A stretch of DNA of 64,000 nucleotides, taken from Dichetophora obliterata. Lineage: Eukaryota; Arthropoda; Insecta; Diptera; Sciomyzidae. Below are positions 1 through 64,000 of this stretch, in pieces. The DNA is taken from the NCBI GenBank assembly GCA_963920525.1, contig OY986437.1:116056715-116120714 (forward strand), in the 5' to 3' direction. A model generated the notes under the pieces. The model did not search any database, was not told where the DNA came from, and saw only the letters and a program-made list of their open reading frames with translations. The position numbers and the translations under genes were made by a program. Each line of letters starts with the position of its first letter. The stretch's first letter is position 1.

Positions 1-1300
1 CTCAAATGGGGGCTAAACCCAGAGGCTATGAAATGGGTTTACACTATGATGGTTAGACCTGTCATCACGTACGCTTCGGTGATTTGGTGGACAAAAGTCA
101 GCCAGAAAACCATTAAGAAGAGACTGGACAGAGTCCAACGGCTGGCGTGTGTTGGAATAACAGGTGCAATACGCACCACTCCAACAAGCGCAATGGAGGT
201 TCTGTTAGGTATGCTGCCATTGGATTTAGAAATAAAGAAAACAGCGGATGTTGCGAAATGCTACGTGGCATGGGGCAACGGCCCTGCATGGTCATATTCG
301 CATCCTTGATATTGTACAGAGAGATGTCAGGGAGGCGTTTATGCCTATGGATGGAAGGCAGAGAGTAAAAATAACAGAAAAATGTTATAAAACTCTTATA
401 ACGGATGGAGCCGTTTGTGAAGAAATCGCTGGTAGCGATATCAGTATATTCACAGACGGCTCTCTGATGAATGGCCGGGCCGGGGCAGGTGTGTACTCAA
501 AAGAGTTAAGCCTATCCTGTGTACTGAGGTTGGGGAGGTTTGTGTCTGTATACCAGGCAGAAATGCTTGGCGTAGTGCATGCGCTGGACCACCTGATAGA
601 TGGTCGGATCAGTGGCAAGAAAATTGTCATCGCTCTCGACAATCAGTCTGTGATTAGGTGTATGCAACGGACAGACATCACTTCCAGGTTGGCCATAGAA
701 TGTCTTACAAAACTCAATAGGTGCGCCCAGACGAATGAGCTCACACTTATGTGGGTGAGAGGACACTCTGGCATAGAACAGAATGAAGAAGCTGATTCTT
801 TAGCAAGAGCAGGATCAGCAGAAGAGTTCTGTGGACCAGAACCACGTATCGCCATAGGCGACAATATGGTGGCAGGCCTTATTAAACAATGGACGGACTC
901 GGAACACAGTAAAAGGTGGGAAGAAGCTGTTAACTGCAGGCAATCAAAGGTGGCCGTGAAGTGGTCTCGTAGTGCGGCAGCAAAAGTTATCCGATACCAT
1001 CTCGGGAAGATGACTCTGACCGAGGACGATGCGTGTAGGTTATGCCTAGAGGAGCCGGAAACAGCAGCACACATTCTGTGCCAGTGTCCGGCGCTGGCAA
1101 GCATAAGATTGACCACTCTGGGACGCCCATTTATTGGCGAAGCCGAGATTGGTCAACTAACCTATAAGGATATACTTGAGGTGACAAAGGATGCTTACAC
1201 GAGGAGCATGCTCACGTACGAGTACTCCGAGCAGTAGTACCCTTTGTCCAATGGGGGACGAAAAGGGGACCCACTGTGGTCTGCTTCGGCAAATCCTCAA
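1..1300 (+). pseudogene. Non-LTR retrotransposon 3' end: RT tail, RNase H and C-terminal Cys/His region (frameshifted, 5' end outside window)
   Basis: The window opens inside the reverse transcriptase thumb (VRPVITYASVIWW), in the frame starting at base 28. Around 275-290 the frame shifts to one that runs to a stop at 1235-1237. That second frame carries an RNase H domain at about 446-808: D in FTDGS, E in YQAEMLG, D in ALDNQ, then the HSG motif and D in EEADSLAR, so all catalytic acids are kept. A CxxC...HxxxC cluster (CRLCLE...HILCQC) follows, as in the C-termini of RNase H-bearing non-LTR elements. Such enzymes make cDNA at the nicked target and remove the RNA strand. The frameshift and missing 5' part make this copy dead. 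The clade (I, LOA or R1-like) is not settled. The remnant at 47.6-49.5 kb resembles the part upstream of this one and may be the same family. Confidence 0.85.
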
Positions 1301-1301
1301 C

Positions 1302-2211
1302 TTATTATATATAAAACACAAAAAAAAATCTGATGGATGGGTTTACACTTCATCATTTAAAACCTCTGACGGATATACTCACAATCCCGTCGTAATTTGT
1401 GGTCTATTTGCCAATCTCTTCAAAGAGTCATTTTGTTCAGACTCTTTTAATCCTGATGAAGAGTACTTTGAATATATGAACTCTACACCCAGGGTTTCGT
1501 TGGATTCTATATCCTTTACTTCAGAGGATATTTTAAAGTATATTGGGTTGATAGATGAGGATTTTAATGCTGGGCCTGACGGAATTCCTGCCGCAGTGTT
1601 AGCACGATGTGGTTCCGTTCTAAGTCAACCACTGTCCTTATTATTCAATACATCAATTAGCGAAAGTATTTTTCCACTTTTTTAGAAAAAAATCTTTCAT
1701 AAGTCCTATTTATAAAAAAGGTTGTAAGAACGATATAAACAACTACAGGCCTATCGCGAAACTCTCGTCGTTTCCAAAACTTTTTGAGCGGCTCGTGTAT
1801 GATCGTATGAAAATTCACTGTGGGAAGGTCATGACAACTCTTGTTCCATCCAGAACAATAGATGCTAAAGACAATTCAGATCTGCTCCAGTCTGATTTGA
1901 AATCCTTTGAAATTTGGTGTTCTAAAAATAATATGTTTCTAAATCCAGATAAATGCCAAACTATGACCTTTTCTCGAAAAAGGAATAATTTCATTTTTTA
2001 TTATAAGATAAAAGATACTGCTTTAAGTTGTGTAGATGCTGTCAAAGATCTTGGTATATGCATGGATTCTAAGCTATCGTTTAACGTTCATATTAATTAC
2101 ATTTGTAAAAAAGCATCTTCTATGCTCGGGTTTATGAAACGCTGGGCCAAAGAATTTAATAGTATGATCCCAACTACAACGCTGTATTATGCAATTGTGC
2201 GACCTCACTTA
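1302..2211 (+). pseudogene. Jockey-type non-LTR retrotransposon, 5' fragment of the split element
   Basis: Three stretches of reverse transcriptase are readable. The first (about 1325-1685) has the fingers motif NAGPDGIPAAVL. A stop at 1683 and a frame change follow. The second (about 1686-1815) has SPIYKKG and NNYRPIAKLS. The third (about 1870-2211) has the thumb: LNPDKCQTMTFSRKR, VKDLGICMDSKLSF, and the start of the IVRPHLEYA box. Between about 1815 and 1870 the palm with the YADD active site is missing, so the copy had lost an internal piece. Reading breaks at 2211 exactly where a 3.7-kb insertion begins and resumes at 5916 with EYASQVWSP. No RNase H is visible, in contrast to the element just upstream. 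Confidence 0.85.
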
Positions 2212-2350
2212 CAGCCCTATTCTGGCAGCTTAACTAAGCTCACCACATTAACAAAATAGTTAATATTAACAATTTGTTAAGGTTTCGTATTCTGCTGCAA
2301 ATTTAAAAGCTCTTTTCCTTACAAATTTGTTAATAACAGAAAGAGTTTTA

Positions 2351-2887
2351 CAGCCCTATTCTGGTTGTTAGCTTAACAAGAAATAGTTAAGGAGCTCTTG
2401 TTAAGCTGATTGTTATGTTATGTAAATGTTGGTATTCTTAAAAATCATTAACAACATAAAAGCTTAAAAAGCTTTTAAAGTTCACCATGCATGGTGAAAA
2501 TCGATATGCCTATTGAAAGAAGAGATGCGCTATATAAACAGATGCTTCGAGTGCAGCTTGTAACTTTGCAAGCGCTTGAAAAATTTGCTACGGCTACTGA
2601 AAGATTTCATTATCAACACTTAAAATAAGTAAAAAATTCTTCCATTTTTCAGTTTAATGTATTTAAACTTAATATTATATTATAATTTGTATTTTTTTAT
2701 TATTTTCACAAAAATTTTCTATCTAAGCACATACATTTCATTCGTTGTTAAGACTCTTTCTGTTATTAACAAAATTGTAAGGAAAAGAGCTTTTAAATTT
2801 GCAGCAGAATACGAAACCTTAACAAATTGTTAATATTAACTATTTTGTTAATGTGGTGAGATTAGTTAAGCTGCCAGAATAGGGCTG
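2351..2887 (+). mobile_element. PIF/Harbinger-like MITE, complete inner copy (537 bp)
   Basis: TIRs CAGCCCTATTCTGG and complement, flanked by TTA (2348-2350 and 2888-2890). The two ends differ inside the TIR: one runs into TTGTTAGCTTAACAAG, the other into CAGCTTAACTAAGCTC. This copy inserted into another member of its own family (2212-5912). It keeps a 45-codon reading frame at 2491-2628. No transposase is present, so it depends on an autonomous relative. Confidence 0.85.
2491..2628 (+). CDS. Small open frame inside the PIF-like MITE (45 aa), possible relic of a Myb-like accessory ORF
   Basis: The frame starts at an ATG inside the palindrome CACCATGCATGGTG and ends at TAA. The product is short and amphipathic (LYKQMLRVQLVTLQALEKF), suggesting one coiled-coil helix. 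The same frame is kept in the copy at 5072-5618 on the minus strand, where the stop is lost and the frame runs on. Harbinger elements encode a second Myb/SANT-like protein with a C-terminal coiled coil, so this may be its tail; that is inference. Expression is unproven and the frame may be chance. Confidence 0.3.
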   Translation: MVKIDMPIERRDALYKQMLRVQLVTLQALEKFATATERFHYQHLK

Positions 2888-3259
2888 TTAACAACGAATG
2901 AAATGTATGTGCTAAGATAGAAAATTGTTGTGAAAATAATAAAAAAATACTAATTATAATATAATTGTAATGTATTGAGTTTAAATACATTAAACTGAAA
3001 AATGGAAGAATTTTTACTTATTTAAAGTGTTGATAATGAAATCTTTCAGTAGCCGTGGCAAATTTTTCAAGCGCTTGCAAAGTCACAAGCTCAAAGAAGT
3101 AAAATATAAGGAAGTGGTGTAGTATCACAAAAGTGCGGCATTTTCCAAATTGGTGTTGGTTCGCACAAATACATGAACATTCAAACACGATCGCATTGGG
3201 TTGCATCACAAAAAAAGGCCCAAAAGGTTTCTGATTATAATAACATATTTATAGATTTA

Positions 3260-3420
3260 GGCTGCCCGCATAGTAAGTGCCGAAGCAGGCAGGCAGGCAG
3301 GCAGGCAGGCAGGCCCTGCGAAGAAACGAGATAGAAATAACTTTTTTCTCTCTTGTTCACATAGTTTTTCTGTGCCTGTCTTCCTGCCTGTCTGCTTCGG
3401 CGCTTACTCTGCGGGCAACC
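3260..3420. mobile_element. GGYTGCCCGC MITE, copy 1 (161 bp)
   Basis: Inverted ends GGCTGCCCGC / GCGGGCAACC, flanked by TTA on both sides (3257-3259 and 3421-3423). The arms continue through a (GCAG) repeat, giving a strong hairpin. Internal sequence (GAAACGAGATAGAAATAAC) is shared with two copies at 22.6-22.9 kb. The TTA duplication again suggests the PIF/Harbinger superfamily. Confidence 0.75.
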
Positions 3421-3899
3421 TTAGGCTTAAAGTTTTCGCTATTTTGTTTGTTCTTATCCAATAGCAATAAAAGATTGTATTTCCACACCACCCTTGAGGT
3501 ATACAATTTGGTGCGTTACCGATTTTTTTTTTTGGTGTTCGGTTTCCTAGTAGGCCTAATTCACCCGAGAGCAAACAAGAATATTAGTAAGGTAAAAAAT
3601 GTATGGTAAAAGCTATCTACTGGGTTTGTATGCATTTGTATTAATGCATTAAATTTTATATATTAATAAAATTATAAATAATTATATATATTAAAAAATT
3701 ATATATAACAAAATGGATACATTAAGTGAAGATAAATAAAATTAATTTCTTTCTAAACACCTTTAAAATTAATTGTTTTATGCAACTTTTGCCTTATAGT
3801 TGGCTTTTCATTATTTATTTTAGATATATAAAATATCTAGTTCTTAAAAATATTTAAATGAAAGATTTTTCTACAATATTAAAATGACCGGAAGACTTA

Positions 3900-4163
3900 C
3901 AGCCCTATTCTGGCAAATTAACAAATTGTTAACCAGTATTTTGAATATTTCTATGTGTTTGTGTTATTTTTTTTATTTTTAAACAAAATTTTAAGCTCAA
4001 AAATAAAAAATTTAGATAAAAATTGTCAACTGCTTTTCAGTTATTGACAATTTCATTAACAAATTTTTGTTTTTTGAGCTTTAAATTTTGTATTGAAAAC
4101 AACAAACATATAAAATATTCAAAATACTGGTTAACAATTTGTTAATTTGCCAGAATAGGGCTG
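3900..4163. mobile_element. Palindromic MITE with CAGCCCTATTCTGG ends (264 bp)
   Basis: It shares the terminal 14 bp of the PIF-like family, then differs: long arms beginning CAGCCCTATTCTGGCAAATT pair along most of the element. The flanking duplication is TTA (3897-3899 and 4164-4166). It is a second, foldback-type subfamily probably mobilised by the same transposase, inserted within the hAT-like element. Confidence 0.8.
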
Positions 4164-5071
4164 TTAATATGACCCTCAAATATACTTTTGCCAAGCATTT
4201 CAGAATTGATTGCAATTTAAACACAAAAAACCCTGCTATGTACTAAACTACATGGCCTGTATATTCAGTTCTATCTAGCATCTGTTAAATAATTATAGTC
4301 GTTAAGAAAAGAACAGTCCATGTCGTTATCATTTTAAATAAATAAATTAAATATTTATTTCCTTCTATTTTATTTAAAAAAATTTTTATTTGTAGCGTTA
4401 TTTTATTCTTTATTTTTGCCTTTATTCCACACACTTCATATTATACACTGAATTTGGAAACTTTCTCGAATTTTTTCTCCTAAGCCATTTGAGACCGACA
4501 TTTTATTATTACACTTTTGGACTAAGGAGACCCAAGTACCTTTAATAAAAATAAGAAAAAAATTATTAACGCGTGGGCCATAAACTGCACTTGTGACCAA
4601 AATTTTTTCACTGAAAACACGAGCGCCCTTAAATGTGTGGAAATATGTAAATTGAATACGCTCCTGAAACACTTTGACATTTCAATCCCTTAAAATTGGC
4701 GCGGAAACAACGTACTCCAATTTGCTTTTTTTCACTTATTTTCAATTGGAAATGCACAAATTATCACTTTAAATAACTTTTTTAAACACAATAAATTATA
4801 AATAACGTTGTTCCGTTTAAAAAATCTAACTGGTGTTCATATACTTACTTATGGAAGGAAACCACATTATTCTTCAAGTTTTGACTTCTTGAACAGTTTT
4901 TTGCAGCACAACGCATGTTTTTATAGTTGCTTATATCATAAACTTTACTCATCTCACTGAAATTATCAATAAAAATAGCTTTTAATTAAGCATTTAATAT
5001 AAGTAATTTTTTATCTCATACTTCTACTGACAGAACGATCCAAGTGTCAAAAAACTATTCGTCAAAACTAA

Positions 5072-5618
5072 CAGCCCTATTCTGGCAGCTTAACTAAGCT
5101 CACCACATTAACAAAATAGTTAATATTAACAATTTGTTAAGGTTTCGTATTCTGCTACAAATTTAAAAGCTCTTTTCCTTACAATTTTGTTAATAACGTA
5201 TTCTTAACATTCATTCTTAACAACGAATGAAATGTATGTGCTTATATAGAAAATTGTTGTGAAAATAATAAAAAAAATACGTATTATAATAGAATATTGA
5301 GTTTAAATACATTAAACTGAAATATGGAAGAATTTTTTACTTTTTTTAAGTGTTGATAATGAAATCTTTCAGTAGCCGTAGTAAATTTTTCAAGCGCTTG
5401 CAAAGTTACAAGCTGCACTCGAAGCATCTGTTTATATAGCGCATCTCTTCTCTCAATAGGCATATCGATTTTCACCATGCATGGTGAACTTTAAAAGCTT
5501 TTTAAGCTTTCATGTTGTTAATTATGTTTAAGAATACCAACATTTACATAACATAACAATCAGCTTAACAAGAGCTCCTTAACTATTTCTTGTTAAGCTA
5601 ACAACCAGAATAGGGCTG
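5072..5618 (-). mobile_element. PIF/Harbinger-like MITE, complete copy (547 bp)
   Basis: TIRs CAGCCCTATTCTGG with the duplication TAA (5069-5071 and 5619-5621), consistent with TWA. It is collinear with the copy at 2351-2887 in opposite orientation and carries the same small frame on the minus strand. It is nested in the hAT-like element. Confidence 0.85.
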
Positions 5619-5912
5619 TAAGTGTCAATTCACGAAACATACCCCAGTACACATACACTGTATGTGAGGGTAACACCATTTCCTTATATTTTATTTTTAT
5701 GCACAAGCTGCACTCGCAGCATCTGTTTATATAGTGCATCTCTTCTTTCAATAGGCTTATCGGTTTTCACCATGCATGGTGAACTTTAAAAGCTTTTTAA
5801 GCTTTTATGTTGTTAATGATTTTTAAGAATACCAACATTTACATAACTAACAATCAGCTTAACAAGAGCTCCTTAACTATTTCTTGTTAAGCTAACAACC
5901 AGAATAGGGCTG

Positions 5913-6450
5913 TTAGAGTATGCAAGTCAAGTTTGGTCCCCAAGTTACAATGTACATGTTGAACATATAGAGAGAATCCAAAAACGTTTTGTTCAGTTTG
6001 CTCTAAGGGGCTTAAGTCCAACTGACACTTTAAACCTTCCTCCTTATGAGGATCGTTTAAAACTATTAAAAATGCAATCTTTGAATGAGAGAAGGAAGTC
6101 TGCAGATATCGTCTATTTACACCAACTCATGACTGGTGTATTCGATTCACCAGAACTCCTAACTCTTATAAATGTTAACACTAGCCGTAGAAGCAGTAAA
6201 AATGCTTACAATTTAATTTACTTAACTTTTAGTAGAACAAATTATATGGCTACTGCTCCTTTACATCGCATGAGTACCTTTGTTAACAACTGTAGCTTTT
6301 TCGATGTTATCTTATCGAAAGGTCAACTCAAAAGTAGATTGAAAACTAATGTATGATTAGATCTATGTAAACGCATGGTTAGCTGTTAAGTCTTCTGTTG
6401 TCCCTAAGCCCAACCCATATTTTGGTGGGTAAATTTTTCTCACTTGAGAT
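5913..6450 (+). pseudogene. Jockey-type non-LTR retrotransposon, 3' fragment
   Basis: The reading frame resumes at 5916 with EYASQVWSPSYNVHVE and continues through IQKRFVQFALRG and the PYEDRLKLL box to a stop near 6354, the usual C-terminus of jockey/CR1-type reverse transcriptases. About 100 bp of possible 3' UTR follow. No clear poly(A) tail is seen. It is the continuation of 1302-2211. Confidence 0.85.
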
Positions 6451-7338
6451 TGTTTTGGACCGCTCTTATCGATATCATTGAGATATTTTAATGTTATTTG
6501 GGCTGGTTATTAAGATGATATAATGCGGAGAAAGTGCGAAAAAGCTGTAGTAGCTGAACTCTATTGTTATTGCATGTTATAATAGACTCAAGTACAAACG
6601 CAACAACAATTCTAAAAAAAAAGTATGGAAAAAATGTCGTTTTTAAGATTTCACTCAACCAAATCACAAAATGAGGCGTAAAAAGCGTCTCTTCAAAAAT
6701 AGTCAACAAAACTATTTAGTTGCTTTGCGCTAACTAACATATAATGCAAGAAAAAACGCATACAGTTTATACAAGCTTGATGTAAGAGAGTACATCAATA
6801 TATAGTCCAAGTGCACTGATAAAAAATTGCCCCGTCACATACGTTATCCTCTTCAATCCCGCACCAAGAAATACAATGAAAAAATCTTTTTTAAGGTAAT
6901 ATTTTTACTAAATAGGGTCTAGTTAAAACATTTCTGCTTACTTTTCTGATTACTTTTGGAAGTAAAAGTTTTTAAATGTTCTCATTTATGGACATATTGT
7001 ACTTTTTACAATAAATTCTTAATTTATTTACACTTTTTTACTTTCCAGACATAGGAGCCTTCTTACGCTACATATTTACATTTTGCATTAAAAAATTTTT
7101 TTTGGAAATTATAGTTTTTAAATGTGCAGATATGTGAATATATTGTACTTTTTTACAATAAATTCATTATTTATCAAAACCATTTTACTAACCAGACCAA
7201 TTGAAAGAAAGCTCAAGAGAGTATTTTCTAACCATTGCGGCAATATTTGAAAGAAATAACGACAAATCAGAAAAAATTTCAATACAAAAACTTTTTTTCA
7301 CATATGTGACCATTTTACCCGAAGAGGTTATAACTAGT
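6451..7338. other. AT-rich stretch with a diverged direct repeat of about 95 bp
   Basis: No gene is recognised. Two related segments at about 6957-7050 and 7102-7198 share TTTACAATAAATTC and a closing CCAGAC. A short frame at about 6812-6900 reads KLPRHIRYPLQSRTKKYNEK, which looks like an unplaced protein relic. Confidence 0.4.
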
Positions 7339-7416
7339 GTCCGACCGAAACCGGAATTTTGGCCGAAACCATATATTCGACCATTTTGTAATATTCGGCC
7401 GAAACCGAAACTGGTT
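7339..7416. repeat. CCGAAACCG motif cluster, possible eroded transposon end
   Basis: Several copies of (G)CCGAAACC occur within 80 bp, like the subterminal repeats of some TIR elements. A partner motif, TTTCGGCTAGTTTCG, lies at 8249-8263 just before another repeat starts. A single element spanning 7339-8263 is possible but not proven. Confidence 0.35.
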
Positions 7417-7919
7417 ATTAATATGAAAATTTAAGTTTTTACAAATGATTTTTTTTTTATTAAAAGGAAACAAAAGTACAACTAGTACAAAAAAGTTTTA
7501 TTTGAATATTGAAGTTTACTACAATAATAAATAAGATAATTTTTTATTTTATTTTTTATTACGCACTTCCGTACACACTCAAAATAGTATGCACCCACAA
7601 TGCACATTTTTTTAGAACTACAAAACAAATTATTTCTGTTTTTTTTATGGGTTCAGTATTATAAAAATAGAAATATTTCGTTTTCTTTTCATTTATTCCA
7701 CAAACACAGAATGCGTTCGGAAGTTTTATTATTAATTTTTGGCTTCAGCACCTATAAAATTTAAATTTTAATTGCAATGGAGATGCAAATTTTTGTATCG
7801 AACGTTGCGTTAACACGATAAATCAAATTATAGACAAATTCATAAATTTTGTTTTTTACAATGCGTTGTAAATATTTTTATTAAACGAAACTTATATATT
7901 TGAATTAAATGACTGATGC

Positions 7920-8251
7920 AAAAAATTTTGGTAAAATTCAAGAATAGCGACAACTCTATTTTTTAATATTTTTTGTTGGATTATACGGATTTTAACCTCC
8001 TAAATCAAAATCTGGAAAATTTCAGGCGCTTGCAATTGGTTTAGAAGTTTTTTTCCAACTTCTTCAGGCAAAAAGTTTTTTGTAGGCCATTTTTCCCAAC
8101 TTTGGAGGCCTATAACTTCGAAACGAATTGCCTGCAATTTTTTCAGATTTGGAGTTAGGAGGCCAAAATCCATATAATCTGCAAAAAAAAATAATTAAAA
8201 ATTAGAATTGTCGCTATTCCTGAAATGTTCCGAAATTTTTACCAAAAGTTT
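7920..8251. mobile_element. Foldback MITE (about 330 bp)
   Basis: Arms pair over about 100 bp with small gaps: AATAGCGACAA near 7943 against TTGTCGCTATT near 8208, and GGATTTTAACCTCC against GGAGGCCAAAATCC-type sequence inside. Outer ends read AAAATTTTGGTAAA and TTTACCAAAAGTTT. No target duplication is clear. Confidence 0.55.
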
Positions 8252-8263
8252 CGGCTAGTTTCG

Positions 8264-8625
8264 CACAGTAAAAAATTTGAGGTTAAATTTTATCTTTTTT
8301 ATAACATTTGTGTGGTATAAACTTTTTTATTCCAAATAATTTATAAATTTTGTGCCACTCAATATTATAAAAATAATAAAACAAATATAATTTAAAAATT
8401 TCATATGGATATAATGTGTCAATCTGGTCAATATATTCTGGTTCGAAAGTAAAAAATTCACCGAAATCGGGAAATTTGAAAATATAGTGGTTTCGATTGG
8501 TCTGACGAGAAAAATGGTCTGAAAAAATTTATAAGATTTGATGGTATAACTTTTAAAAACATTTTTGGTTTGGATTTATATGTATACCAAATAGTATAAA
8601 ATTTATGCTCATATTTTTTACTGTG
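8264..8625. repeat. CACAGTAAAAAAT repeat, copy 1 (362 bp)
   Basis: Begins CACAGTAAAAAATTTGAG and ends ATATTTTTTACTGTG, a short inverted pair. A second copy in the same orientation lies at 10339-10679. They could be two insertions of one MITE, or direct repeats bounding a 1.7-kb segment. No convincing target duplication is seen. Confidence 0.65.
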
Positions 8626-9610
8626 TACTTGTTTCATTAGTTCGAAAAAAGAGCAGTGTTAGTCCAGGTTAAGCTTTCCCCTTTGTGTATTGCACGCTTT
8701 GGGCATGACAAGTAATATAAAAACTTCATTTAATACATACATACAATATAATCCCAGTCAATTCAGTGGTTATCGCATGATAGTTAAACATACACAAGGA
8801 CCTGTTAAACTAAAACAATAAAGAGGTTATACTTAGTGTTTAACCATTTTTTCTGACCAACCATTTTTCGGCTTTTGACTTGCATGGTTCGCTGCTGAAT
8901 AAAGAAAATGTTTTCCCCCCTGTAGGCATGTTCGCCAAATTCATAAATTTTCATTATTAAATCATGTAAATTTAAGTATTTGTATAAATATTTTGTGGCA
9001 AGAAAATTTATTACTGCAACATAACAACATAAGTTAGAATCAGCTTGCAATAACGACCAGAGTTGGCAACACAGGAAATAATAATACATGTAATAAATAA
9101 TATTTGTACTCTTGTTGTTGCTGTTTCTGCTGTTTCTGCTGTTGCTGTTGTTTTTGTTGTTTTGTACAACTTATACGCTTGTTAGCAGCTCGTTCGAAGG
9201 AATCGATTCGAATTTGGCATAAAGACATTACGTATTTTGCATATGAGTTTGTGCAATTCCAGGCGGCTTTACTTTTGCCTTCCCTACCATTTTTGTTCTG
9301 CTTCTCGTTCTAACTCTTTTATTTTCACTTGAAATGTTAGCATTACAGTATAAATATTTTATGTGAACATTTTTTTCAAAGCTGGAATTTGTAAGTAAAT
9401 ACGTTTAATGTTATTATTTATTGTTCATATATTATAACATAGCTCTATGCGTTTGTGTGGGTTTAAGAGTATTTCTGCTTTAAAAAAAAAATTAATTCTT
9501 GAGGTGTAGATTTCTTCATTCATATACATACTTGTGTGTTTTTCATTTGAAAAGGATGATATATAAATGAACATCTCTTATCAACAATTTTTCGGTATCA
9601 ATTCCAGAAA
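8626..9610. other. AT-rich stretch with CTG/GTT microsatellite
   Basis: No gene is recognised. Bases 9109-9172 are an imperfect (TTG/CTG) repeat that generates meaningless Cys- and Gln-rich frames on the two strands. Confidence 0.4.
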
Positions 9611-10250
9611 AGAGCACTTTAAAGCGACGTTACTCTACTTTCAATCCAAATCTGAAACGATTGCTTCGTATCGAATAAGTTTAATATTAGCCAAGCATAA
9701 AAACCTTTACACAATGGTGAAATTATAAGAAAGGCTTTTCTAAACTGCGGTGAAGTTCGCTAACTTTAAGAACAAGACAGAAATAATTTCAGCTTTTTAA
9801 AATTTGCAACTTTCGCGTTAAACTGTGACTAGAAAAGTTGAATATATAGAAGTTGATTTTGTTAAACAAATTAAGCAAGACATAGAAGACATTTCTCTTC
9901 AGATCGACAAGTCAAGTGATGTAGTTGATACCGCACAGCTCAGCATATTTATAAAAATGCGTTTTAAAAATATGAGTTCAAAGAAGTTATTTTGACAATT
10001 ATTCCAATGAAAGGCAACACTAGACGTGCGGATATTTATCAAACCTTTATTAATTTTGTGAAAAAGTTTTAACTTCCTTTGTATTTTGTCTGCATAACAA
10101 GAAATGGTGCAGCAGCAATAGTAGAAAGATTAAACAGTTTTGTGGCTCTTTGAAAAAAAATGAAGAATTTTCAGACTTTGTTTCCTTTAATTCCCGAAGG
10201 AAATTTGCTTCTTAAAGTATCAATGCTGTATTGAAAGAAGCACGAAGCTT
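9611..10250 (+). pseudogene. Decayed hAT transposase, ZBED5/SCAND3-like
   Basis: Across several frames the translation reads SETIASYRISLILAKHK and YTM, then TVTRRVEYIE, DISLQIDKSSDVVDTAQL, KGNTRRADIYQTF and CITRNGAAA. This order matches the central RNase H-like part of the domesticated/hAT ZBED5-SCAND3-GTF2IRD2 group, including the first catalytic Asp in the IDxSxDV region. Multiple stops and frameshifts rule out function. N-terminal BED finger and C-terminal dimerisation parts are not seen. Confidence 0.7.
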
Positions 10251-10338
10251 CATGTTCTAATACAACTTTCCATTACTTTACACAGCACTTGGCCGCCTTA
10301 GAATCAATGAATTTTCGACACACGTTGGGCGCGTTCTG

Positions 10339-10679
10339 CAAACTGTAAAAAATTTGAGGGTAAATTTTATCTTTTTTATAACATTTGTATGGCATAAACT
10401 TTTTTATACCAAATAATTTATAAATTTTATACCACTCAATATTATAAAAATAATAAAACAAATATCGTTTAAAACTTTCATATGGATATCATGTGTTAAT
10501 CAAAATATATTCTGGTTCGAAAGAAAAAAGTTCACCGAAATCGGGAAATTTAAAAATATAGTGGTTTTGATTGGTCTGATGAGAAAAATGGTCTGGAAAA
10601 ATCACTTTTAAAACATTTTTGGGTTGGATTTATATGTATACAAAATAGTATAAAATTTATGCTCATATTTTTTACTGTG
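10339..10679. repeat. CACAGTAAAAAAT repeat, copy 2 (341 bp)
   Basis: Aligned along its length with 8264-8625, with small deletions. Same orientation. It follows directly on the hAT transposase relic. Confidence 0.65.
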
Positions 10680-11102
10680 CAGACAAAACTGTTGCACAAC
10701 TGATGACTAAAAGTCTGCTGAACGAGCTGGTACATGCAACTTGTTCGATGAGCGCTCGCCATTTTTGTTAGAGAACAATTTCAATGCTACGTGCGTTCAC
10801 TCATCATAAATACAGCTGATTTTGTTTGTCAACTCTTTGAAGAAAATACTAGAAATGGAACTAAATGAAATTAAATATTTCATGTAGTTTTTAGCGCAAA
10901 AGAAATGAAATAATAACAACTTATATTAATTTATAATTCATTTTAATTTATTTAAATAAATAAATATATGTATTTACATTGTCAATATGGAAAAGTATGA
11001 ACTGAACAGAAAACAGATATTTATTAGAAAACTGGGGCAGAATGAAAACATTCTTGATCGAGTGAAATCTATCCAATTTACAGCGTAAATTTAACATACT
11101 TT
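10680..11102. other. Unassigned AT-rich stretch
   Basis: No gene or repeat family is recognised. The sequence becomes almost pure A/T around 10900-10980. Confidence 0.3.
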
Positions 11103-11312
11103 ACTAGTTTAAACAGTGAGTTGATCACAGTTTAATCACTCAAAGACTACTGAAGAGAAAAATGTAGCGATTTCCGAAACAGACTGTCTAGGCAGCTAAG
11201 TGATTGACTCTATACAGAGTTGTTGTTGTTGTTGTTGTTGTTGTCTTCTTTAAAAACTTACTTGATCTAAAGCTCACAATATAATTCATGTAATAATTTC
11301 ATAGATCATAAA
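11103..11312 (+). repeat. GTT-module repeat, single arm
   Basis: Contains AGTTTAAACAGTGAGTTGAT, then GACTCTATACAGAGTTGTTG, a (GTT) run and ACTTGATCTAAAGCTCACAA. The same roughly 210-240 bp arm occurs inverted at 21184-21426 and 21672-21915, and shorter relatives lie near 27.1, 33.2, 34.9 and 43.7 kb. It is probably one arm of a foldback element. Confidence 0.7.
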
Positions 11313-11397
11313 ACTAATTAATTATTTAAAGATTTCACTCTTTCAAGGATGCAGTAATTAGACCCATGGACGGACAAAGCTTCTTCAAATCAAAGAA

Positions 11398-12060
11398 TTA
11401 ACCAAATTTGTTTAGAAATTGTTGAAGTAAATCGTTTCGTTCTATTTGGGTTTGGTTTGCTTCATCTATTCTGGCATTTAAACCACCAATAGCTTTTGTC
11501 CGCTGTTGCTCCATCTCAACAATTTTTTTTTTCTTTGATGGTAACTTTCTTTGGCCATAGAACCCTCTTTCTCTTTTCGAGAAATGGAACAGCTAACGAC
11601 TGACTCTTCGTTGAGCAAAACACTGACCAAATAGGTTGACTGTTGAAAAGCACATGCGTCTTCCGAAATCATATTTTCATGCATTACTTTGCTACCTTCT
11701 TGCATGCCGAATGAAGAAGTAGTAGGCCCAATGTTGATGGTTCTATCGTCGAAAAAAATGTCTTCCATTGTTGAAAAATACTCCCAGGACACGCGACCTC
11801 GGCCAGTTTTAGTGTTTTCTTTAATTGTCCTATAGGTTTTCTTTATATTTCTCATCTTTCTGTCCAATACATCGTCTGTCATCCCAGGGAAGCTTTCTTT
11901 TTAAACTTGGGATCGCGACACTTTTCTTTACGTAAAAAATACAATTGCAGCATCATTTTGGTATTCTCCGTGCTTTAAAGCTGCAACGCACTCTTTGCAC
12001 TGGGATCTTCCTGAATAACTGGAAAGCCTGCAAATTCACTATACATTTACTAAACGGAAT
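11398..12060 (-). pseudogene. Myb/SANT-like DNA-binding protein pseudogene (Harbinger ORF2 type)
   Basis: Read on the minus strand. The first frame gives STENTKMMLQLYFLRKEK and RDPKFKKK, the N-terminal helices of an insect Myb/SANT-like domain. After a deletion and frame change, VLDRKMRNIKKTYRTIKEN and GRGRVSWEYFSTMEDIF finish the domain. After another shift at a T tract near 11520-11530, KKIVEMEQQRTKAIGGLNAR and NDLLQQFLNKFG end at TAA 11398-11400, a C-terminal coiled coil. In PIF/Harbinger transposons such a protein accompanies the nuclease and helps it enter the nucleus. Several frameshifts show the copy is broken. It could instead derive from a host MADF/Myb gene. Confidence 0.65.
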
Positions 12061-12639
12061 GATGCTATTTTTTCTATTATCTCTTTTTTCTATTGCTTCT
12101 TTTTTCACATTCAAAGTTTGCGAAAAAGTAGTATAATGAATCTTTGTGCTCAGATTCAGCAAACATCATCGAGTATCAAGCTGTAGATTGGTGCATATAC
12201 TTCTGTTTTCGTACACAAAAGTAGTGCTACGGACGTATGAAAACATGCAAGAGATTACACAGTACTCGGGCAATTTCCTTCTGGGTTGCGTCATCGCAAG
12301 AGCATATGAAGACAATTTCTGGTCTTTTCTCCATGAGGGTCAATACTCCTACCTTAAGAGCTATAACCCTGCAACTGACCGCATACTTTGGATCCACATC
12401 TTTAAGGGATTAAGCTTTTTCTTACATGAAGTACACACTCACAGATGAGCATTTAACAATGTGCCTGCGTTAAGCAGTGACAAGTTATGTCCATTATTTT
12501 TGGACATTATGCAATTAATTATTTTTTTTTATAAAAATATTTTAGTTTTTAAATAAAATTTTTAACTTAAAAAACTTTTAAATAAAAAAACATTTGTGTT
12601 TATCTTCACATCCTACTTTATACACCAAAAGAATATTTA
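12061..12639. other. Unassigned stretch
   Basis: A 100-codon frame at 12146-12448 has no recognisable domain; I regard it as chance or part of the decayed element to its left. Confidence 0.3.
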
Positions 12640-12835
12640 GGATAAAATTACGAATAAAATCTTTGTAGAAATACAAACGGAGACTATTCGTGGAATGTAC
12701 AAATGTTTTGTACATAATACAAACGTTTGTAGTGTTGGCCGCATGAAACAAAATTTTTGAATTCGTAACTTTGTACATTCTACAAACGCTCGTTTGTAAA
12801 AATCTATTATATATAAATTTGTGATATGAACGAAC
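12640..12835. repeat. Degenerate palindromic minisatellite, TACAAACG type, tract 1
   Basis: Repeats of about 25 bp built from TTCGT, GAATGTACAAA and ACGTTTGTA, each nearly self-complementary. The same units recur at 15890-16150. Confidence 0.5.
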
Positions 12836-12879
12836 ATTGTTTGATATACAAAGTGGTAGCAGCAGCGTTCGAATATTCA

Positions 12880-12900
12880 CATATATATATATATATATAT
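12880..12900. repeat. (AT)n microsatellite
   Basis: About ten uninterrupted AT units. Confidence 0.9.
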
Positions 12901-14512
12901 CTTCCCATTTTTTATTTTCAAGTATTTTGTCCATCACTTTGTATGGGAGGTGGGCGTAGTTCGTTTGTGACCTAACACTACAACAATGACAGCCAAAATG
13001 TCAGCAAAATCGCTTACATAACAGTGGAGAAAATAAGAAAAAATCTTTCACTTTGTATGGGAGGTGTGCGTACTTTCGGTCCTACCACGCCCAATTTCAC
13101 AGTATAATTAATTTATCTTTCCAGGAGTACGTACACAAAATTTTTTGTCAAAATCTCGATTGGGAATGTTTTTGTCACCCTTTTATATGGAAAAGGAACC
13201 ACTGTGCAACAATTCGATCGAATTTTTGAATCAAATCAATCTAAAAATTATAAATCAAATCAGAAGTATATTTATACAAAAATTGTTTGTGTTTTGTGTA
13301 ATATTTTTGTGTGCAAGGTGTCAAAATAAGGAGAAATTATATAAACCAAGAATAAAAGAGCTTTATAGTCTTCAACTCCAAGATTTTTCCTGTTACTATA
13401 AGCCAAGGTCAGTTACCTGACTGATAAGGTAAGAATTATTTTAGATTGAATTTGTTAGCATTGTATCAATTTAATCCAATGAATGCAAGTATAGCATCAA
13501 ATTATATTGCTGTTATATATGTACTATATTGTTTTTAAATTAGAATTTGGCGTGTTTAAATTAATGTTTGGAGTGAAAGTTCTTCTTATTCGCAACATTT
13601 ATTGTATTTACTTATATTGAAATTCTCAAAAAATCGGCTTTCATCTCATTTATAACGAGTTGATATTTCTTCAGTATATTTAATTTTTTATTGTAGCCAT
13701 TATACGTATATATATTACAATTTAATTATTGGTCCGGGCGGAACGAGTATGGATTGCTTCATTTGCCAAGTGCGCTTAACAATGAATGTCAAAATATTTC
13801 AAACTGGTTCATTCACTAAAAGAAAAGGATACCTACAGGTTCACTTTTGCTGTCGTTTACTTACAACACCTTTCCAGTTTTAGTAGCCTAATTAGGACGC
13901 GCCTAATGTGGCAGTTTATAAGTTTATGACCAATTTTACCAACTACCAGACGAATTAAAATTATTAAAAGTAATTAAATTCGGATATTTATTAGTTTTTT
14001 TATGTAGCGCTAGTAACTCCATTTTCATTCTCTGACTATATTTAAATCTAGACGTTAAGCAGCAACACGTTGAAGATATACAAAATCAAACAGTACCAAA
14101 AGCAGTGACAATTAATATCGAAAGCGCAGCATGACTGTATAGCGAATAAATATTTAAATTGTATTTTAGTAACTTCTCAATTAATAAATGTATATATTTA
14201 TTACTGATAAATGTTATTAATAATTTACTGTTTTCGAAGATATTTTTTTCCTTGTCTTTTGATATTTTTTCTTTTAAATAAGAAACAGGTTTTTTAAGAC
14301 TTGTTCAATGGAGAAAAAGGACAAATATTTTTAAAGTCGCCCACACAACTTTGCGAAGTTTGTCACAAGTCAAGAAATAGAATGAGTGAATATGTTTGAA
14401 ACTTAAAATATTTTATTTTAAAACATCGTTCAAATATTCTAGTTTTTAGAGAGAATTTTTTGAGCGAGATGTGGCAAGCAAGGGTTAATCTCTATATATA
14501 ATTCGTCTGTAT
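12901..14512. other. Unassigned AT-rich stretch
   Basis: No gene is recognised. The phrase CACTTTGTATGGGAGGTG occurs twice (about 12935 and 13052). A 91-codon frame at 13145-13420 has no known motif. Confidence 0.35.
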
Positions 14513-14651
14513 CTCCTGGTTTACACTCATCGAGACTTGACTTCTTGGTCATTCCCATTTTAACTTCCACCTTTCTTACGTTTGATATCCGCGTCTTTTA
14601 TCCATAAAGTTAGGCCTTGACCGTCAAGTCTTGACGAATGAAAGCCAGGAG
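14513..14651. mobile_element. Short MITE with CTCCTGG ends (139 bp)
   Basis: Inverted ends CTCCTGGTTTACACTCATCG and, on the other strand, CTCCTGGCTTTCATTCGTCA, continuing through AGACTTGAC. Flanked by TAT on both sides (14510-14512 and 14652-14654). A related fragment (CAAGTCTTGACGAGTATAAA) lies near 43676-43705. Confidence 0.6.
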
Positions 14652-14865
14652 TATGTCACTGGACTCCTCCTAAATAGCTGGTGTATTTGAGTTGGTTAAT
14701 GGATGGCTTGGATTTACAATTGGACCCGATTGGTTGTGCTGCGATCGGGAGTTTTCTGGTACGATGAGTATTCGCTATCTTTTTTGATCCATCCTGAACA
14801 CTAGAGAGCGCTGTAGTATAACAGAGCTATAAAATAATGCAATCATTTGTAATTTAAAATCATTT

Positions 14866-15003
14866 AATTCCCAATCAATGATTTGAAAAAGTGATTGCAT
14901 TCATTTTTTGAAATCATTGATTGTGATCTAAAATTTTAAATCCCAATCAAAGATTTAAAAAATGAGTGCAATCGTTTTTTCAAATCTTTGGTTGGAAATT
15001 ATT
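14866..15003. repeat. Two tandem units, each itself a palindrome (about 70 bp)
   Basis: Both units begin AATCCCAATCAAWGATTT or a close variant and fold back through TGATTGCATTC-like sequence to AAATCATTGATTG. Confidence 0.55.
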
Positions 15004-15469
15004 GACTGCATTTACGTGATTTCATTCATATCTTATTATTATTATCAAAAGTATCGATATCTCTGTTGAACAAGTATTGGAAATTCTTAGTTTATTATTA
15101 TTTGTTATTAGTTTATTACATTTTATCTTCGTTACTTGCTAGCAAATTAATTTATTATAAGCTTTCCTTAATTTTATGTTGTTATTTATTTTTCGGTTCG
15201 CTCTCAGGCTCTGTCACACGTTTAGCTTATTCTTTTAATATTTCAAATCCTTATACGCGATTAAAAATCTTGGAATAAATTTTAGTGCAGCTGAAAGTAT
15301 ACTGCATATTTTTTAACCATGCGGTTTAAAATTTAAACTTTCACAAATACTGAACCATAATTAAAATTTTTCTGTACTAAAATTAAACCAAAGAAATATT
15401 GCAATGCTTAAACTCAATACTAGGCTATTCGATTCATATGCTTGTTTGTTTCTTTTGTTTCGTATAGCG
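15004..15469. other. Unassigned AT-rich stretch
   Basis: A 70-codon hydrophobic frame (15066-15278) is present but shows no start context or family; it is typical of AT-rich noise. Confidence 0.3.
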
Positions 15470-16150
15470 CAATATCCCAGTAGTTACTAAGTGGTTACTA
15501 AGCGATTACATAACCGGAACTGATTTCTGAAGCAACTACCAATTGACTACTTAGCATTAACATTACAATCTGATTTCAAATCAGTAGCCTCTTAATACTG
15601 GCAGCACATCTACCATTTCTGACATGGTTTTATACAAAGGCTGTGTTAAAGCTCAGAAGATCCAAGATCCTGTGAAAGATCCAGTAACTCAAAAATTATT
15701 TGATATTAAATAATAGACGCAAATTGGTATGTAATCGCTTAGTAACCGGTTTTCAGCTAAGAAATTGCTTGGTAATCGCATCGGTAATCAGTCTTCGCTT
15801 ATGTAATCGCTTAGTAATCGGTATTGAGCTAAGTAATCGCTTGGTAGTCGCTTCAGTAATTGGTATTCGGTTCAAAATAAAATTTGTTAATACTACGAAT
15901 AAGTTCGTGCAATGTACAAAGAGATTCGTAAATTCTACAAACGCATTCTTATATTGTACAAAGGCATTCGAAATATTTAATAATTTTCTTTGTAGATGAA
16001 ACGAATGCGTTTGTAAAATATACAAATTTTTTCTTTGAACAATGTACAAACGGTCATTTGTATTATTTACAAAGTCGTTCGTAGGCTGAAAAGAACAAAG
16101 GGCTTTGTAGAATACAATAATTGTTTTGTACATAGTACGAAGCTTTTTTT
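15470..16150. repeat. Degenerate minisatellite complex
   Basis: First part: units around GGTTACTAAGCGATTACA and a 72-bp direct repeat starting GTAATCGCTTAGTAA at 15731 and 15803. Second part (15890-16150): the TACAAACG palindromic units also seen at 12640-12835. Open frames here on both strands mirror the repeats and are not genes. Confidence 0.6.
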
Positions 16151-17635
16151 TTGGGTGTACTACTGTTGACTCTCTACACAAAAAGTCTGGGAACCCTTGT
16201 GATAGAAAGTATTTTTTAAACGTTTTTAAAAAATTTTTTGTTCGATCTTTGGTTTAAGTTTTCAATAAAAGTCGATCCTTACCATGAAAAGTCCGGGTAC
16301 CCTTGATATATAGGAATAATCGCCATCAGTCTTGTTGGTATTTGTTTTTGTTATCGCTATTGGGTGGCTCAAGTCCTATATCAAAAGAGTGTAAAACATT
16401 TGATGTTTGAAGAGTGTAAAACATTTGATGCTTAAAACATATATTTGTGTATATAATTTTGGATTGGTTTGAAATATTTGAAAATTTTTTTCAAAGAAAT
16501 CATTTCTTGAGCTATAGAACTTTGTAAAAAATGTAAAAACAACATTTTTGATAAAACATTATATTGATGGGATAACGGTTAATCTTTTCTTATTTCTCCA
16601 AAGTCATTTCATTGATTTTTCAGACAAAGAAAATTTGCTGAAAATCAATTAAAAAATGGCTGAGATATTTACTTGCAAAGTCAAAACTTGAAATTTTAAT
16701 AGTTTTTTTCTCATTCTGAGGCGATGTCCTTGCTTCAAGGAAATACGTTGTACTGAGAAGATATAAATTTTTCGAGATATCTAAATAATTTTAATGTCAT
16801 TTTAAGGGGATTTTTTTAGCATACTATCCCTGTAAAATAGTACCAAGAAAGCTTTCGTATACCGTTATATTCCTCAACAAACGACTTTTCGTACTGAGAA
16901 CATCTATAGTTTTTGAGATATCGCTATAATTTTTATGTCAAAATAACGGAAATTTTTCAGACTTTACTATTTATAAGAAATTTTACCATTACAATATATA
17001 TTCACTCTTGTTGTATAAAAAATACTTATTGTAGGGTATCCGTAAGAGATGGTGCAAAATGTCGGAATTTTTTTTTTTTTGCACACGTTATCAATGTCTA
17101 AAATTCCTTCTTACATTATATTCTTCCATATGTTACAGTTTAGATTTTATTTAATAAATGCTCTTTTTACGCTCATATTTCAGGTCGAAGGTCGCCAATC
17201 TAAAATGTAATTATACAATGCAGCCAGATCTTTCATTTGATACCTCATTCACCATTCTACCTCTTCTTAGCCCTGAGATTGCTTACTAAAAATAATACAA
17301 ACTTTCAACGTTAATATTTCGGGTAATATATAAGACTATACTAACTAAAAGAATTTGGAATTATTTGAAAAGTAAAAAAAAATTGTTTTCTACTGCAAGG
17401 TAGGACTATGGTTAAGGCACAAAAATATGTGTGTGTGTATGTGAATGCGACTGTGTGTCTCTGACTGTTTGCATTGAAGTAAGGTTTCCAATATTTTAAG
17501 CAAACAGAACCAGCTTAAAGTGTTCGTTGGCTCGGTATGAAAGTATTTTCTATATTTTTATACAAGTAAACGACAAAAGTTCTTGTTGTTTGGCTTTGTT
17601 TCAACCTTAAATATATAAAGTCAACTTATGTACTA
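16151..17635. other. Unassigned stretch
   Basis: The phrase AAAAGTCYGGGWACCCTTG occurs twice, about 105 bp apart, near 16185 and 16289. No gene is recognised. Confidence 0.35.
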
Positions 17636-18054
17636 TCCCAATGTGCACGAAAACGGATGCAGATCCTTTTCAAACCCGTTACGAGTCTGTCAGTACGCAT
17701 TTTGCTTTCTTATGTTTCGACGGATCCGTTTCTAACCCGTTACGAGTCCGTCAGTACGCATTTAGCTTTCTTATGTTTCGACGGACCCGTTTCGAACCCG
17801 TTACGAATCCGTCAAAAAAATGGTCACAACGTTAACATAAAAGCCAGTCTTAAATTTGTAATAAAATCTTTTATTTAATTTTCAGTGGATACACAACATA
17901 TTTCCCGGAAACTTTTATAATTGCGTTAATTTTGTACGCTTTATCATTTTAGCTGTAAAAGTTATCGGGATGGGCTTTAAGGAAAAATAAAATTCATCTG
18001 TTTGAAGATACAAGTATGAGAAACAATATTAGTAAATGTAAGGAACTGAAATAA

Positions 18055-18215
18055 CAAAAAAAAAAGTATAGCAGTGAGGGGACTGCCGACCGAAGCGAAA
18101 ACATGTATGTAAAATATTAGTATTCCCTGGAAGACTTTGTCCTGCCACGGACCGCCTTACTGCTATATAAGAATTTTCATGCTAATCGGAAAAAATTTTT
18201 ATATTTTCACCCCTC
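18055..18215 (+). repeat. TATAGCAG repeat, copy 1
   Basis: Core 18066-18167 has inverted ends TATAGCAGTGAGG and CCTTACTGCTATA. The block, including TTTTCATGCTAATCGGAAAA on its right, recurs in inverted orientation at 63316-63468. The TTTTCATGCTAATCGG part also lies in both arms of the large inverted repeat at 39-43.5 kb. Confidence 0.65.
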
Positions 18216-18227
18216 CGCTTTTGATTT

Positions 18228-18486
18228 TTATTATTATTTTGTTATTATTTTTTTCCGTTCCCTCTTTTGTCGCTATGTGCTCAGGTTATAAACTTTTATG
18301 ATCTGACAAAATCGTACTACACACTGGTACTACACACTGGTCAAATCGTTCGTCAAATCGGCAGAAAAATCAAAAAAAAAATTTATTTTCAAACGATTTG
18401 ATGAGTGTTCAACTCTGTTGGTCAAATCATTTGTCAAATCAGTTGATGATCGATTTGATGAGCGATTTTAAATGTGAACAGTCCTC
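18228..18486. mobile_element. Truncated copy of the GGGCTGTTCACA MITE
   Basis: Matches 29521-29828: GACAAAATCGTACTACAC, CGATTTGATGAGTG-type motifs and an end AATGTGAACAGTCCT. Its left part is missing at the junction with the TATAGCAG repeat. Confidence 0.6.
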
Positions 18487-18507
18487 ATGATGACGAGAGT
18501 TAAGTTC

Positions 18508-18965
18508 CAATTATAATAAAAGTAACGTAATGTGGTCTTATGTCAGTTGAGCAGTGCGTTCTTTCACTTATTGTTTCAAGCAATACTTTCTTATACAAGT
18601 TATTATAATAAACGTAACGTAATGTAACGGGACGTAAAGATCCGTTGAATTTCGATTTCTAGTTACTTTACATTATATCTGTTCAAAGAAAAACTAAAAA
18701 TTGAGTTAGATTCGATTATTGCGCTATTTTACATTGTTGAACTACGCTTTTTGTTGAGTTTTCGTTATTAATGTGATGGTTTTATATGTCCACAGCTATG
18801 GATGACGAAGTTTTAATTGAACTTCTACGGGAACGTGCAATTATTTACGACAAACAACTGCCTGGCTACTGCCTATTATAATTACTATAACTTTTTGTTA
18901 CATTACGTCCCGTCCCGATGACAGTTGACAACATTTTAATACTTAACATTACGTCTATTATAATT
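18508..18965. mobile_element. MITE-like element with MADF-domain relic
   Basis: Ends AATTATAATAAAAGTAACGT and, on the other strand, AATTATAATAGACGTAATGT pair, and inner inverted motifs ACGTAATGTAACGGGACGTA / TTACATTACGTCCCGTCCC reinforce them. Inside, a short frame at 18798-18881 starts MDDEVLIELLRERAIIYDKQ, the first helix of a MADF domain. MADF/Myb-like proteins are the second ORF of many PIF/Harbinger transposons, so this is probably an internally deleted member. Target duplication not resolved. Confidence 0.55.
18798..18881 (+). pseudogene. MADF-domain N-terminal fragment
   Basis: Twenty-seven codons starting MDDEVLIELLRERAIIYDKQ and ending at a stop. The pattern (LI-x-L-hydrophobic-RE-x6-YD) is that of the first helix of MADF proteins; the rest of the domain is absent. 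Confidence 0.5.
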
Positions 18966-18984
18966 CTACCTTTACTCGCAAAAT

Positions 18985-19060
18985 GACGATGACGATGACG
19001 CAAACCAAAAATTTACCCTCTACCAAAATCGTTCAATGCGCCCAAAGAAGTTTTCTCTTC
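18985..19060 (+). repeat. GATGACGCAAACC repeat, copy 1
   Basis: TTTACCCTCTACCAAAATCG and flanks recur in the same orientation at 20225-20310 and inverted at 59270-59390. The latter two also share GAGAGTTACTCGG. No gene is recognised between this unit and 19461. Confidence 0.6.
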
Positions 19061-19460
19061 AAAAATTTAAAAATCGGTATATCGATTATTCCTTTCGTAT
19101 ATCTTATTTTCTCAATGAGTACTTTAAAACTGCATTTTCAAATCTTGGCGCCCAGGTAATCGGAATCGTGCCTACAACTACAAATATGATACAAAATAGT
19201 AATGTAGAAGTATGCATACTTAAGTACTAAAGTATAACTACAATAGTACTACTTCTGACAGCTATGGGTGTAAGTTCAACTTTTTTCTTTTGATATAATT
19301 TTGACAGAATTGTAGGTATTGTCGAAAAGGAATCAAAACAAACACAGAATATAAGGGATTCTTTTTAAAGTCTCTCCGTATCGAGCCTACTTGGTTAATA
19401 TGCCTTGCTGAGCGCCTGGTAGTAAAGATCCAAAAGCTTCATATAAATCCTACTCGCTGT

Positions 19461-20197
19461 CATGGCAGAATAACCAGGTAGGGCCGGCTCGCTTAGTGCC
19501 CTCACGCGTTAAGGGCCAAATAGAATACACAGACTATGTGCGCGAACAATACTTTTTTCTCGTCATAGCGACGACCATACACTACACATACTTTGTTTGC
19601 GCAGATTTTTTAGTTCAAATTCTACTAAATTTTTCTTTTCTGCTTCCATTTTTATATATTTTCCGTCATGCACGTCTTCACTCTATAAAACTTTCGGGAT
19701 TATGGCAAGTCGGTGTGATTTTCACTACACACTATACAGAAGGTTTCGCAAACACAACCATTATTGCGCAGACATCTGCACAAACATAAAACAGCCAAAT
19801 ACACTGTCGAACAGTCTGCGCAAACGCGTGTTTGCGCAAACAGTCTGTGTAATCTGTTTGGCCTTTTAAAGGAGAGTGGAAAATGAAAAGGTTGAGTAGT
19901 TGTCAAAATGACGAAGTTCATAAAAATGTCAGATGAAATAAGAATATTATATTTTCAAATATTTTCAAGCGTGTGTTAAGTTTGTGTTAATTTGAATGAA
20001 AATATTATAAAAATAGTATAAATAAAACTATAAAATGCCAAGGAAGTGTTCAATTTGCAAAAAAGCAAAAAAACAAGTTTAACCAACTGCAAAACATGAA
20101 CATAAAGATGAACAGCTGATTTTGACAACTAGCTCGCTTTTCTCTGCTTTCTACTTTATTCCTCTCCCAGTCGGCCCTACCTGGTTATTCTGCCATG
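19461..20197. mobile_element. hAT-like non-autonomous element with exact 8-bp duplication (737 bp)
   Basis: TIRs begin CATGGCAGAATAACCAGGTA at 19461 and, in complement, end at 20197, continuing for about 25 bp. The 8-bp duplication CTCGCTGT is exact (19453-19460 and 20198-20205). These features fit hAT. No transposase is visible. A truncated relative of the right end lies at 35338-35440. The site of insertion is itself within an older repeat (20198-20310). Confidence 0.85.
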
Positions 20198-20224
20198 CTC
20201 GCTGTCTGTATTGATGGCGAGAGT

Positions 20225-20310
20225 TACTCGGGAAATTACGATGACGCAAACCAAAGATTTACCCTCTACCAAAATCGTTCAACACGCCTTAAGAAGTTTT
20301 CACTTAAAAA
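20225..20310 (+). repeat. GATGACGCAAACC repeat, copy 2
   Basis: Direct copy of 18985-19060, and matches 59270-59390 in inverted orientation over a longer span that includes GAGAGTTACTCGG on its left. Confidence 0.6.
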
Positions 20311-20563
20311 AAAATGAAAAAAATATTTTGAACATAGCATAAACCGTGGTGTTCCGTTTTCAATCCGAACTTTTTAAAGAAAAAAGAGTCGGAAACGGAT
20401 TCGTATATGAAGTCCGTTCCCAGTCCGTGACGGACCGAAAAATTGAAAAACCTATTCGTATCTTTGAGAGGAATTTGATAATAAAAAGGATCCGTTTCGG
20501 ATAAAAAATACGAAGAAGCAAGTCCGTCTCGAATTCGTAACGGATCCGTTTGGCGCACTGGGA

Positions 20564-20993
20564 TTTGAGTGATTATTTGTTGATTTTGTGAGTGTGTTGG
20601 TATTAGTCAAGCCGAAAGTTTAAATTGAAAGCTGTTTGCGTAGACACATGAACATGTATACACAAAGGAGCCCTTCTTAAAAAAAACCTTTTTTATTCCA
20701 AAACAGGACTCCTAATCCTTTTAGTATGTAGTTGGTAGATATAAAATTTTGAGTCGTTCGGGTAGCATTTGATAGGCTCGATTTTGATTTAAAGACCAAA
20801 GTATTTGGTATTTAAGATTATAGTTTAAAAAAAAGATATAGGTACACGTTGTTTGTCATGTAATTTTTCTTCAAAATGAACAAACTATCAAACTTGAAAA
20901 TTGGAGAAAAACTACAAGATTTTTGATTTTTCACTTTTTTAAGAGAAGAATTTAATTTATTTCTTGTTGCTTTACAAAATATTTTAGCAAGAA
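20564..20993. other. Unassigned AT-rich stretch
   Basis: Nothing recognisable beyond simple A/T-rich sequence. Confidence 0.3.
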
Positions 20994-21531
20994 GCCAGAA
21001 GCTAGTGTTCTAACTGAAAGGTGGCTATTTTCACAACCAAATGTTCAATTACACATGACTTCGACCGAAAAATCGATCAATTATTAGATTTATTTAATTA
21101 ATTTGACATTAATTAAACTTATTTGGCCGTGCTCTGCCATAGTTAAGTTAGTTAATTTTTATGATCTACTGAATAATTACATGAATTAAGATTGTGAGCT
21201 TTAGATCAAGTGAGTTTTCAAGAAGGCAACAACAACAACAACAACAACTCTGTATAGAGTCAATCACTTAGCTGACTAGACAGTCTGCTTCGGAAATCGC
21301 TACATATTCCTCATCAGTAGTCTTTGAGTGATTAAGCTGTGATCAACTCACTGTTTAAACTAGCATATGAATGTACAGATCCTCTAATTCATTCTTATGA
21401 ATTGTATGGCTGCTAATCATATGACATCTAATAATTGATCGATTTTTCGGTCAAGGTCATGTGTAATTGAACATTTGGTTGTGAAAATAGCCACCTTTAA
21501 GTTATAACACTAGCTTCTGGCGAAGCAAAAA
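20994..21531. mobile_element. TIR element with arms of about 96 bp, containing a GTT-module arm
   Basis: Left arm 20994-21089 and right arm 21427-21531 pair almost completely (GCCAGAAGCTAGTGTT, AAAGGTGGCTATTTTCACAA, AAATCGATCAATTATTAGA). The interior includes the inverted GTT-module arm 21184-21426. No clear target duplication. Confidence 0.7.
21184..21426 (-). repeat. GTT-module arm, left half of a 243-bp inverted repeat
   Basis: Pairs with 21672-21915 across a 245-bp spacer, with position sums constant near 43098-43099, so there are essentially no indels. Both arms run from GTCATATGATTAGCAGCC through AGTTTAAACAGTGAG and the (GTT) run to AAAGCTCACAATCTTAATT. Confidence 0.8.
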
Positions 21532-21671
21532 CTCGTTTCATTTCTATGGTGCATTTCGACAAACAATCGAACACCAATGAATATTGAAATAAATGAAGAA
21601 GCAACTAGAACGGATGGCAACCCTTGATAGAGTTGATGGTGGTGATCTAAAATGGCCTCCTGCTTTGAAAT

Positions 21672-21915
21672 GTCATATGATTAGCAGCCATACAATTCAT
21701 AAGAATGAATTAGAGGATCTGTACATTCATATGCTAGTTTAAACAGTGAGTTGATCACAGCTTAATCACTCAAGGACTACTGAAGAGGAATATGTAGCGA
21801 TTTCCGAAACAGACTGTCTAGTCAGCTAAGTGATTGACTCTATACAGAGTTGTTGTTGTTGTTGTTGTTGCCTTCTTGAAAACTCACTTGATCTAAAGCT
21901 CACAATCTTAATTCA
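21672..21915 (+). repeat. GTT-module arm, right half of the inverted repeat
   Basis: See 21184-21426. With the single arm at 11103-11312 this defines a repeat family whose members are sometimes foldback and sometimes solo. Confidence 0.8.
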
Positions 21916-22618
21916 AGAAATAATTTATTTTTATTTTGGCAGAATATTTTTTCAAAAAAGGCTGTCGGACCTTTAGCTGATTATTTTGGTTTATTTGAAT
22001 GGTGAAGAGATTCGAATGACAACATTCATAATTTTTGCCATTCGAATAAAAATCGCCGTTAGCTACAATCGCACACAAAAATGAATGCATTCATACGGCT
22101 CAAGCTCGTAAACAACGGCTTGCGAATGAATACCAAAGCAGCATTCAGACAATGAAGACATTCGGACGCTTCGCTTGAAACTCGAGTGTCTATAACTCAA
22201 TATATATACTTTTATACCTCCCTGCCGTTCTCTACCAACGCATTCCTCTTTGTTGTTGTTCCTGTTTGTTTCCATTTAGTTAATTTTTTGCGTACCCATA
22301 CATAAATATCCGCGACAAATAGGTACTTCAAATGTCGCACAGCAAACATCATGAAAGCTGCAATTCGTTTGAGTGACGCAATTTGTTTTCAACACGTTCA
22401 GACGCTTTCCGTGAATCCGCCAGCCACGAAATGAAAATGCAATAAATACGTACGATATATTCTCGTTAGCGTTTTCTGTTTACTTTGAGAGCGGCATTTA
22501 GTATATTTTTCATGGAGCGAATGAACGTAAAATCATGAATTTTCTTGCGAATGTTACTAATATCTTGCTTTATTGTGCATTCTTTTGTCGTAGACGTTCG
22601 TTATCACGAGTGCTCTTA
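21916..22618. other. Unassigned stretch
   Basis: Short frames on the minus strand have no recognised domain. Slightly richer in G/C than its surroundings from about 22080 to 22500, but I cannot assign a gene. Confidence 0.3.
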
Positions 22619-22761
22619 GGCTGTCCGCAGAGTAAACGCCGAGGCAGGCAGGCAGGCGCAGGAAAACTATGTGAACAAGCGAGAAAAAGTTATTTCTATC
22701 TCGTTCCTTCGCAGTGCACTGCCTGCGCCTACCTGGTTCGGCGTTTACTCTGCGGGAAGCC
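22619..22761. mobile_element. GGYTGCCCGC MITE, copy 2 (143 bp)
   Basis: Ends GGCTGTCCGCAGAGTAAACG and GCGGGAAGCC, with the GCAG-rich arms typical of the family. Flanked by TTA (22616-22618) and TTC (22762-22764), the latter shared with copy 3. Confidence 0.75.
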
Positions 22762-22764
22762 TTC

Positions 22765-22939
22765 TTTTGCAAACAGAGTAAACGCCGATTCGAACACGCA
22801 GGCAGACAGGCACAGGCAGTAACCTGCAAAGAAACGAAAGAGAAATAAAGCCAAGCTGACTTTTATCTCGCTTGTTCACACAGTTTGCCTGCGACTATCT
22901 GCCTGCCTGCCTGAATCGGCTTTCACTCTGTCTGCAACC
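22765..22939. mobile_element. GGYTGCCCGC MITE, copy 3 (175 bp)
   Basis: Ends TTTTGCAAACAGAGTAAACG and TCTGCAACC, flanked by TTC (shared, 22762-22764) and TTA (22940-22942). It abuts copy 2 with only the 3-bp site between them. Confidence 0.7.
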
Positions 22940-23755
22940 TTACGCTATAGCTTTTTTATCTGCAGCGATTGGCACATGTATTCACGTAGCCTTACATGTA
23001 GGCTATTCGGATAATCTGGGTTAACTTTAATGCAACGAATATATCTCGTATATCGACGTGAAACTTTAAACGTCATTTGAACGCACTCAAGCTGTTCTCT
23101 CTCTGATGGTGACACTAGCGATCAGCTATATCTGATAAGCTCTATTGCGATGTTTTGCTACTATAATCCCCAACTACCTGTCAGTTAAAGTGTGTAACAC
23201 ACTAGAAGAATTAAATGACACTTAGTCTAGTGTGGTTAAGAAAAACCAGTAGGTTGTTTATTTTTGTAGTTGTAAAGTTCCCCTAAATTGCTTTAAAAGA
23301 CTTACCCAGTACTTACCCGTACTCAATCGAAACCTGGCTAGGACGAGGAGAGTGCTAAAAAGAGGGTAAGTGTTTTTTCATTATGTTCGTCGCAACTGCC
23401 ACAATTCATTATTATTGCAATTACAATACAATGTAATTATTTAACGACAGTAAGTACCTCATGTGGAGACTCCATTAAAAAAGGGCTTATTTAACGAACC
23501 GGAGAAAAAAGGTATCTTATTAACTGAAAGGATCCACAGATATCTACAGTATTTACCTAACATAAATGCTCTAGGTTATTATATATAGGTAGCTCGCGAT
23601 CTCCTAAAAACAGTGCTCATGGCTTTTTCCAAGAGCCTACATCAGAGTTTTTCCTTTTTGAAATCTCAATTTTGGTGCATTTATGAAATGAAATGGGTTA
23701 GCATTCTATAATATTATCAGAATAATTCAGAAGAAAAGAAGTATTCGTTTATACC
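22940..23755. other. Unassigned stretch
   Basis: No gene or repeat family recognised. GTAAGT and AG sites occur near 23366 and elsewhere but without adjoining coding sequence. Confidence 0.3.
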
Positions 23756-24654
23756 CAGGGTTCGTATTTGCTCACTCATGAAGCTTCATGAATATGAAGG
23801 AATTTTTTGCTCAAAAAAAACCTACTCATATTCATTTTTGTGAAGAGATGAGCTTATTTTTTTTTCATGAACTGAAGAAGAGCAAACCAGTTTGTGAACA
23901 AGAACATTTTTTACTATTTCGAATAAACTGTTGCTATTCATCTCTTCTTCAATGTTTCACTTGTCGAATTTAGAAATTCTGACTTCAGATTCGAAATCAG
24001 CGACCTCCTAACACTGATAACCTACATGACGTTTAAAACTCGTAAAAATACATATTATTAGGTGGCTACATATATCTAAATGTTTTACCCTACAGGTGGA
24101 ATTTGTAACCCCCAAAATAGAAAAAGTAAATTTTATTTGCTACAACCATCATATGAGCCACTGTGCATGCGTATCAAAAACAAAGTTGTGGCTGTTTCTT
24201 AAACTTTTCATAGAATCCCACAATGCTCTGTTATTGCATTCTTGTTGCCACGCTGCTTAACATACATACACACAAACATTCAAGCCATTTCAATGCCTCG
24301 CTTCAATACAAAACAGCGTGCACACGTTGTGTGTATCTAAAAAACAAAATAAAACGAAACGAACGAGAGTATCATCCGTTGCCTTCACCACTTCGTGGAA
24401 AATTCATGAACAAATGAAAAGCCAACGAACGACAAGTGAAGCATCGAAGAACAGAAGAATAGCAACAGTTTATTCGAAAGAGTAAAAAATGTTCTTGTTC
24501 ACAAACTAGTTTGCTCTTCTTCAGTTCATGAACAAAAAAAATCTTCTCATCTCTTCACAAAAACGAGCTCCTCACTTTGATTTTTCTTCATATTCTTAAA
24601 TGAATGAATAGAAGCAGAAATGAGCAGTTTATGAATGAGCAAATGCGAACCCTG
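23756..24654. mobile_element. Long-armed foldback MITE, hAT-like (899 bp)
   Basis: Ends CAGGGTTCGTATTTGCTCA and complement, with arms of about 200 bp (GAACAAGAACATTTTTTAC pairs with GTAAAAAATGTTCTTGTTC). Flanks TTTATACC (23748-23755) and TTTCTATC (24655-24662) match at 6 of 8 positions, consistent with a decayed 8-bp hAT duplication. No transposase. Confidence 0.7.
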
Positions 24655-25117
24655 TTTCTATCCCAAGAATATGCATGTTAAGTAGACTAGGGAATGAAAG
24701 TACACTATTTTGAGGATGTAATTACTTCTTTACATTATCTTCTTTATTGTTGCATTGGCAGCCTAGGCTATTGACCAAAGTCGCATAAATTTTACCATAT
24801 AATGCTATGGTATCTTATTACCCGAATCTAATTTCCATTACGCTAGACTAATTTTAGTTTATGAAACAAAGATTTTTCAGGCATTTATATCAAGGCTTAA
24901 AAATGCAATTTAAACGATTTTAAAGATTTTTTTCTGAATGAATGGCATTAAATATAAGATAAAATTGATTTGTAAGGGTATTATTTTCTGTATCTTTTAT
25001 TGTATTCGACCCTATTCCTACTCGAGCATAGGATTTGAATAATTTTTTAATTTGCTAAATATTTTCTTTTGCATGGATTGCATTAACTCTGCCTTTCCTC
25101 TACCTTGCATGCATTTA
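24655..25117. other. Unassigned AT-rich stretch
   Basis: No gene recognised. TA at 25116-25117 is the Tc1 target duplication. Confidence 0.3.
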
Positions 25118-26735
25118 CAGTTAGGGAATAAAGTCTTCATACACCCCCTAAAAACCAAAAAAATGCTGAATGAAAATAATAACAATATATGTTTTAGTGA
25201 TAAAATGATTTAATTTAATTTTTATAAGTGTACAAAAACAAACATTTTAATTTCTTTCAAAACACAACTTTATAGACAAGAAAAACTTAAAATAAAAGGG
25301 GAAAAAAGTGTTCATACAGTTAAAATATTTTTTTTAAAAAAGATGAAATAACTTATTTTTGAATATTTTCCAGCGAAGTTAATATTTTGTCGGTCCACCA
25401 TTAGCATCAATGACAGCCTGCAGACGTCTTGGCATTGATGCAACTAGATTATCGGTTGTGCTGGGAGTAATTTCCGACCAGGCTCTTTGCAAAGCTTGTT
25501 TCAAAGTTTCCTTGCTGGTAATGTTGGCTTGAGCGATTTTTCGTTTTAAAACATCCCAAACGTGTTCTATGGGGTTTAAGTCCGGTGATTGGGGAGGGGA
25601 ATTCAACTGCCTTGGTGCATAATATAGCAACCAATCTCTGACAATGTGCGCTGTATGTTTGGGATCGTTGTCCTGTTGGAAAATCCAATGCTGGCCAAGA
25701 CCCAATATATCAACTGATGGTTGCAAATTATCTTCTAAAAGCTGTTTATAATAGTATCGATCCATAATACCGTCTATAAACACCAACCGGCCAACCCCAG
25801 ACGTCGATATGGCTCCCCAAGCCATTACGTTGCCACCACCATGTTTCACTGTGGGAACAATATTATTCAGTTCAAGTGCTGTATTTTTTTTTCGCCAAAT
25901 CTTTCCGCGGCCATCATTTCCAAATAAATTAAATTTACTTTCGTCTGTAAATAAAACGTTTTTCCAGAAATCCATTCCTTTGTTTAGATGCTTATTTGCA
26001 AATTCCAGGCGAAGTCTCCTATTTTTCTCGGATATTAAAGGTTTTCTACGGGGAACTCTGCTTGCGTATCCGTTTGCCCGTAACGCATTTCGTACAGTTT
26101 TGGGATGTACTGTCTTGGACGAAGTGTTAGCGATCCTTTCTGCTATTTTTGGGGCTGTGATTCTTGGATTTGACTTAACTTCTTTTAAAATAAGGCTTAC
26201 ATCACGTCTGGAGAGTTTCTTTGGGCGTCCTGACCTCGGCTTATTTTCGACGGAACCAGTATTTTTATATTTATTGATTATATATTGGACCGTAGCAAAA
26301 GGCACATTTAACAATTTGCTAATTTCGCTATAGGATTTGCCTTTTTTATGCTCTTGCACAATTAAATTTTTAATTTCAAGGCTTATTTCTTTGCGCGCAC
26401 TCATCTTGAACACTTGATCACTAATGATGCCAACTAATGATGCAATAAACACGTGCCCTTCTTGCAATGCAAAAACTAACGGTATTTCAACAGTTAAAAT
26501 GCGCTGTTTATGAGTGAAATAAAAAATATTTGAACTGTATGAACACTTTTTTCCCTCTTCATTTTTAGTTTTTTTGTCTATAAAGTTATTTTTTGAGAGA
26601 CATGGAAATTTTTGTTTTTGTACACTAATAGAAGTGCAATGAGATCATTTCAGCATTAATATTTTGTTTGTAACTTATTTCGTTCAGCAGTGTTTTGGGT
26701 TTCAGGGGGTGTATGAAGACTTTATTCCCTAACTG
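25118..26735 (-). mobile_element. Complete Tc1-like transposon (1618 bp) with IR-DR ends
   Basis: TIRs start CAGTTAGGGAATAAAGTCTT and are identical for about 32 bp, flanked by TA (25116-25117 and 26736-26737). Similarity resumes near 25299-25335 and 26525-26560 with GTGTTCATACAGTT-type motifs, so each end is about 215 bp. Each carries two copies of TTCATACA in the same direction, like the IR-DR architecture of Sleeping Beauty/Minos-type elements. It encodes one uninterrupted transposase. Closely matching TIRs and an open frame suggest recent arrival. Confidence 0.95.
25379..26404 (-). CDS. Tc1-like transposase, DD34E, intact (341 aa)
   Basis: The enzyme cuts the element out and inserts it at TA. 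I start it at MSARKEISLE (ATG complement at 26402-26404) rather than the ATG 21 codons upstream, because 341 aa and this N-terminus match the family. Residues 1-55 form the first helix-turn-helix (SYSEISKLLNVPFATVQYI). GRPKKL at 59-64 is an AT-hook-like linker. Residues 65-115 form the second HTH. The catalytic triad is D154 (FTDESKF), D245 (QQDNDPKH) and E280 (SPDLNPIEHVW) with exactly 34 residues between the last two. No stop or frameshift is visible, so activity is plausible but untested. Confidence 0.95.
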   Translation of the reverse strand: MSARKEISLEIKNLIVQEHKKGKSYSEISKLLNVPFATVQYIINKYKNTGSVENKPRSGRPKKLSRRDVSLILKEVKSNPRITAPKIAERIANTSSKTVHPKTVRNALRANGYASRVPRRKPLISEKNRRLRLEFANKHLNKGMDFWKNVLFTDESKFNLFGNDGRGKIWRKKNTALELNNIVPTVKHGGGNVMAWGAISTSGVGRLVFIDGIMDRYYYKQLLEDNLQPSVDILGLGQHWIFQQDNDPKHTAHIVRDWLLYYAPRQLNSPPQSPDLNPIEHVWDVLKRKIAQANITSKETLKQALQRAWSEITPSTTDNLVASMPRRLQAVIDANGGPTKY

Positions 26736-27035
26736 TATATCATCATTATCGTAAATAATCACCAAACTATAGCTAATAATAATAAAAATAAATATTTCTG
26801 CAAAGATACTTTCACAACTTTACTTAAAGAAGCAATGCCTCGAGCATATATTTCTTTTCAGTCACAGTGTTTCCGTGCCTGATTTTCATTGAAAAAAAGT
26901 AGCACAAATAAAAATTTTTTCTTAAGAGCTTTTCATTTCTAAGTTATTTTGAAAAAAGAAAATTTCTTTTTGATTACTTTTCAGTTTTTTATATGAAAAA
27001 TTTGCTTTACTTAAGAGCTGGAAACAGGCCTTTAT
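26736..27035. other. Unassigned AT-rich stretch
   Basis: Between the Tc1 element and the duplicated repeat; nothing recognisable. Confidence 0.3.
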
Positions 27036-28260
27036 ACAGTAAAAGAGAATAATTCTGTTTTTTTATTTATATTTTTCAAAACTATTTTAAAGCGTTTCAT
27101 ATTCTAAATAAAAATTATTTAAAAACAAACTTGTTGTTGTTGTCCTTCTTCAAACTTACCTGATCTAAAAAGATCACAATTAAATTCATGTAAAAATTTG
27201 TTTTGTTTTGTAAAATGTTTTCGTTTGATATTTTTGGTGATGAATTTGTTGTTCTTGTTCATTTGTTTTGTTCGTTAAAACTTAATGTTATTCAAAGTTA
27301 TGTTTAATAAATGGAAAAAATATGGGTAAATTTGAATTATTTATTTTTCCTGTAGTAATGAGCATAGTAATGAACATATATGTATATTTTAAAAGTATTC
27401 GTGGTATTTTTATTAGCCCTTAGGAATTTTCTTTTTGGGAATTCCTATTAAATTTTTTAAATCAGCGTGGTATTTTTTAATGGGAGTGGGAATTCAGTGG
27501 GGTATTTTTTGAAATTCCGTGGGAGTTTGATAATATTGTTCTTAAAATTTTTTTTCTTTTTTAGTAAGCAAAATTTCTTTGTGGTATTTCTAAATGTTTT
27601 TTTTAAATTATTTGTGCATATGGGACTTATTGTGGAATATTTTAATGCGAATGAGATTTTTGTGGTAATTTTAAATGCATATGGAATTTGTGGTAGTATT
27701 TTTAAAACGCTTGGTATTTTTGTGGTAATTTTTAATGATCGTGGGATTTTTTTATACTGTTTTATTGCGGTAGAAACTTTTTGTTTTATCTTTACTATGG
27801 TAATTTTTGTTGTATTTAATTTATGTTACTGTCAAAAAGGGAACTTATTGTCGGAATTGTTTTAAATTTTAACTGGCAGCCTTGGCTAGCAATAGTACAT
27901 TTTTTTGAAGCCACATACTGGCAAGCGCGTCGGAAGCTAATTTCATCTGGGGGGGCAGTACAAATGGGGGGGCAGTACAAATGGTGGTGCAAAAAAAGTT
28001 CACCAAAATTTCTTCAAAGAAACATGAATGTGAATAAACAAATTTTTTATTTTAGTTTAAAATAAAAAAATTTATAAAAATATATAAAAAATATTAAAAT
28101 TTCATTATTTTTAAAAGTTCTTCCAATTTCAATATTAGAGATCAAGGATCTTTCATATGGTAATATGAAAATATAAGAAATAATGGTTGCTTTTATAAAG
28201 CAAGACTAGGCATATCTTTACATGGTTTAAATGCAATAAGGTACAAAAAGTTATATCAAT

Positions 28261-28560
28261 TTAAATTATTCCAAAATGTTTCTTTCTGTCCTTGCGAGAA
28301 ACAAACTCTTTCACCACCTCCATCGAATTCAATTCTTCGGTTTTATCTTTGTGAATGTGTATAAGTGCTGCATGAGTGAGTCGTTTCTGTGTCATAGTTG
28401 CTCGAAGATACGTCTTAAGTCGTCTTAGTGCACTAAAAGAACGCTCAGATGAAGCTGCTGATGCAGGCACAGTCAAAAGCAAAGCAATAAGTTTTTCAAC
28501 TTCATTTAATAGTTTTTTTACAGTATCCGAATTTTTCGCAAATTGGGATACAATGCCACT
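28261..28560 (-). pseudogene. hAT transposase C-terminal dimerisation domain
   Basis: On the minus strand the frame reads KKLLNEVEKLIALLLTVPAS, then ASSERSFSALRRLKTYLRAT and QKRLTHAALIHIHKD. ASSERxFS-(10 or so)-LR-x-TM-x-RL is the signature of the hAT dimerisation region, closest to the ZMYM1-like group of hATs. The catalytic RNase H part upstream is not readable, so this is a 3' remnant. It lies inside the element at 27923-30176, in the orientation expected. Confidence 0.85.
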
Positions 28561-28748
28561 ACAATTTCAAGGTGTTTGGCCAGGCAATTGCTTCAGCAAT
28601 TTCATCTGCATAAAGATCTAGTTTTGTTTTTAGATTTTGTTCAGAAGGCACTTTTCCGTTGAAGGCTTCGATTACAATATTTTCCAACGATTCCAGAGTG
28701 TCAAGATCTGCTTAAATGTACAATAAGATTTACAAAGTGCCACTTTAC

Positions 28749-28813
28749 ACTAACTTCACTCAACCGACTCACCGAATGTTAAATCAAAGTGAATCGGTTG
28801 AGTGAAGCTGGTA
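28749..28813. repeat. Hairpin
   Basis: ACTTCACTCAACCGACTCACC pairs with the GAATCGGTTGAGTGAAG segment about 25 bp downstream. Confidence 0.5.
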
Positions 28814-29298
28814 TGAATAAAAAAAAAGTCAAATATCAACCTGTTTGATCAAATCTAGCCGTTATCTCATTTGAGAGAAGATCAAAAATTTCGAAATAAT
28901 CTTTTCGTAGCCGATCATATAATGGTAACTATACTGAAGGAACCGGATTTGATGTTTGTTCAAAGCGTCGAGGTGGATTTTCATCAGCTTATTTACAGTA
29001 GGGGCTTTCGCATGGTCCAAAACATTGGACCAACATGGCAGATTGTACAACATGTAGTACCATGCGTAAGCTAAAACGAAAGTCGAAATTTTAGGTTTTT
29101 TTCTGCCGATTGTACAATATTGTAAAATTACTGCTCAATTGTTAGGGCATTTAAAAGTTGCTCAGCTATTAGCCGGATGTGTTCTGCTTGAGAGCTTGCA
29201 ATTAATGATGTTGCTTTACAAGTTGGATCGTTCGAACGCTCAATCAAATAGTCCCATTAGTTTTCCATCTAACTTATCGTACAACATGTCGTCCAATA

Positions 29299-29828
29299 AG
29301 TGCTGTTCACATTTCAAACCGCTCATCAAATCATTTGTCAAATCGTTTGACCACAGAAGTGTTCTGACTCTTCAAATTTTTCGTCAAATTTTATTTTTTC
29401 TTGAACACCGAAGTAAGCACATCGCGATGACGGAAAAATTTTAATACTTTTTGTTATTAAAATCGTATTGGAAGAAGAAGAAATTATTTTATAAATTTTT
29501 ATAAATTGTTTGCAACAGTTATTTATTATTATTTTGATATTATTTTCTTCCGCTCCTTCTTTTGCCGCGATGTGCACAGGTTGAAAACTTTTTTGAACTG
29601 ACAAAATCGTACTACACGATTTGACTAGTGTGAACACTCGTCAAATCGTTCGGCAAATCAGCAGAAAAATCAAAAAATTTTGATTTTCATCAAACGATTT
29701 GACCAACGATTTGATAAGTGTTCACACTCGTCAAATCGCCATCAAATCCATACAAATTCTGTTGGTCAAATCAATTGTCAAATCATTTGATGATCGATTT
29801 GATGGCGGTTTGAAATGTGAACAGCCCT
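29299..29828. mobile_element. GGGCTGTTCACA MITE, full copy (about 530 bp)
   Basis: Inverted ends AGTGCTGTTCACATTTCAAA and, on the other strand, AGGGCTGTTCACATTTCA, followed by several CATCAAATC / GTCAAATCG motifs in both arms. Flanks are ATA on both sides, tentative. Nested in the hAT element. A truncated copy lies at 18228-18486. Confidence 0.65.
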
Positions 29829-30185
29829 ATATGGAAAGCCCCTAAGAACATGTCAAATTTTTTCTTACCAGAGTTGCAAATTAACAAGCATTAAGCTACA
29901 TACTTAAGGGTGCTTTTAAACTGAAGTGGTGGGTTTGCAATAGAAACTCTAGATTTTGTTCTATATTTTTGCAAACACAGAGAAAGAAAATGGCTATCCG
30001 CACGCATGCTTATGAAGAAGAGAGAAAGAAGAGGAAAATATATACTACAAAAATATTATTGTTGTAAAAAAACTGATATTTTGAATAACTTTTGAAGTTT
30101 TCCTTTTAAATTGTTTATCTAGCTAAAAAAGTGGGGGGGCAACTGCCCCCCTTTTCCCCCCCTTCCGACGCCAATGCATACTGGC

Positions 30186-30350
30186 TCTCTAGCTACATGC
30201 ATCTGCATTCTCTATTGTATTACAACCCAACAAGCCATAAATGTCACTGTTTCAGCTAAACGGTACTTGAAACGGCAGCGTCTGATTTGGTGGTATGAAA
30301 ACGGCATGTGTTTGTACCTTTAAACCGTTCTCTATATAATTGTAAAGTCC
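30186..30350 (-). pseudogene. Unknown coding relic shared by the two repeat copies (copy 1)
   Basis: Reads LYNYIENGLKVQTHAVFIPP, then TLPFQVPFS, a stop in place of Trp, and LLGCNTIENADACS. It aligns codon by codon with 37866-38040, where the Trp is intact. I do not recognise the family. Confidence 0.5.
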
Positions 30351-30846
30351 TTTTTTATGTCATATTTATGTCATGTTTTGATGTTTTCCTTTTCATATTG
30401 AATATTTTGTTGTTGTTTCTTTGGAAAAAATTTATTGTTCTAACCTGATCTTAAGCTCAATAAACGATTTTAAAGTATCAAACAACTAGAATTTGTATTT
30501 AAAATCAAATTCTAACTATCAAACATTTAGAATTTGTATTTAAATCATAGAAAATTAATATACAACTTAATAAATGGTACGCTTATATGAAACACACAAT
30601 GCATAGTTTGCTGACAACGAAACGGTCCGCTTCAGTGCTTTTAGAAGTGCACACCGATTTCAACCGAACCGATTGGTTATCTGGGAATCGAAATAAAATT
30701 TAAGCAACTGATGTGGATTTATATATGTATATTTTACATATATATTAATAAAAACAACAACAACAACAAGAACAAAAGCAGCACAACAAGGAACAAAAAC
30801 AACAACAACCTTAAAAACAGCATAAGCAGCTACTGCAGCTAAGCAT

Positions 30847-31236
30847 CAACTTCTTAGATTTTGCTATTTTATTAGATATTCGTTTTATTCCCACTAAAAC
30901 TGATATTTTGGAATTTTTTTTTCTTTGTACGATGAATATTAAAGGGTGTAGGTATACCCCAAAGTGTTAAACATCACTTTGAAAAATTCGTTAAAAAGGC
31001 CCCCATACAAACCGTGCTGTATGACGTAATTCTACGTCAAAAAAAATAAGAAACTGGCCCGTTACAAAAATTTTGGCTAGGAGTGCAACTTTTTGAAAAA
31101 GTAGGACTTAGGTAGGTACTTTTACGAAAAAAATCCCCAAAAGACCAAAATCGGCAAAATGTGAAAAAATAAAAGTTGCGCTATATTATATGTCGGTACG
31201 TAAAACTTTAATAAATTTTATATTTATCAGATTGAC
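30847..31236. other. Unassigned stretch
   Basis: No gene recognised. GACGTAATTCTACGTC at about 31023 is a perfect short palindrome. Confidence 0.3.
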
Positions 31237-31760
31237 TTGAGTAGACATTTTTTTGAAACGACAACTCAGTACAATTTTAACCATGAATCGCATCACATCG
31301 AAACTGTCGATTTTTCTTCAGAGAAGGCGAAACAGTCGATGGGAATCGATATCGGTGGACTCATGTTGTCTGCGGTCAAATGTTTGAAAAAGGTCTGGAC
31401 AGTTACTGATTTCAACAAAATGGGTCATGTCACACAACAAATCGAACAATGCAGTTTCCGCAACGAAAATTTCTTGGAAGGGTAATGTCAAAAAATATCG
31501 ACATTAACTAGTCATCCAGATCTCTAGATTTGATTCCTCCAGACTTCTTTTTTTGGGGTTATTTGAATAGCAAAGTGTACGCCACCAAGCCTCAGACCAT
31601 TGACCAGCTCAATTGACAAACATTCGTGCCAAAACCATCGCTTTACTGGCTGAGATGCTCAATAAAGTTTTGGAAAACGCTGCAAAAAGGTCACATTTTT
31701 CTTTGGTCAATAGAGGCGGCCACTTGATTGATTTTGTATTAAAAAACTAGTCCACATTCA
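31237..31760 (+). pseudogene. mariner-superfamily transposase, C-terminal remnant
   Basis: Assembling frames gives FNKMGSCHTTNR-like sequence (normally QDGA.xHT), then GRVMSKNIDIN, SRSLDLIPPDFFFWGYLNSK and VYATKPQTIDQLN. After a frame change come AEMLNKVLENAAKRSHFSLV and NRGGHLIDFVLKN with a stop. This is the order of a mariner-type (Tc1/mariner/IS630) catalytic core and C-terminus. The second catalytic Asp is replaced in the readable frame and there are stops and shifts, so it is inactive. The N-terminal HTH is not visible. Confidence 0.8.
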
Positions 31761-33112
31761 TGGTCCATTTACATCAAATAAATAATTTTTGCATAACAGT
31801 CACAAATTGAAGAATATGATTCTAAGACAGAAAGGGAAAAATAACTGAAGTTTTTTACTAATCCTATCAAAAAATGATGTGCAAGAAAACAGAAAATTTA
31901 AAAGAATAAATACAAAATATTGCGATAAGATCAATACTGAGTAAAGTGTTCCAAAAATTGAAAATTGATTGAATTAGCTAAAAATGTTCACAAATGTTCA
32001 GAAATGTTGTTGTCACTCGTTTCTTTTTAAATAAAATCCGAATAAATTGAAAAAGTATATTTTCAATTTGGTATTTCATATTAAAATCACTATCTTTATC
32101 AATTTAAATGATACTTTTCAAAAATAAGCACTTGCCCTATAAAGGTTAAGTCAAGCAACGAAAAAAGATATTTTAAAAAGACAAACATACATATATATAT
32201 TCTGGACTCATAAATGCGCAGATTCATTGGTTTGCTTGAGACGAAGTGCCACCGCTAGAATTTTAGGCAAAATGTTATTGTAAGCACTGGCCGATAGACA
32301 CATAAAAGTCAAAAAATCGTGCAACTGACAAATGTGGCAATAAAATACACTTTTACGTTAAGTTAAGGGAGGCGTAAGGGTTTGCAATTTAGAACACGAT
32401 TGTTTGAGTGCGAAGCGTTTCGGTACTTTGTACTTAAAAACTTCATTACTCTAATTTTTTTGTAAGTTAAGCTTACAAAATGTGTCAAAAGACAAAAAAA
32501 TGTCAAAAAGACAGAAAAATATAAAAAATATATAAAAAATGTAAATAAAAACTATTTACATAGTACCAAAGCGCTAAGCAGGGGGCTAGAGACGGGGTAA
32601 AACATGTTTAAAATTGGCCACTAAGTTTCGGTCATGTCCGTTGGTTTTGATTTTAATATTACCCAAAAATTGAAGAAATAAATTATCTTCAAATTAAGGT
32701 ATTACAACAAATTATATTAAAATGTCCAACTACTTATAATTCCTATTATAATTTTAAGAAAACATTTCTTTCTTAAAATATCTACCTAATTATGACCATG
32801 CTATACAATGTCACATCTATAATTTGACAAAACATTATACAAAACATGCTATACAATGTCATGTCCCTAAATCGACATAACACTGTACACCACTTTTTTT
32901 TCAAACATTTATCAATATACAGCACAACACAATTGATCAAAAGATGCTTGGGCAAAGTGCTTTCAAGGGCTAAAATGGCCAATTCCTTATTTTGTTTAGA
33001 AAAAATTGACACTATATATCAGAAATACTTTCACATTTAGCTCTTTTGGGGTTTTATTAAAGCAACAATAAAAAATTAATTAATTATGATTTATTCTTTG
33101 ATTTTAAATGAT
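31761..33112. other. Unassigned AT-rich stretch
   Basis: No gene recognised. CTATACAATGTCA occurs twice (about 32801 and 32850) with ACATTATACAAAACATG between. Confidence 0.35.
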
Positions 33113-33204
33113 TTAACTATGAGATTTTTAGATCAAGTAAGTTTTTGAGCAACTCTGTGTAGAGTCTATCACACACATCCTGCTGTGATTAACTCTAAAC
33201 AAGG

Positions 33205-33260
<56 letters not shown>

Positions 33261-33305
33261 ATTGTTGCCTTCTTCAAAAATTCACTTGATATTAAAAGCT
33301 CACAG
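33113..33305 (+). repeat. GTT-module repeat with a long (TTG)n array
   Basis: AGATCAAGTAAGTTTTTGAG on the left pairs with TTCACTTGATATTAAAAGCT on the right. Between them, GTGTAGAGTCTATC and about 19 TTG units (33204-33266) follow the layout of the arms at 21 kb. Confidence 0.7.
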
Positions 33306-34767
33306 GTAAACCATCAATAAAAAATTAAATATTTTCGAAATGTGAAAATTTGAAATTCCGGTTGTTTTTGTTACATTTTTTTATTTGAAAGCTCATTTTA
33401 AAAAAAAATTCAATGAAAAACTAGGTGCATAAAGCTAAAGAAAATATTGGGTATTTTTATTACTGTGAAATAAAGGAATAGAAATGCTGATTAGGACTCA
33501 AGAAAAAATTATTTCAAAATTACAACCCATACAAACAAAAAACCCATACAAATAAGGCACCTCTAATACTTGTGTATCCAAACGCATAATCGTTTCACAC
33601 CAACATGAATTTGAGTAAAATCAATACTTAAAGCGTCTGTGTGGATACGCTTCGCTATACCGGATACGGAAACGATTCACTTCTGTTGACGTGCGGAAAT
33701 GAAATTTAAATGTATGCCAAGTTGTTAAACGCCGTTGTGAGAATTAATTTTTGTATTTTTTTTTTTTTTTTTTTTTTGTAACCTATGCCAATAGCTTTGC
33801 ATAATTTTTCTTATCTTTAAATTCAATTCGAAAACATTTCCACTGAATTGATATTCAGAAATGTTATTTTTATTTTATTTCCATTCTTGTTATTTTTATT
33901 ACTGTCTTGCACGATATAAATAAATTGACAGCAGAGTTAAGTGAATTAGAGAAAAGATTCTTCAGTTTGTTTTATTTTTTTTTATTCTGACATCTCGTTT
34001 TTATCATCAACTATTTATTAGCATGTCGAACAGGATGATATTGAATTTCTAAAATAAAATTCTATAAACACATAATAAAAAATATATGTTTGAACAGCGT
34101 ATTTTTTCTGCATTTTATTGCGATGAAGAAAATATTTCGTCTTATCGATTATATGCGCAAAGAAAAATTATCCTTATATTGAAATATCATTCTGCTTGAT
34201 TCAGGAATATGTCATATAAATATAAATTTGGTTGGATCAAGCATTAAAATTTAATTAATAGAAAATAATTTTTATTATGAGTATATAATTTATTTTCCTT
34301 TTGCATTGCATTTTGGTGACAAATTGGGCCCAACGGGCCCACCTGACTTAAGCCTACCTTAAAAAAACAAAAATAATTAATATTTTTTATCAACGAGGCG
34401 TTTATTCGAATTGAAACTAATCCCAAATGCTTCCACTACATATAAGTAGATATTACCAATGATTTAGATGAGTAAAACAAGTACTTTGTTTTAAATTGAA
34501 AGATTTCCAGTGAATAAAAGAGAAATTAAAATCATTTGATTGCTTTTAAGACGTAAGTTCATGAGTGAAACCTAAACAAAAATAATGAAAAGTAATAAAT
34601 TTCTTAAAATTCATTGAATTTTTTTAACAAAAATAAAACATAAAATGTAAGTAAAAAATCGAGTTTGATCTTCAAAAACACCATTGAATATTGCATCCAC
34701 ATAAAAAAGACACAGTTTCGATAGTATCGTAAGTATAGACGTAGAATTCCTTTTTATATACATAGTA
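33306..34767. other. Unassigned AT-rich stretch
   Basis: No gene recognised. A T-run of about 24 lies at 33755-33778. Confidence 0.35.
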
Positions 34768-35337
34768 ATACAGAAAAATTCTGATTTTTTTCGTGTATAT
34801 TCTTCAAAACTTTTATAAAGTATTTCATCTTCTAAATAAAAATTATTAAAAAATAAATTTGTTGTTTTTGTCCTTCCTTAAACTTACCTGGTGTAAAATG
34901 CTCACAATTAAATTCATGTAAAAATTTGTTTTGTTTTATAAAAAGTTTTCTTTTGATAATTATGGTGATCAATTTGTTGTTCTTTTTCATTTTTTTTTTT
35001 TTTTTTTGTTGGTTAAAACTAAATGTAATTCAAAGTTATGTTTAATTAATGGAAATAAATATGGGTAAATTTGAATTTTTTATTTTTCCTGTAGTAAAGA
35101 GCATATACATATATGTATATTTTAAAAGTAATTTAAAATTAAAATTTTAGTTAACAAAAAAAATTTTTAATATAGAAAGAATATAATGCATAATAAAAAT
35201 AGTTCGAATTTATTTTGGTATTTTAAAAATAGATGTAGTTTTTAAAGCACAACGCATGCTTAGTAATGCATGCGCAAATTAGCGTAGTAGTATACACGCT
35301 GAAAATAAACATTTGTTTTATTCGTACTCCAACTCTT

Positions 35338-35440
35338 GGCAGAATAACCAGGTAGGGTCGACTCGGAGAGGAATGAAGTAGAAAGCAGAGAAAAGCGAGC
35401 TAGTTGTCAAATACAGCTGTTCATGTTGAGTAAAAATTAA
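35338..35440 (-). mobile_element. Truncated relative of the hAT-like MITE at 19461-20197
   Basis: GGCAGAATAACCAGGTAGGG followed by GCGAGCTAGTTGTCAA matches the complement of 20096-20195. The other end is missing. Confidence 0.65.
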
Positions 35441-35585
35441 GAACATGTAAAAAAATTGCAGCTAACTGAACCAACAACAATTACCAAGCAAATCTAAAAC
35501 AACGACGCACACAGAAGAGCAAGATCACAGCGGTTGAGCAGCGTAATGAACCGAATCGTCCACAGAAAATAAAAAGAACTTTGCT

Positions 35586-35842
35586 TACTATTTCCCGCTT
35601 TTCACTCGTTGCACACGAAAATTCTCGAGCTTGCGGCGAAAGCAATTATTGCCCTGGTAGCAAGATCTCTTTGTCCCGCTTTTCACTCGGCAATAATTGC
35701 CTTTGCCGCAAGCAGTTTGTGGATTATTCGCCCGCATGAGGGGGTGTACGAAAGTCCCCTTTAAGCCCGAGTAGTCAACAAACTACTTGCGGCGAAAGCA
35801 ATTATTGCTCATAGAATTGCCGAGTGAAAAACGGCCCTTTGC
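35586..35842. repeat. Cluster of three interleaved hairpins around GCAATTATTGC
   Basis: CTTGCGGCGAAAGCAATTAT occurs at about 35630 and 35785, and its complement (AATAATTGCCTTTGCCGCAA) at about 35691-35711, so either flank can pair with the centre. The outer pair CCCGCTTTTCACTCG / GCCGAGTGAAAAACGG bounds the cluster. G/C content is higher than in its neighbourhood. Confidence 0.6.
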
Positions 35843-35867
35843 AGCACATGCAGAACCAAAACAACAA

Positions 35868-37302
35868 TTGGGCCTATTCTGTGGAATCTTTCATGAAAAA
35901 ATTCTGTTATTCTGTTATGATTTCCCATACAAATTTTTGAGCTGTCAAAAAATCTGTTACGAGACCAGAATTGGTATTCTGCACGACAATCTTTTATGAA
36001 ATCTGTTATAAATCATAGCAGATTTTTCGAACTGTCAAAAAATCTTTTACAAAATATTTTATTTGGTATTCTGCATGACAAAATCTGCTATGAAATCTGT
36101 TATGAAACACAACAGAATAACAGATAAATTTGTCTGCCTTTAATCAGAACGAATTTAATAAGTCAAGCTAAATCAGATTGTTTTGTGTTCCGTTATGTTT
36201 AGTTTAGTTATAAAACAAAGACTTGGAAGACTAAAAAAATAACATTAATCCGAGGTTTTTTTTTAAATTGCATATAAAATGTATTTTCTATTTTTGTACA
36301 ATCATTTATAATTTTTATAATAGGTCTTTCTTAATAAATAATTATTAATGTATGTGTAAAAAATGCAGCATAAAAAATTATATAATGTCAAGCTGACCTA
36401 TATCTAGAAAGGCATTTATTCTACTTTCTGGAATTCTAGATTTTGCTGCAGCTTTAGTTTTTAATTATGATCTCGGCGTCCACCGCCCCCACTACGAAAG
36501 GTTCCTTTGGATTTATTCTGCTGTACTATTGTAGAAATCGTTTGGTAGGATGAGCTAATTTTATCGCCAACGTGCTACATCTTTGATGTTTCCTTCGGAA
36601 TTTCCAGATATGGTTACCACCTTTGTAACCTTATCTAAATCAACGCTTACTTTATAATCAGATTGTATTGTCTGATTATTAGATCCTGCGCATCCAATAA
36701 TTATACATACACAACCAGAACGCACATCTAGTTGTTCGGTAGTCATAATTGGGTCCACCACCACCATTCCTTTGACCACGGCGATCGCGATCATCATGCT
36801 CGTCTCCCCGTTGTTCCTTACGTTTGAAACTTGCACGGGCACCTCTGTCCCTTTCGCTACCACCTTCACCATAACTGCGTCCGTCACGACCTTTATTTTA
36901 AACTTGACCTTCTGCTATCATTGTAATCGGGCTCTGGGTCGTCCTCTTAGTTCGACATTGTTTTAAAACAAGCAATTTAATCAAAACGGACATACTAGTT
37001 TGTAATGCAATTGCACGACACTTCTTTAATGCTTATTTTGCAAAAATATTTGCAATTCACACGTTAAAAGCGACAACTTTAACTTGCACTGTTTTCTTTA
37101 ATTTCTTGACAGCAATCAGCTGTTTCATAACAGAAGTTAACGGAATTGTAATAGATTTTTGTTTTCGAAGATTGATAACAGGGTACCATGAAAGATCGAA
37201 AGGCAGAATATCAATTTTAACAGATCTTTTATGGTCGGCATCTTTTACGATTCATAACAGAAAATTCACAATAGAATAACAGATTTGGCAAAATAGGCCC
37301 AA
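35868..37302. mobile_element. TIR element carrying a retrocopy (1435 bp)
   Basis: Ends TTGGGCCTATTCTG and CAAAATAGGCCCAA. Subterminal sequences on both sides are rich in repeated TCTGTTATGAAATC- and ACAGAATAAC-type motifs; on the left three related units share GAACTGTCAAAAAATCT. No clear target duplication or transposase. The centre is a reverse-transcribed gene fragment (36256-36970). Confidence 0.6.
36461..36958 (-). pseudogene. Retrocopy of a small KH-domain RNA-binding protein gene
   Basis: On the minus strand a start at 36958 reads MSN-stop-EDDPEPDYNDSRRSS, then a shifted frame gives RG-rich GRDGRSYGEGGSERDRGARA and GQRNGGGGPNYDY. Next comes RSGCVCIIIGCAGSN with IQSDYKVSVDLDK, the IIGxxG loop of a KH domain, which binds single-stranded RNA. 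A last shift gives TFRSGGGGRRDHN and TAA at 36461-36463. About 200 bp of 3' UTR-like sequence with AATAAA and a short A-run (T9 at 36256-36264 on the plus strand) follow, so this is a processed copy. Stops and frameshifts show it is dead. The parent gene is not identified. Confidence 0.55.
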
Positions 37303-37865
37303 ATACCAACAGCTAGTAGCAACGTTGCCAGTTATGTTGGAAAAATCCCATTCGTGGTAATTTTTAATTACCCTTATGAATTTTTGTTTCTAGGAATTCC
37401 TATTAAATTTTTTAATTCAGCGTGGTATTTTTAATTGGCGTGGAAATTCAGCAGAATATTATTTAAATTTCCGTGGGAGTTTGGTAATATTCTTCATACA
37501 TCTATTTTTTCTTTTTTAGTAAGAAAAGTTTCTTTGTGGTATTTCTAAATGTTTTTTAAATTGTTTGTGCATATTGTACTATATTGTACAATAAGTCATT
37601 GTAGTATTATTTAATGCGAATGAGATTTTTGTGGCTATTTTAAATGCATATGTAATTTGTGGTAATTTTTAATGACCGTGAGATTTTTTTTGATAATTTT
37701 TTTATTGCGGTAGAAACTTTTTTGTTAACATTTACAATGGTAATTTTTGTTGTATTTAATTTATGTTATTTTGAAAAAAGTAACTTATTGTCGGAATTGC
37801 TTTAAATTTTAACTGGCAACCATGGCTAGAAGTAGTACATTTTTTTGTAGCCACATGCTAGCTCT

Positions 37866-38219
37866 CTAGCTACATGCATCTGTATTCTCTATTGTATTAC
37901 AACCCAACAAGTCATGAATGTCACTGTTCCAGCTAAACGGTACTTTAAACGGCAGGGTCTGATTTGCTGGTATGAAAACGACATGTTTTTGTACCTTTAA
38001 ACCGTTCTCTATATAATTGTGAAGTCCATTTTTATATTTATCAAAAATCGAATTGAAATTTATGTCATATTCGCTTGATGTGTCTTTTGTTCTTGTCTTT
38101 TTTCCTCTCTTTTTCACCCGTTCGCCAAAAAACGCTGAAATATGCATTGAATCTTGTATTGAAATCAAGGTACTGCAGTTGAGTTGCCGTTTACTGTTTA
38201 GCAACTTAATAAAAACCAT
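37866..38219 (-). CDS. Unknown frame conserved between repeat copies (117 aa)
   Basis: Not recognised. The C-terminal half (YKNGLHNYIENGLKVQKHVV, PFSWNSDIHDLLGC, NTIENTDACS) is kept in frame in the other copy at 30186-30350 with mostly conservative changes, which suggests it was coding when the copies separated. The N-terminal half has a basic patch (KKRGKKTRTKD). It is presumably the end of a protein of the unidentified repeat. No start context or promoter is seen; a fragment is more likely than a working gene. Confidence 0.35.
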   Translation of the reverse strand: MVFIKLLNSKRQLNCSTLISIQDSMHISAFFGERVKKRGKKTRTKDTSSEYDINFNSIFDKYKNGLHNYIENGLKVQKHVVFIPANQTLPFKVPFSWNSDIHDLLGCNTIENTDACS

Positions 38220-38344
38220 TTCAAGAAAAGGTCACAATTGTTTAACAACAAATAAAATTAATAAACAACTTAAAGTTTTCTATAAGACCTTGTTATTTAT
38301 TGTGTTGATTTTCTATGATTTTAAAACAAATTCTAATTGTTTGA

Positions 38345-38650
38345 TAGTGTAAATTATTCTTGATTTTAAGTACAAATTCTAGTTGTTTGATAGTTTAAAA
38401 TCGTTTATTGAGCTTTAGGTCAGGTAAGAGCAATTTATTGCTCTAACTAGTTAATCAATCAGCTAACTAATTAATCAGCTTGTGATGTTTTTTTTTTCTT
38501 TTTATATTGAAAATGTTGCTGTAGTTTCTTTGAAAAAATTCGTTAGAGCAATTAATTGTTTTAACCTGACCTAAAGCTCAATAAACGATTTTAAACTATC
38601 AAACAACTAGAATTTGTATTTAAAATCAAGAATGATTTAAACTATCAAAC
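38345..38650. repeat. Foldback segment within repeat copy 2
   Basis: TAGTTGTTTGATAGTTTAAA and TTTATTGAGCTTTAGGTCAG pair with CTGACCTAAAGCTCAATAAA and TTTAAACTATCAAACAACTA. The middle holds AGAGCAAT/ATTGCTCT steps. The AAAGCTCA end resembles the GTT modules. Confidence 0.7.
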
Positions 38651-39013
38651 ATTTAGAATTTGTATTTAAATCATAGAAAATCAACATTAATATTCAACTT
38701 AATAAATGGTACGCTTATAGGAAACACATAATGCATAGTTTGCTGACAACGAAACGGTCCGCTTCAGTGCTTTTAAAAGTACACACCGTTTTAAACCAAG
38801 CCGATTGGCTACCTGGGAAACGAAAAAAATTAAAGCAACTGATGTGTATTTATATATATGTTTTACATATATATTAATGAAAAACAACAACAACGAAAGC
38901 AGCACAACAACGAATGACGTGATTACGAACCAAACAAGCAAACACAACAACAACCTTAAAAACAGAATAAGCAGCTACTGCAGCTAAGCAGCTTGTGCAT
39001 TTCTCATATGAAT

Positions 39014-40677
39014 ATAATTTTGGCTGCGTGCACAAGGGAGCAAAAAGATCGGTATTTTTTAATGTGCTTGCCTGTTTCTTCTTATTTGAATATCTGAAGA
39101 AATATTGCAAATTTTATGAATGAAAATAAAATTTTACAGCTTCTTATTTGCATGTGCATGGTTGCCGAGTTTATTTTGTTTCCAGTTGGACATTTTTGTT
39201 GTGATTTTGTTGTAGCTATATTTTGGTTGCTGCTGCAGACAAGGATTTTTAGATATTTCATTAGCTGAATAGAAAGACAGAATTCTGATTCGGCTAATGT
39301 AATAATTATTGGATAATAAAAAAATGTAGCAATAAATAGAATTGCTCTAGCAGTATTTAATAAATTTAAAATAAAACAAAGAAATATTGTAGATTTAATT
39401 AATGAGAATAAAAGTTATATTTGATACAAATTTTACAGGTTATTATATATATGTATGTGTGTTTTTTTCTTTCATCTTCTTTAGTTTGTTTCTAGCTGGA
39501 CATTTTCCTTGTAGCAATTTTTGCTTGCTACTTTGGATACTCAACCATAATTTTTAGATACTTCATTAGATCAATAAAAAGATGAAATTCTGATGATTCG
39601 GCTAATGAAATAATTATTAGTCAGGACTTGAAAAACATTTTTTTAACAAAAATGCTTTTAATAAATAAAATTAACTTGAATTAACAAAATACAAAATACT
39701 TGAATTAAACAAATTTCTTCAAAATCAAAGAAGAATTTATTGTATAAAGATATTCTCCGACAGACGTTGGCCATATATGTATTTTCATGCTAATCGGAAA
39801 AAAAACATTTTGTTTTCACCATTTTCAGTATAGTTGCCGAACGTATCTATATAAGCTATATTACAAAATTTTAGTCTAATACAACCAAAACCGTCCAAAA
39901 TATGACATTTTTGTTGATTTGTAGGCTGTAAAAGAGGGTGTAGTAAAATATTTTTCCCTTAAACCATCTAGAACTCAAAACAAATCGAGTGCCAAAATTT
40001 GAGCTTAATTTACTTTGTACCTATCGTTTTAATATTTTAACTGTATTAAAATGTAGAACTAATTTTAATAAAAAAATTTACGAATTTCGTAATCAATTTT
40101 TACTAACACTTTTTACAAATTTTACAAAATTTAATACTTTTTAATGCTTGTTTTAAAATTTATTCCAAGATTCCTAACCATGAAGGTAGTGTATTATTTT
40201 AAAAAATTAAGAAAAATAAAAATAAATAGAATATATGTATATTAGACTGTCTTACTTTTTCAACGTTTTTCGAAAAGTCCCCGGGACACGTTGATTTCTG
40301 ATTCTACTCTTAGAAACATGAATTTTGGTATATAACACTTTAATATTATCTAACGGTAAATAGTCGCGCAATCAGCTTTAAGGCTTTTCGGCTAAAAAAT
40401 TATATTTTCGAAAAAACAAGAAATTTTTTCTTCAGTATTTTTCATATCACTATGAAACTAATGAAACAATTTTTATCAATTTATACTTATTTAAAAGCTA
40501 ATAAAATTTTCCATCTTATGCTTTAAGAAATATTGCAATTTGTTCTGTACATTTTTTTAAAAAACTCTGCAATATGATTTTGATTAAATTTTTTTCGAAA
40601 TTTGATAACTTTAACTCACATTACCCCGCTTTACAAGATCATAAGGAAGAAGTTTTTAATTGTGTAAATTTCGTATT
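39014..40677 (+). repeat. Left arm of the large inverted repeat (1664 bp)
   Basis: Pairs with 41878-43513. Checked landmarks (39014/43513, 39781/42746, 40361/42166) have a constant position sum of 82527, so there is no net indel over at least 1.35 kb. One difference of 28 bp lies near the inner end, where this arm has an extra TTTGATAACTTTAACTCACA-type piece. The arm contains two diverged units of about 310 bp (GTTTCCAGTTGGACATT at 39178, GTTTCTAGCTGGACATT at 39488) and TTTTCATGCTAATCGG at 39783. Confidence 0.95.
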
Positions 40678-41877
40678 AAAAAAAAATACATTTTAATAAG
40701 TATACTTACCACAGTTCTTCATCACGAACCTTTTATAATTATTTAAGTTGAAATACAATTGCCATCAAAGACATATTATGCAATTTATTTTAATGTAGAT
40801 ATTCTTTATTTAAATAAATGTATGTAAACTACTACTACTTACTACTTACTTTACCGAAATTTAGTAAGTTTTTATTTTGGTATTTCAAAATCAGAGTAGT
40901 CGCCGCCTTAATATAATTCAAAGTAGTTCATAAACAACATTATTTTAAATAAGTTTTTTAATTAGTTGTTTTTAAAAACAAGGTAGTTTGTTTCTAGTTT
41001 TTCAAAAATAAAAATAAAAAAATATATCAAAAATAAGAAAAGGAGAGTTTTTCAAAAATACATGTACAAATACATATATTTAGTTTACCAGTAACTGCCT
41101 ACATAAAATTATTTTAAATCACTATTTAAACAACAATTTTTTTTGAAAATGTACTTTTTTCATATTGATTATCCTTCAACTACAACTACAAACTACAAAA
41201 GCCAAAATTCGAATAAAAAAATTATTGAGTGTAGAGTAAATATATATTTGACCATTTTGCAAATGATATGGTGCAAGACTATTTGCACTGGATTGTGAAT
41301 AGCCCTAATATGTTTTCAGTATTACGATGCACTGTTTTGCATTTTAATGTTATTTTTTTGTTGTTATACAGCTTTTCTGCTATGAGTTGGCCTTTGACAC
41401 CTTCGCTGGCTTAACTATAATATACAGTTTTTCAATATTTTTTCTTGTTAGGAACTTATTAAGATGCATCCTTCCTTGTGGAGTACGAATAAAAATTTTT
41501 TGGAAATAAAATAATTTTTAAAAATGTAACAATTTTAAATGATCCAGCAGAAAGAATGATATGACTTCTAAATATGGTAAATAATACGTGGACAATGGAT
41601 CCAGGACAGCAAAATTGTGTTATCCAAGTAATTGAACATTACAATAAAAATCATCCTGACAGCAGAAAACGTACAATACTTCGCAACTTAAACTAATGTC
41701 GTATAATTTTGTTTCTTATAGTTACTTACATAAATACTTATGTAGCTACGTTTAAAAAAAATAAAATTGAATTTTTTTTTAAAAAACTCCTTGTGCAGTT
41801 GTGTTTTATTTTAATAAAAATACCATATCATATGTCTTCAAATTGTACATGAAAATTTTTTTTGTAAAATTTTTCAA
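40678..41877. other. Spacer of the large inverted repeat (1200 bp)
   Basis: Unique AT-rich sequence with a run of TACTACT/TACTTACT motifs near 40832. A frame near 41600-41696 reads IQVIEHYNKNHPDSRKRTIL followed by a stop and may be a protein relic. No terminal repeats mark its edges. Confidence 0.5.
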
Positions 41878-43513
41878 AATACGAAATTTACATTATTAAA
41901 AACTTCTTCCTTATGATCTTGTAAAGTTTCGAAAAAAATTTAATCAAAATCACATTGCAGAGTTTTTTAAAAAAATGTACAGAACAAATTGCAATGTTTC
42001 TTAAAGCATAAGATGGAAAATTTTATTAGCTTTTAAATAAGTATAAATTGATAAAAATTGTTTCATTAGTTTCATAGTGATATGAAAAATACTGAAGAAA
42101 AAATTTCTTGTTTTTTCGAAAATATAATTTTTTAGCCGAAAAGCCTTAAAGCTGATTGCGCGACTATTTACCGTTAGATAATATTAAAGTGTTATATACC
42201 AAAATTCATGTTTCTAAGAGTAGAATCAGAAATCAACGTGTCCCGGGGACTTTTCGAAAAACGTTGAAAAAGTAAGACAGTCTAATATACATATATTCTA
42301 TTTATTTTTATTTTTCTTAATTTTTTAAAATAATACACTACCTTCATGGTTAGGAATCTTGGAATAAATTTTAAAACAAGCATTAAAAAGTATTAAATTT
42401 TGTAAAATTTGTAAAAAGTGTTAGTAAAAATTGATTACGAAATTCGTAAATTTTTTTATTAAAATTAGTTCTACATTTTAATACAGTTAAAATATTAAAA
42501 CGATAGGTACAAAGTAAATTAAGCTCAAATTTTGGCACTCGATTTGTTTTGAGTTCTAGATGGTTTAAGGGAAAAATATTTTACTACACCCTCTTTTACA
42601 GCCTACAAATCAACAAAAATGTCATATTTTGGACGGTTTTGGTTGTATTAGACTAAAATTTTGTAATATAGCTTATATAGATACGTTCGGCAACTATACT
42701 GAAAATGGTGAAAACAAAATGTTTTTTTTCCGATTAGCATGAAAATACATATATGGCCAACGTCTGTCGGAGAATATCTTTATACAATAAATTCTTCTTT
42801 GATTTTGAAGAAATTTGTTTAATTCAAGTATTTTGTATTTTGTTAATTCAAGTTAATTTTATTTATTAAAAGCATTTTTGTTAAAAAAATGTTTTTCAAG
42901 TCCTGACTAATAATTATTTCATTAGCCGAATCATCAGAATTTCATCTTTTTATTGATCTAATGAAGTATCTAAAAATTATGGTTGAGTATCCAAAGTAGC
43001 AAGCAAAAATTGCTACAAGGAAAATGTCCAGCTAGAAACAAACTAAAGAAGATGAAAGAAAAAAACACACATACATATATATAATAACCTGTAAAATTTG
43101 TATCAAATATAACTTTTATTCTCATTAATTAAATCTACAATATTTCTTTGTTTTATTTTAAATTTATTAAATACTGCTAGAGCAATTCTATTTATTGCTA
43201 CATTTTTTTATTATCCAATAATTATTACATTAGCCGAATCAGAATTCTGTCTTTCTATTCAGCTAATGAAATATCTAAAAATCCTTGTCTGCAGCAGCAA
43301 CCAAAATATAGCTACAACAAAATCACAACAAAAATGTCCAACTGGAAACAAAATAAACTCGGCAACCATGCACATGCAAATAAGAAGCTGTAAAATTTTA
43401 TTTTCATTCATAAAATTTGCAATATTTCTTCAGATATTCAAATAAGAAGAAACAGGCAAGCACATTAAAAAATACCGATCTTTTTGCTCCCTTGTGCACG
43501 CAGCCAAAATTAT
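41878..43513 (-). repeat. Right arm of the large inverted repeat (1636 bp)
   Basis: Near-identical complement of 39014-40677. The outer border is sharp: ATAATTTTGGCTGCG matches, then the flanks diverge at once. No target duplication is evident at the outer edges. Confidence 0.95.
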
Positions 43514-46500
43514 CAAAATATAGAAAACAAAATGTAAACAAACTCGCACTTTTGAAGGGGTATAAAATAAATGTCCCATCAAAATACCCTATCCTGTCGA
43601 TGGATGGCTAATATCGGCGAGTAAAAAATAACGAGCGACGAGTGAAATCTCTTATAGATATATACTCGTTGCCTTCAAGTCTTGACGAGTATAAACCAGG
43701 ACTATGCACAGTTGTTGTTACTGTTGTCTTTTTCAAAAATTACTTGAGATGCTTCACGCATTTCTAACGTTTTTTATAAGCGAGGACAAGATTGAAAGAG
43801 ATCAATTTAGAAGAGAGTTTTTTAAAAAGAGTGTGAGAGAATTTGGCTCTTTCAAATAAAACTATGTCAAATGTAGCAAATCTATTGCCAGCAGAAATTG
43901 CTGTAATTCCCGTGAATTTTTGTTAGAGTGCTTACCATAGTATAATTATTACAAAGTAGTAGCGACAATTTTTGCTGCGGTCAACGTATGTCAATCAAAA
44001 TAAAAGCAAAACGAGAGCATGCTATGGCCGCTGATGCAAAATTGAGATATCAAAAAGTTTTGTGTCACACAAAGAAAATAAATATATAAATTTCTTGTAA
44101 GTTTACAAAAGTAGCTCGTGAGAAAATAAGTAGTTTCATAAATAAGTAGATTCATTAAATAAGGCTACCTAATAAATAATTTTACCTACTAAATTAAATT
44201 AAATTGCTTACTAAAACAAAACTCAGATATTTATTCATTTTTTATTTTGTTGATAAATTATTAAAAAAAAAATAGGTTATTAAAAACTTTTGAGTTTCGT
44301 ATTTTTCAATAAACCACTTTTTAAATTTTGAAAAATATTTGACAACAATAATTGTTAAATAAGGATACAAAGATTTTTTTGCTCCTTCTATTTACTCGTT
44401 TAAAAAAACAGTTTTGTCGACCATAAAAAGCCAACTCTTGTAACTACGTCTATGTGGCTATAAAAACAACAGCAACTACAACGCCATCACAACATTGACA
44501 ACGGCGAAAAAAACAACAAAATTAAAACAAAAAACCTACAGAAACACGCAAGGATTCACGACCGCAACGAACTCCATGGGACATTCGAGAGTGCGTTGCA
44601 ACAGACTGCAACACATGAGGTCAACTTTTGGGCGATGACGACTACGCTGATAATGATGATGCAACAGAGACACATTAAAAGCCACACTTAAATGCCGACC
44701 AACTCTCATGTCTGCAAACGAGCAGGATAACTGGCAAAAAGGATAACACTAACTGTTTGATAGCACAGTCTTATATGAAGGCACGTGCCCATATGTTGTG
44801 GAACATATGGTCGAGCAAGAATCAGTTTTTTTATTAAAGCACTCCCGTAGCTCTAAAAGAGAGATAGTGAGAAAACCGAGAGCAGGGACGAAGGAGGCGG
44901 ATCATCAAATACGTGTTCTACGAACCGTGAAAGTCACAAATTATACGATCGCATTCCATGATAGCAGAAATTTAGCAAAAGTGTATAAAAAAAGAAGCAA
45001 TGTAAGTTGAAATGAGCTCCCTTAACGAATGCAGCAATCCTTAACTAGCACGAAGCAACTTTACACTTCAAAAAATTTAGATGTTACTATAATTGAACAT
45101 TAAAAAAAATAAGAGCGTAAATTAAGTAGGGAGTTTGGCTTTATTTGGGGGAGTTTGGCTTTGTCGAAAAAAATTTCACATTTTTTCGAATCGAATCTAG
45201 AGCATTTAAAATACACTTCCTGGTTGAAGGACTTGCATAAAATCCAAAATCATCGCCAATTTTTACCTGTTGGCCCAAAAAAACTGGTTTTTGGAGTATT
45301 CAAAAATCGTGGGGAGTTGTGTAGCAAGACTAAAAATCGCAGAAATTTGAATTTTTTGGTGCAAATTTTTTATTGGGATCGGAGAAAATGATAAATTATT
45401 ATGACTATTATGTCATGTTATGAGTTAAGAAAATGGAAAAAAGTTAAAATTTTTAGTTAACGCTATTCGGAGTATCGTCATTACTAACCTGGGTGTAATC
45501 AACCCATAAATTTTAATTTATGAATTTGTAAAAAAGAACGCTAAAACAGTAAAATGGATTTATTTTTATTAATTTCGTATATTTAATTATTCTATTAAAC
45601 ATAAAATTCGTCCATTGTAATTAATATTTAATTTTAATAAAAATATATCAAAAAAGCGTTAATTAGAGAACTAAAAAAATATCATAATGATTTGGATAAT
45701 TTCACATTCCGAGGTCAAATTATTTGCCACATTCTTCGAGAGGGCCAATTTGAAAAGCTAAAAGATGTATTAAAAAAAATTATCTACGTTATTTTTTTTT
45801 TGTGCAAAGAAAATTTTTTTAAATAATTACCTCTAATTATTCGTTTTAATTGAAACATAAGTCTCTCATGGCACAGCAGCGCAAGCATCATAGATAAGCG
45901 ACTAGCACTTAGAATAAATGTCGATTATGCAAAACTTCGTCACATAGTCAAAATAAAACGATCAAAAGATTTCTTGGTCAAAGAATTATACAATTTCACA
46001 CTTGTTTTGCCAAATCGTCAAATGCATAGAAGAATACGCCGAAATCAAAATTAAAAATAACTTCTATGTTTATCTATCAAGAGATGCATTTCTGTTTTTA
46101 TCTGAGCATAGCCATGCATTGCCATGTTGTGCATAATCAGATGCACGCAAATCCACAGATTTCTATGTTAAACTAATTAAGCCATATCTAATTTGATCAT
46201 TACAAAAGTAAGTGAATGATGCAATAATTGCTTATTATGACAAAAACCCTGATGCTAGTCCTAAACCCAAATGGCTAGTCAAATACAATAGAATAATGTT
46301 GAATGTTCCGTTAAAATTACAACAAGAAATTCGACCATTTGCACTGGGCTAAAACTAAATTCAGTGTTAAAGATGAGATGAGATCTTGCAAGTACAAACA
46401 CGTCCGCATTCTAAAAAATTTTTTCTATTGATTTACATAACGTGATGAAATCGTCGAAGCTGTTTAAGTCGAGCAAAGGTTTAAATCTTCAATTTGAATT

Positions 46501-47639
46501 TCCTGTGTTGCTCAGGAGAGGTTTTTTATTAAAAACCTTTTTTATTTTACTTGAGAAACAAATCACCCGAAATTCTTGTTCTTCCACTACTAACGTGGGT
46601 GTAAAACACCCAGACACTGTTTGATATGAGTACCATTAACCTATCAATTAATTTTTTCCATATTTCTTAACTTGTGGGTGTAATCCACCCTGCGATAGTA
46701 ACGGAGGTTTAACAGTTTTTTTTTAGTTTTCTCATAGTTTTCGCATAGTTTTCAAAGTTTCCTAATAGATTTTATAATTAGCTTATATTTTTAATATTTG
46801 TAAACTCTTCGAGTTGAAATCTATATATGGTACACTGTAAAAACTAAGTGTTATTTGAAACACTGCCTTAAAATAATCAATAGCCTTAATTTCATCATCG
46901 TCTTTATATTAAGTTTATGCAGCCTTAATTTCAGACAGTAACAAGTTGAAATTCAAAATTTTAAAGCTTGCCTGTGGAAAATCATGCAGTCTTACTCTTA
47001 TTTTCAGCAGGGCTCTCATAAATTTACGTATAGGGTTAAATTATTGATTTGAAATTCAATGAAACAATTTTTGCTGCTTCTGAAGAAATGTTCTTGAGCT
47101 TCATCTTAAAAATAATACGAAAACTAATTAATGACATGGCTGATTATTTACGTAAAAAAATAATAAAATTTTTTTATGTATTTTAATCCGTTCATAAATG
47201 CTGAAAATTGAGTCTTTTTTTTCAAACGTGCAATGTCACTTTAAAGTCTTAGTAGCTATCAATTAATATGTTTTTAAGATGGTGTTAATTATTATTATTT
47301 GAAATAAAATGTTGCGACTGATTAGCATATTCGAAAAAATTTGTTTACTTCACCTATTATAGGTGTGTATGTACTTTCAGCATGCTGGAACTTAATTTTA
47401 GATAGGTTGTGCTGCTGTTTCACTAATAAAAGGGCTGGAATTCAGCGAAGCTACTGCTGTTTTTACAATTTAACTGCCTTAAAATAAGACAGCATTAGAT
47501 GCTGGTTTGCAGCAAATAAAGGCGAGTGTAATTTCAGCGAAAGCTCTCTGAAAACTGTTGCAGCTTACTTTTAGACAGTTTTTTCACCTAATAATAAGAT
47601 TTACTTTTTACAGTGAACATACCACTGAGGCATCAAGAC
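43514..47639. other. Long unassigned stretch with minor repeats
   Basis: No gene recognised in 4 kb. It holds a GTT-module trace (43706-43755) and a fragment of the 14.5-kb MITE (about 43676-43705). AGCTCGTGAGAAAATAAGTA (44114-44133) recurs at 62653. GGGTGTAATCAACCC-like palindromes lie at 45490, 46601 and 46675. Frames near 45640-46080 (RLALRINVDYAKLRHIVKIK) look like protein relics but match no family I know. Confidence 0.4.
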
Positions 47640-48800
47640 AATATAAGGTTTTGTCCAGTGTTATCCTCTGCAGACTGGCAGAGGATACCACTGCAGACTC
47701 AATGACAAGCGATGAAAATTTTACCGAAAATGAGGAAGAGAAGACTCAACTTCTATTTATTACTGATTTCCCAGGTTCCATTGCTTCCACAGAGACAGGA
47801 CATGGACTTATAGAAGCACTAGGTAAAACCAACAGGAACAACTGGAATGCATCAAAGGAAATATGTACAGAGCCGAGGTTCAGGTGGGCGCTGAATACTT
47901 TTAAACCACTGAAATCATCAGGCATTGATGGATTTTTTCCGGCTGTATAGAGATATAGACATTCTTCTCAATCCGCTTATGAAAAAAACTAGTGACAAAG
48001 CTAGGGGTATATACTGACTGCATGGATGTGGGCAAAAGTCGACTTCATTCCGAAGGCAGGGAAGAGGGACCCTCTTCTCCAAAAATCCTTAAGGCCAATC
48101 TGTAAAACATCCTTCTTACTAAAACCTCTAGAAAAAGTATTTGATAACCATATAAGGACAAGTGTCGTAGTCACATCCCCTTTACATCAATGTCAACAGG
48201 CATCTAGAGCAGGTAGATCAACAGAGACTGCACTATATAAACTGAAAAATGTACGTAAGGAATCTTTAGATATGAAAGAAACAGCACTAGTGCTTTTTTT
48301 GACATAGAGGGTGCTTTTGACAATACTTCTCTTGAAGCCATAAGAAAAGCTCTTACCCACAGGGGGGGTCAACAACACTCTTACGAAATGGATGGGTAGT
48401 ATTCTCAGTTCTAGAAAAATAGATACTAGTACCAGCACTATAACAGCAACTACAATATGTGGGTGTCCACAAGGGGATGTATTTATTATCTCCTCTAATG
48501 TGCAGCATTGTAGTAGATGAACTACTGGAAGAATTGGCCAAAACTAGATGAATGTTTAAAGGCTATGCTGATGACATAGTAACTATCTGCAGGGCAAATT
48601 TTAAGAGACCCTGCGTGATAAAATTAAAATGGACCTAAGGGTGACAAAGAAATGATTCGAAAAGGTGGGGCTCAACATAAACCCAGTAAAAACTACCATC
48701 ATACCATTTACCAAGAAAAATAAACTTGAACACCTTTACTCAATAAGGTAAGGCGGAACAGAGATTGAATTCTAAAGGGAAGTTCATTTCTTGAGTTATT
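47640..48800 (+). pseudogene. Non-LTR retrotransposon reverse transcriptase remnant (RNase H class)
   Basis: Across frames: RWALNTFKPLKSSGIDGFFP, then WAKVDFIPKAGKRDP, LRPICKTSFLLKPLEKVFDN, QCQQASRAGRSTETALYKL, then IEGAFDN, CGCPQGDV, a degraded YADD region (GYADDIV) and GLNINPVKTTIIPFTKK. This order is that of the I/LOA/R1-like reverse transcriptases. The FPGS box with the 'DGFFPAV' turn precedes it. Many stops and frameshifts show decay. The thumb continues after a MITE at 49304. Confidence 0.85.
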
Positions 48801-48806
48801 CTAGAC

Positions 48807-49303
48807 CAGTGGCCCCGAAACACATAGTACTACAATTTTCGGATTTTGTGCTTATGTTAGTGGCTCTCTCACTCTCTGCACTGACACAAGTTGTGCAGGT
48901 ATTAAGCAAGAATTGTATTGGGAATCTGTGAATTTTTAAATTCCAATGTGTTCTGAATAAATGTTTCAAGGTATTCTTTCTCTAGTTTATTACGTTATTC
49001 ATTTTTCACAAGCGAATATTGAGGATCCATATTTCTATAGTGCCTTTAAAAAAATATATTCCAATGTGCCACTGTGCGTTGGCAAACTTAGCATTATGGC
49101 AGTCTTTAAACATTTTCTGCAAATAAAAAAATCATATTCATATCCCGATTTAATTTTGTACACTGGATAAGCTGATCAAGCGGCGTGAACCTTTTCGTTT
49201 GAAGTCTCAACGCCAACAATAAGAGTACTTCGTACGTGTGATCGTGTCGGTGTAATGTTCGAATTCGAACTCGAGTTCGCGAACTATAAAATGGGGACCA
49301 CTG
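48807..49303. mobile_element. hAT MITE with exact 8-bp duplication (497 bp)
   Basis: TIRs CAGTGGCCCC and GGGGACCACTG, with exact duplication TTCTAGAC (48799-48806 and 49304-49311). It sits inside the retrotransposon; removing it joins VILDQKLLWKTHL-type thumb sequence. A 69-codon frame inside has no recognised motif. Confidence 0.9.
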
Positions 49304-49470
49304 TTCTAGACCAAAAACTACTTTGGAAAACACATTTGAGCAAAATATCAAAGAAGGCTTTTAGAACATTTATGATTTGCAGATCCATCACGGAAAAAAG
49401 CTGGGAATGCACCCAAAAAATACTGGGATGGCTAAACAGGGTGTCCCAGATCTAGAGCATTATAATGCAG
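49304..49470 (+). pseudogene. Continuation of the non-LTR reverse transcriptase thumb
   Basis: ILDQKLLWKTHLSKISKKAF and RSITEKSWECTQKILGWLN follow the family pattern LDxKLxWxxHL...KxWGL. The similarity ends here; RNase H is not found downstream. Confidence 0.8.
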
Positions 49471-50036
49471 GGAGTAATTCCTCGTGATGAGAATAGCAAA
49501 AAATCGTATGGGTAGGGGTGGTCCCAAATTCCAACCTAGGAGGTTCGGAGGTAAAAACAAAATTAATAGGTGTAATCACGCTTTAATCCATAACTAGCCT
49601 ACCCCTTCACCGATTACCAAAGATCGAAAAAATGCTTTTATACATAAAACCGTTGCTCTAAAGTAAAACTAAAGATTATTATCTGTACAAAATCGTATTT
49701 TTTAATATTTAAAAGCTTATTTTGTTCAAACGGATTAATAAAGTTAATTTCTCATAAGAATTTGTTTAAATATGATCTTGTTGAAGTTTTGAAAGAACTT
49801 ACTTCCATCAACCTACTGATTAAGATTTAAGTTGAGAAACTTCAAAATATGGACAGCAATTTTCGGACTTCTGTAAAGCAAAACCAAATTAATGGCAATA
49901 AAATTTTTACAGCGGTTTTGCACTAGGAGTATTAAGAAATGCAAAAGGAACTCAATTTTTGCCAATTAATAATATCTATAATAATATATAAATTCACATT
50001 TAAAATTTTACTCCAAAAGTACAGGGTCGATTTTAA
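49471..50036. other. Unassigned stretch
   Basis: GGTAGGGGTGGTCCCAAATT near 49512 may be an element end, but I find no partner. Confidence 0.3.
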
Positions 50037-50318
50037 CCCTTAACTGTGGAGGTGGTGGTAAATTTTACCACCTTTTTATATATTTTTGTCGTTTTTAACA
50101 GAAGGCTTGTTAAACAAAGTGCCAGTTTTGTTAACTTGAAAAAGAAAGCAAAGTGAAATTTGTATTTATTTTAAGCAAAAATATTAAAACTTGTTTTGAA
50201 ACAAAAAGTAATTTTAAAAAACCCCTTTTTATTAGAATTTTTAGTAAAATTAAAATGGGGTCAAATTTACCACCACTTCACAGACCATGTCAAAAAAATT
50301 CACCTCCAAAGTTAAAGG
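50037..50318. mobile_element. piggyBac-like MITE (282 bp)
   Basis: TTAA at 50033-50036 and 50319-50322 flanks inverted ends CCCTTAACTGTGGAGGTG and, on the other strand, CCTTTAACTTTGGAGGTG. TTAA duplication with CCY ends is diagnostic of piggyBac. A second inverted pair, GGTGGTAAATTT / AAATTTACCACC, lies inside. No transposase. Confidence 0.8.
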
Positions 50319-51511
50319 TTAATGAAAAAATTATACAATACCATATTTGTACTACAGCACGTTATAGGTATACTTTCCTTTCGAAATTTTAATAATAAGT
50401 AGGTATATTTGATGCCTCGCATTGCTTAATCGTTTACTTTTCACACGTTTGTGTTGCGAGAGTTTCAATAAACTCCATGTTGCTCTCTACTTCCCTTTTT
50501 TTGGCCCAACTAGCATTTTTACAATGCGCTCCTGCTTTATTTTTTGTCGGATGTAGTTTGAAAATTTGTACCATTTATATTTAAAGTAAAGTTAACTTTG
50601 AATGATTTATAATTGTGCGATCTCAAATCATACCGGGATTTAAATGTACATTCGATTATTGCTTAATTTAGATTCGAGATTTTTTTTTTAATTTTACTGA
50701 AAATTCATGAATTTCCGTTCTAAGCAAATTGCATATATAGCCTAGTTTTGGTGATTGACAATTGTAAATTTATTGGCAACTAAAATTTCTTATTCTAAAA
50801 TGTAATCGAAAGTTCATAACCTGAAAAAACTTTCAATACCAGAAAAAATATTCACAACAAATAAATTTTCGAAACATTTTGGAAATTTCCAACTCCATAC
50901 ACCAAAAAATAGCACATAAAATACTAGCTTGTCAATGAATTTACAGCTATTAATCACCAGGACTAGACTATTAGACACTAGAAAGGCTTTATCAAAATAT
51001 TTTTTAAAGTTTTCTCAATTTAAATGGATTTATTTTAAAACTTAGGAACCTGTGTTGGGGTTGAACCCTAAAAACTATATCCCTTGGCTACAGATCTGTG
51101 TATAATAGAAATAGATAAATTTATTGTAAGACACTGCTTGGTTTTTCCGATGTCAACAATGAGAAAACTTTCATAAAATGACGTAATTTTGGTATCGCCC
51201 GTGTCTTCGATCAAATAATTAATTTAAAAGAAATGTATTCATATTCTATGAACCTTTGTATTTGCATAAAATAAATAATTGAAAATATATTTCTCTTATA
51301 ATCAGGGTTACCACAGCCTAAAATTTTTAACTAAAATTCCAAAAAAAATTTCACATCCAAAACAAAAGTTTATCAAATATGATCAACAAAAAAATTAATT
51401 ATTTAAAATAAGTTTTAAAGTATCACACGAAATTTCCATATATTAAATTCTTAAGCCATACAAACTTTCAATGTTAAAGCTTAGAAACATTAACAGAGGG
51501 TGGCCAAATTA
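50319..51511. other. Unassigned AT-rich stretch
   Basis: No gene recognised; the 79-codon frame at its left edge overlaps the piggyBac MITE and is fortuitous. Confidence 0.3.
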
Positions 51512-52252
51512 ATAGGGACAACCTGTAAAACGTGAATTTATGGTTATCTTAATTAATCAAAAAATGAAAAAAGTTTGTTTTGTTGTAAGAATAAGAAAAA
51601 CTAAAAACTTCATTTTTAACTTACTTTCATATGACAGCATTTATTAGCAAAAGTTGTTCCAGTTTAACGAAAATGTTTACCTTTTTTGTCATAAAATAAC
51701 AACGCTACCTGTAATTTTTGACGAATTTAATTTTCTTCAAAATGTTTTTATAAATCTAACTCATTTTCTGTTTGCTTCAAATATCTTCTCACTTCGAGAA
51801 ATCCGAGAACTTCGAGAACCGCCGTAGAAATGCGCGACGGTAAAACGCCAAAATAGAATCTATTCTAATTTCTCTCTGACATGTGGCGGATCTCTCTCTG
51901 AGTGAATTAAATTTTACCATATTTTTGCTAAAGATTGGGTACGTTCAGTGCTATTTTCATAGTTTTTACTATGATCTGGGCTGATCTGTTTTTGTGCCTG
52001 TGTTGCATTCATGTGAATTCAAAGCAAAATATAAAATAATTTGTATCATTCCCAAATAAAATGCAACCGTGATCCAACAACCGCCACCGCTTCAATTCTG
52101 GACGTGTTCTCAGCGGATTTCGCCGAGAGAGGCCCGCCATCCGACATCCGCTTTGGTTCTGTTTGGGCTCTTAGGAGATCAATGTTGTGAGTACGCATAA
52201 TTTATCTTTCGCACTCATTGCTGCGCTTCACGCAGTCAACGCTCAACAGCCC

Positions 52253-52290
52253 TATAAAAGGCGAGCGCTCAGCATATTTCTTCACTCTGT
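52253..52290 (+). promoter_or_regulatory. Putative RNA polymerase II core promoter
   Basis: TATAAAAG at 52253-52260 with CTTCACTCTG, an initiator-like A at 52284, 31 bp downstream. The preceding 200 bp are richer in G/C than the surroundings. It could be an LTR fragment or element promoter; no open frame follows. Confidence 0.3.
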
Positions 52291-52390
52291 GTGGAACGAT
52301 CCATGGCGATAGGTTAAAAATCTACGCAATTGTTTAAAACACAAAGTTTTGAATAGTAAAACCTTAATATACTACTATTTTTATAATAAT

Positions 52391-52757
52391 ACTAGCTGAA
52401 CCCGGTGTGCTTCGCTACTCCCCTCGTTATAAAATGAAATTAAAAGTATTTATATATTTTTCACGCCATCGAATTTTCGAAATAAGTCCACCCCAGCGCC
52501 ATCTACCGTGTCCATTTATACACAAATTATTTTCTTATGATCAAACAAACATACATTCTGAATTTCAGTTAAATTGGTCCATAAATTCAAATTTTCGATG
52601 TAAGTCCACCCCAGCGCCACCTATCGGGTCCAAATATAGCCTATGTTACCCACCGTACCAAGATGAACATTACCTGAAAATTTCATCAAAATCGGCCCAG
52701 CCGTTTTGGAGTCCATACGTTACATACATACACACATCCTATTTTATATATATAGAT
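52391..52757 (+). repeat. 'ACTAGCTGAACCCGG' interspersed repeat
   Basis: Begins ACTAGCTGAACCCGGTGTGC and ends with AATCGGCCCAGCCGTTTTGG, CATACATACACAC and a TATATATAG tail. AAGTCCACCCCAGCGCCA occurs twice, about 118 bp apart. The 'AAATTTCATCAAAATCGG...CAGCCGTTT' 3' region and simple tail are common in insect retroelements; the class is uncertain. Confidence 0.55.
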
Positions 52758-52999
52758 TATATTTATACTTGAATTACTTCGATAAAAACAAAAAAAAACT
52801 GAATTGAAAATTCTACAATATACTAATGTAACATTGTGAAATTATAACAAAAAATCATTTTATCTAAATTAAATGTAATTAAAAATGCAATTTTAGTATT
52901 TTTACAAAAAAACTAACTTTTGTGTAATTTTTCGATTAATTAATATAACGATAAATTCACAATTTAAAGATTGTCCCTATTAAGTATATCGATGATTAA

Positions 53000-53141
53000 G
53001 CGCGCACAAGTGATAAGTGTAAATTTTAAAATTTCCAGAAATGCTTATATTTGTATGGTTTTAACTGAAATGTTTTGGAATTTACAAACAAAATAAACTA
53101 TTCTAGGCATTTATTAATTTTCATTTATCACTTTTGTGCGC
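53000..53141. mobile_element. Small MITE (142 bp)
   Basis: Ends GCGCGCACAAGTGATAAGTG and, on the other strand, GCGCACAAAAGTGATAAATG. Short inverted arms of about 25 bp; duplication not clear, possibly a decayed TA. Confidence 0.55.
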
Positions 53142-54285
53142 TATGTATACTTTATAAAAAAACCACGAAATATGAAATAAAAGATAGAAGGAAGATTGTT
53201 TGAAACATTCATAGCTGTTTCACATTTTGTAAATTAAAGTCATTAAATTTTTAACAAAATTTGTTAGTTCTATAATACAGTTTTTTCCATGTAATTTTTA
53301 AAAGAAGCTACTTTTTCCTATAAGTCTTCAATATCCATGTCGCTTTTAAGACTAAACTTAGAAAATCGTAGTGATTTCCATTGTTTTTCCAGCTCAGCAG
53401 GGTTGTTTTTTCGTAGCACACAAGTTCGATAACATTGAAAAAGGCCGACAATTTTAATACATTTTTGTAATTGCCAAAAAAAAGAGTATCCCTTAACGTA
53501 GAGTAAGGGATCCTTTTTTCTGTTTTGTTTCGTCAGTGCAAAAATTTACCAAAATGGAATTAAATTTCATTTTTTCATATCAAAAAAATTTTTTACCAAA
53601 TTTTTTTAAAATTTTCACATTTTAGCAACGCTGCTTAGAATTGGTAGGAAAAAAATTCTAAAAGAACAATGATTTTTTTGTAACTTCACCCTGGTCTATG
53701 GTTTCTCAAAATTTCAGAAACATAAAGTTGATTCTTCTCTCAAGATATGGATAAATAAAATCATTTCCGAGATTTTATATCGTACATTTCGCTAAGTGTA
53801 GCAGAGTGACATACGGTAGTGACTGATCCTGCGCTCATGATAATGTTGTGATCCATATATTATATTTAGTCCTGCGCTTCTTCTTTGTGTGACTCTTCTT
53901 TGACTTGTATACCTCTTCTTTTTTTTTTTGTTATTGTTAATGCTTCAACCTATGTTAGTTGAATTGAGGTTTTGGCTACTTGCTTCTTGGTTAGGGTTTA
54001 GAACATAATTGGCCGTTGTTGTTGGTGTTGTTATATGTTTTTTCATTCATTTCATTAAGGATTCTACTTCATTTTCTTATAGAGGGGGATGATGTTGATG
54101 TTGATGTATCGCGTGCTATTCACGTGCCAGTTGGTCACTTTTTTGTTCGCAACTATTGTTGTTTTTGAACAGTTTCAAAGCATTGTCTTTGCCAGAAGTT
54201 GAGTCAGATCTGCAAAGCTTGCTAGGAAACAGTTTCTTTTAGACATTCAAGCGGTGAAGAGGTTCGCGGATAATAAGAGAGAAAG
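53142..54285. other. 5' flanking region of cato
   Basis: No transposon ends are recognised in the last 900 bp before the gene, unlike almost everywhere else in the window, so this may be retained regulatory DNA. It includes GATGTTGATGTTGATGT (54090) and the E-boxes listed separately. Confidence 0.45.
54121..54134 (+). promoter_or_regulatory. Pair of E-boxes upstream of cato
   Basis: CACGTG (54121-54126) and CAGTTG (54129-54134), 160 bp before the start codon. bHLH proteins bind CANNTG; proneural genes are often auto- or cross-regulated. By sequence alone these could be chance. Confidence 0.25.
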
Positions 54286-55185
54286 ATGAGTTTGCTGCAC
54301 AGTAGCTATAGATACGACATTAAATTTGAGCAATATCAAGCTCAAAGTATACAACAACAACAACAACAACAGCTTGGGAGAAAACATGAGAAGGCTGCCT
54401 CATTTTCGGATTTTCCATACACATCCGAGGAGGATAACAGCACACTATACTTGGGTAGTCCTAGTTATCAAAATGCAACGATGACCAGCAGCAACAACAA
54501 TAACAACAACAATATCAATTCCATTTTAGTCGACTCCAACTGGACGCTCCACTCCTATCAATTACCAATGAATGTGGATACAAACTTTTATAAAATCAGC
54601 CATCGTTATGAAGCAGATATGGGACAAAGAGTGGGACACAAAAATAATGCGACGCCATCACTGTCATCATCATCGTCATTGTCATTGTCAACATCACCAG
54701 CATTATCTGCACTTTCATCCTCGACATTGTCGGTGCATTCAACAAAAACAACCAAGCCAACAACAACAATAGCAAAAACCACGCAATTGCCTCCGTATTC
54801 CACACCTTCCAGGCGTCTAGCTAGCAAACGCGCCTCATGCAACCCGTCAACTAGTGCCACAAGGAAGAAGAGAAAAAGTTCTATAGAGAACACAGAAACC
54901 ACTCCTCTCAGCCCGACGGTGGTCAAAAAGCGTCGCCAAGCTGCTAATGCGCGTGAGCGCAAACGTATGAATGGTCTAAACGACGCTTTCGATCGTCTAC
55001 GTGACGTCGTACCCGTCCCAGCCATCGATCAGAAGCTGTCCAAATACGAAACCCTCCAAATGGCGCAAGCCTACATCATTGCTCTGTGCGAACTACTCGA
55101 AAATGCTACGGCCGATGAGTCCAGCTTTACGCTATTTGGCGATAGTGGTTTTGGTCATAATTTCAACAGCATTAGTTTGCAGTGA
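54286..55185 (+). CDS. cato: Atonal-family bHLH proneural transcription factor, cato-like (299 aa)
   Basis: A nuclear DNA-binding protein that pairs with Daughterless at E-boxes and, in Drosophila, acts in sensory neuron development. The bHLH is at residues 216-271: basic [13 protein letters not shown] (216-228), helix 1 to about 243, a loop with PAIDQKLSK, and helix 2 [18 protein letters not shown] (254-271). The RKRMNGLN basic region and ID-QKLSK loop point to cato rather than atonal or amos. A short tail ([12 protein letters not shown]) follows. The N-terminal 210 residues are low complexity: Q7 near residue 23, an N run at 69-76, long S/T stretches and a basic patch RKKRKSS. An in-frame TAA 12 bp upstream fixes the start. 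No intron is needed, as usual for the family. The length well exceeds what I recall for the fly protein (about 190 aa), due to the N-terminus. Confidence 0.88.
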
Positions 55186-55340
55186 TTTCTATGATGTTGT
55201 TGTTGTAGTTGCAGCTTAGTGACTGACAGCCAAACATAGCCCATTGTCTGCGAATGAGTGATAAAATGCGGGTGGCAGTGATTCTGTTATTGCTGGTGCA
55301 TAGCGTTGCCACATGGAACAGACTTTAAGTTGTGGCACAA
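55186..55340 (+). other. Likely 3' UTR of cato
   Basis: Follows the TGA and leads to the first AATAAA. The true end could be further downstream, as low-complexity (GTT) and GT repeats continue to about 55720. Confidence 0.35.
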
Positions 55341-55346
55341 AATAAA
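55341..55346 (+). terminator. Candidate polyadenylation signal of cato
   Basis: AATAAA 156 bp after the stop codon, followed by a GTTTGTTT-rich stretch. Confidence 0.35.
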
Positions 55347-56814
55347 AATAGTTTGTTTCAGCCGATGAGCAATGAGAGTCATTTGCCATAACACTACTGC
55401 AGCGAGTGTTGAAAAGTTGTTATCATGATTGTTGCTTTTATTGTTGTTGTTATTGTTGGTGTTGTCGGAGTGTCTGTTGCTGGTGTGATTTTCGTAGTTT
55501 TAAACTTTAAGGATACTGCTTCGTGCTGCTGAGTGGAAAAATTAAAATCTCTAAGCAAAACCAGACAGCGACGAAGTTTGTTTCCGACTCTGTTGTTGCG
55601 GCACTCATTGTTCGATGTTGTTGTTGTCAGCAAGCCAAAGTTATTGCTGGAACGTGCCAAGCAAGGACATCAACGGAGCCTCAGCTGTTGCGTGTGGCTG
55701 CTGTGTGTGTGTTTGTGTTAAGACTAAAGGGGGCAAAAAGTTGCTGTGAATTGTATAGCACTCAGTTTTTCGGATGTTGCCCATTCTGCCTCAAAGCCAC
55801 TCACTTGGTTGGGTATAACAAAGTGTTGTCATAAATTTTATGGTCAGGCAATTATTTTATTTTTAAGATGTCTCTCATTATTTTTTAAATCTTTTTAATT
55901 AGAGCCTGTTCAAGGTGTAGCAACGTAGTTATAAAACTTAAGGATTGTTATTGTGATTTATGGAGATATATTAGAGTAACGATAAACTAATGATTAACTT
56001 TAAAGCTGTAGTCTAGATTTTAGGAATGTGAAGATAAGTTAAATAGTGCCTCACACATCTTTAGTGTGTAAAAGTAGTTTTATAACTGAATATATTAAAC
56101 ATGTAATAACTTGAATTTAATGCTTTTTTGTGAGTTTTTTTTTACCCAATCGAAAAATTCCTGAAAAAAATTAAAAAGTGTTTTTATTTGTGGAAGGGCG
56201 GAAATATATTAATCCTTATATAGGCGCAGAGTAAATTTGCCTTTTGCAAAATATACATCTACTGCTTTCAGTTGTTGTTGTTGTTGTTACAATCAAATAG
56301 AGACTACATCAAATCGCGGGAATGTGCATTTTGTTTTGGTTCTGCACTTAACCAGACGGATGAAAAAATTCCATTTTCATTAAACAGTTGAAAATTACTT
56401 AACGAGAACTGAAAGGAAAGAAACGAGTTCCAAATTTTGGGAGTCTCATATGCGAACGTTTTACTCAGGCTTATAAGGAAAATATGACTAAAACCTTAGA
56501 AACCAAACCTGCAAACGGTAAAAAACTTTTTTAACACACGACATAACAGACTACCGAAATGATTCTTTAAGAAGCCATGTGAGTCCTCGAAAGGTAATCA
56601 ATGGTACCACAGAAAGAGGTGAAATACACCCAGAAAAAAAGCTGGTTAGTTAAACCAAATTTAAACAAAATTTCAGGTTAAAATTCACCAACATGAACTG
56701 TTTTTGTGGTTTAATGAAGCTCCTGAGTCGATTTAGCCATATCCATCTGTCCGTCTGTCTGTCTGTGATCACGATAACAGCCGTCATTTTATAGCTATCG
56801 TAACGAAATTCTAT
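55347..56814. other. 3' flanking region of cato, low-complexity
   Basis: Several (GTT)n and GT stretches (55440-55470, 55685-55715, 56272-56288) produce spurious frames on both strands. (GTCT)n at about 56749-56765 precedes the next element. No second gene recognised. Confidence 0.4.
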
Positions 56815-57470
56815 GTATCATCTCCTGCATGCCAAAACCATGAATGTGAAAAATTTCGATTTTAGGCTAATTGCTGTTTCTGACGCAATTTTATATAAGG
56901 AACATTGTACCAACATATGGAATAAGAATGTGGATCAGATCTGCCGCAATACTACAGTTCTAAATCAATGAATGTATTTTTTAATATTGTTATCATGCCA
57001 AAAAAATTAATGTGCCACATTCATTGTTCTGGTACAAACATTTAAAAAAATTTGAATTTTTTTTACATGCCAAAACAATGAATGTGTTCTTAAATCCGTA
57101 AGGAGTGAGGTAGGCCAACCAAATTTAAATCATAAATTAAGGGACTTAATGCACACATATCTGCAAACCAAAGCATCAGGAAAAAGCAGATCTTTAACAT
57201 TCATAATACATTACTCGATTCCTTAAAGCATGAATGTGTTATAAATTGAAATTTTTGTGCATGCCAAAACAATGAATGTGTTTTAAAATCCCTTTGGAAA
57301 GAGGAAGGCCAACCAAATGTTAAACTATTGTTAAGTCACTAAATACTTACCATTCGGTAAATGAAAATTTAAAAAAAATTTTCTTCTCTAATTTACAAAA
57401 GCATTCAAACTCATTTTCCCAAAAACTATAAAAATCACATTCATGGTTTTGGCATGCAGGTGACGATATA
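56815..57470. mobile_element. TIR element with internal GCATGCCAAAA repeats
   Basis: Ends TATCATCTCCTGCATGCCAA and, on the other strand, TATCGTCACCTGCATGCCAA, both followed by AACCATGAATGTGA. At least three further copies of ATGCCAAAACAATGAATGTG lie inside at about 57064, 57260 and (degenerate) 56995. No transposase. Confidence 0.6.
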
Positions 57471-58230
57471 AGCTTTTTATTCAAAAATGGAGGTCAAGTT
57501 CGAAAATGAGCCCATACAAAGTGGCTTAACCAAAACCGTAGATTCCACAAAAATACTAATCTAATGACTTCAATTTTTGCACATTAGCTTGAACCATTAA
57601 TATCAACTTTGAGTATGAAATTTTAAGCAATCGGATGGAAACCACGTCTACCTCATATAAAAATTGACTTAGTCAAAACGTTTAAATCTCTTTCAATTCA
57701 ACAAAGATTAATCTAATCACTTAAAATTTCACGCATAAGCTTTAGACCTTAAGATGCATTTTGAGTATGAAATTTGTAAAAGTCGTATAAAAATCACGTC
57801 TACCTACCACACAAAGTGAGTTTACCAAAACGGTAAAATTTCTTTCAATTTCGCAAAAATTAACCTTATGACTTCAAATTTTGCACATAAGCTTAACAAT
57901 CAATATATACTTTAAGTATGAAATTTGGAAGAATCGAACGAAAACTACGGCTACCTCCCAAACAATGTTTATTTATCAAAAGCGCAAAATCTCTTTCAAT
58001 TCCGCAAAAACTCATCTAATGACTTTAAATTTTAACTATACACTCGATGTTTGAAATTGAAAAAAAAAAACTGAAAATACAAAAACACGTAATCATAATA
58101 GTAAAACCTTTTTAAATTCCAAAAACAATTAATGTTTGAACTTGATGTTGTACACCAAAGCTTAAGCTTTAATAAATAAATGGACTGTCAGTTTCAAATG
58201 TGAAATATTTGGATAAAAATCGAGACTAAT
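57471..58230. repeat. Degenerate tandem array, unit about 152 bp
   Basis: CTAATGACTTCAAWTTTTGC recurs at 57561, 57713, 57865 and 58016. Each unit also carries GAGTATGAAATT and CTCTTTCAATTC. The array directly abuts the TIR element on its left, and its units share AAAACCGTA/AAAACGG motifs. Confidence 0.8.
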
Positions 58231-58385
58231 AAAAGTGACATACAATACAACATTCAAAACTTCAAATAATTTAAAATACGGCAGTAGGGTATTTTAACTT
58301 CGGTCCAGTCGAAAATAATTCCTTACTAGTTCTTGACTTAACTTTGACATTTTTCGGTTTTGTCAATAAAAACATCGAGTAAGCA

Positions 58386-58858
58386 CATGATACAAAGAAC
58401 TACAGATAAAGTATTGCGCATGTCCGCCATCTTTGCTGTGACGTGCAAGATGCTCATTGGTTGCAACGTAGTCACAATTTATTCATAGGGTGTAAATATT
58501 TTAAAATGCCTTAATTTTCTTATGAAAATTTGTTTTACTGAAATTAAATAAATATAGTTAAATAAAGCACATGACCAAAATAAAGTAAATTTATTTTTTA
58601 GAACTGTTTGTGACATATTTTGTAGGGGTGTTTTTTACCCTTTTTACCGATTTACGCAAAAAGCGGCTACGTTGCTTGATGTGCTTGACAGAATTTTTAC
58701 TGTTTGTTCGTTTTCATTTTGCTATCTTCGTCTCTTTTTGACATTTTCTTTTGAATGTATTCATCAAGTGTCACATTTGACGATCACCAATTACGAGGTG
58801 CGCAGTAAATGTTGTTCGTTGCGCCGGGAATACTTCATATGTAGTTCTTTGTATCATG
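58386..58858. mobile_element. P-superfamily-like MITE (473 bp)
   Basis: TIRs CATGATACAAAGAACTACA (58386) and complement ending at 58858. The 9-bp direct repeat GAGTAAGCA flanks both sides (58377-58385 and 58859-58867). Ends starting CATG and 8-bp duplications characterise Drosophila P elements; here an extra G extends the match to nine. CCGCCATCTTTG about 45 bp inside resembles CCGCCATATTG at the same place in the element at 59604-61224. Confidence 0.75.
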
Positions 58859-59603
58859 GAGTAAGCACTACAAAAATGTATTTAAAAATATTTACAAAAA
58901 AAAAACAGTATCTTCTATAAAATTTTCCATGCATAGAGTAACTTTGGGTAATGTGGAATATGCGGCCAATATGGAACACCACTCTAATTCGCAAACTAAC
59001 AAGCATGTGCTGCATTTAGCTTTCGTACGAAATTGAATGTGAAACCGAAATAACCTGTGCTGTAATCCACGTTCTATTTCACTTCTTTCCGAACATATCA
59101 AATCGTCAATTTTGACATGGGACTGAAATAGGTTTGTAACGATTTCGCGCCGTTTTTAATTCGTTTAGCTGCTTTGTAGTGAATTGAATTCCCGTGCTGC
59201 AAAAGAGATAAAAAAATGTAAGTAATTTGTCATTTAACTAAAATTTTGGATTGCAGTTTATGTTTTTATTTAATTTTAAAGTGAAAACTTCTTTAGGCGC
59301 ATTGAACGATTTTGGTAGAGGGTAAGTCTTTGGCTTGCCTCGTTGTCTTTTTCCGAGTAACTCTCGTCATCAATACAGATAACAAGATAGGAAACTAAGA
59401 AAACATAAGCAAGCAATCATCAATAAGTTCCTCTGCTGACGCATCTTTCTTTCCCCTCCCTTTCCGCTACGAAACATTAGCTGCATTCCCGTGGCACTAG
59501 ATCAGATCAAATCTCAGTAAAACAACTATAGTTCAACTTTATATCAATTTGTCATCAGAGTCTTGAAACAGCTGTTTTAAGAACAATAACAAAAGAAAGC
59601 AAC
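58859..59603. other. Unassigned stretch with a shared repeat
   Basis: 59270-59390 is the inverted copy of the repeat at 20198-20310 (CGATTTTGGTAGAGGGTAAG, GAGTAACTCTCG). No gene recognised. Confidence 0.45.
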
Positions 59604-59796
59604 CATGAACCAAGAAATAAAGATCATGCAAAGAAAAGAGCCGCCATATTGTAAACAAAAACAGCTGATAGGTCTGACGTCATCGGTCACAAAATCTTTT
59701 GTTTACGCTTAGTGATTGGATGTTGAATGTTATTTCTTAAAATTTTAAAGAATTATCATAGTATTATAAAGTGTTTTTATATTAAAATTAACTTTG

Positions 59797-60857
59797 CTGT
59801 AGCGACATGCATTAATTGCAACAGCAAAAAAAAAACAAATACGTTGGTTTCTACCGTTTTCCCAAGGAAAAAATTACTTGTAAGCAATGGGAGATTTTTT
59901 GTCGGCAAAATGTCGACACTGCCACGGCAAGAATCTGGAGATCATTTTCTGCCTGAAGACTTCGAAAGAAGGCTCCAAGTTGAAATGGTTAAGTACTTCT
60001 ACATTTCCACGTAAATATTTTTTTTAAAAATGTTATGATAGGTTTTGGCAAAGCTATGCGCTTAAAGCCGGGCCCTGTCCCAACAGTTATGACCAAGGAG
60101 GTGCAGCCAGCAAATTCAGAACGATGTCAGCGAATTTTAAAGGGCGAAAACAAAAAAATCGTTAGTGCTCTGCTTCAGGAGTTGTTGGCCACGGAAAAAG
60201 TGCGGCGGCGCGAAGAAGAAGTTTTTCCTTTAGAGGAAATAGAAAAAGATAACATGGACGCTTCTGTTTCTAACCGCTCTTCACAGTAGTTACTTCAAGC
60301 GAAAATAAGGCAGCTAGAGTCGCAAGCGTAAGTACAATTTAACAATTTTATGAATTCAATATTTTTAATCTTTTCCTTGCAGTGAAGAGCTGAAAAGAGA
60401 AAATTTTTCATTGCGTCAAGCTGCCATAAAGCATGAAAAAGGAATGCGTGGAATGCAACAACACGCTGAGAAAGGTTTCCCAGAAACTGTGGAGGACAAG
60501 AATTTGGACGAAGGAAACGATGACGACGAATTAAATGATTTGGAATACGACGGTTTGGAAAACCTCGCAGGATACATCTACCACAAATTGCACAGAGATG
60601 TTCCGAACATAAGGGTAGAAGAAGGAGCGGCAGCATCATTTAGTTGGGTAGATCATTTAAGTGAGGGCGGCTTGTCTAAGCCAACGGAAGAACTCATGGC
60701 TCATATGAGGGCGTTGGAAAAAGTGTTCAACGACGTAAATGGCGAAGGGCTGCTAATAAGCAAAAATTATTTGCAGACGCACATTACAAGTGCAGAGGAT
60801 GTTATGTGTGACAACAAAATAAAAAATTTTTTCCGCGCACGAATGTTTTTAAAATAA
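59797..60857 (+). pseudogene. P-like transposase, internally deleted: THAP finger, coiled coil, C-terminal block
   Basis: About 59800-59985 encodes a THAP zinc finger over two frames: CINCNSKKK, YRFPKEKITCKQWEIFCRQN, then SGDHFLPEDFERR (the usual Cys of CGDHF is lost by a shift). After a possible short intron (about 59988-60041) comes LKPGPVPTV, the LKPxAVP motif that ends THAP domains. A stop (60287-60289) interrupts a helix continuing LLQAKIRQLES. A GTAAGT...TTGCAG intron (60328-60382) joins in frame to EELKRENFSLRQAAIKHEKG. The catalytic core is then missing, and the block with LAGYIYHKLH, SWVDHLSEGGLSKPTEELM and NFFRARMFLK resembles the C-terminus of THAP9/P-type transposases. Non-functional as a transposase. 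Confidence 0.7.
60328..60382 (+). other. Intron in the THAP pseudogene
   Basis: Starts GTAAGTACAA and ends TTTTCCTTGCAG; joining restores the coiled-coil frame with a split GC|T Ala codon. At 55 bp it is a normal dipteran intron size, showing that this is genomic DNA descent and not a retrocopy. Confidence 0.6.
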
Positions 60858-61224
60858 GATTATTAAAGAAATCGTGAACAATTCGATGCAGAGGAAAAGA
60901 AAATTTAACCAAACAGTTCAATAATAAAAACAAAGTGAACATCCAATTTTGTATTCTATTTATTTGCAGTTTTTGTTTTACAGCATTCTTTGCATTTAGT
61001 TACTGCATTGAAATATAAACAAACAAAGCATTCAAGCACTTTTTTCGCGAATTAAACTCATTAATTTTATAAATTTTCACTTTTATCCGAGTTTTCACAT
61101 GTTTTGCATGCAAAACGTATGCAAGTTGACAGTTTCATAGCTTGCTTGTGACCGATGACGTTGCACGAAAAAAATACTTTTTTCTCGCACTGCTGATTGC
61201 GTGATCTTCTCTTTTTGGTTCATG

Positions 61225-61480
61225 GAAAGCAACAATACCAAAACGCCCATTGAGCGGTAAAACGTCAAAATAGGAAAACGAATAGTTATTTAGATTTGCC
61301 AACTATGTTCGTTTTGATAAAAAATGTTTGAAACTTGGCAGCATTTTAAGATCAGAAATAGAGCTAGAAATCGAGCTGGTTTTAATTTTTGTTTTGTGAA
61401 TAAAATAGAGCCGCGCTCTAGATCAACGACCACGGGAATGCAGCTTTTGAATGTTACTGTTTTTAACAATGTATAAGTTA
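61225..61480. other. Unassigned stretch
   Basis: Nothing recognisable. Confidence 0.3.
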
Positions 61481-62040
61481 ACACATCTAACACGTGCAGC
61501 CGCCTTAAAATGCTAACGATCGGTCCGCTCCCACGCTGACGATCAGTTTAGCAAAACGTACGTGACAATATCAAAATTACAATATGACAACAGCAGCAAC
61601 GATCTGTTCTTTCACAACAGCAACAACAACAATAGCACCAGCAACAAGAACGTCTGCACCCACGCTAACGATCAGTTCAGAGAAGTGAATGAGACAATAT
61701 TTGGATACCTGCACTAAAAGATTATGTTCAGCAACTGAACGGCAGCAGCAACAGAAACGTTAACAACAACGACAACAAGAACAACAACAACATTGCAATG
61801 CAGAAGCAGAATAGAATAAGAAAAAACTTAGAATCTTCTCTGAAGAAGCTTAGGGTAGTTTAAGTTAGTTTAGTTTTTCGTTTAGAGTTTTAGTTTGAAA
61901 TCCGTGTTCAGAGACTTAAGTTCCAACTCCCACATAGTGGGAATAATAAATAAAATTAATTAAAAAGTAAACAATCGTGTTTAACTAATTTATATGTAGA
62001 GCTAGCTGTAGGCTAAAATAAAATAAATTTACAATTTTTG
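61481..62040. repeat. CAA/CAG-rich region, possible LTR fragment
   Basis: Two related segments share CACGCTRACGATCAGTT (61533 and 61660) and GACAATAT. Clusters of CAACAACAACA and CAGCAGCAACA alternate. CTTAGGGTAGTTTAAGTTAG and AATAAATAAAAT near 61850-61960 resemble the end of some insect LTRs. No second LTR or primer-binding site is identified. Confidence 0.3.
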
Positions 62041-63315
62041 ATATTTGGTTTTTGTTTGACTGGCCAATGGTGTAAGAAATAGAGGTGTTAGTGAGTTTGA
62101 CACTTCTCTCTCAAAATGATAAAATTATGTTTCCCCACTCTTGTCAAAAACAGCTGACGGGGAATTGCAATGAAAACAAACTTTGTTAAATTCGTGTCTT
62201 TCTGCAAGTTTATAAGATTTTTACTGAGACTAAAGTGAGAATAAAGTGATATGGAAAACTATAAAAAATATGAGACGCAGTGCGTTCTGGCCAAAGCTTC
62301 ATGTCGGCGGCACCTTCCAGCGTGCGTTTCTGATAAAATGGCCAAAACATAAAAATATTTGTAGTTTTATAAATGTCACCAGCATATTCTCTGACTGGGG
62401 CATGGTATAATAAGTAAAAGGTGGGAGTGACATTTCGACCAAAACGCCAAGCAAAAGAAAACAAAATAGAGAAAGTGTGTCACACACATTGGCCGCATTC
62501 AGAGGAGTCACCTACTGTGAATGGATCATTTAATTGCAAAGGTTTCTCACTCACATTTAAAAAAAAACAGTTGCCAGCTATTGAATCCGCTGAAAGCTGC
62601 TAATGTGTGAGACACACGCACTTTATATTGTTTTCTTTTGTTTGAAATTGCAGCTCGTGAGAAAATAAGTAGTTGTCAAGGCTACCTAATAATAACGTTA
62701 TCATGAGTGGGACTGCATCGTCCATAATTTTTATTTCTTATTTCAGCTACCATAAGCCTTAAGTATCTTTTTTAAAAATATAATGCAATGATTAATGACG
62801 CGAACAGTGAAAATAATGGAAATGCAATTTAATGAAATGTAAGTATATACAAATTTTATATTAATTGTATATTAATTATTTCAATAAGTTTAATTTATAT
62901 TTTTGTTTATGTTTTACTTTGTTTTTTATATTAAAACCTATAAGTTAAAATATTATTAAGTGATAAAAGATGAAAATAATGTGCATTAATGATGTACGTA
63001 TAAACCGAATCGGGGGCAGAAAATAAACTGCACTTTGCTTGCTATGTTAAAAGAGACTTGAAGACCCATCAAACAAAATATCATATAATAAAAAAAGTAA
63101 ATTTATTTTATTTTAGCTACAGCTCTACATATACATTGAAAGAAAAAATTAAATATCCTTTTTGAGGATTATTTTTCATTCAATAGTGCTCCCTGTATTT
63201 TATTTTTATATCAACAATATTCAATTTAAATGTAATATTATAGTTTGGTGTAATTATAAAATAAAAATGCTATCTGAATAAAAAATATTTTGAAAGAATT
63301 AATCAAAGGTTGAGG
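62041..63315. other. Unassigned AT-rich stretch
   Basis: No gene recognised. AGCTCGTGAGAAAATAAGTA at 62653 recurs from 44114, and CCGAATCG-x-GGCAGAAAATAAA-type sequence at 63007 from 35551. Confidence 0.35.
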
Positions 63316-63468
63316 GGGTGAAAATATAACATTTTTCCGATTAGCATGAAAATTCTTATATAGCAGTAAGGCGGTCCGTGGCAAGACAAAGTCTTCGAGG
63401 GAATACTAATATTTTACATATATGTTTTCGCTTCGGTCGGCAGTCCCCTTACTGCTATACTTTTTATA
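63316..63468 (-). repeat. TATAGCAG repeat, copy 2
   Basis: Inverted copy of 18055-18215: CCGATTAGCATGAAAATTCT, TATAGCAGTAAGGCGGTCCG, GTTTTCGCTTCGGTCGGCAG. Clear substitutions separate the two. Confidence 0.65.
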
Positions 63469-63499
63469 TTTCTTAATTTTACTCATTTAAGGGGAAACA

Positions 63500-63955
63500 C
63501 AAAAATCATCGCCAAGATGAAACTATCATCCAATTCATGCGTAAGCGAGGAATTGGCAAAAAACTTTTTTAAGGGTGATCGTACAATCGCCGAGTCTTTG
63601 TGGGTTGAACTGGCGAAGCAGCTGAATAGTGAGGGACGTCCACAGAAAGACATAAGCGGTTGGAAAATGTAACTGTTCCGTATTGTTATGGCGTAAAAAT
63701 TCTCAATTGTGAATTACAGTTTTTTCTGATTAGAAAGGAAATATATGCAAAAAAAATGCAGCTAATAAGCGCGATATAAGAGCAACCGGAGGAGGACCAA
63801 TTGTAGGGCCAAGTAATTTCGTCTATAGAGGAAGAATTAGCCATTATTTGTGGAATGTACACCTCGATGGAAGGAAAACCAAATAGCACATCGTTTGCTG
63901 TAACCGATGACCATGCAGAAAAAAATCCAAATGGCGTTGGTTGGTGAGGATTGAA
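63500..63955 (+). pseudogene. zeste/Myb-SANT-like (Myb_DNA-bind_5 type) pseudogene
   Basis: Frames combine to IIQFMRKRGIGKKLF, GDRTIAESLWVELAKQLNSE and GRPQKDISGWK, which follows the pattern FxExxxxxAxG...LWxELxxxLNxxGxPxKxxxxWK of insect zeste-like Myb domains. Downstream, SSIEEELAIICGMYTSMEGK and PNSTSF may be its C-terminal part after further shifts. Such proteins occur as host genes and as Harbinger accessory ORFs. Stops at 63660s and later show it is broken. Confidence 0.55.
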
Positions 63956-64000
63956 TTGATCCCAAATTGAGGATATAGCAGAACCGATTGTTATAAACTC

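Follow-up and report, generated by a model that had tools for sequence, protein, structure and literature searches.

A 4.5-kb inverted repeat with exactly identical outer arms in Dichetophora obliterata, a candidate foldback-like element

What kind of structure sets two near-identical arms in opposite orientation around a non-coding middle, and what keeps the arms so alike? The question is raised by positions 39014-43513 of a stretch of 64,000 bases (no N, 32% GC) from the fly Dichetophora obliterata, referred to here as the window. An earlier note on this DNA had offered three readings, namely a recent giant foldback element, an arm pair kept alike by gene conversion and a source of long hairpin RNA. 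The foldback anatomy and the homogenisation of the arms are supported by the analysis; the word ‘recent’ is not. The feature itself is real, visually striking and of an already known kind. It is given a little better than an even chance of being a non-autonomous foldback-like DNA element of ~4.5 kb with gene conversion from arm to arm; in this best reading, ‘foldback-like’ is a label by anatomy rather than a proven membership, and transposition is presumed.

Arms, tandem units and spacer

When positions 38001-45000 were compared with the window by BLAST, the two arms paired over 1,672 columns with 7 mismatches and one 28-bp gap (97.9% identity, or 1,637/1,644 = 99.6% with the gap excluded). 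This self-alignment, proposed earlier as a check, confirmed the coordinates and arm length first reported as well as the constant coordinate sum (39014 + 43513 = 82527), and the spacer, put at about 1.2 kb, measures 1,184 bp. An exact-match scan of the 64-kb window further found that the outer 1,517 bp of one arm are the exact reverse complement of the other (Table 1). Such a pairing greatly exceeds anything expected by chance: the runner-up among exact inverted matches is 106 bp long. The GC content of the arms is 23-26% (~25%) and that of the spacer is similar, and the mirror likeness stops abruptly at 39014 and 43513, beyond which the flanks are unrelated. The window also has a smaller inverted repeat at 21172-21427 / 21670-21925 (256-bp arms, 97.7% identity, 242-bp spacer) and a relative of it at 11104-11313. 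This is a further foldback- or MITE-like structure and has no relation to the giant arms.

Table 1. Coordinates of the inverted repeat and its parts in the window
Feature	Position	Strand	Basis
Left arm of inverted repeat	39014..40685	+	reverse complement of 41870-43513
Right arm of inverted repeat	41870..43513	-	BLAST pairing with left arm
Left arm, exactly identical outer part	39014..40530	+	exact-match scan
Right arm, exactly identical outer part	41997..43513	-	exact-match scan
Left arm tip, 83 bp, precedes first tandem unit	39014..39096	+	self-alignment
Left arm tandem unit 1, 282 bp, mirrored in exactly identical right arm	39097..39378	+	self-alignment
Left arm tandem unit 2, 330 bp	39379..39708	+	self-alignment
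Arm piece of 34 bp common to dispersed repeat at 18162-18195 and 63332-63364, 91%	39770..39803	+	
Left arm inner edge, holds every arm difference	40531..40685	+	BLAST and exact-match scan
Spacer (middle domain), 24.7% GC, no Pfam domain found	40686..41869	.	

The arm plan comprises a short tip, two adjoining degenerate tandem units of ~300 bp and an inner domain of ~1 kb. The self-alignment of the arm paired 39097-39402 with 39379-39708 (345 columns, 63% identity, with an E value of 1.7e-24 for this search); the units join at 39378/39379, and their local alignment score of 235 compares with a maximum of 140.5 in 200 shuffles. A scan for adjoining blocks of this size found 3 of 422 window positions that reach at least the score of the pair (229): two block starts, 5251 and 5401, belong to another repeat cluster and the third, 57451, to a tandem array, and the four next-ranked rows are the giant arms themselves. 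The internal duplications of ~310 bp, previously likened to those of Foldback and Galileo arms, are thus real as units of 282 and 330 bp, and at ~63% identity they are old and degenerate. Among the other repeats of the window, direct and inverted copies cluster at 2207-3091 and 5067-5919 (90-98%), and the tandem array occupies 57542-58033 (period 152, 3.2 copies, 73% matches).

Differences between the arms and homogenisation

All 7 substitutions and the 28-bp indel are confined to the inner 155 bp. Single substitutions are located at 40531 and 40574 and an adjacent pair at 40661-40662, while the remaining three fall in the last alignment columns, where two aligners disagree. The 28-bp segment, correctly placed near the spacer by the earlier note, is carried at 40601-40628 by the left arm and is absent from the right arm; since by inspection it is not a tandem copy of neighbouring sequence, a deletion in the right arm is suggested. 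If four differences were independent and randomly placed, the chance of all of them falling in the inner 155 bp would be ~7e-5. Likewise, an inner rate of 3.1% follows from counting 4 of the 7 substitutions over 127 bp; the outer 1,517 bp should then hold ~48 differences, and 0 are seen.

Since the differences are all clustered at the inner edge, homogenisation of the outer arms probably followed some initial divergence. Either conversion equalised the outer arms once they had started to differ, or the inner edge has another history. The proposal that gene conversion keeps the arms alike gains support from this arrangement, in which a long exact stretch adjoins a diverged edge. The proposed recent age gains none, because clustered differences bar the reading of arm identity as age; judging from where they fall, the identity of the outer arms would date the last conversion and not the element.

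Exact arms could also be yielded by polishing read-through or an assembly error, which counts against the foldback-like reading. Whole-genome amplification and missed SMRTbell adaptors are described as creating artificial inverted repeats (PMC6218980), and the difference-bearing inner zone is near short-read length, as if reads anchored in the unique spacer had kept real differences that polishing erased elsewhere. However, polishing should also spare differences beside the outer unique flanks, where there are none, and a fold-back read would keep mirroring the left flank, whereas the mirror ends at the arm tips; in addition, the existence of two genuinely separate arms is shown by the indel and the substitutions. 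An artefact is judged improbable, whether its source were a missed adaptor, a palindromic chimera among the reads or the equalising of arms by polishing.

Boundaries, coding content and other copies

Target duplications of 4-12 bp were sought with offsets of -3 to +8 relative to the arm tip and a score of length minus 3 per mismatch, and none was above random flanks, in agreement with the first impression that no obvious duplication is present. Candidates were short or imperfect, and the best score was matched by 5,000/5,000 random flank pairs because AATT in the tip alone yields it; this palindromic AATT was rejected as a 4-bp duplication, being an automatic consequence of the inverted repeat. 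On the left, the flanking sequence 38481-38990 duplicates a repeat also present at 30369-30845; the repeat ends at 38990, 23 bp short of the arm, and its second copy at 30845. An empty site was sought by joining both flanks and comparing them with the window, but the left-flank repeat stops before the arm and no match crossed the joint beyond 2 bp, which made the test uninformative. The large repeat concerned has two copies (27033-30845 and 34757-38990) made of collinear blocks (79-93%) with different insertions, and a hAT dimerisation remnant (28264-28566) lies within a gap of the first copy.

Within the 64-kb window there is no second copy of arm, spacer or tip, and the 23-bp tip motif at 39018-39040 is confined to the two tips even when as many as 3 mismatches are allowed. 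The only window matches of the arm below E 1e-5 outside the locus are 33-34 bp of a dispersed 180-bp repeat found at 18049-18226 and 63301-63478 (92% alike); apart from this piece the arms are unlike the other repeats, as had been claimed, and further matches are AT-rich, at E 3e-4 and weaker. Other mobile elements are present as well. A Tc1-type element at 25113-26740 has inverted repeats (25113-25333 / 26521-26740, 82%) and a transposase frame on the minus strand (25382-26644, 421 aa from stop to stop) with Pfam HTH and DDE domains. An open frame at 60369-60854 (+) matches the Pfam P-element transposase C-terminal domain (E 1.7e-4, at the curated cut-off); of its 44 protein relatives, those with names come from Rhagoletis and Bactrocera, and the frame is read as a remnant of a P-superfamily element. 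The flanks of this remnant, 17 kb from the arms, share with them only the 33-bp dispersed piece.

Searches for coding content covered the spacer in six forced frames (two of them minus their last residues) and the left arm in a single forward frame of the six. Neither matched any Pfam family at E up to 10, and these frames showed no transposase domain. A 40-aa open stretch in the spacer had two matches, below cut-off, and the 110-aa open frame of the arm had no protein relative at E up to 10 among 15 candidates. The likeness of a spacer peptide to a MADF motif, seen by eye, had no Pfam support. There was no Rfam match in the window at gathering scores, and the arm tip and an inner arm motif each had 0 matches in viral contigs. 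An exact 20-bp match of the tip in a Streptomyces contig, the sole one in prokaryote genomes, was taken as chance. The window also includes an open frame with a bHLH domain at 54277-55182 (+), a gene of the cato/atonal group. Among the best 120 of its 370 relatives, the top named one is from Teleopsis dalmanni (42% over 87%), tephritids follow at 38-41% over 77-88%, Drosophila and calyptrate records of cato (cousin of atonal) are included and other insects are lower. This pattern points to a higher fly as the host, with no very close relative in the protein collection searched.

These results bear on two further explanations. In the first, the locus would be a local inverted duplication of non-transposon origin, a 1.65-kb AT-rich stretch having been reverse-copied nearby by template switching during repair or replication, with later conversion of its outer part. 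The lack of a target duplication, of a second copy in the window and of a coding domain in the scanned parts is consistent with such an event, as is an arm GC content resembling that of the spacer, but tandem units that begin 83 bp inside the outer ends have the layout of foldback arms and are found at few places in the window, and this origin is considered rather unlikely. In the second, a transcript would fold into a 1.6-kb duplex from which Dicer-2 would cut 21-nt siRNAs against a gene or transposon sharing arm sequence, a role compatible with a transposon origin. The arm geometry would suit such a hairpin RNA (hpRNA) locus and the arm does hold its piece of a dispersed repeat; moreover, some Drosophila simulans hpRNAs are reported with near-perfect arms, and one with transposon-homologous arms (PMC10317233). 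On the other side, no target was seen, the one arm frame scanned has no Pfam domain and the 110-aa open frame of the arm had no relative among its 15 candidates. An hpRNA function is held to be very improbable, and less probable again is a young hairpin-RNA gene whose 1.5-kb exact arms would be selected as a perfect Dicer-2 substrate, silencing a selfish element or gene not seen in the window.

The foldback-like reading and known systems

The reading as a non-autonomous foldback-like element is supported by the exact outer arms, the restriction of all differences to the inner edge, the tandem units near the outer end and the failure of the scanned frames to show any recognised coding domain. 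Long terminal inverted repeats bound the whole structure and tandem repeats lie within them, so the foldback-like anatomy first proposed is borne out. Against the reading are the absence from the window of a second copy, the failure to find a transposase and the lack of a target duplication above random, whereas Tetris and Galileo copies carry them. Because it shows neither the fixed-length duplication of Tetris (8-10 bp) nor the 7-bp one of Galileo, the locus is not assigned to either. Exact identity is also not general, since the longest Galileo arm pair described is merely 95.2% alike (PMC3573991). As proposed, the element would consist of two long arms separated by a non-coding middle, each arm running from a tip through two degenerate tandem units into a longer inner domain; it would be mobilised by a transposase made elsewhere, and its arms would pair with each other, with repair copying at least the outer 1.5 kb from one arm to the other.

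If the locus is of this kind, a fly beyond the well-studied species contributes a long-armed example, which also makes a clear case against dating insertions by arm identity, the sole divergence surviving beside the spacer. Such long arms have been linked to natural chromosome inversions in Drosophila (PMC2775673). One locus alone alters no general view. Among the papers listed by a literature search on foldback elements and Tephritidae, the one that names Tephritidae makes no mention of foldback, which is no proof of absence in print.

One of the closest known systems is Tetris of Drosophila virilis and D. americana. Its arms are described as reaching 1,735 bp and as divided into a flanking domain, tandem units of ~220 bp and an inner domain, around a non-coding middle, in a report that also discusses independent origins of the foldback structure (PMC4079207). 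Arm length is similar and the modular order of outer piece, tandem units, inner domain and non-coding middle is shared; in contrast to the ~220-bp units and outer flanking domain of up to 866 bp in Tetris, the corresponding parts here measure ~300 bp and 83 bp. The target duplications given for Tetris (8-9 bp for the three complete copies, 9-10 bp for rearranged copies; PMC4079207) have no counterpart above random here, and the likeness considered is one of anatomy.

Galileo, a P-superfamily element of Drosophila, similarly has long, internally repetitive arms, within-copy identity above 99% in some copies and long-armed copies described as lacking a transposase frame (PMC2775673, PMC4168063, PMC3573991). 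In two of its copies, 1 and 2, the arms are reported as >99% identical within the copy and ~7% apart between copies (PMC2775673). Its longest recorded arms, of 1,260 and 1,241 bp, each contain a pair of tandem units, and in the authors' proposal long arms are attractive sites for recombination and conversion (PMC3573991). The arms described here are longer, no transposase was found, the target duplications of Galileo (typically 7 bp, 8 bp in a few copies) are lacking, and the likeness considered is one of arm anatomy.

The hpRNA loci of Drosophila simulans resemble the present one as long inverted repeats with very similar arms (PMC10317233). They differ in that the present locus has no known target homology and is known from sequence alone. 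The palindromes of mammalian sex chromosomes are far longer than this locus and hold genes. Their arm identity is kept high by arm-to-arm conversion (PMC3723533), the same process that would account for the exact outer arms in D. obliterata.
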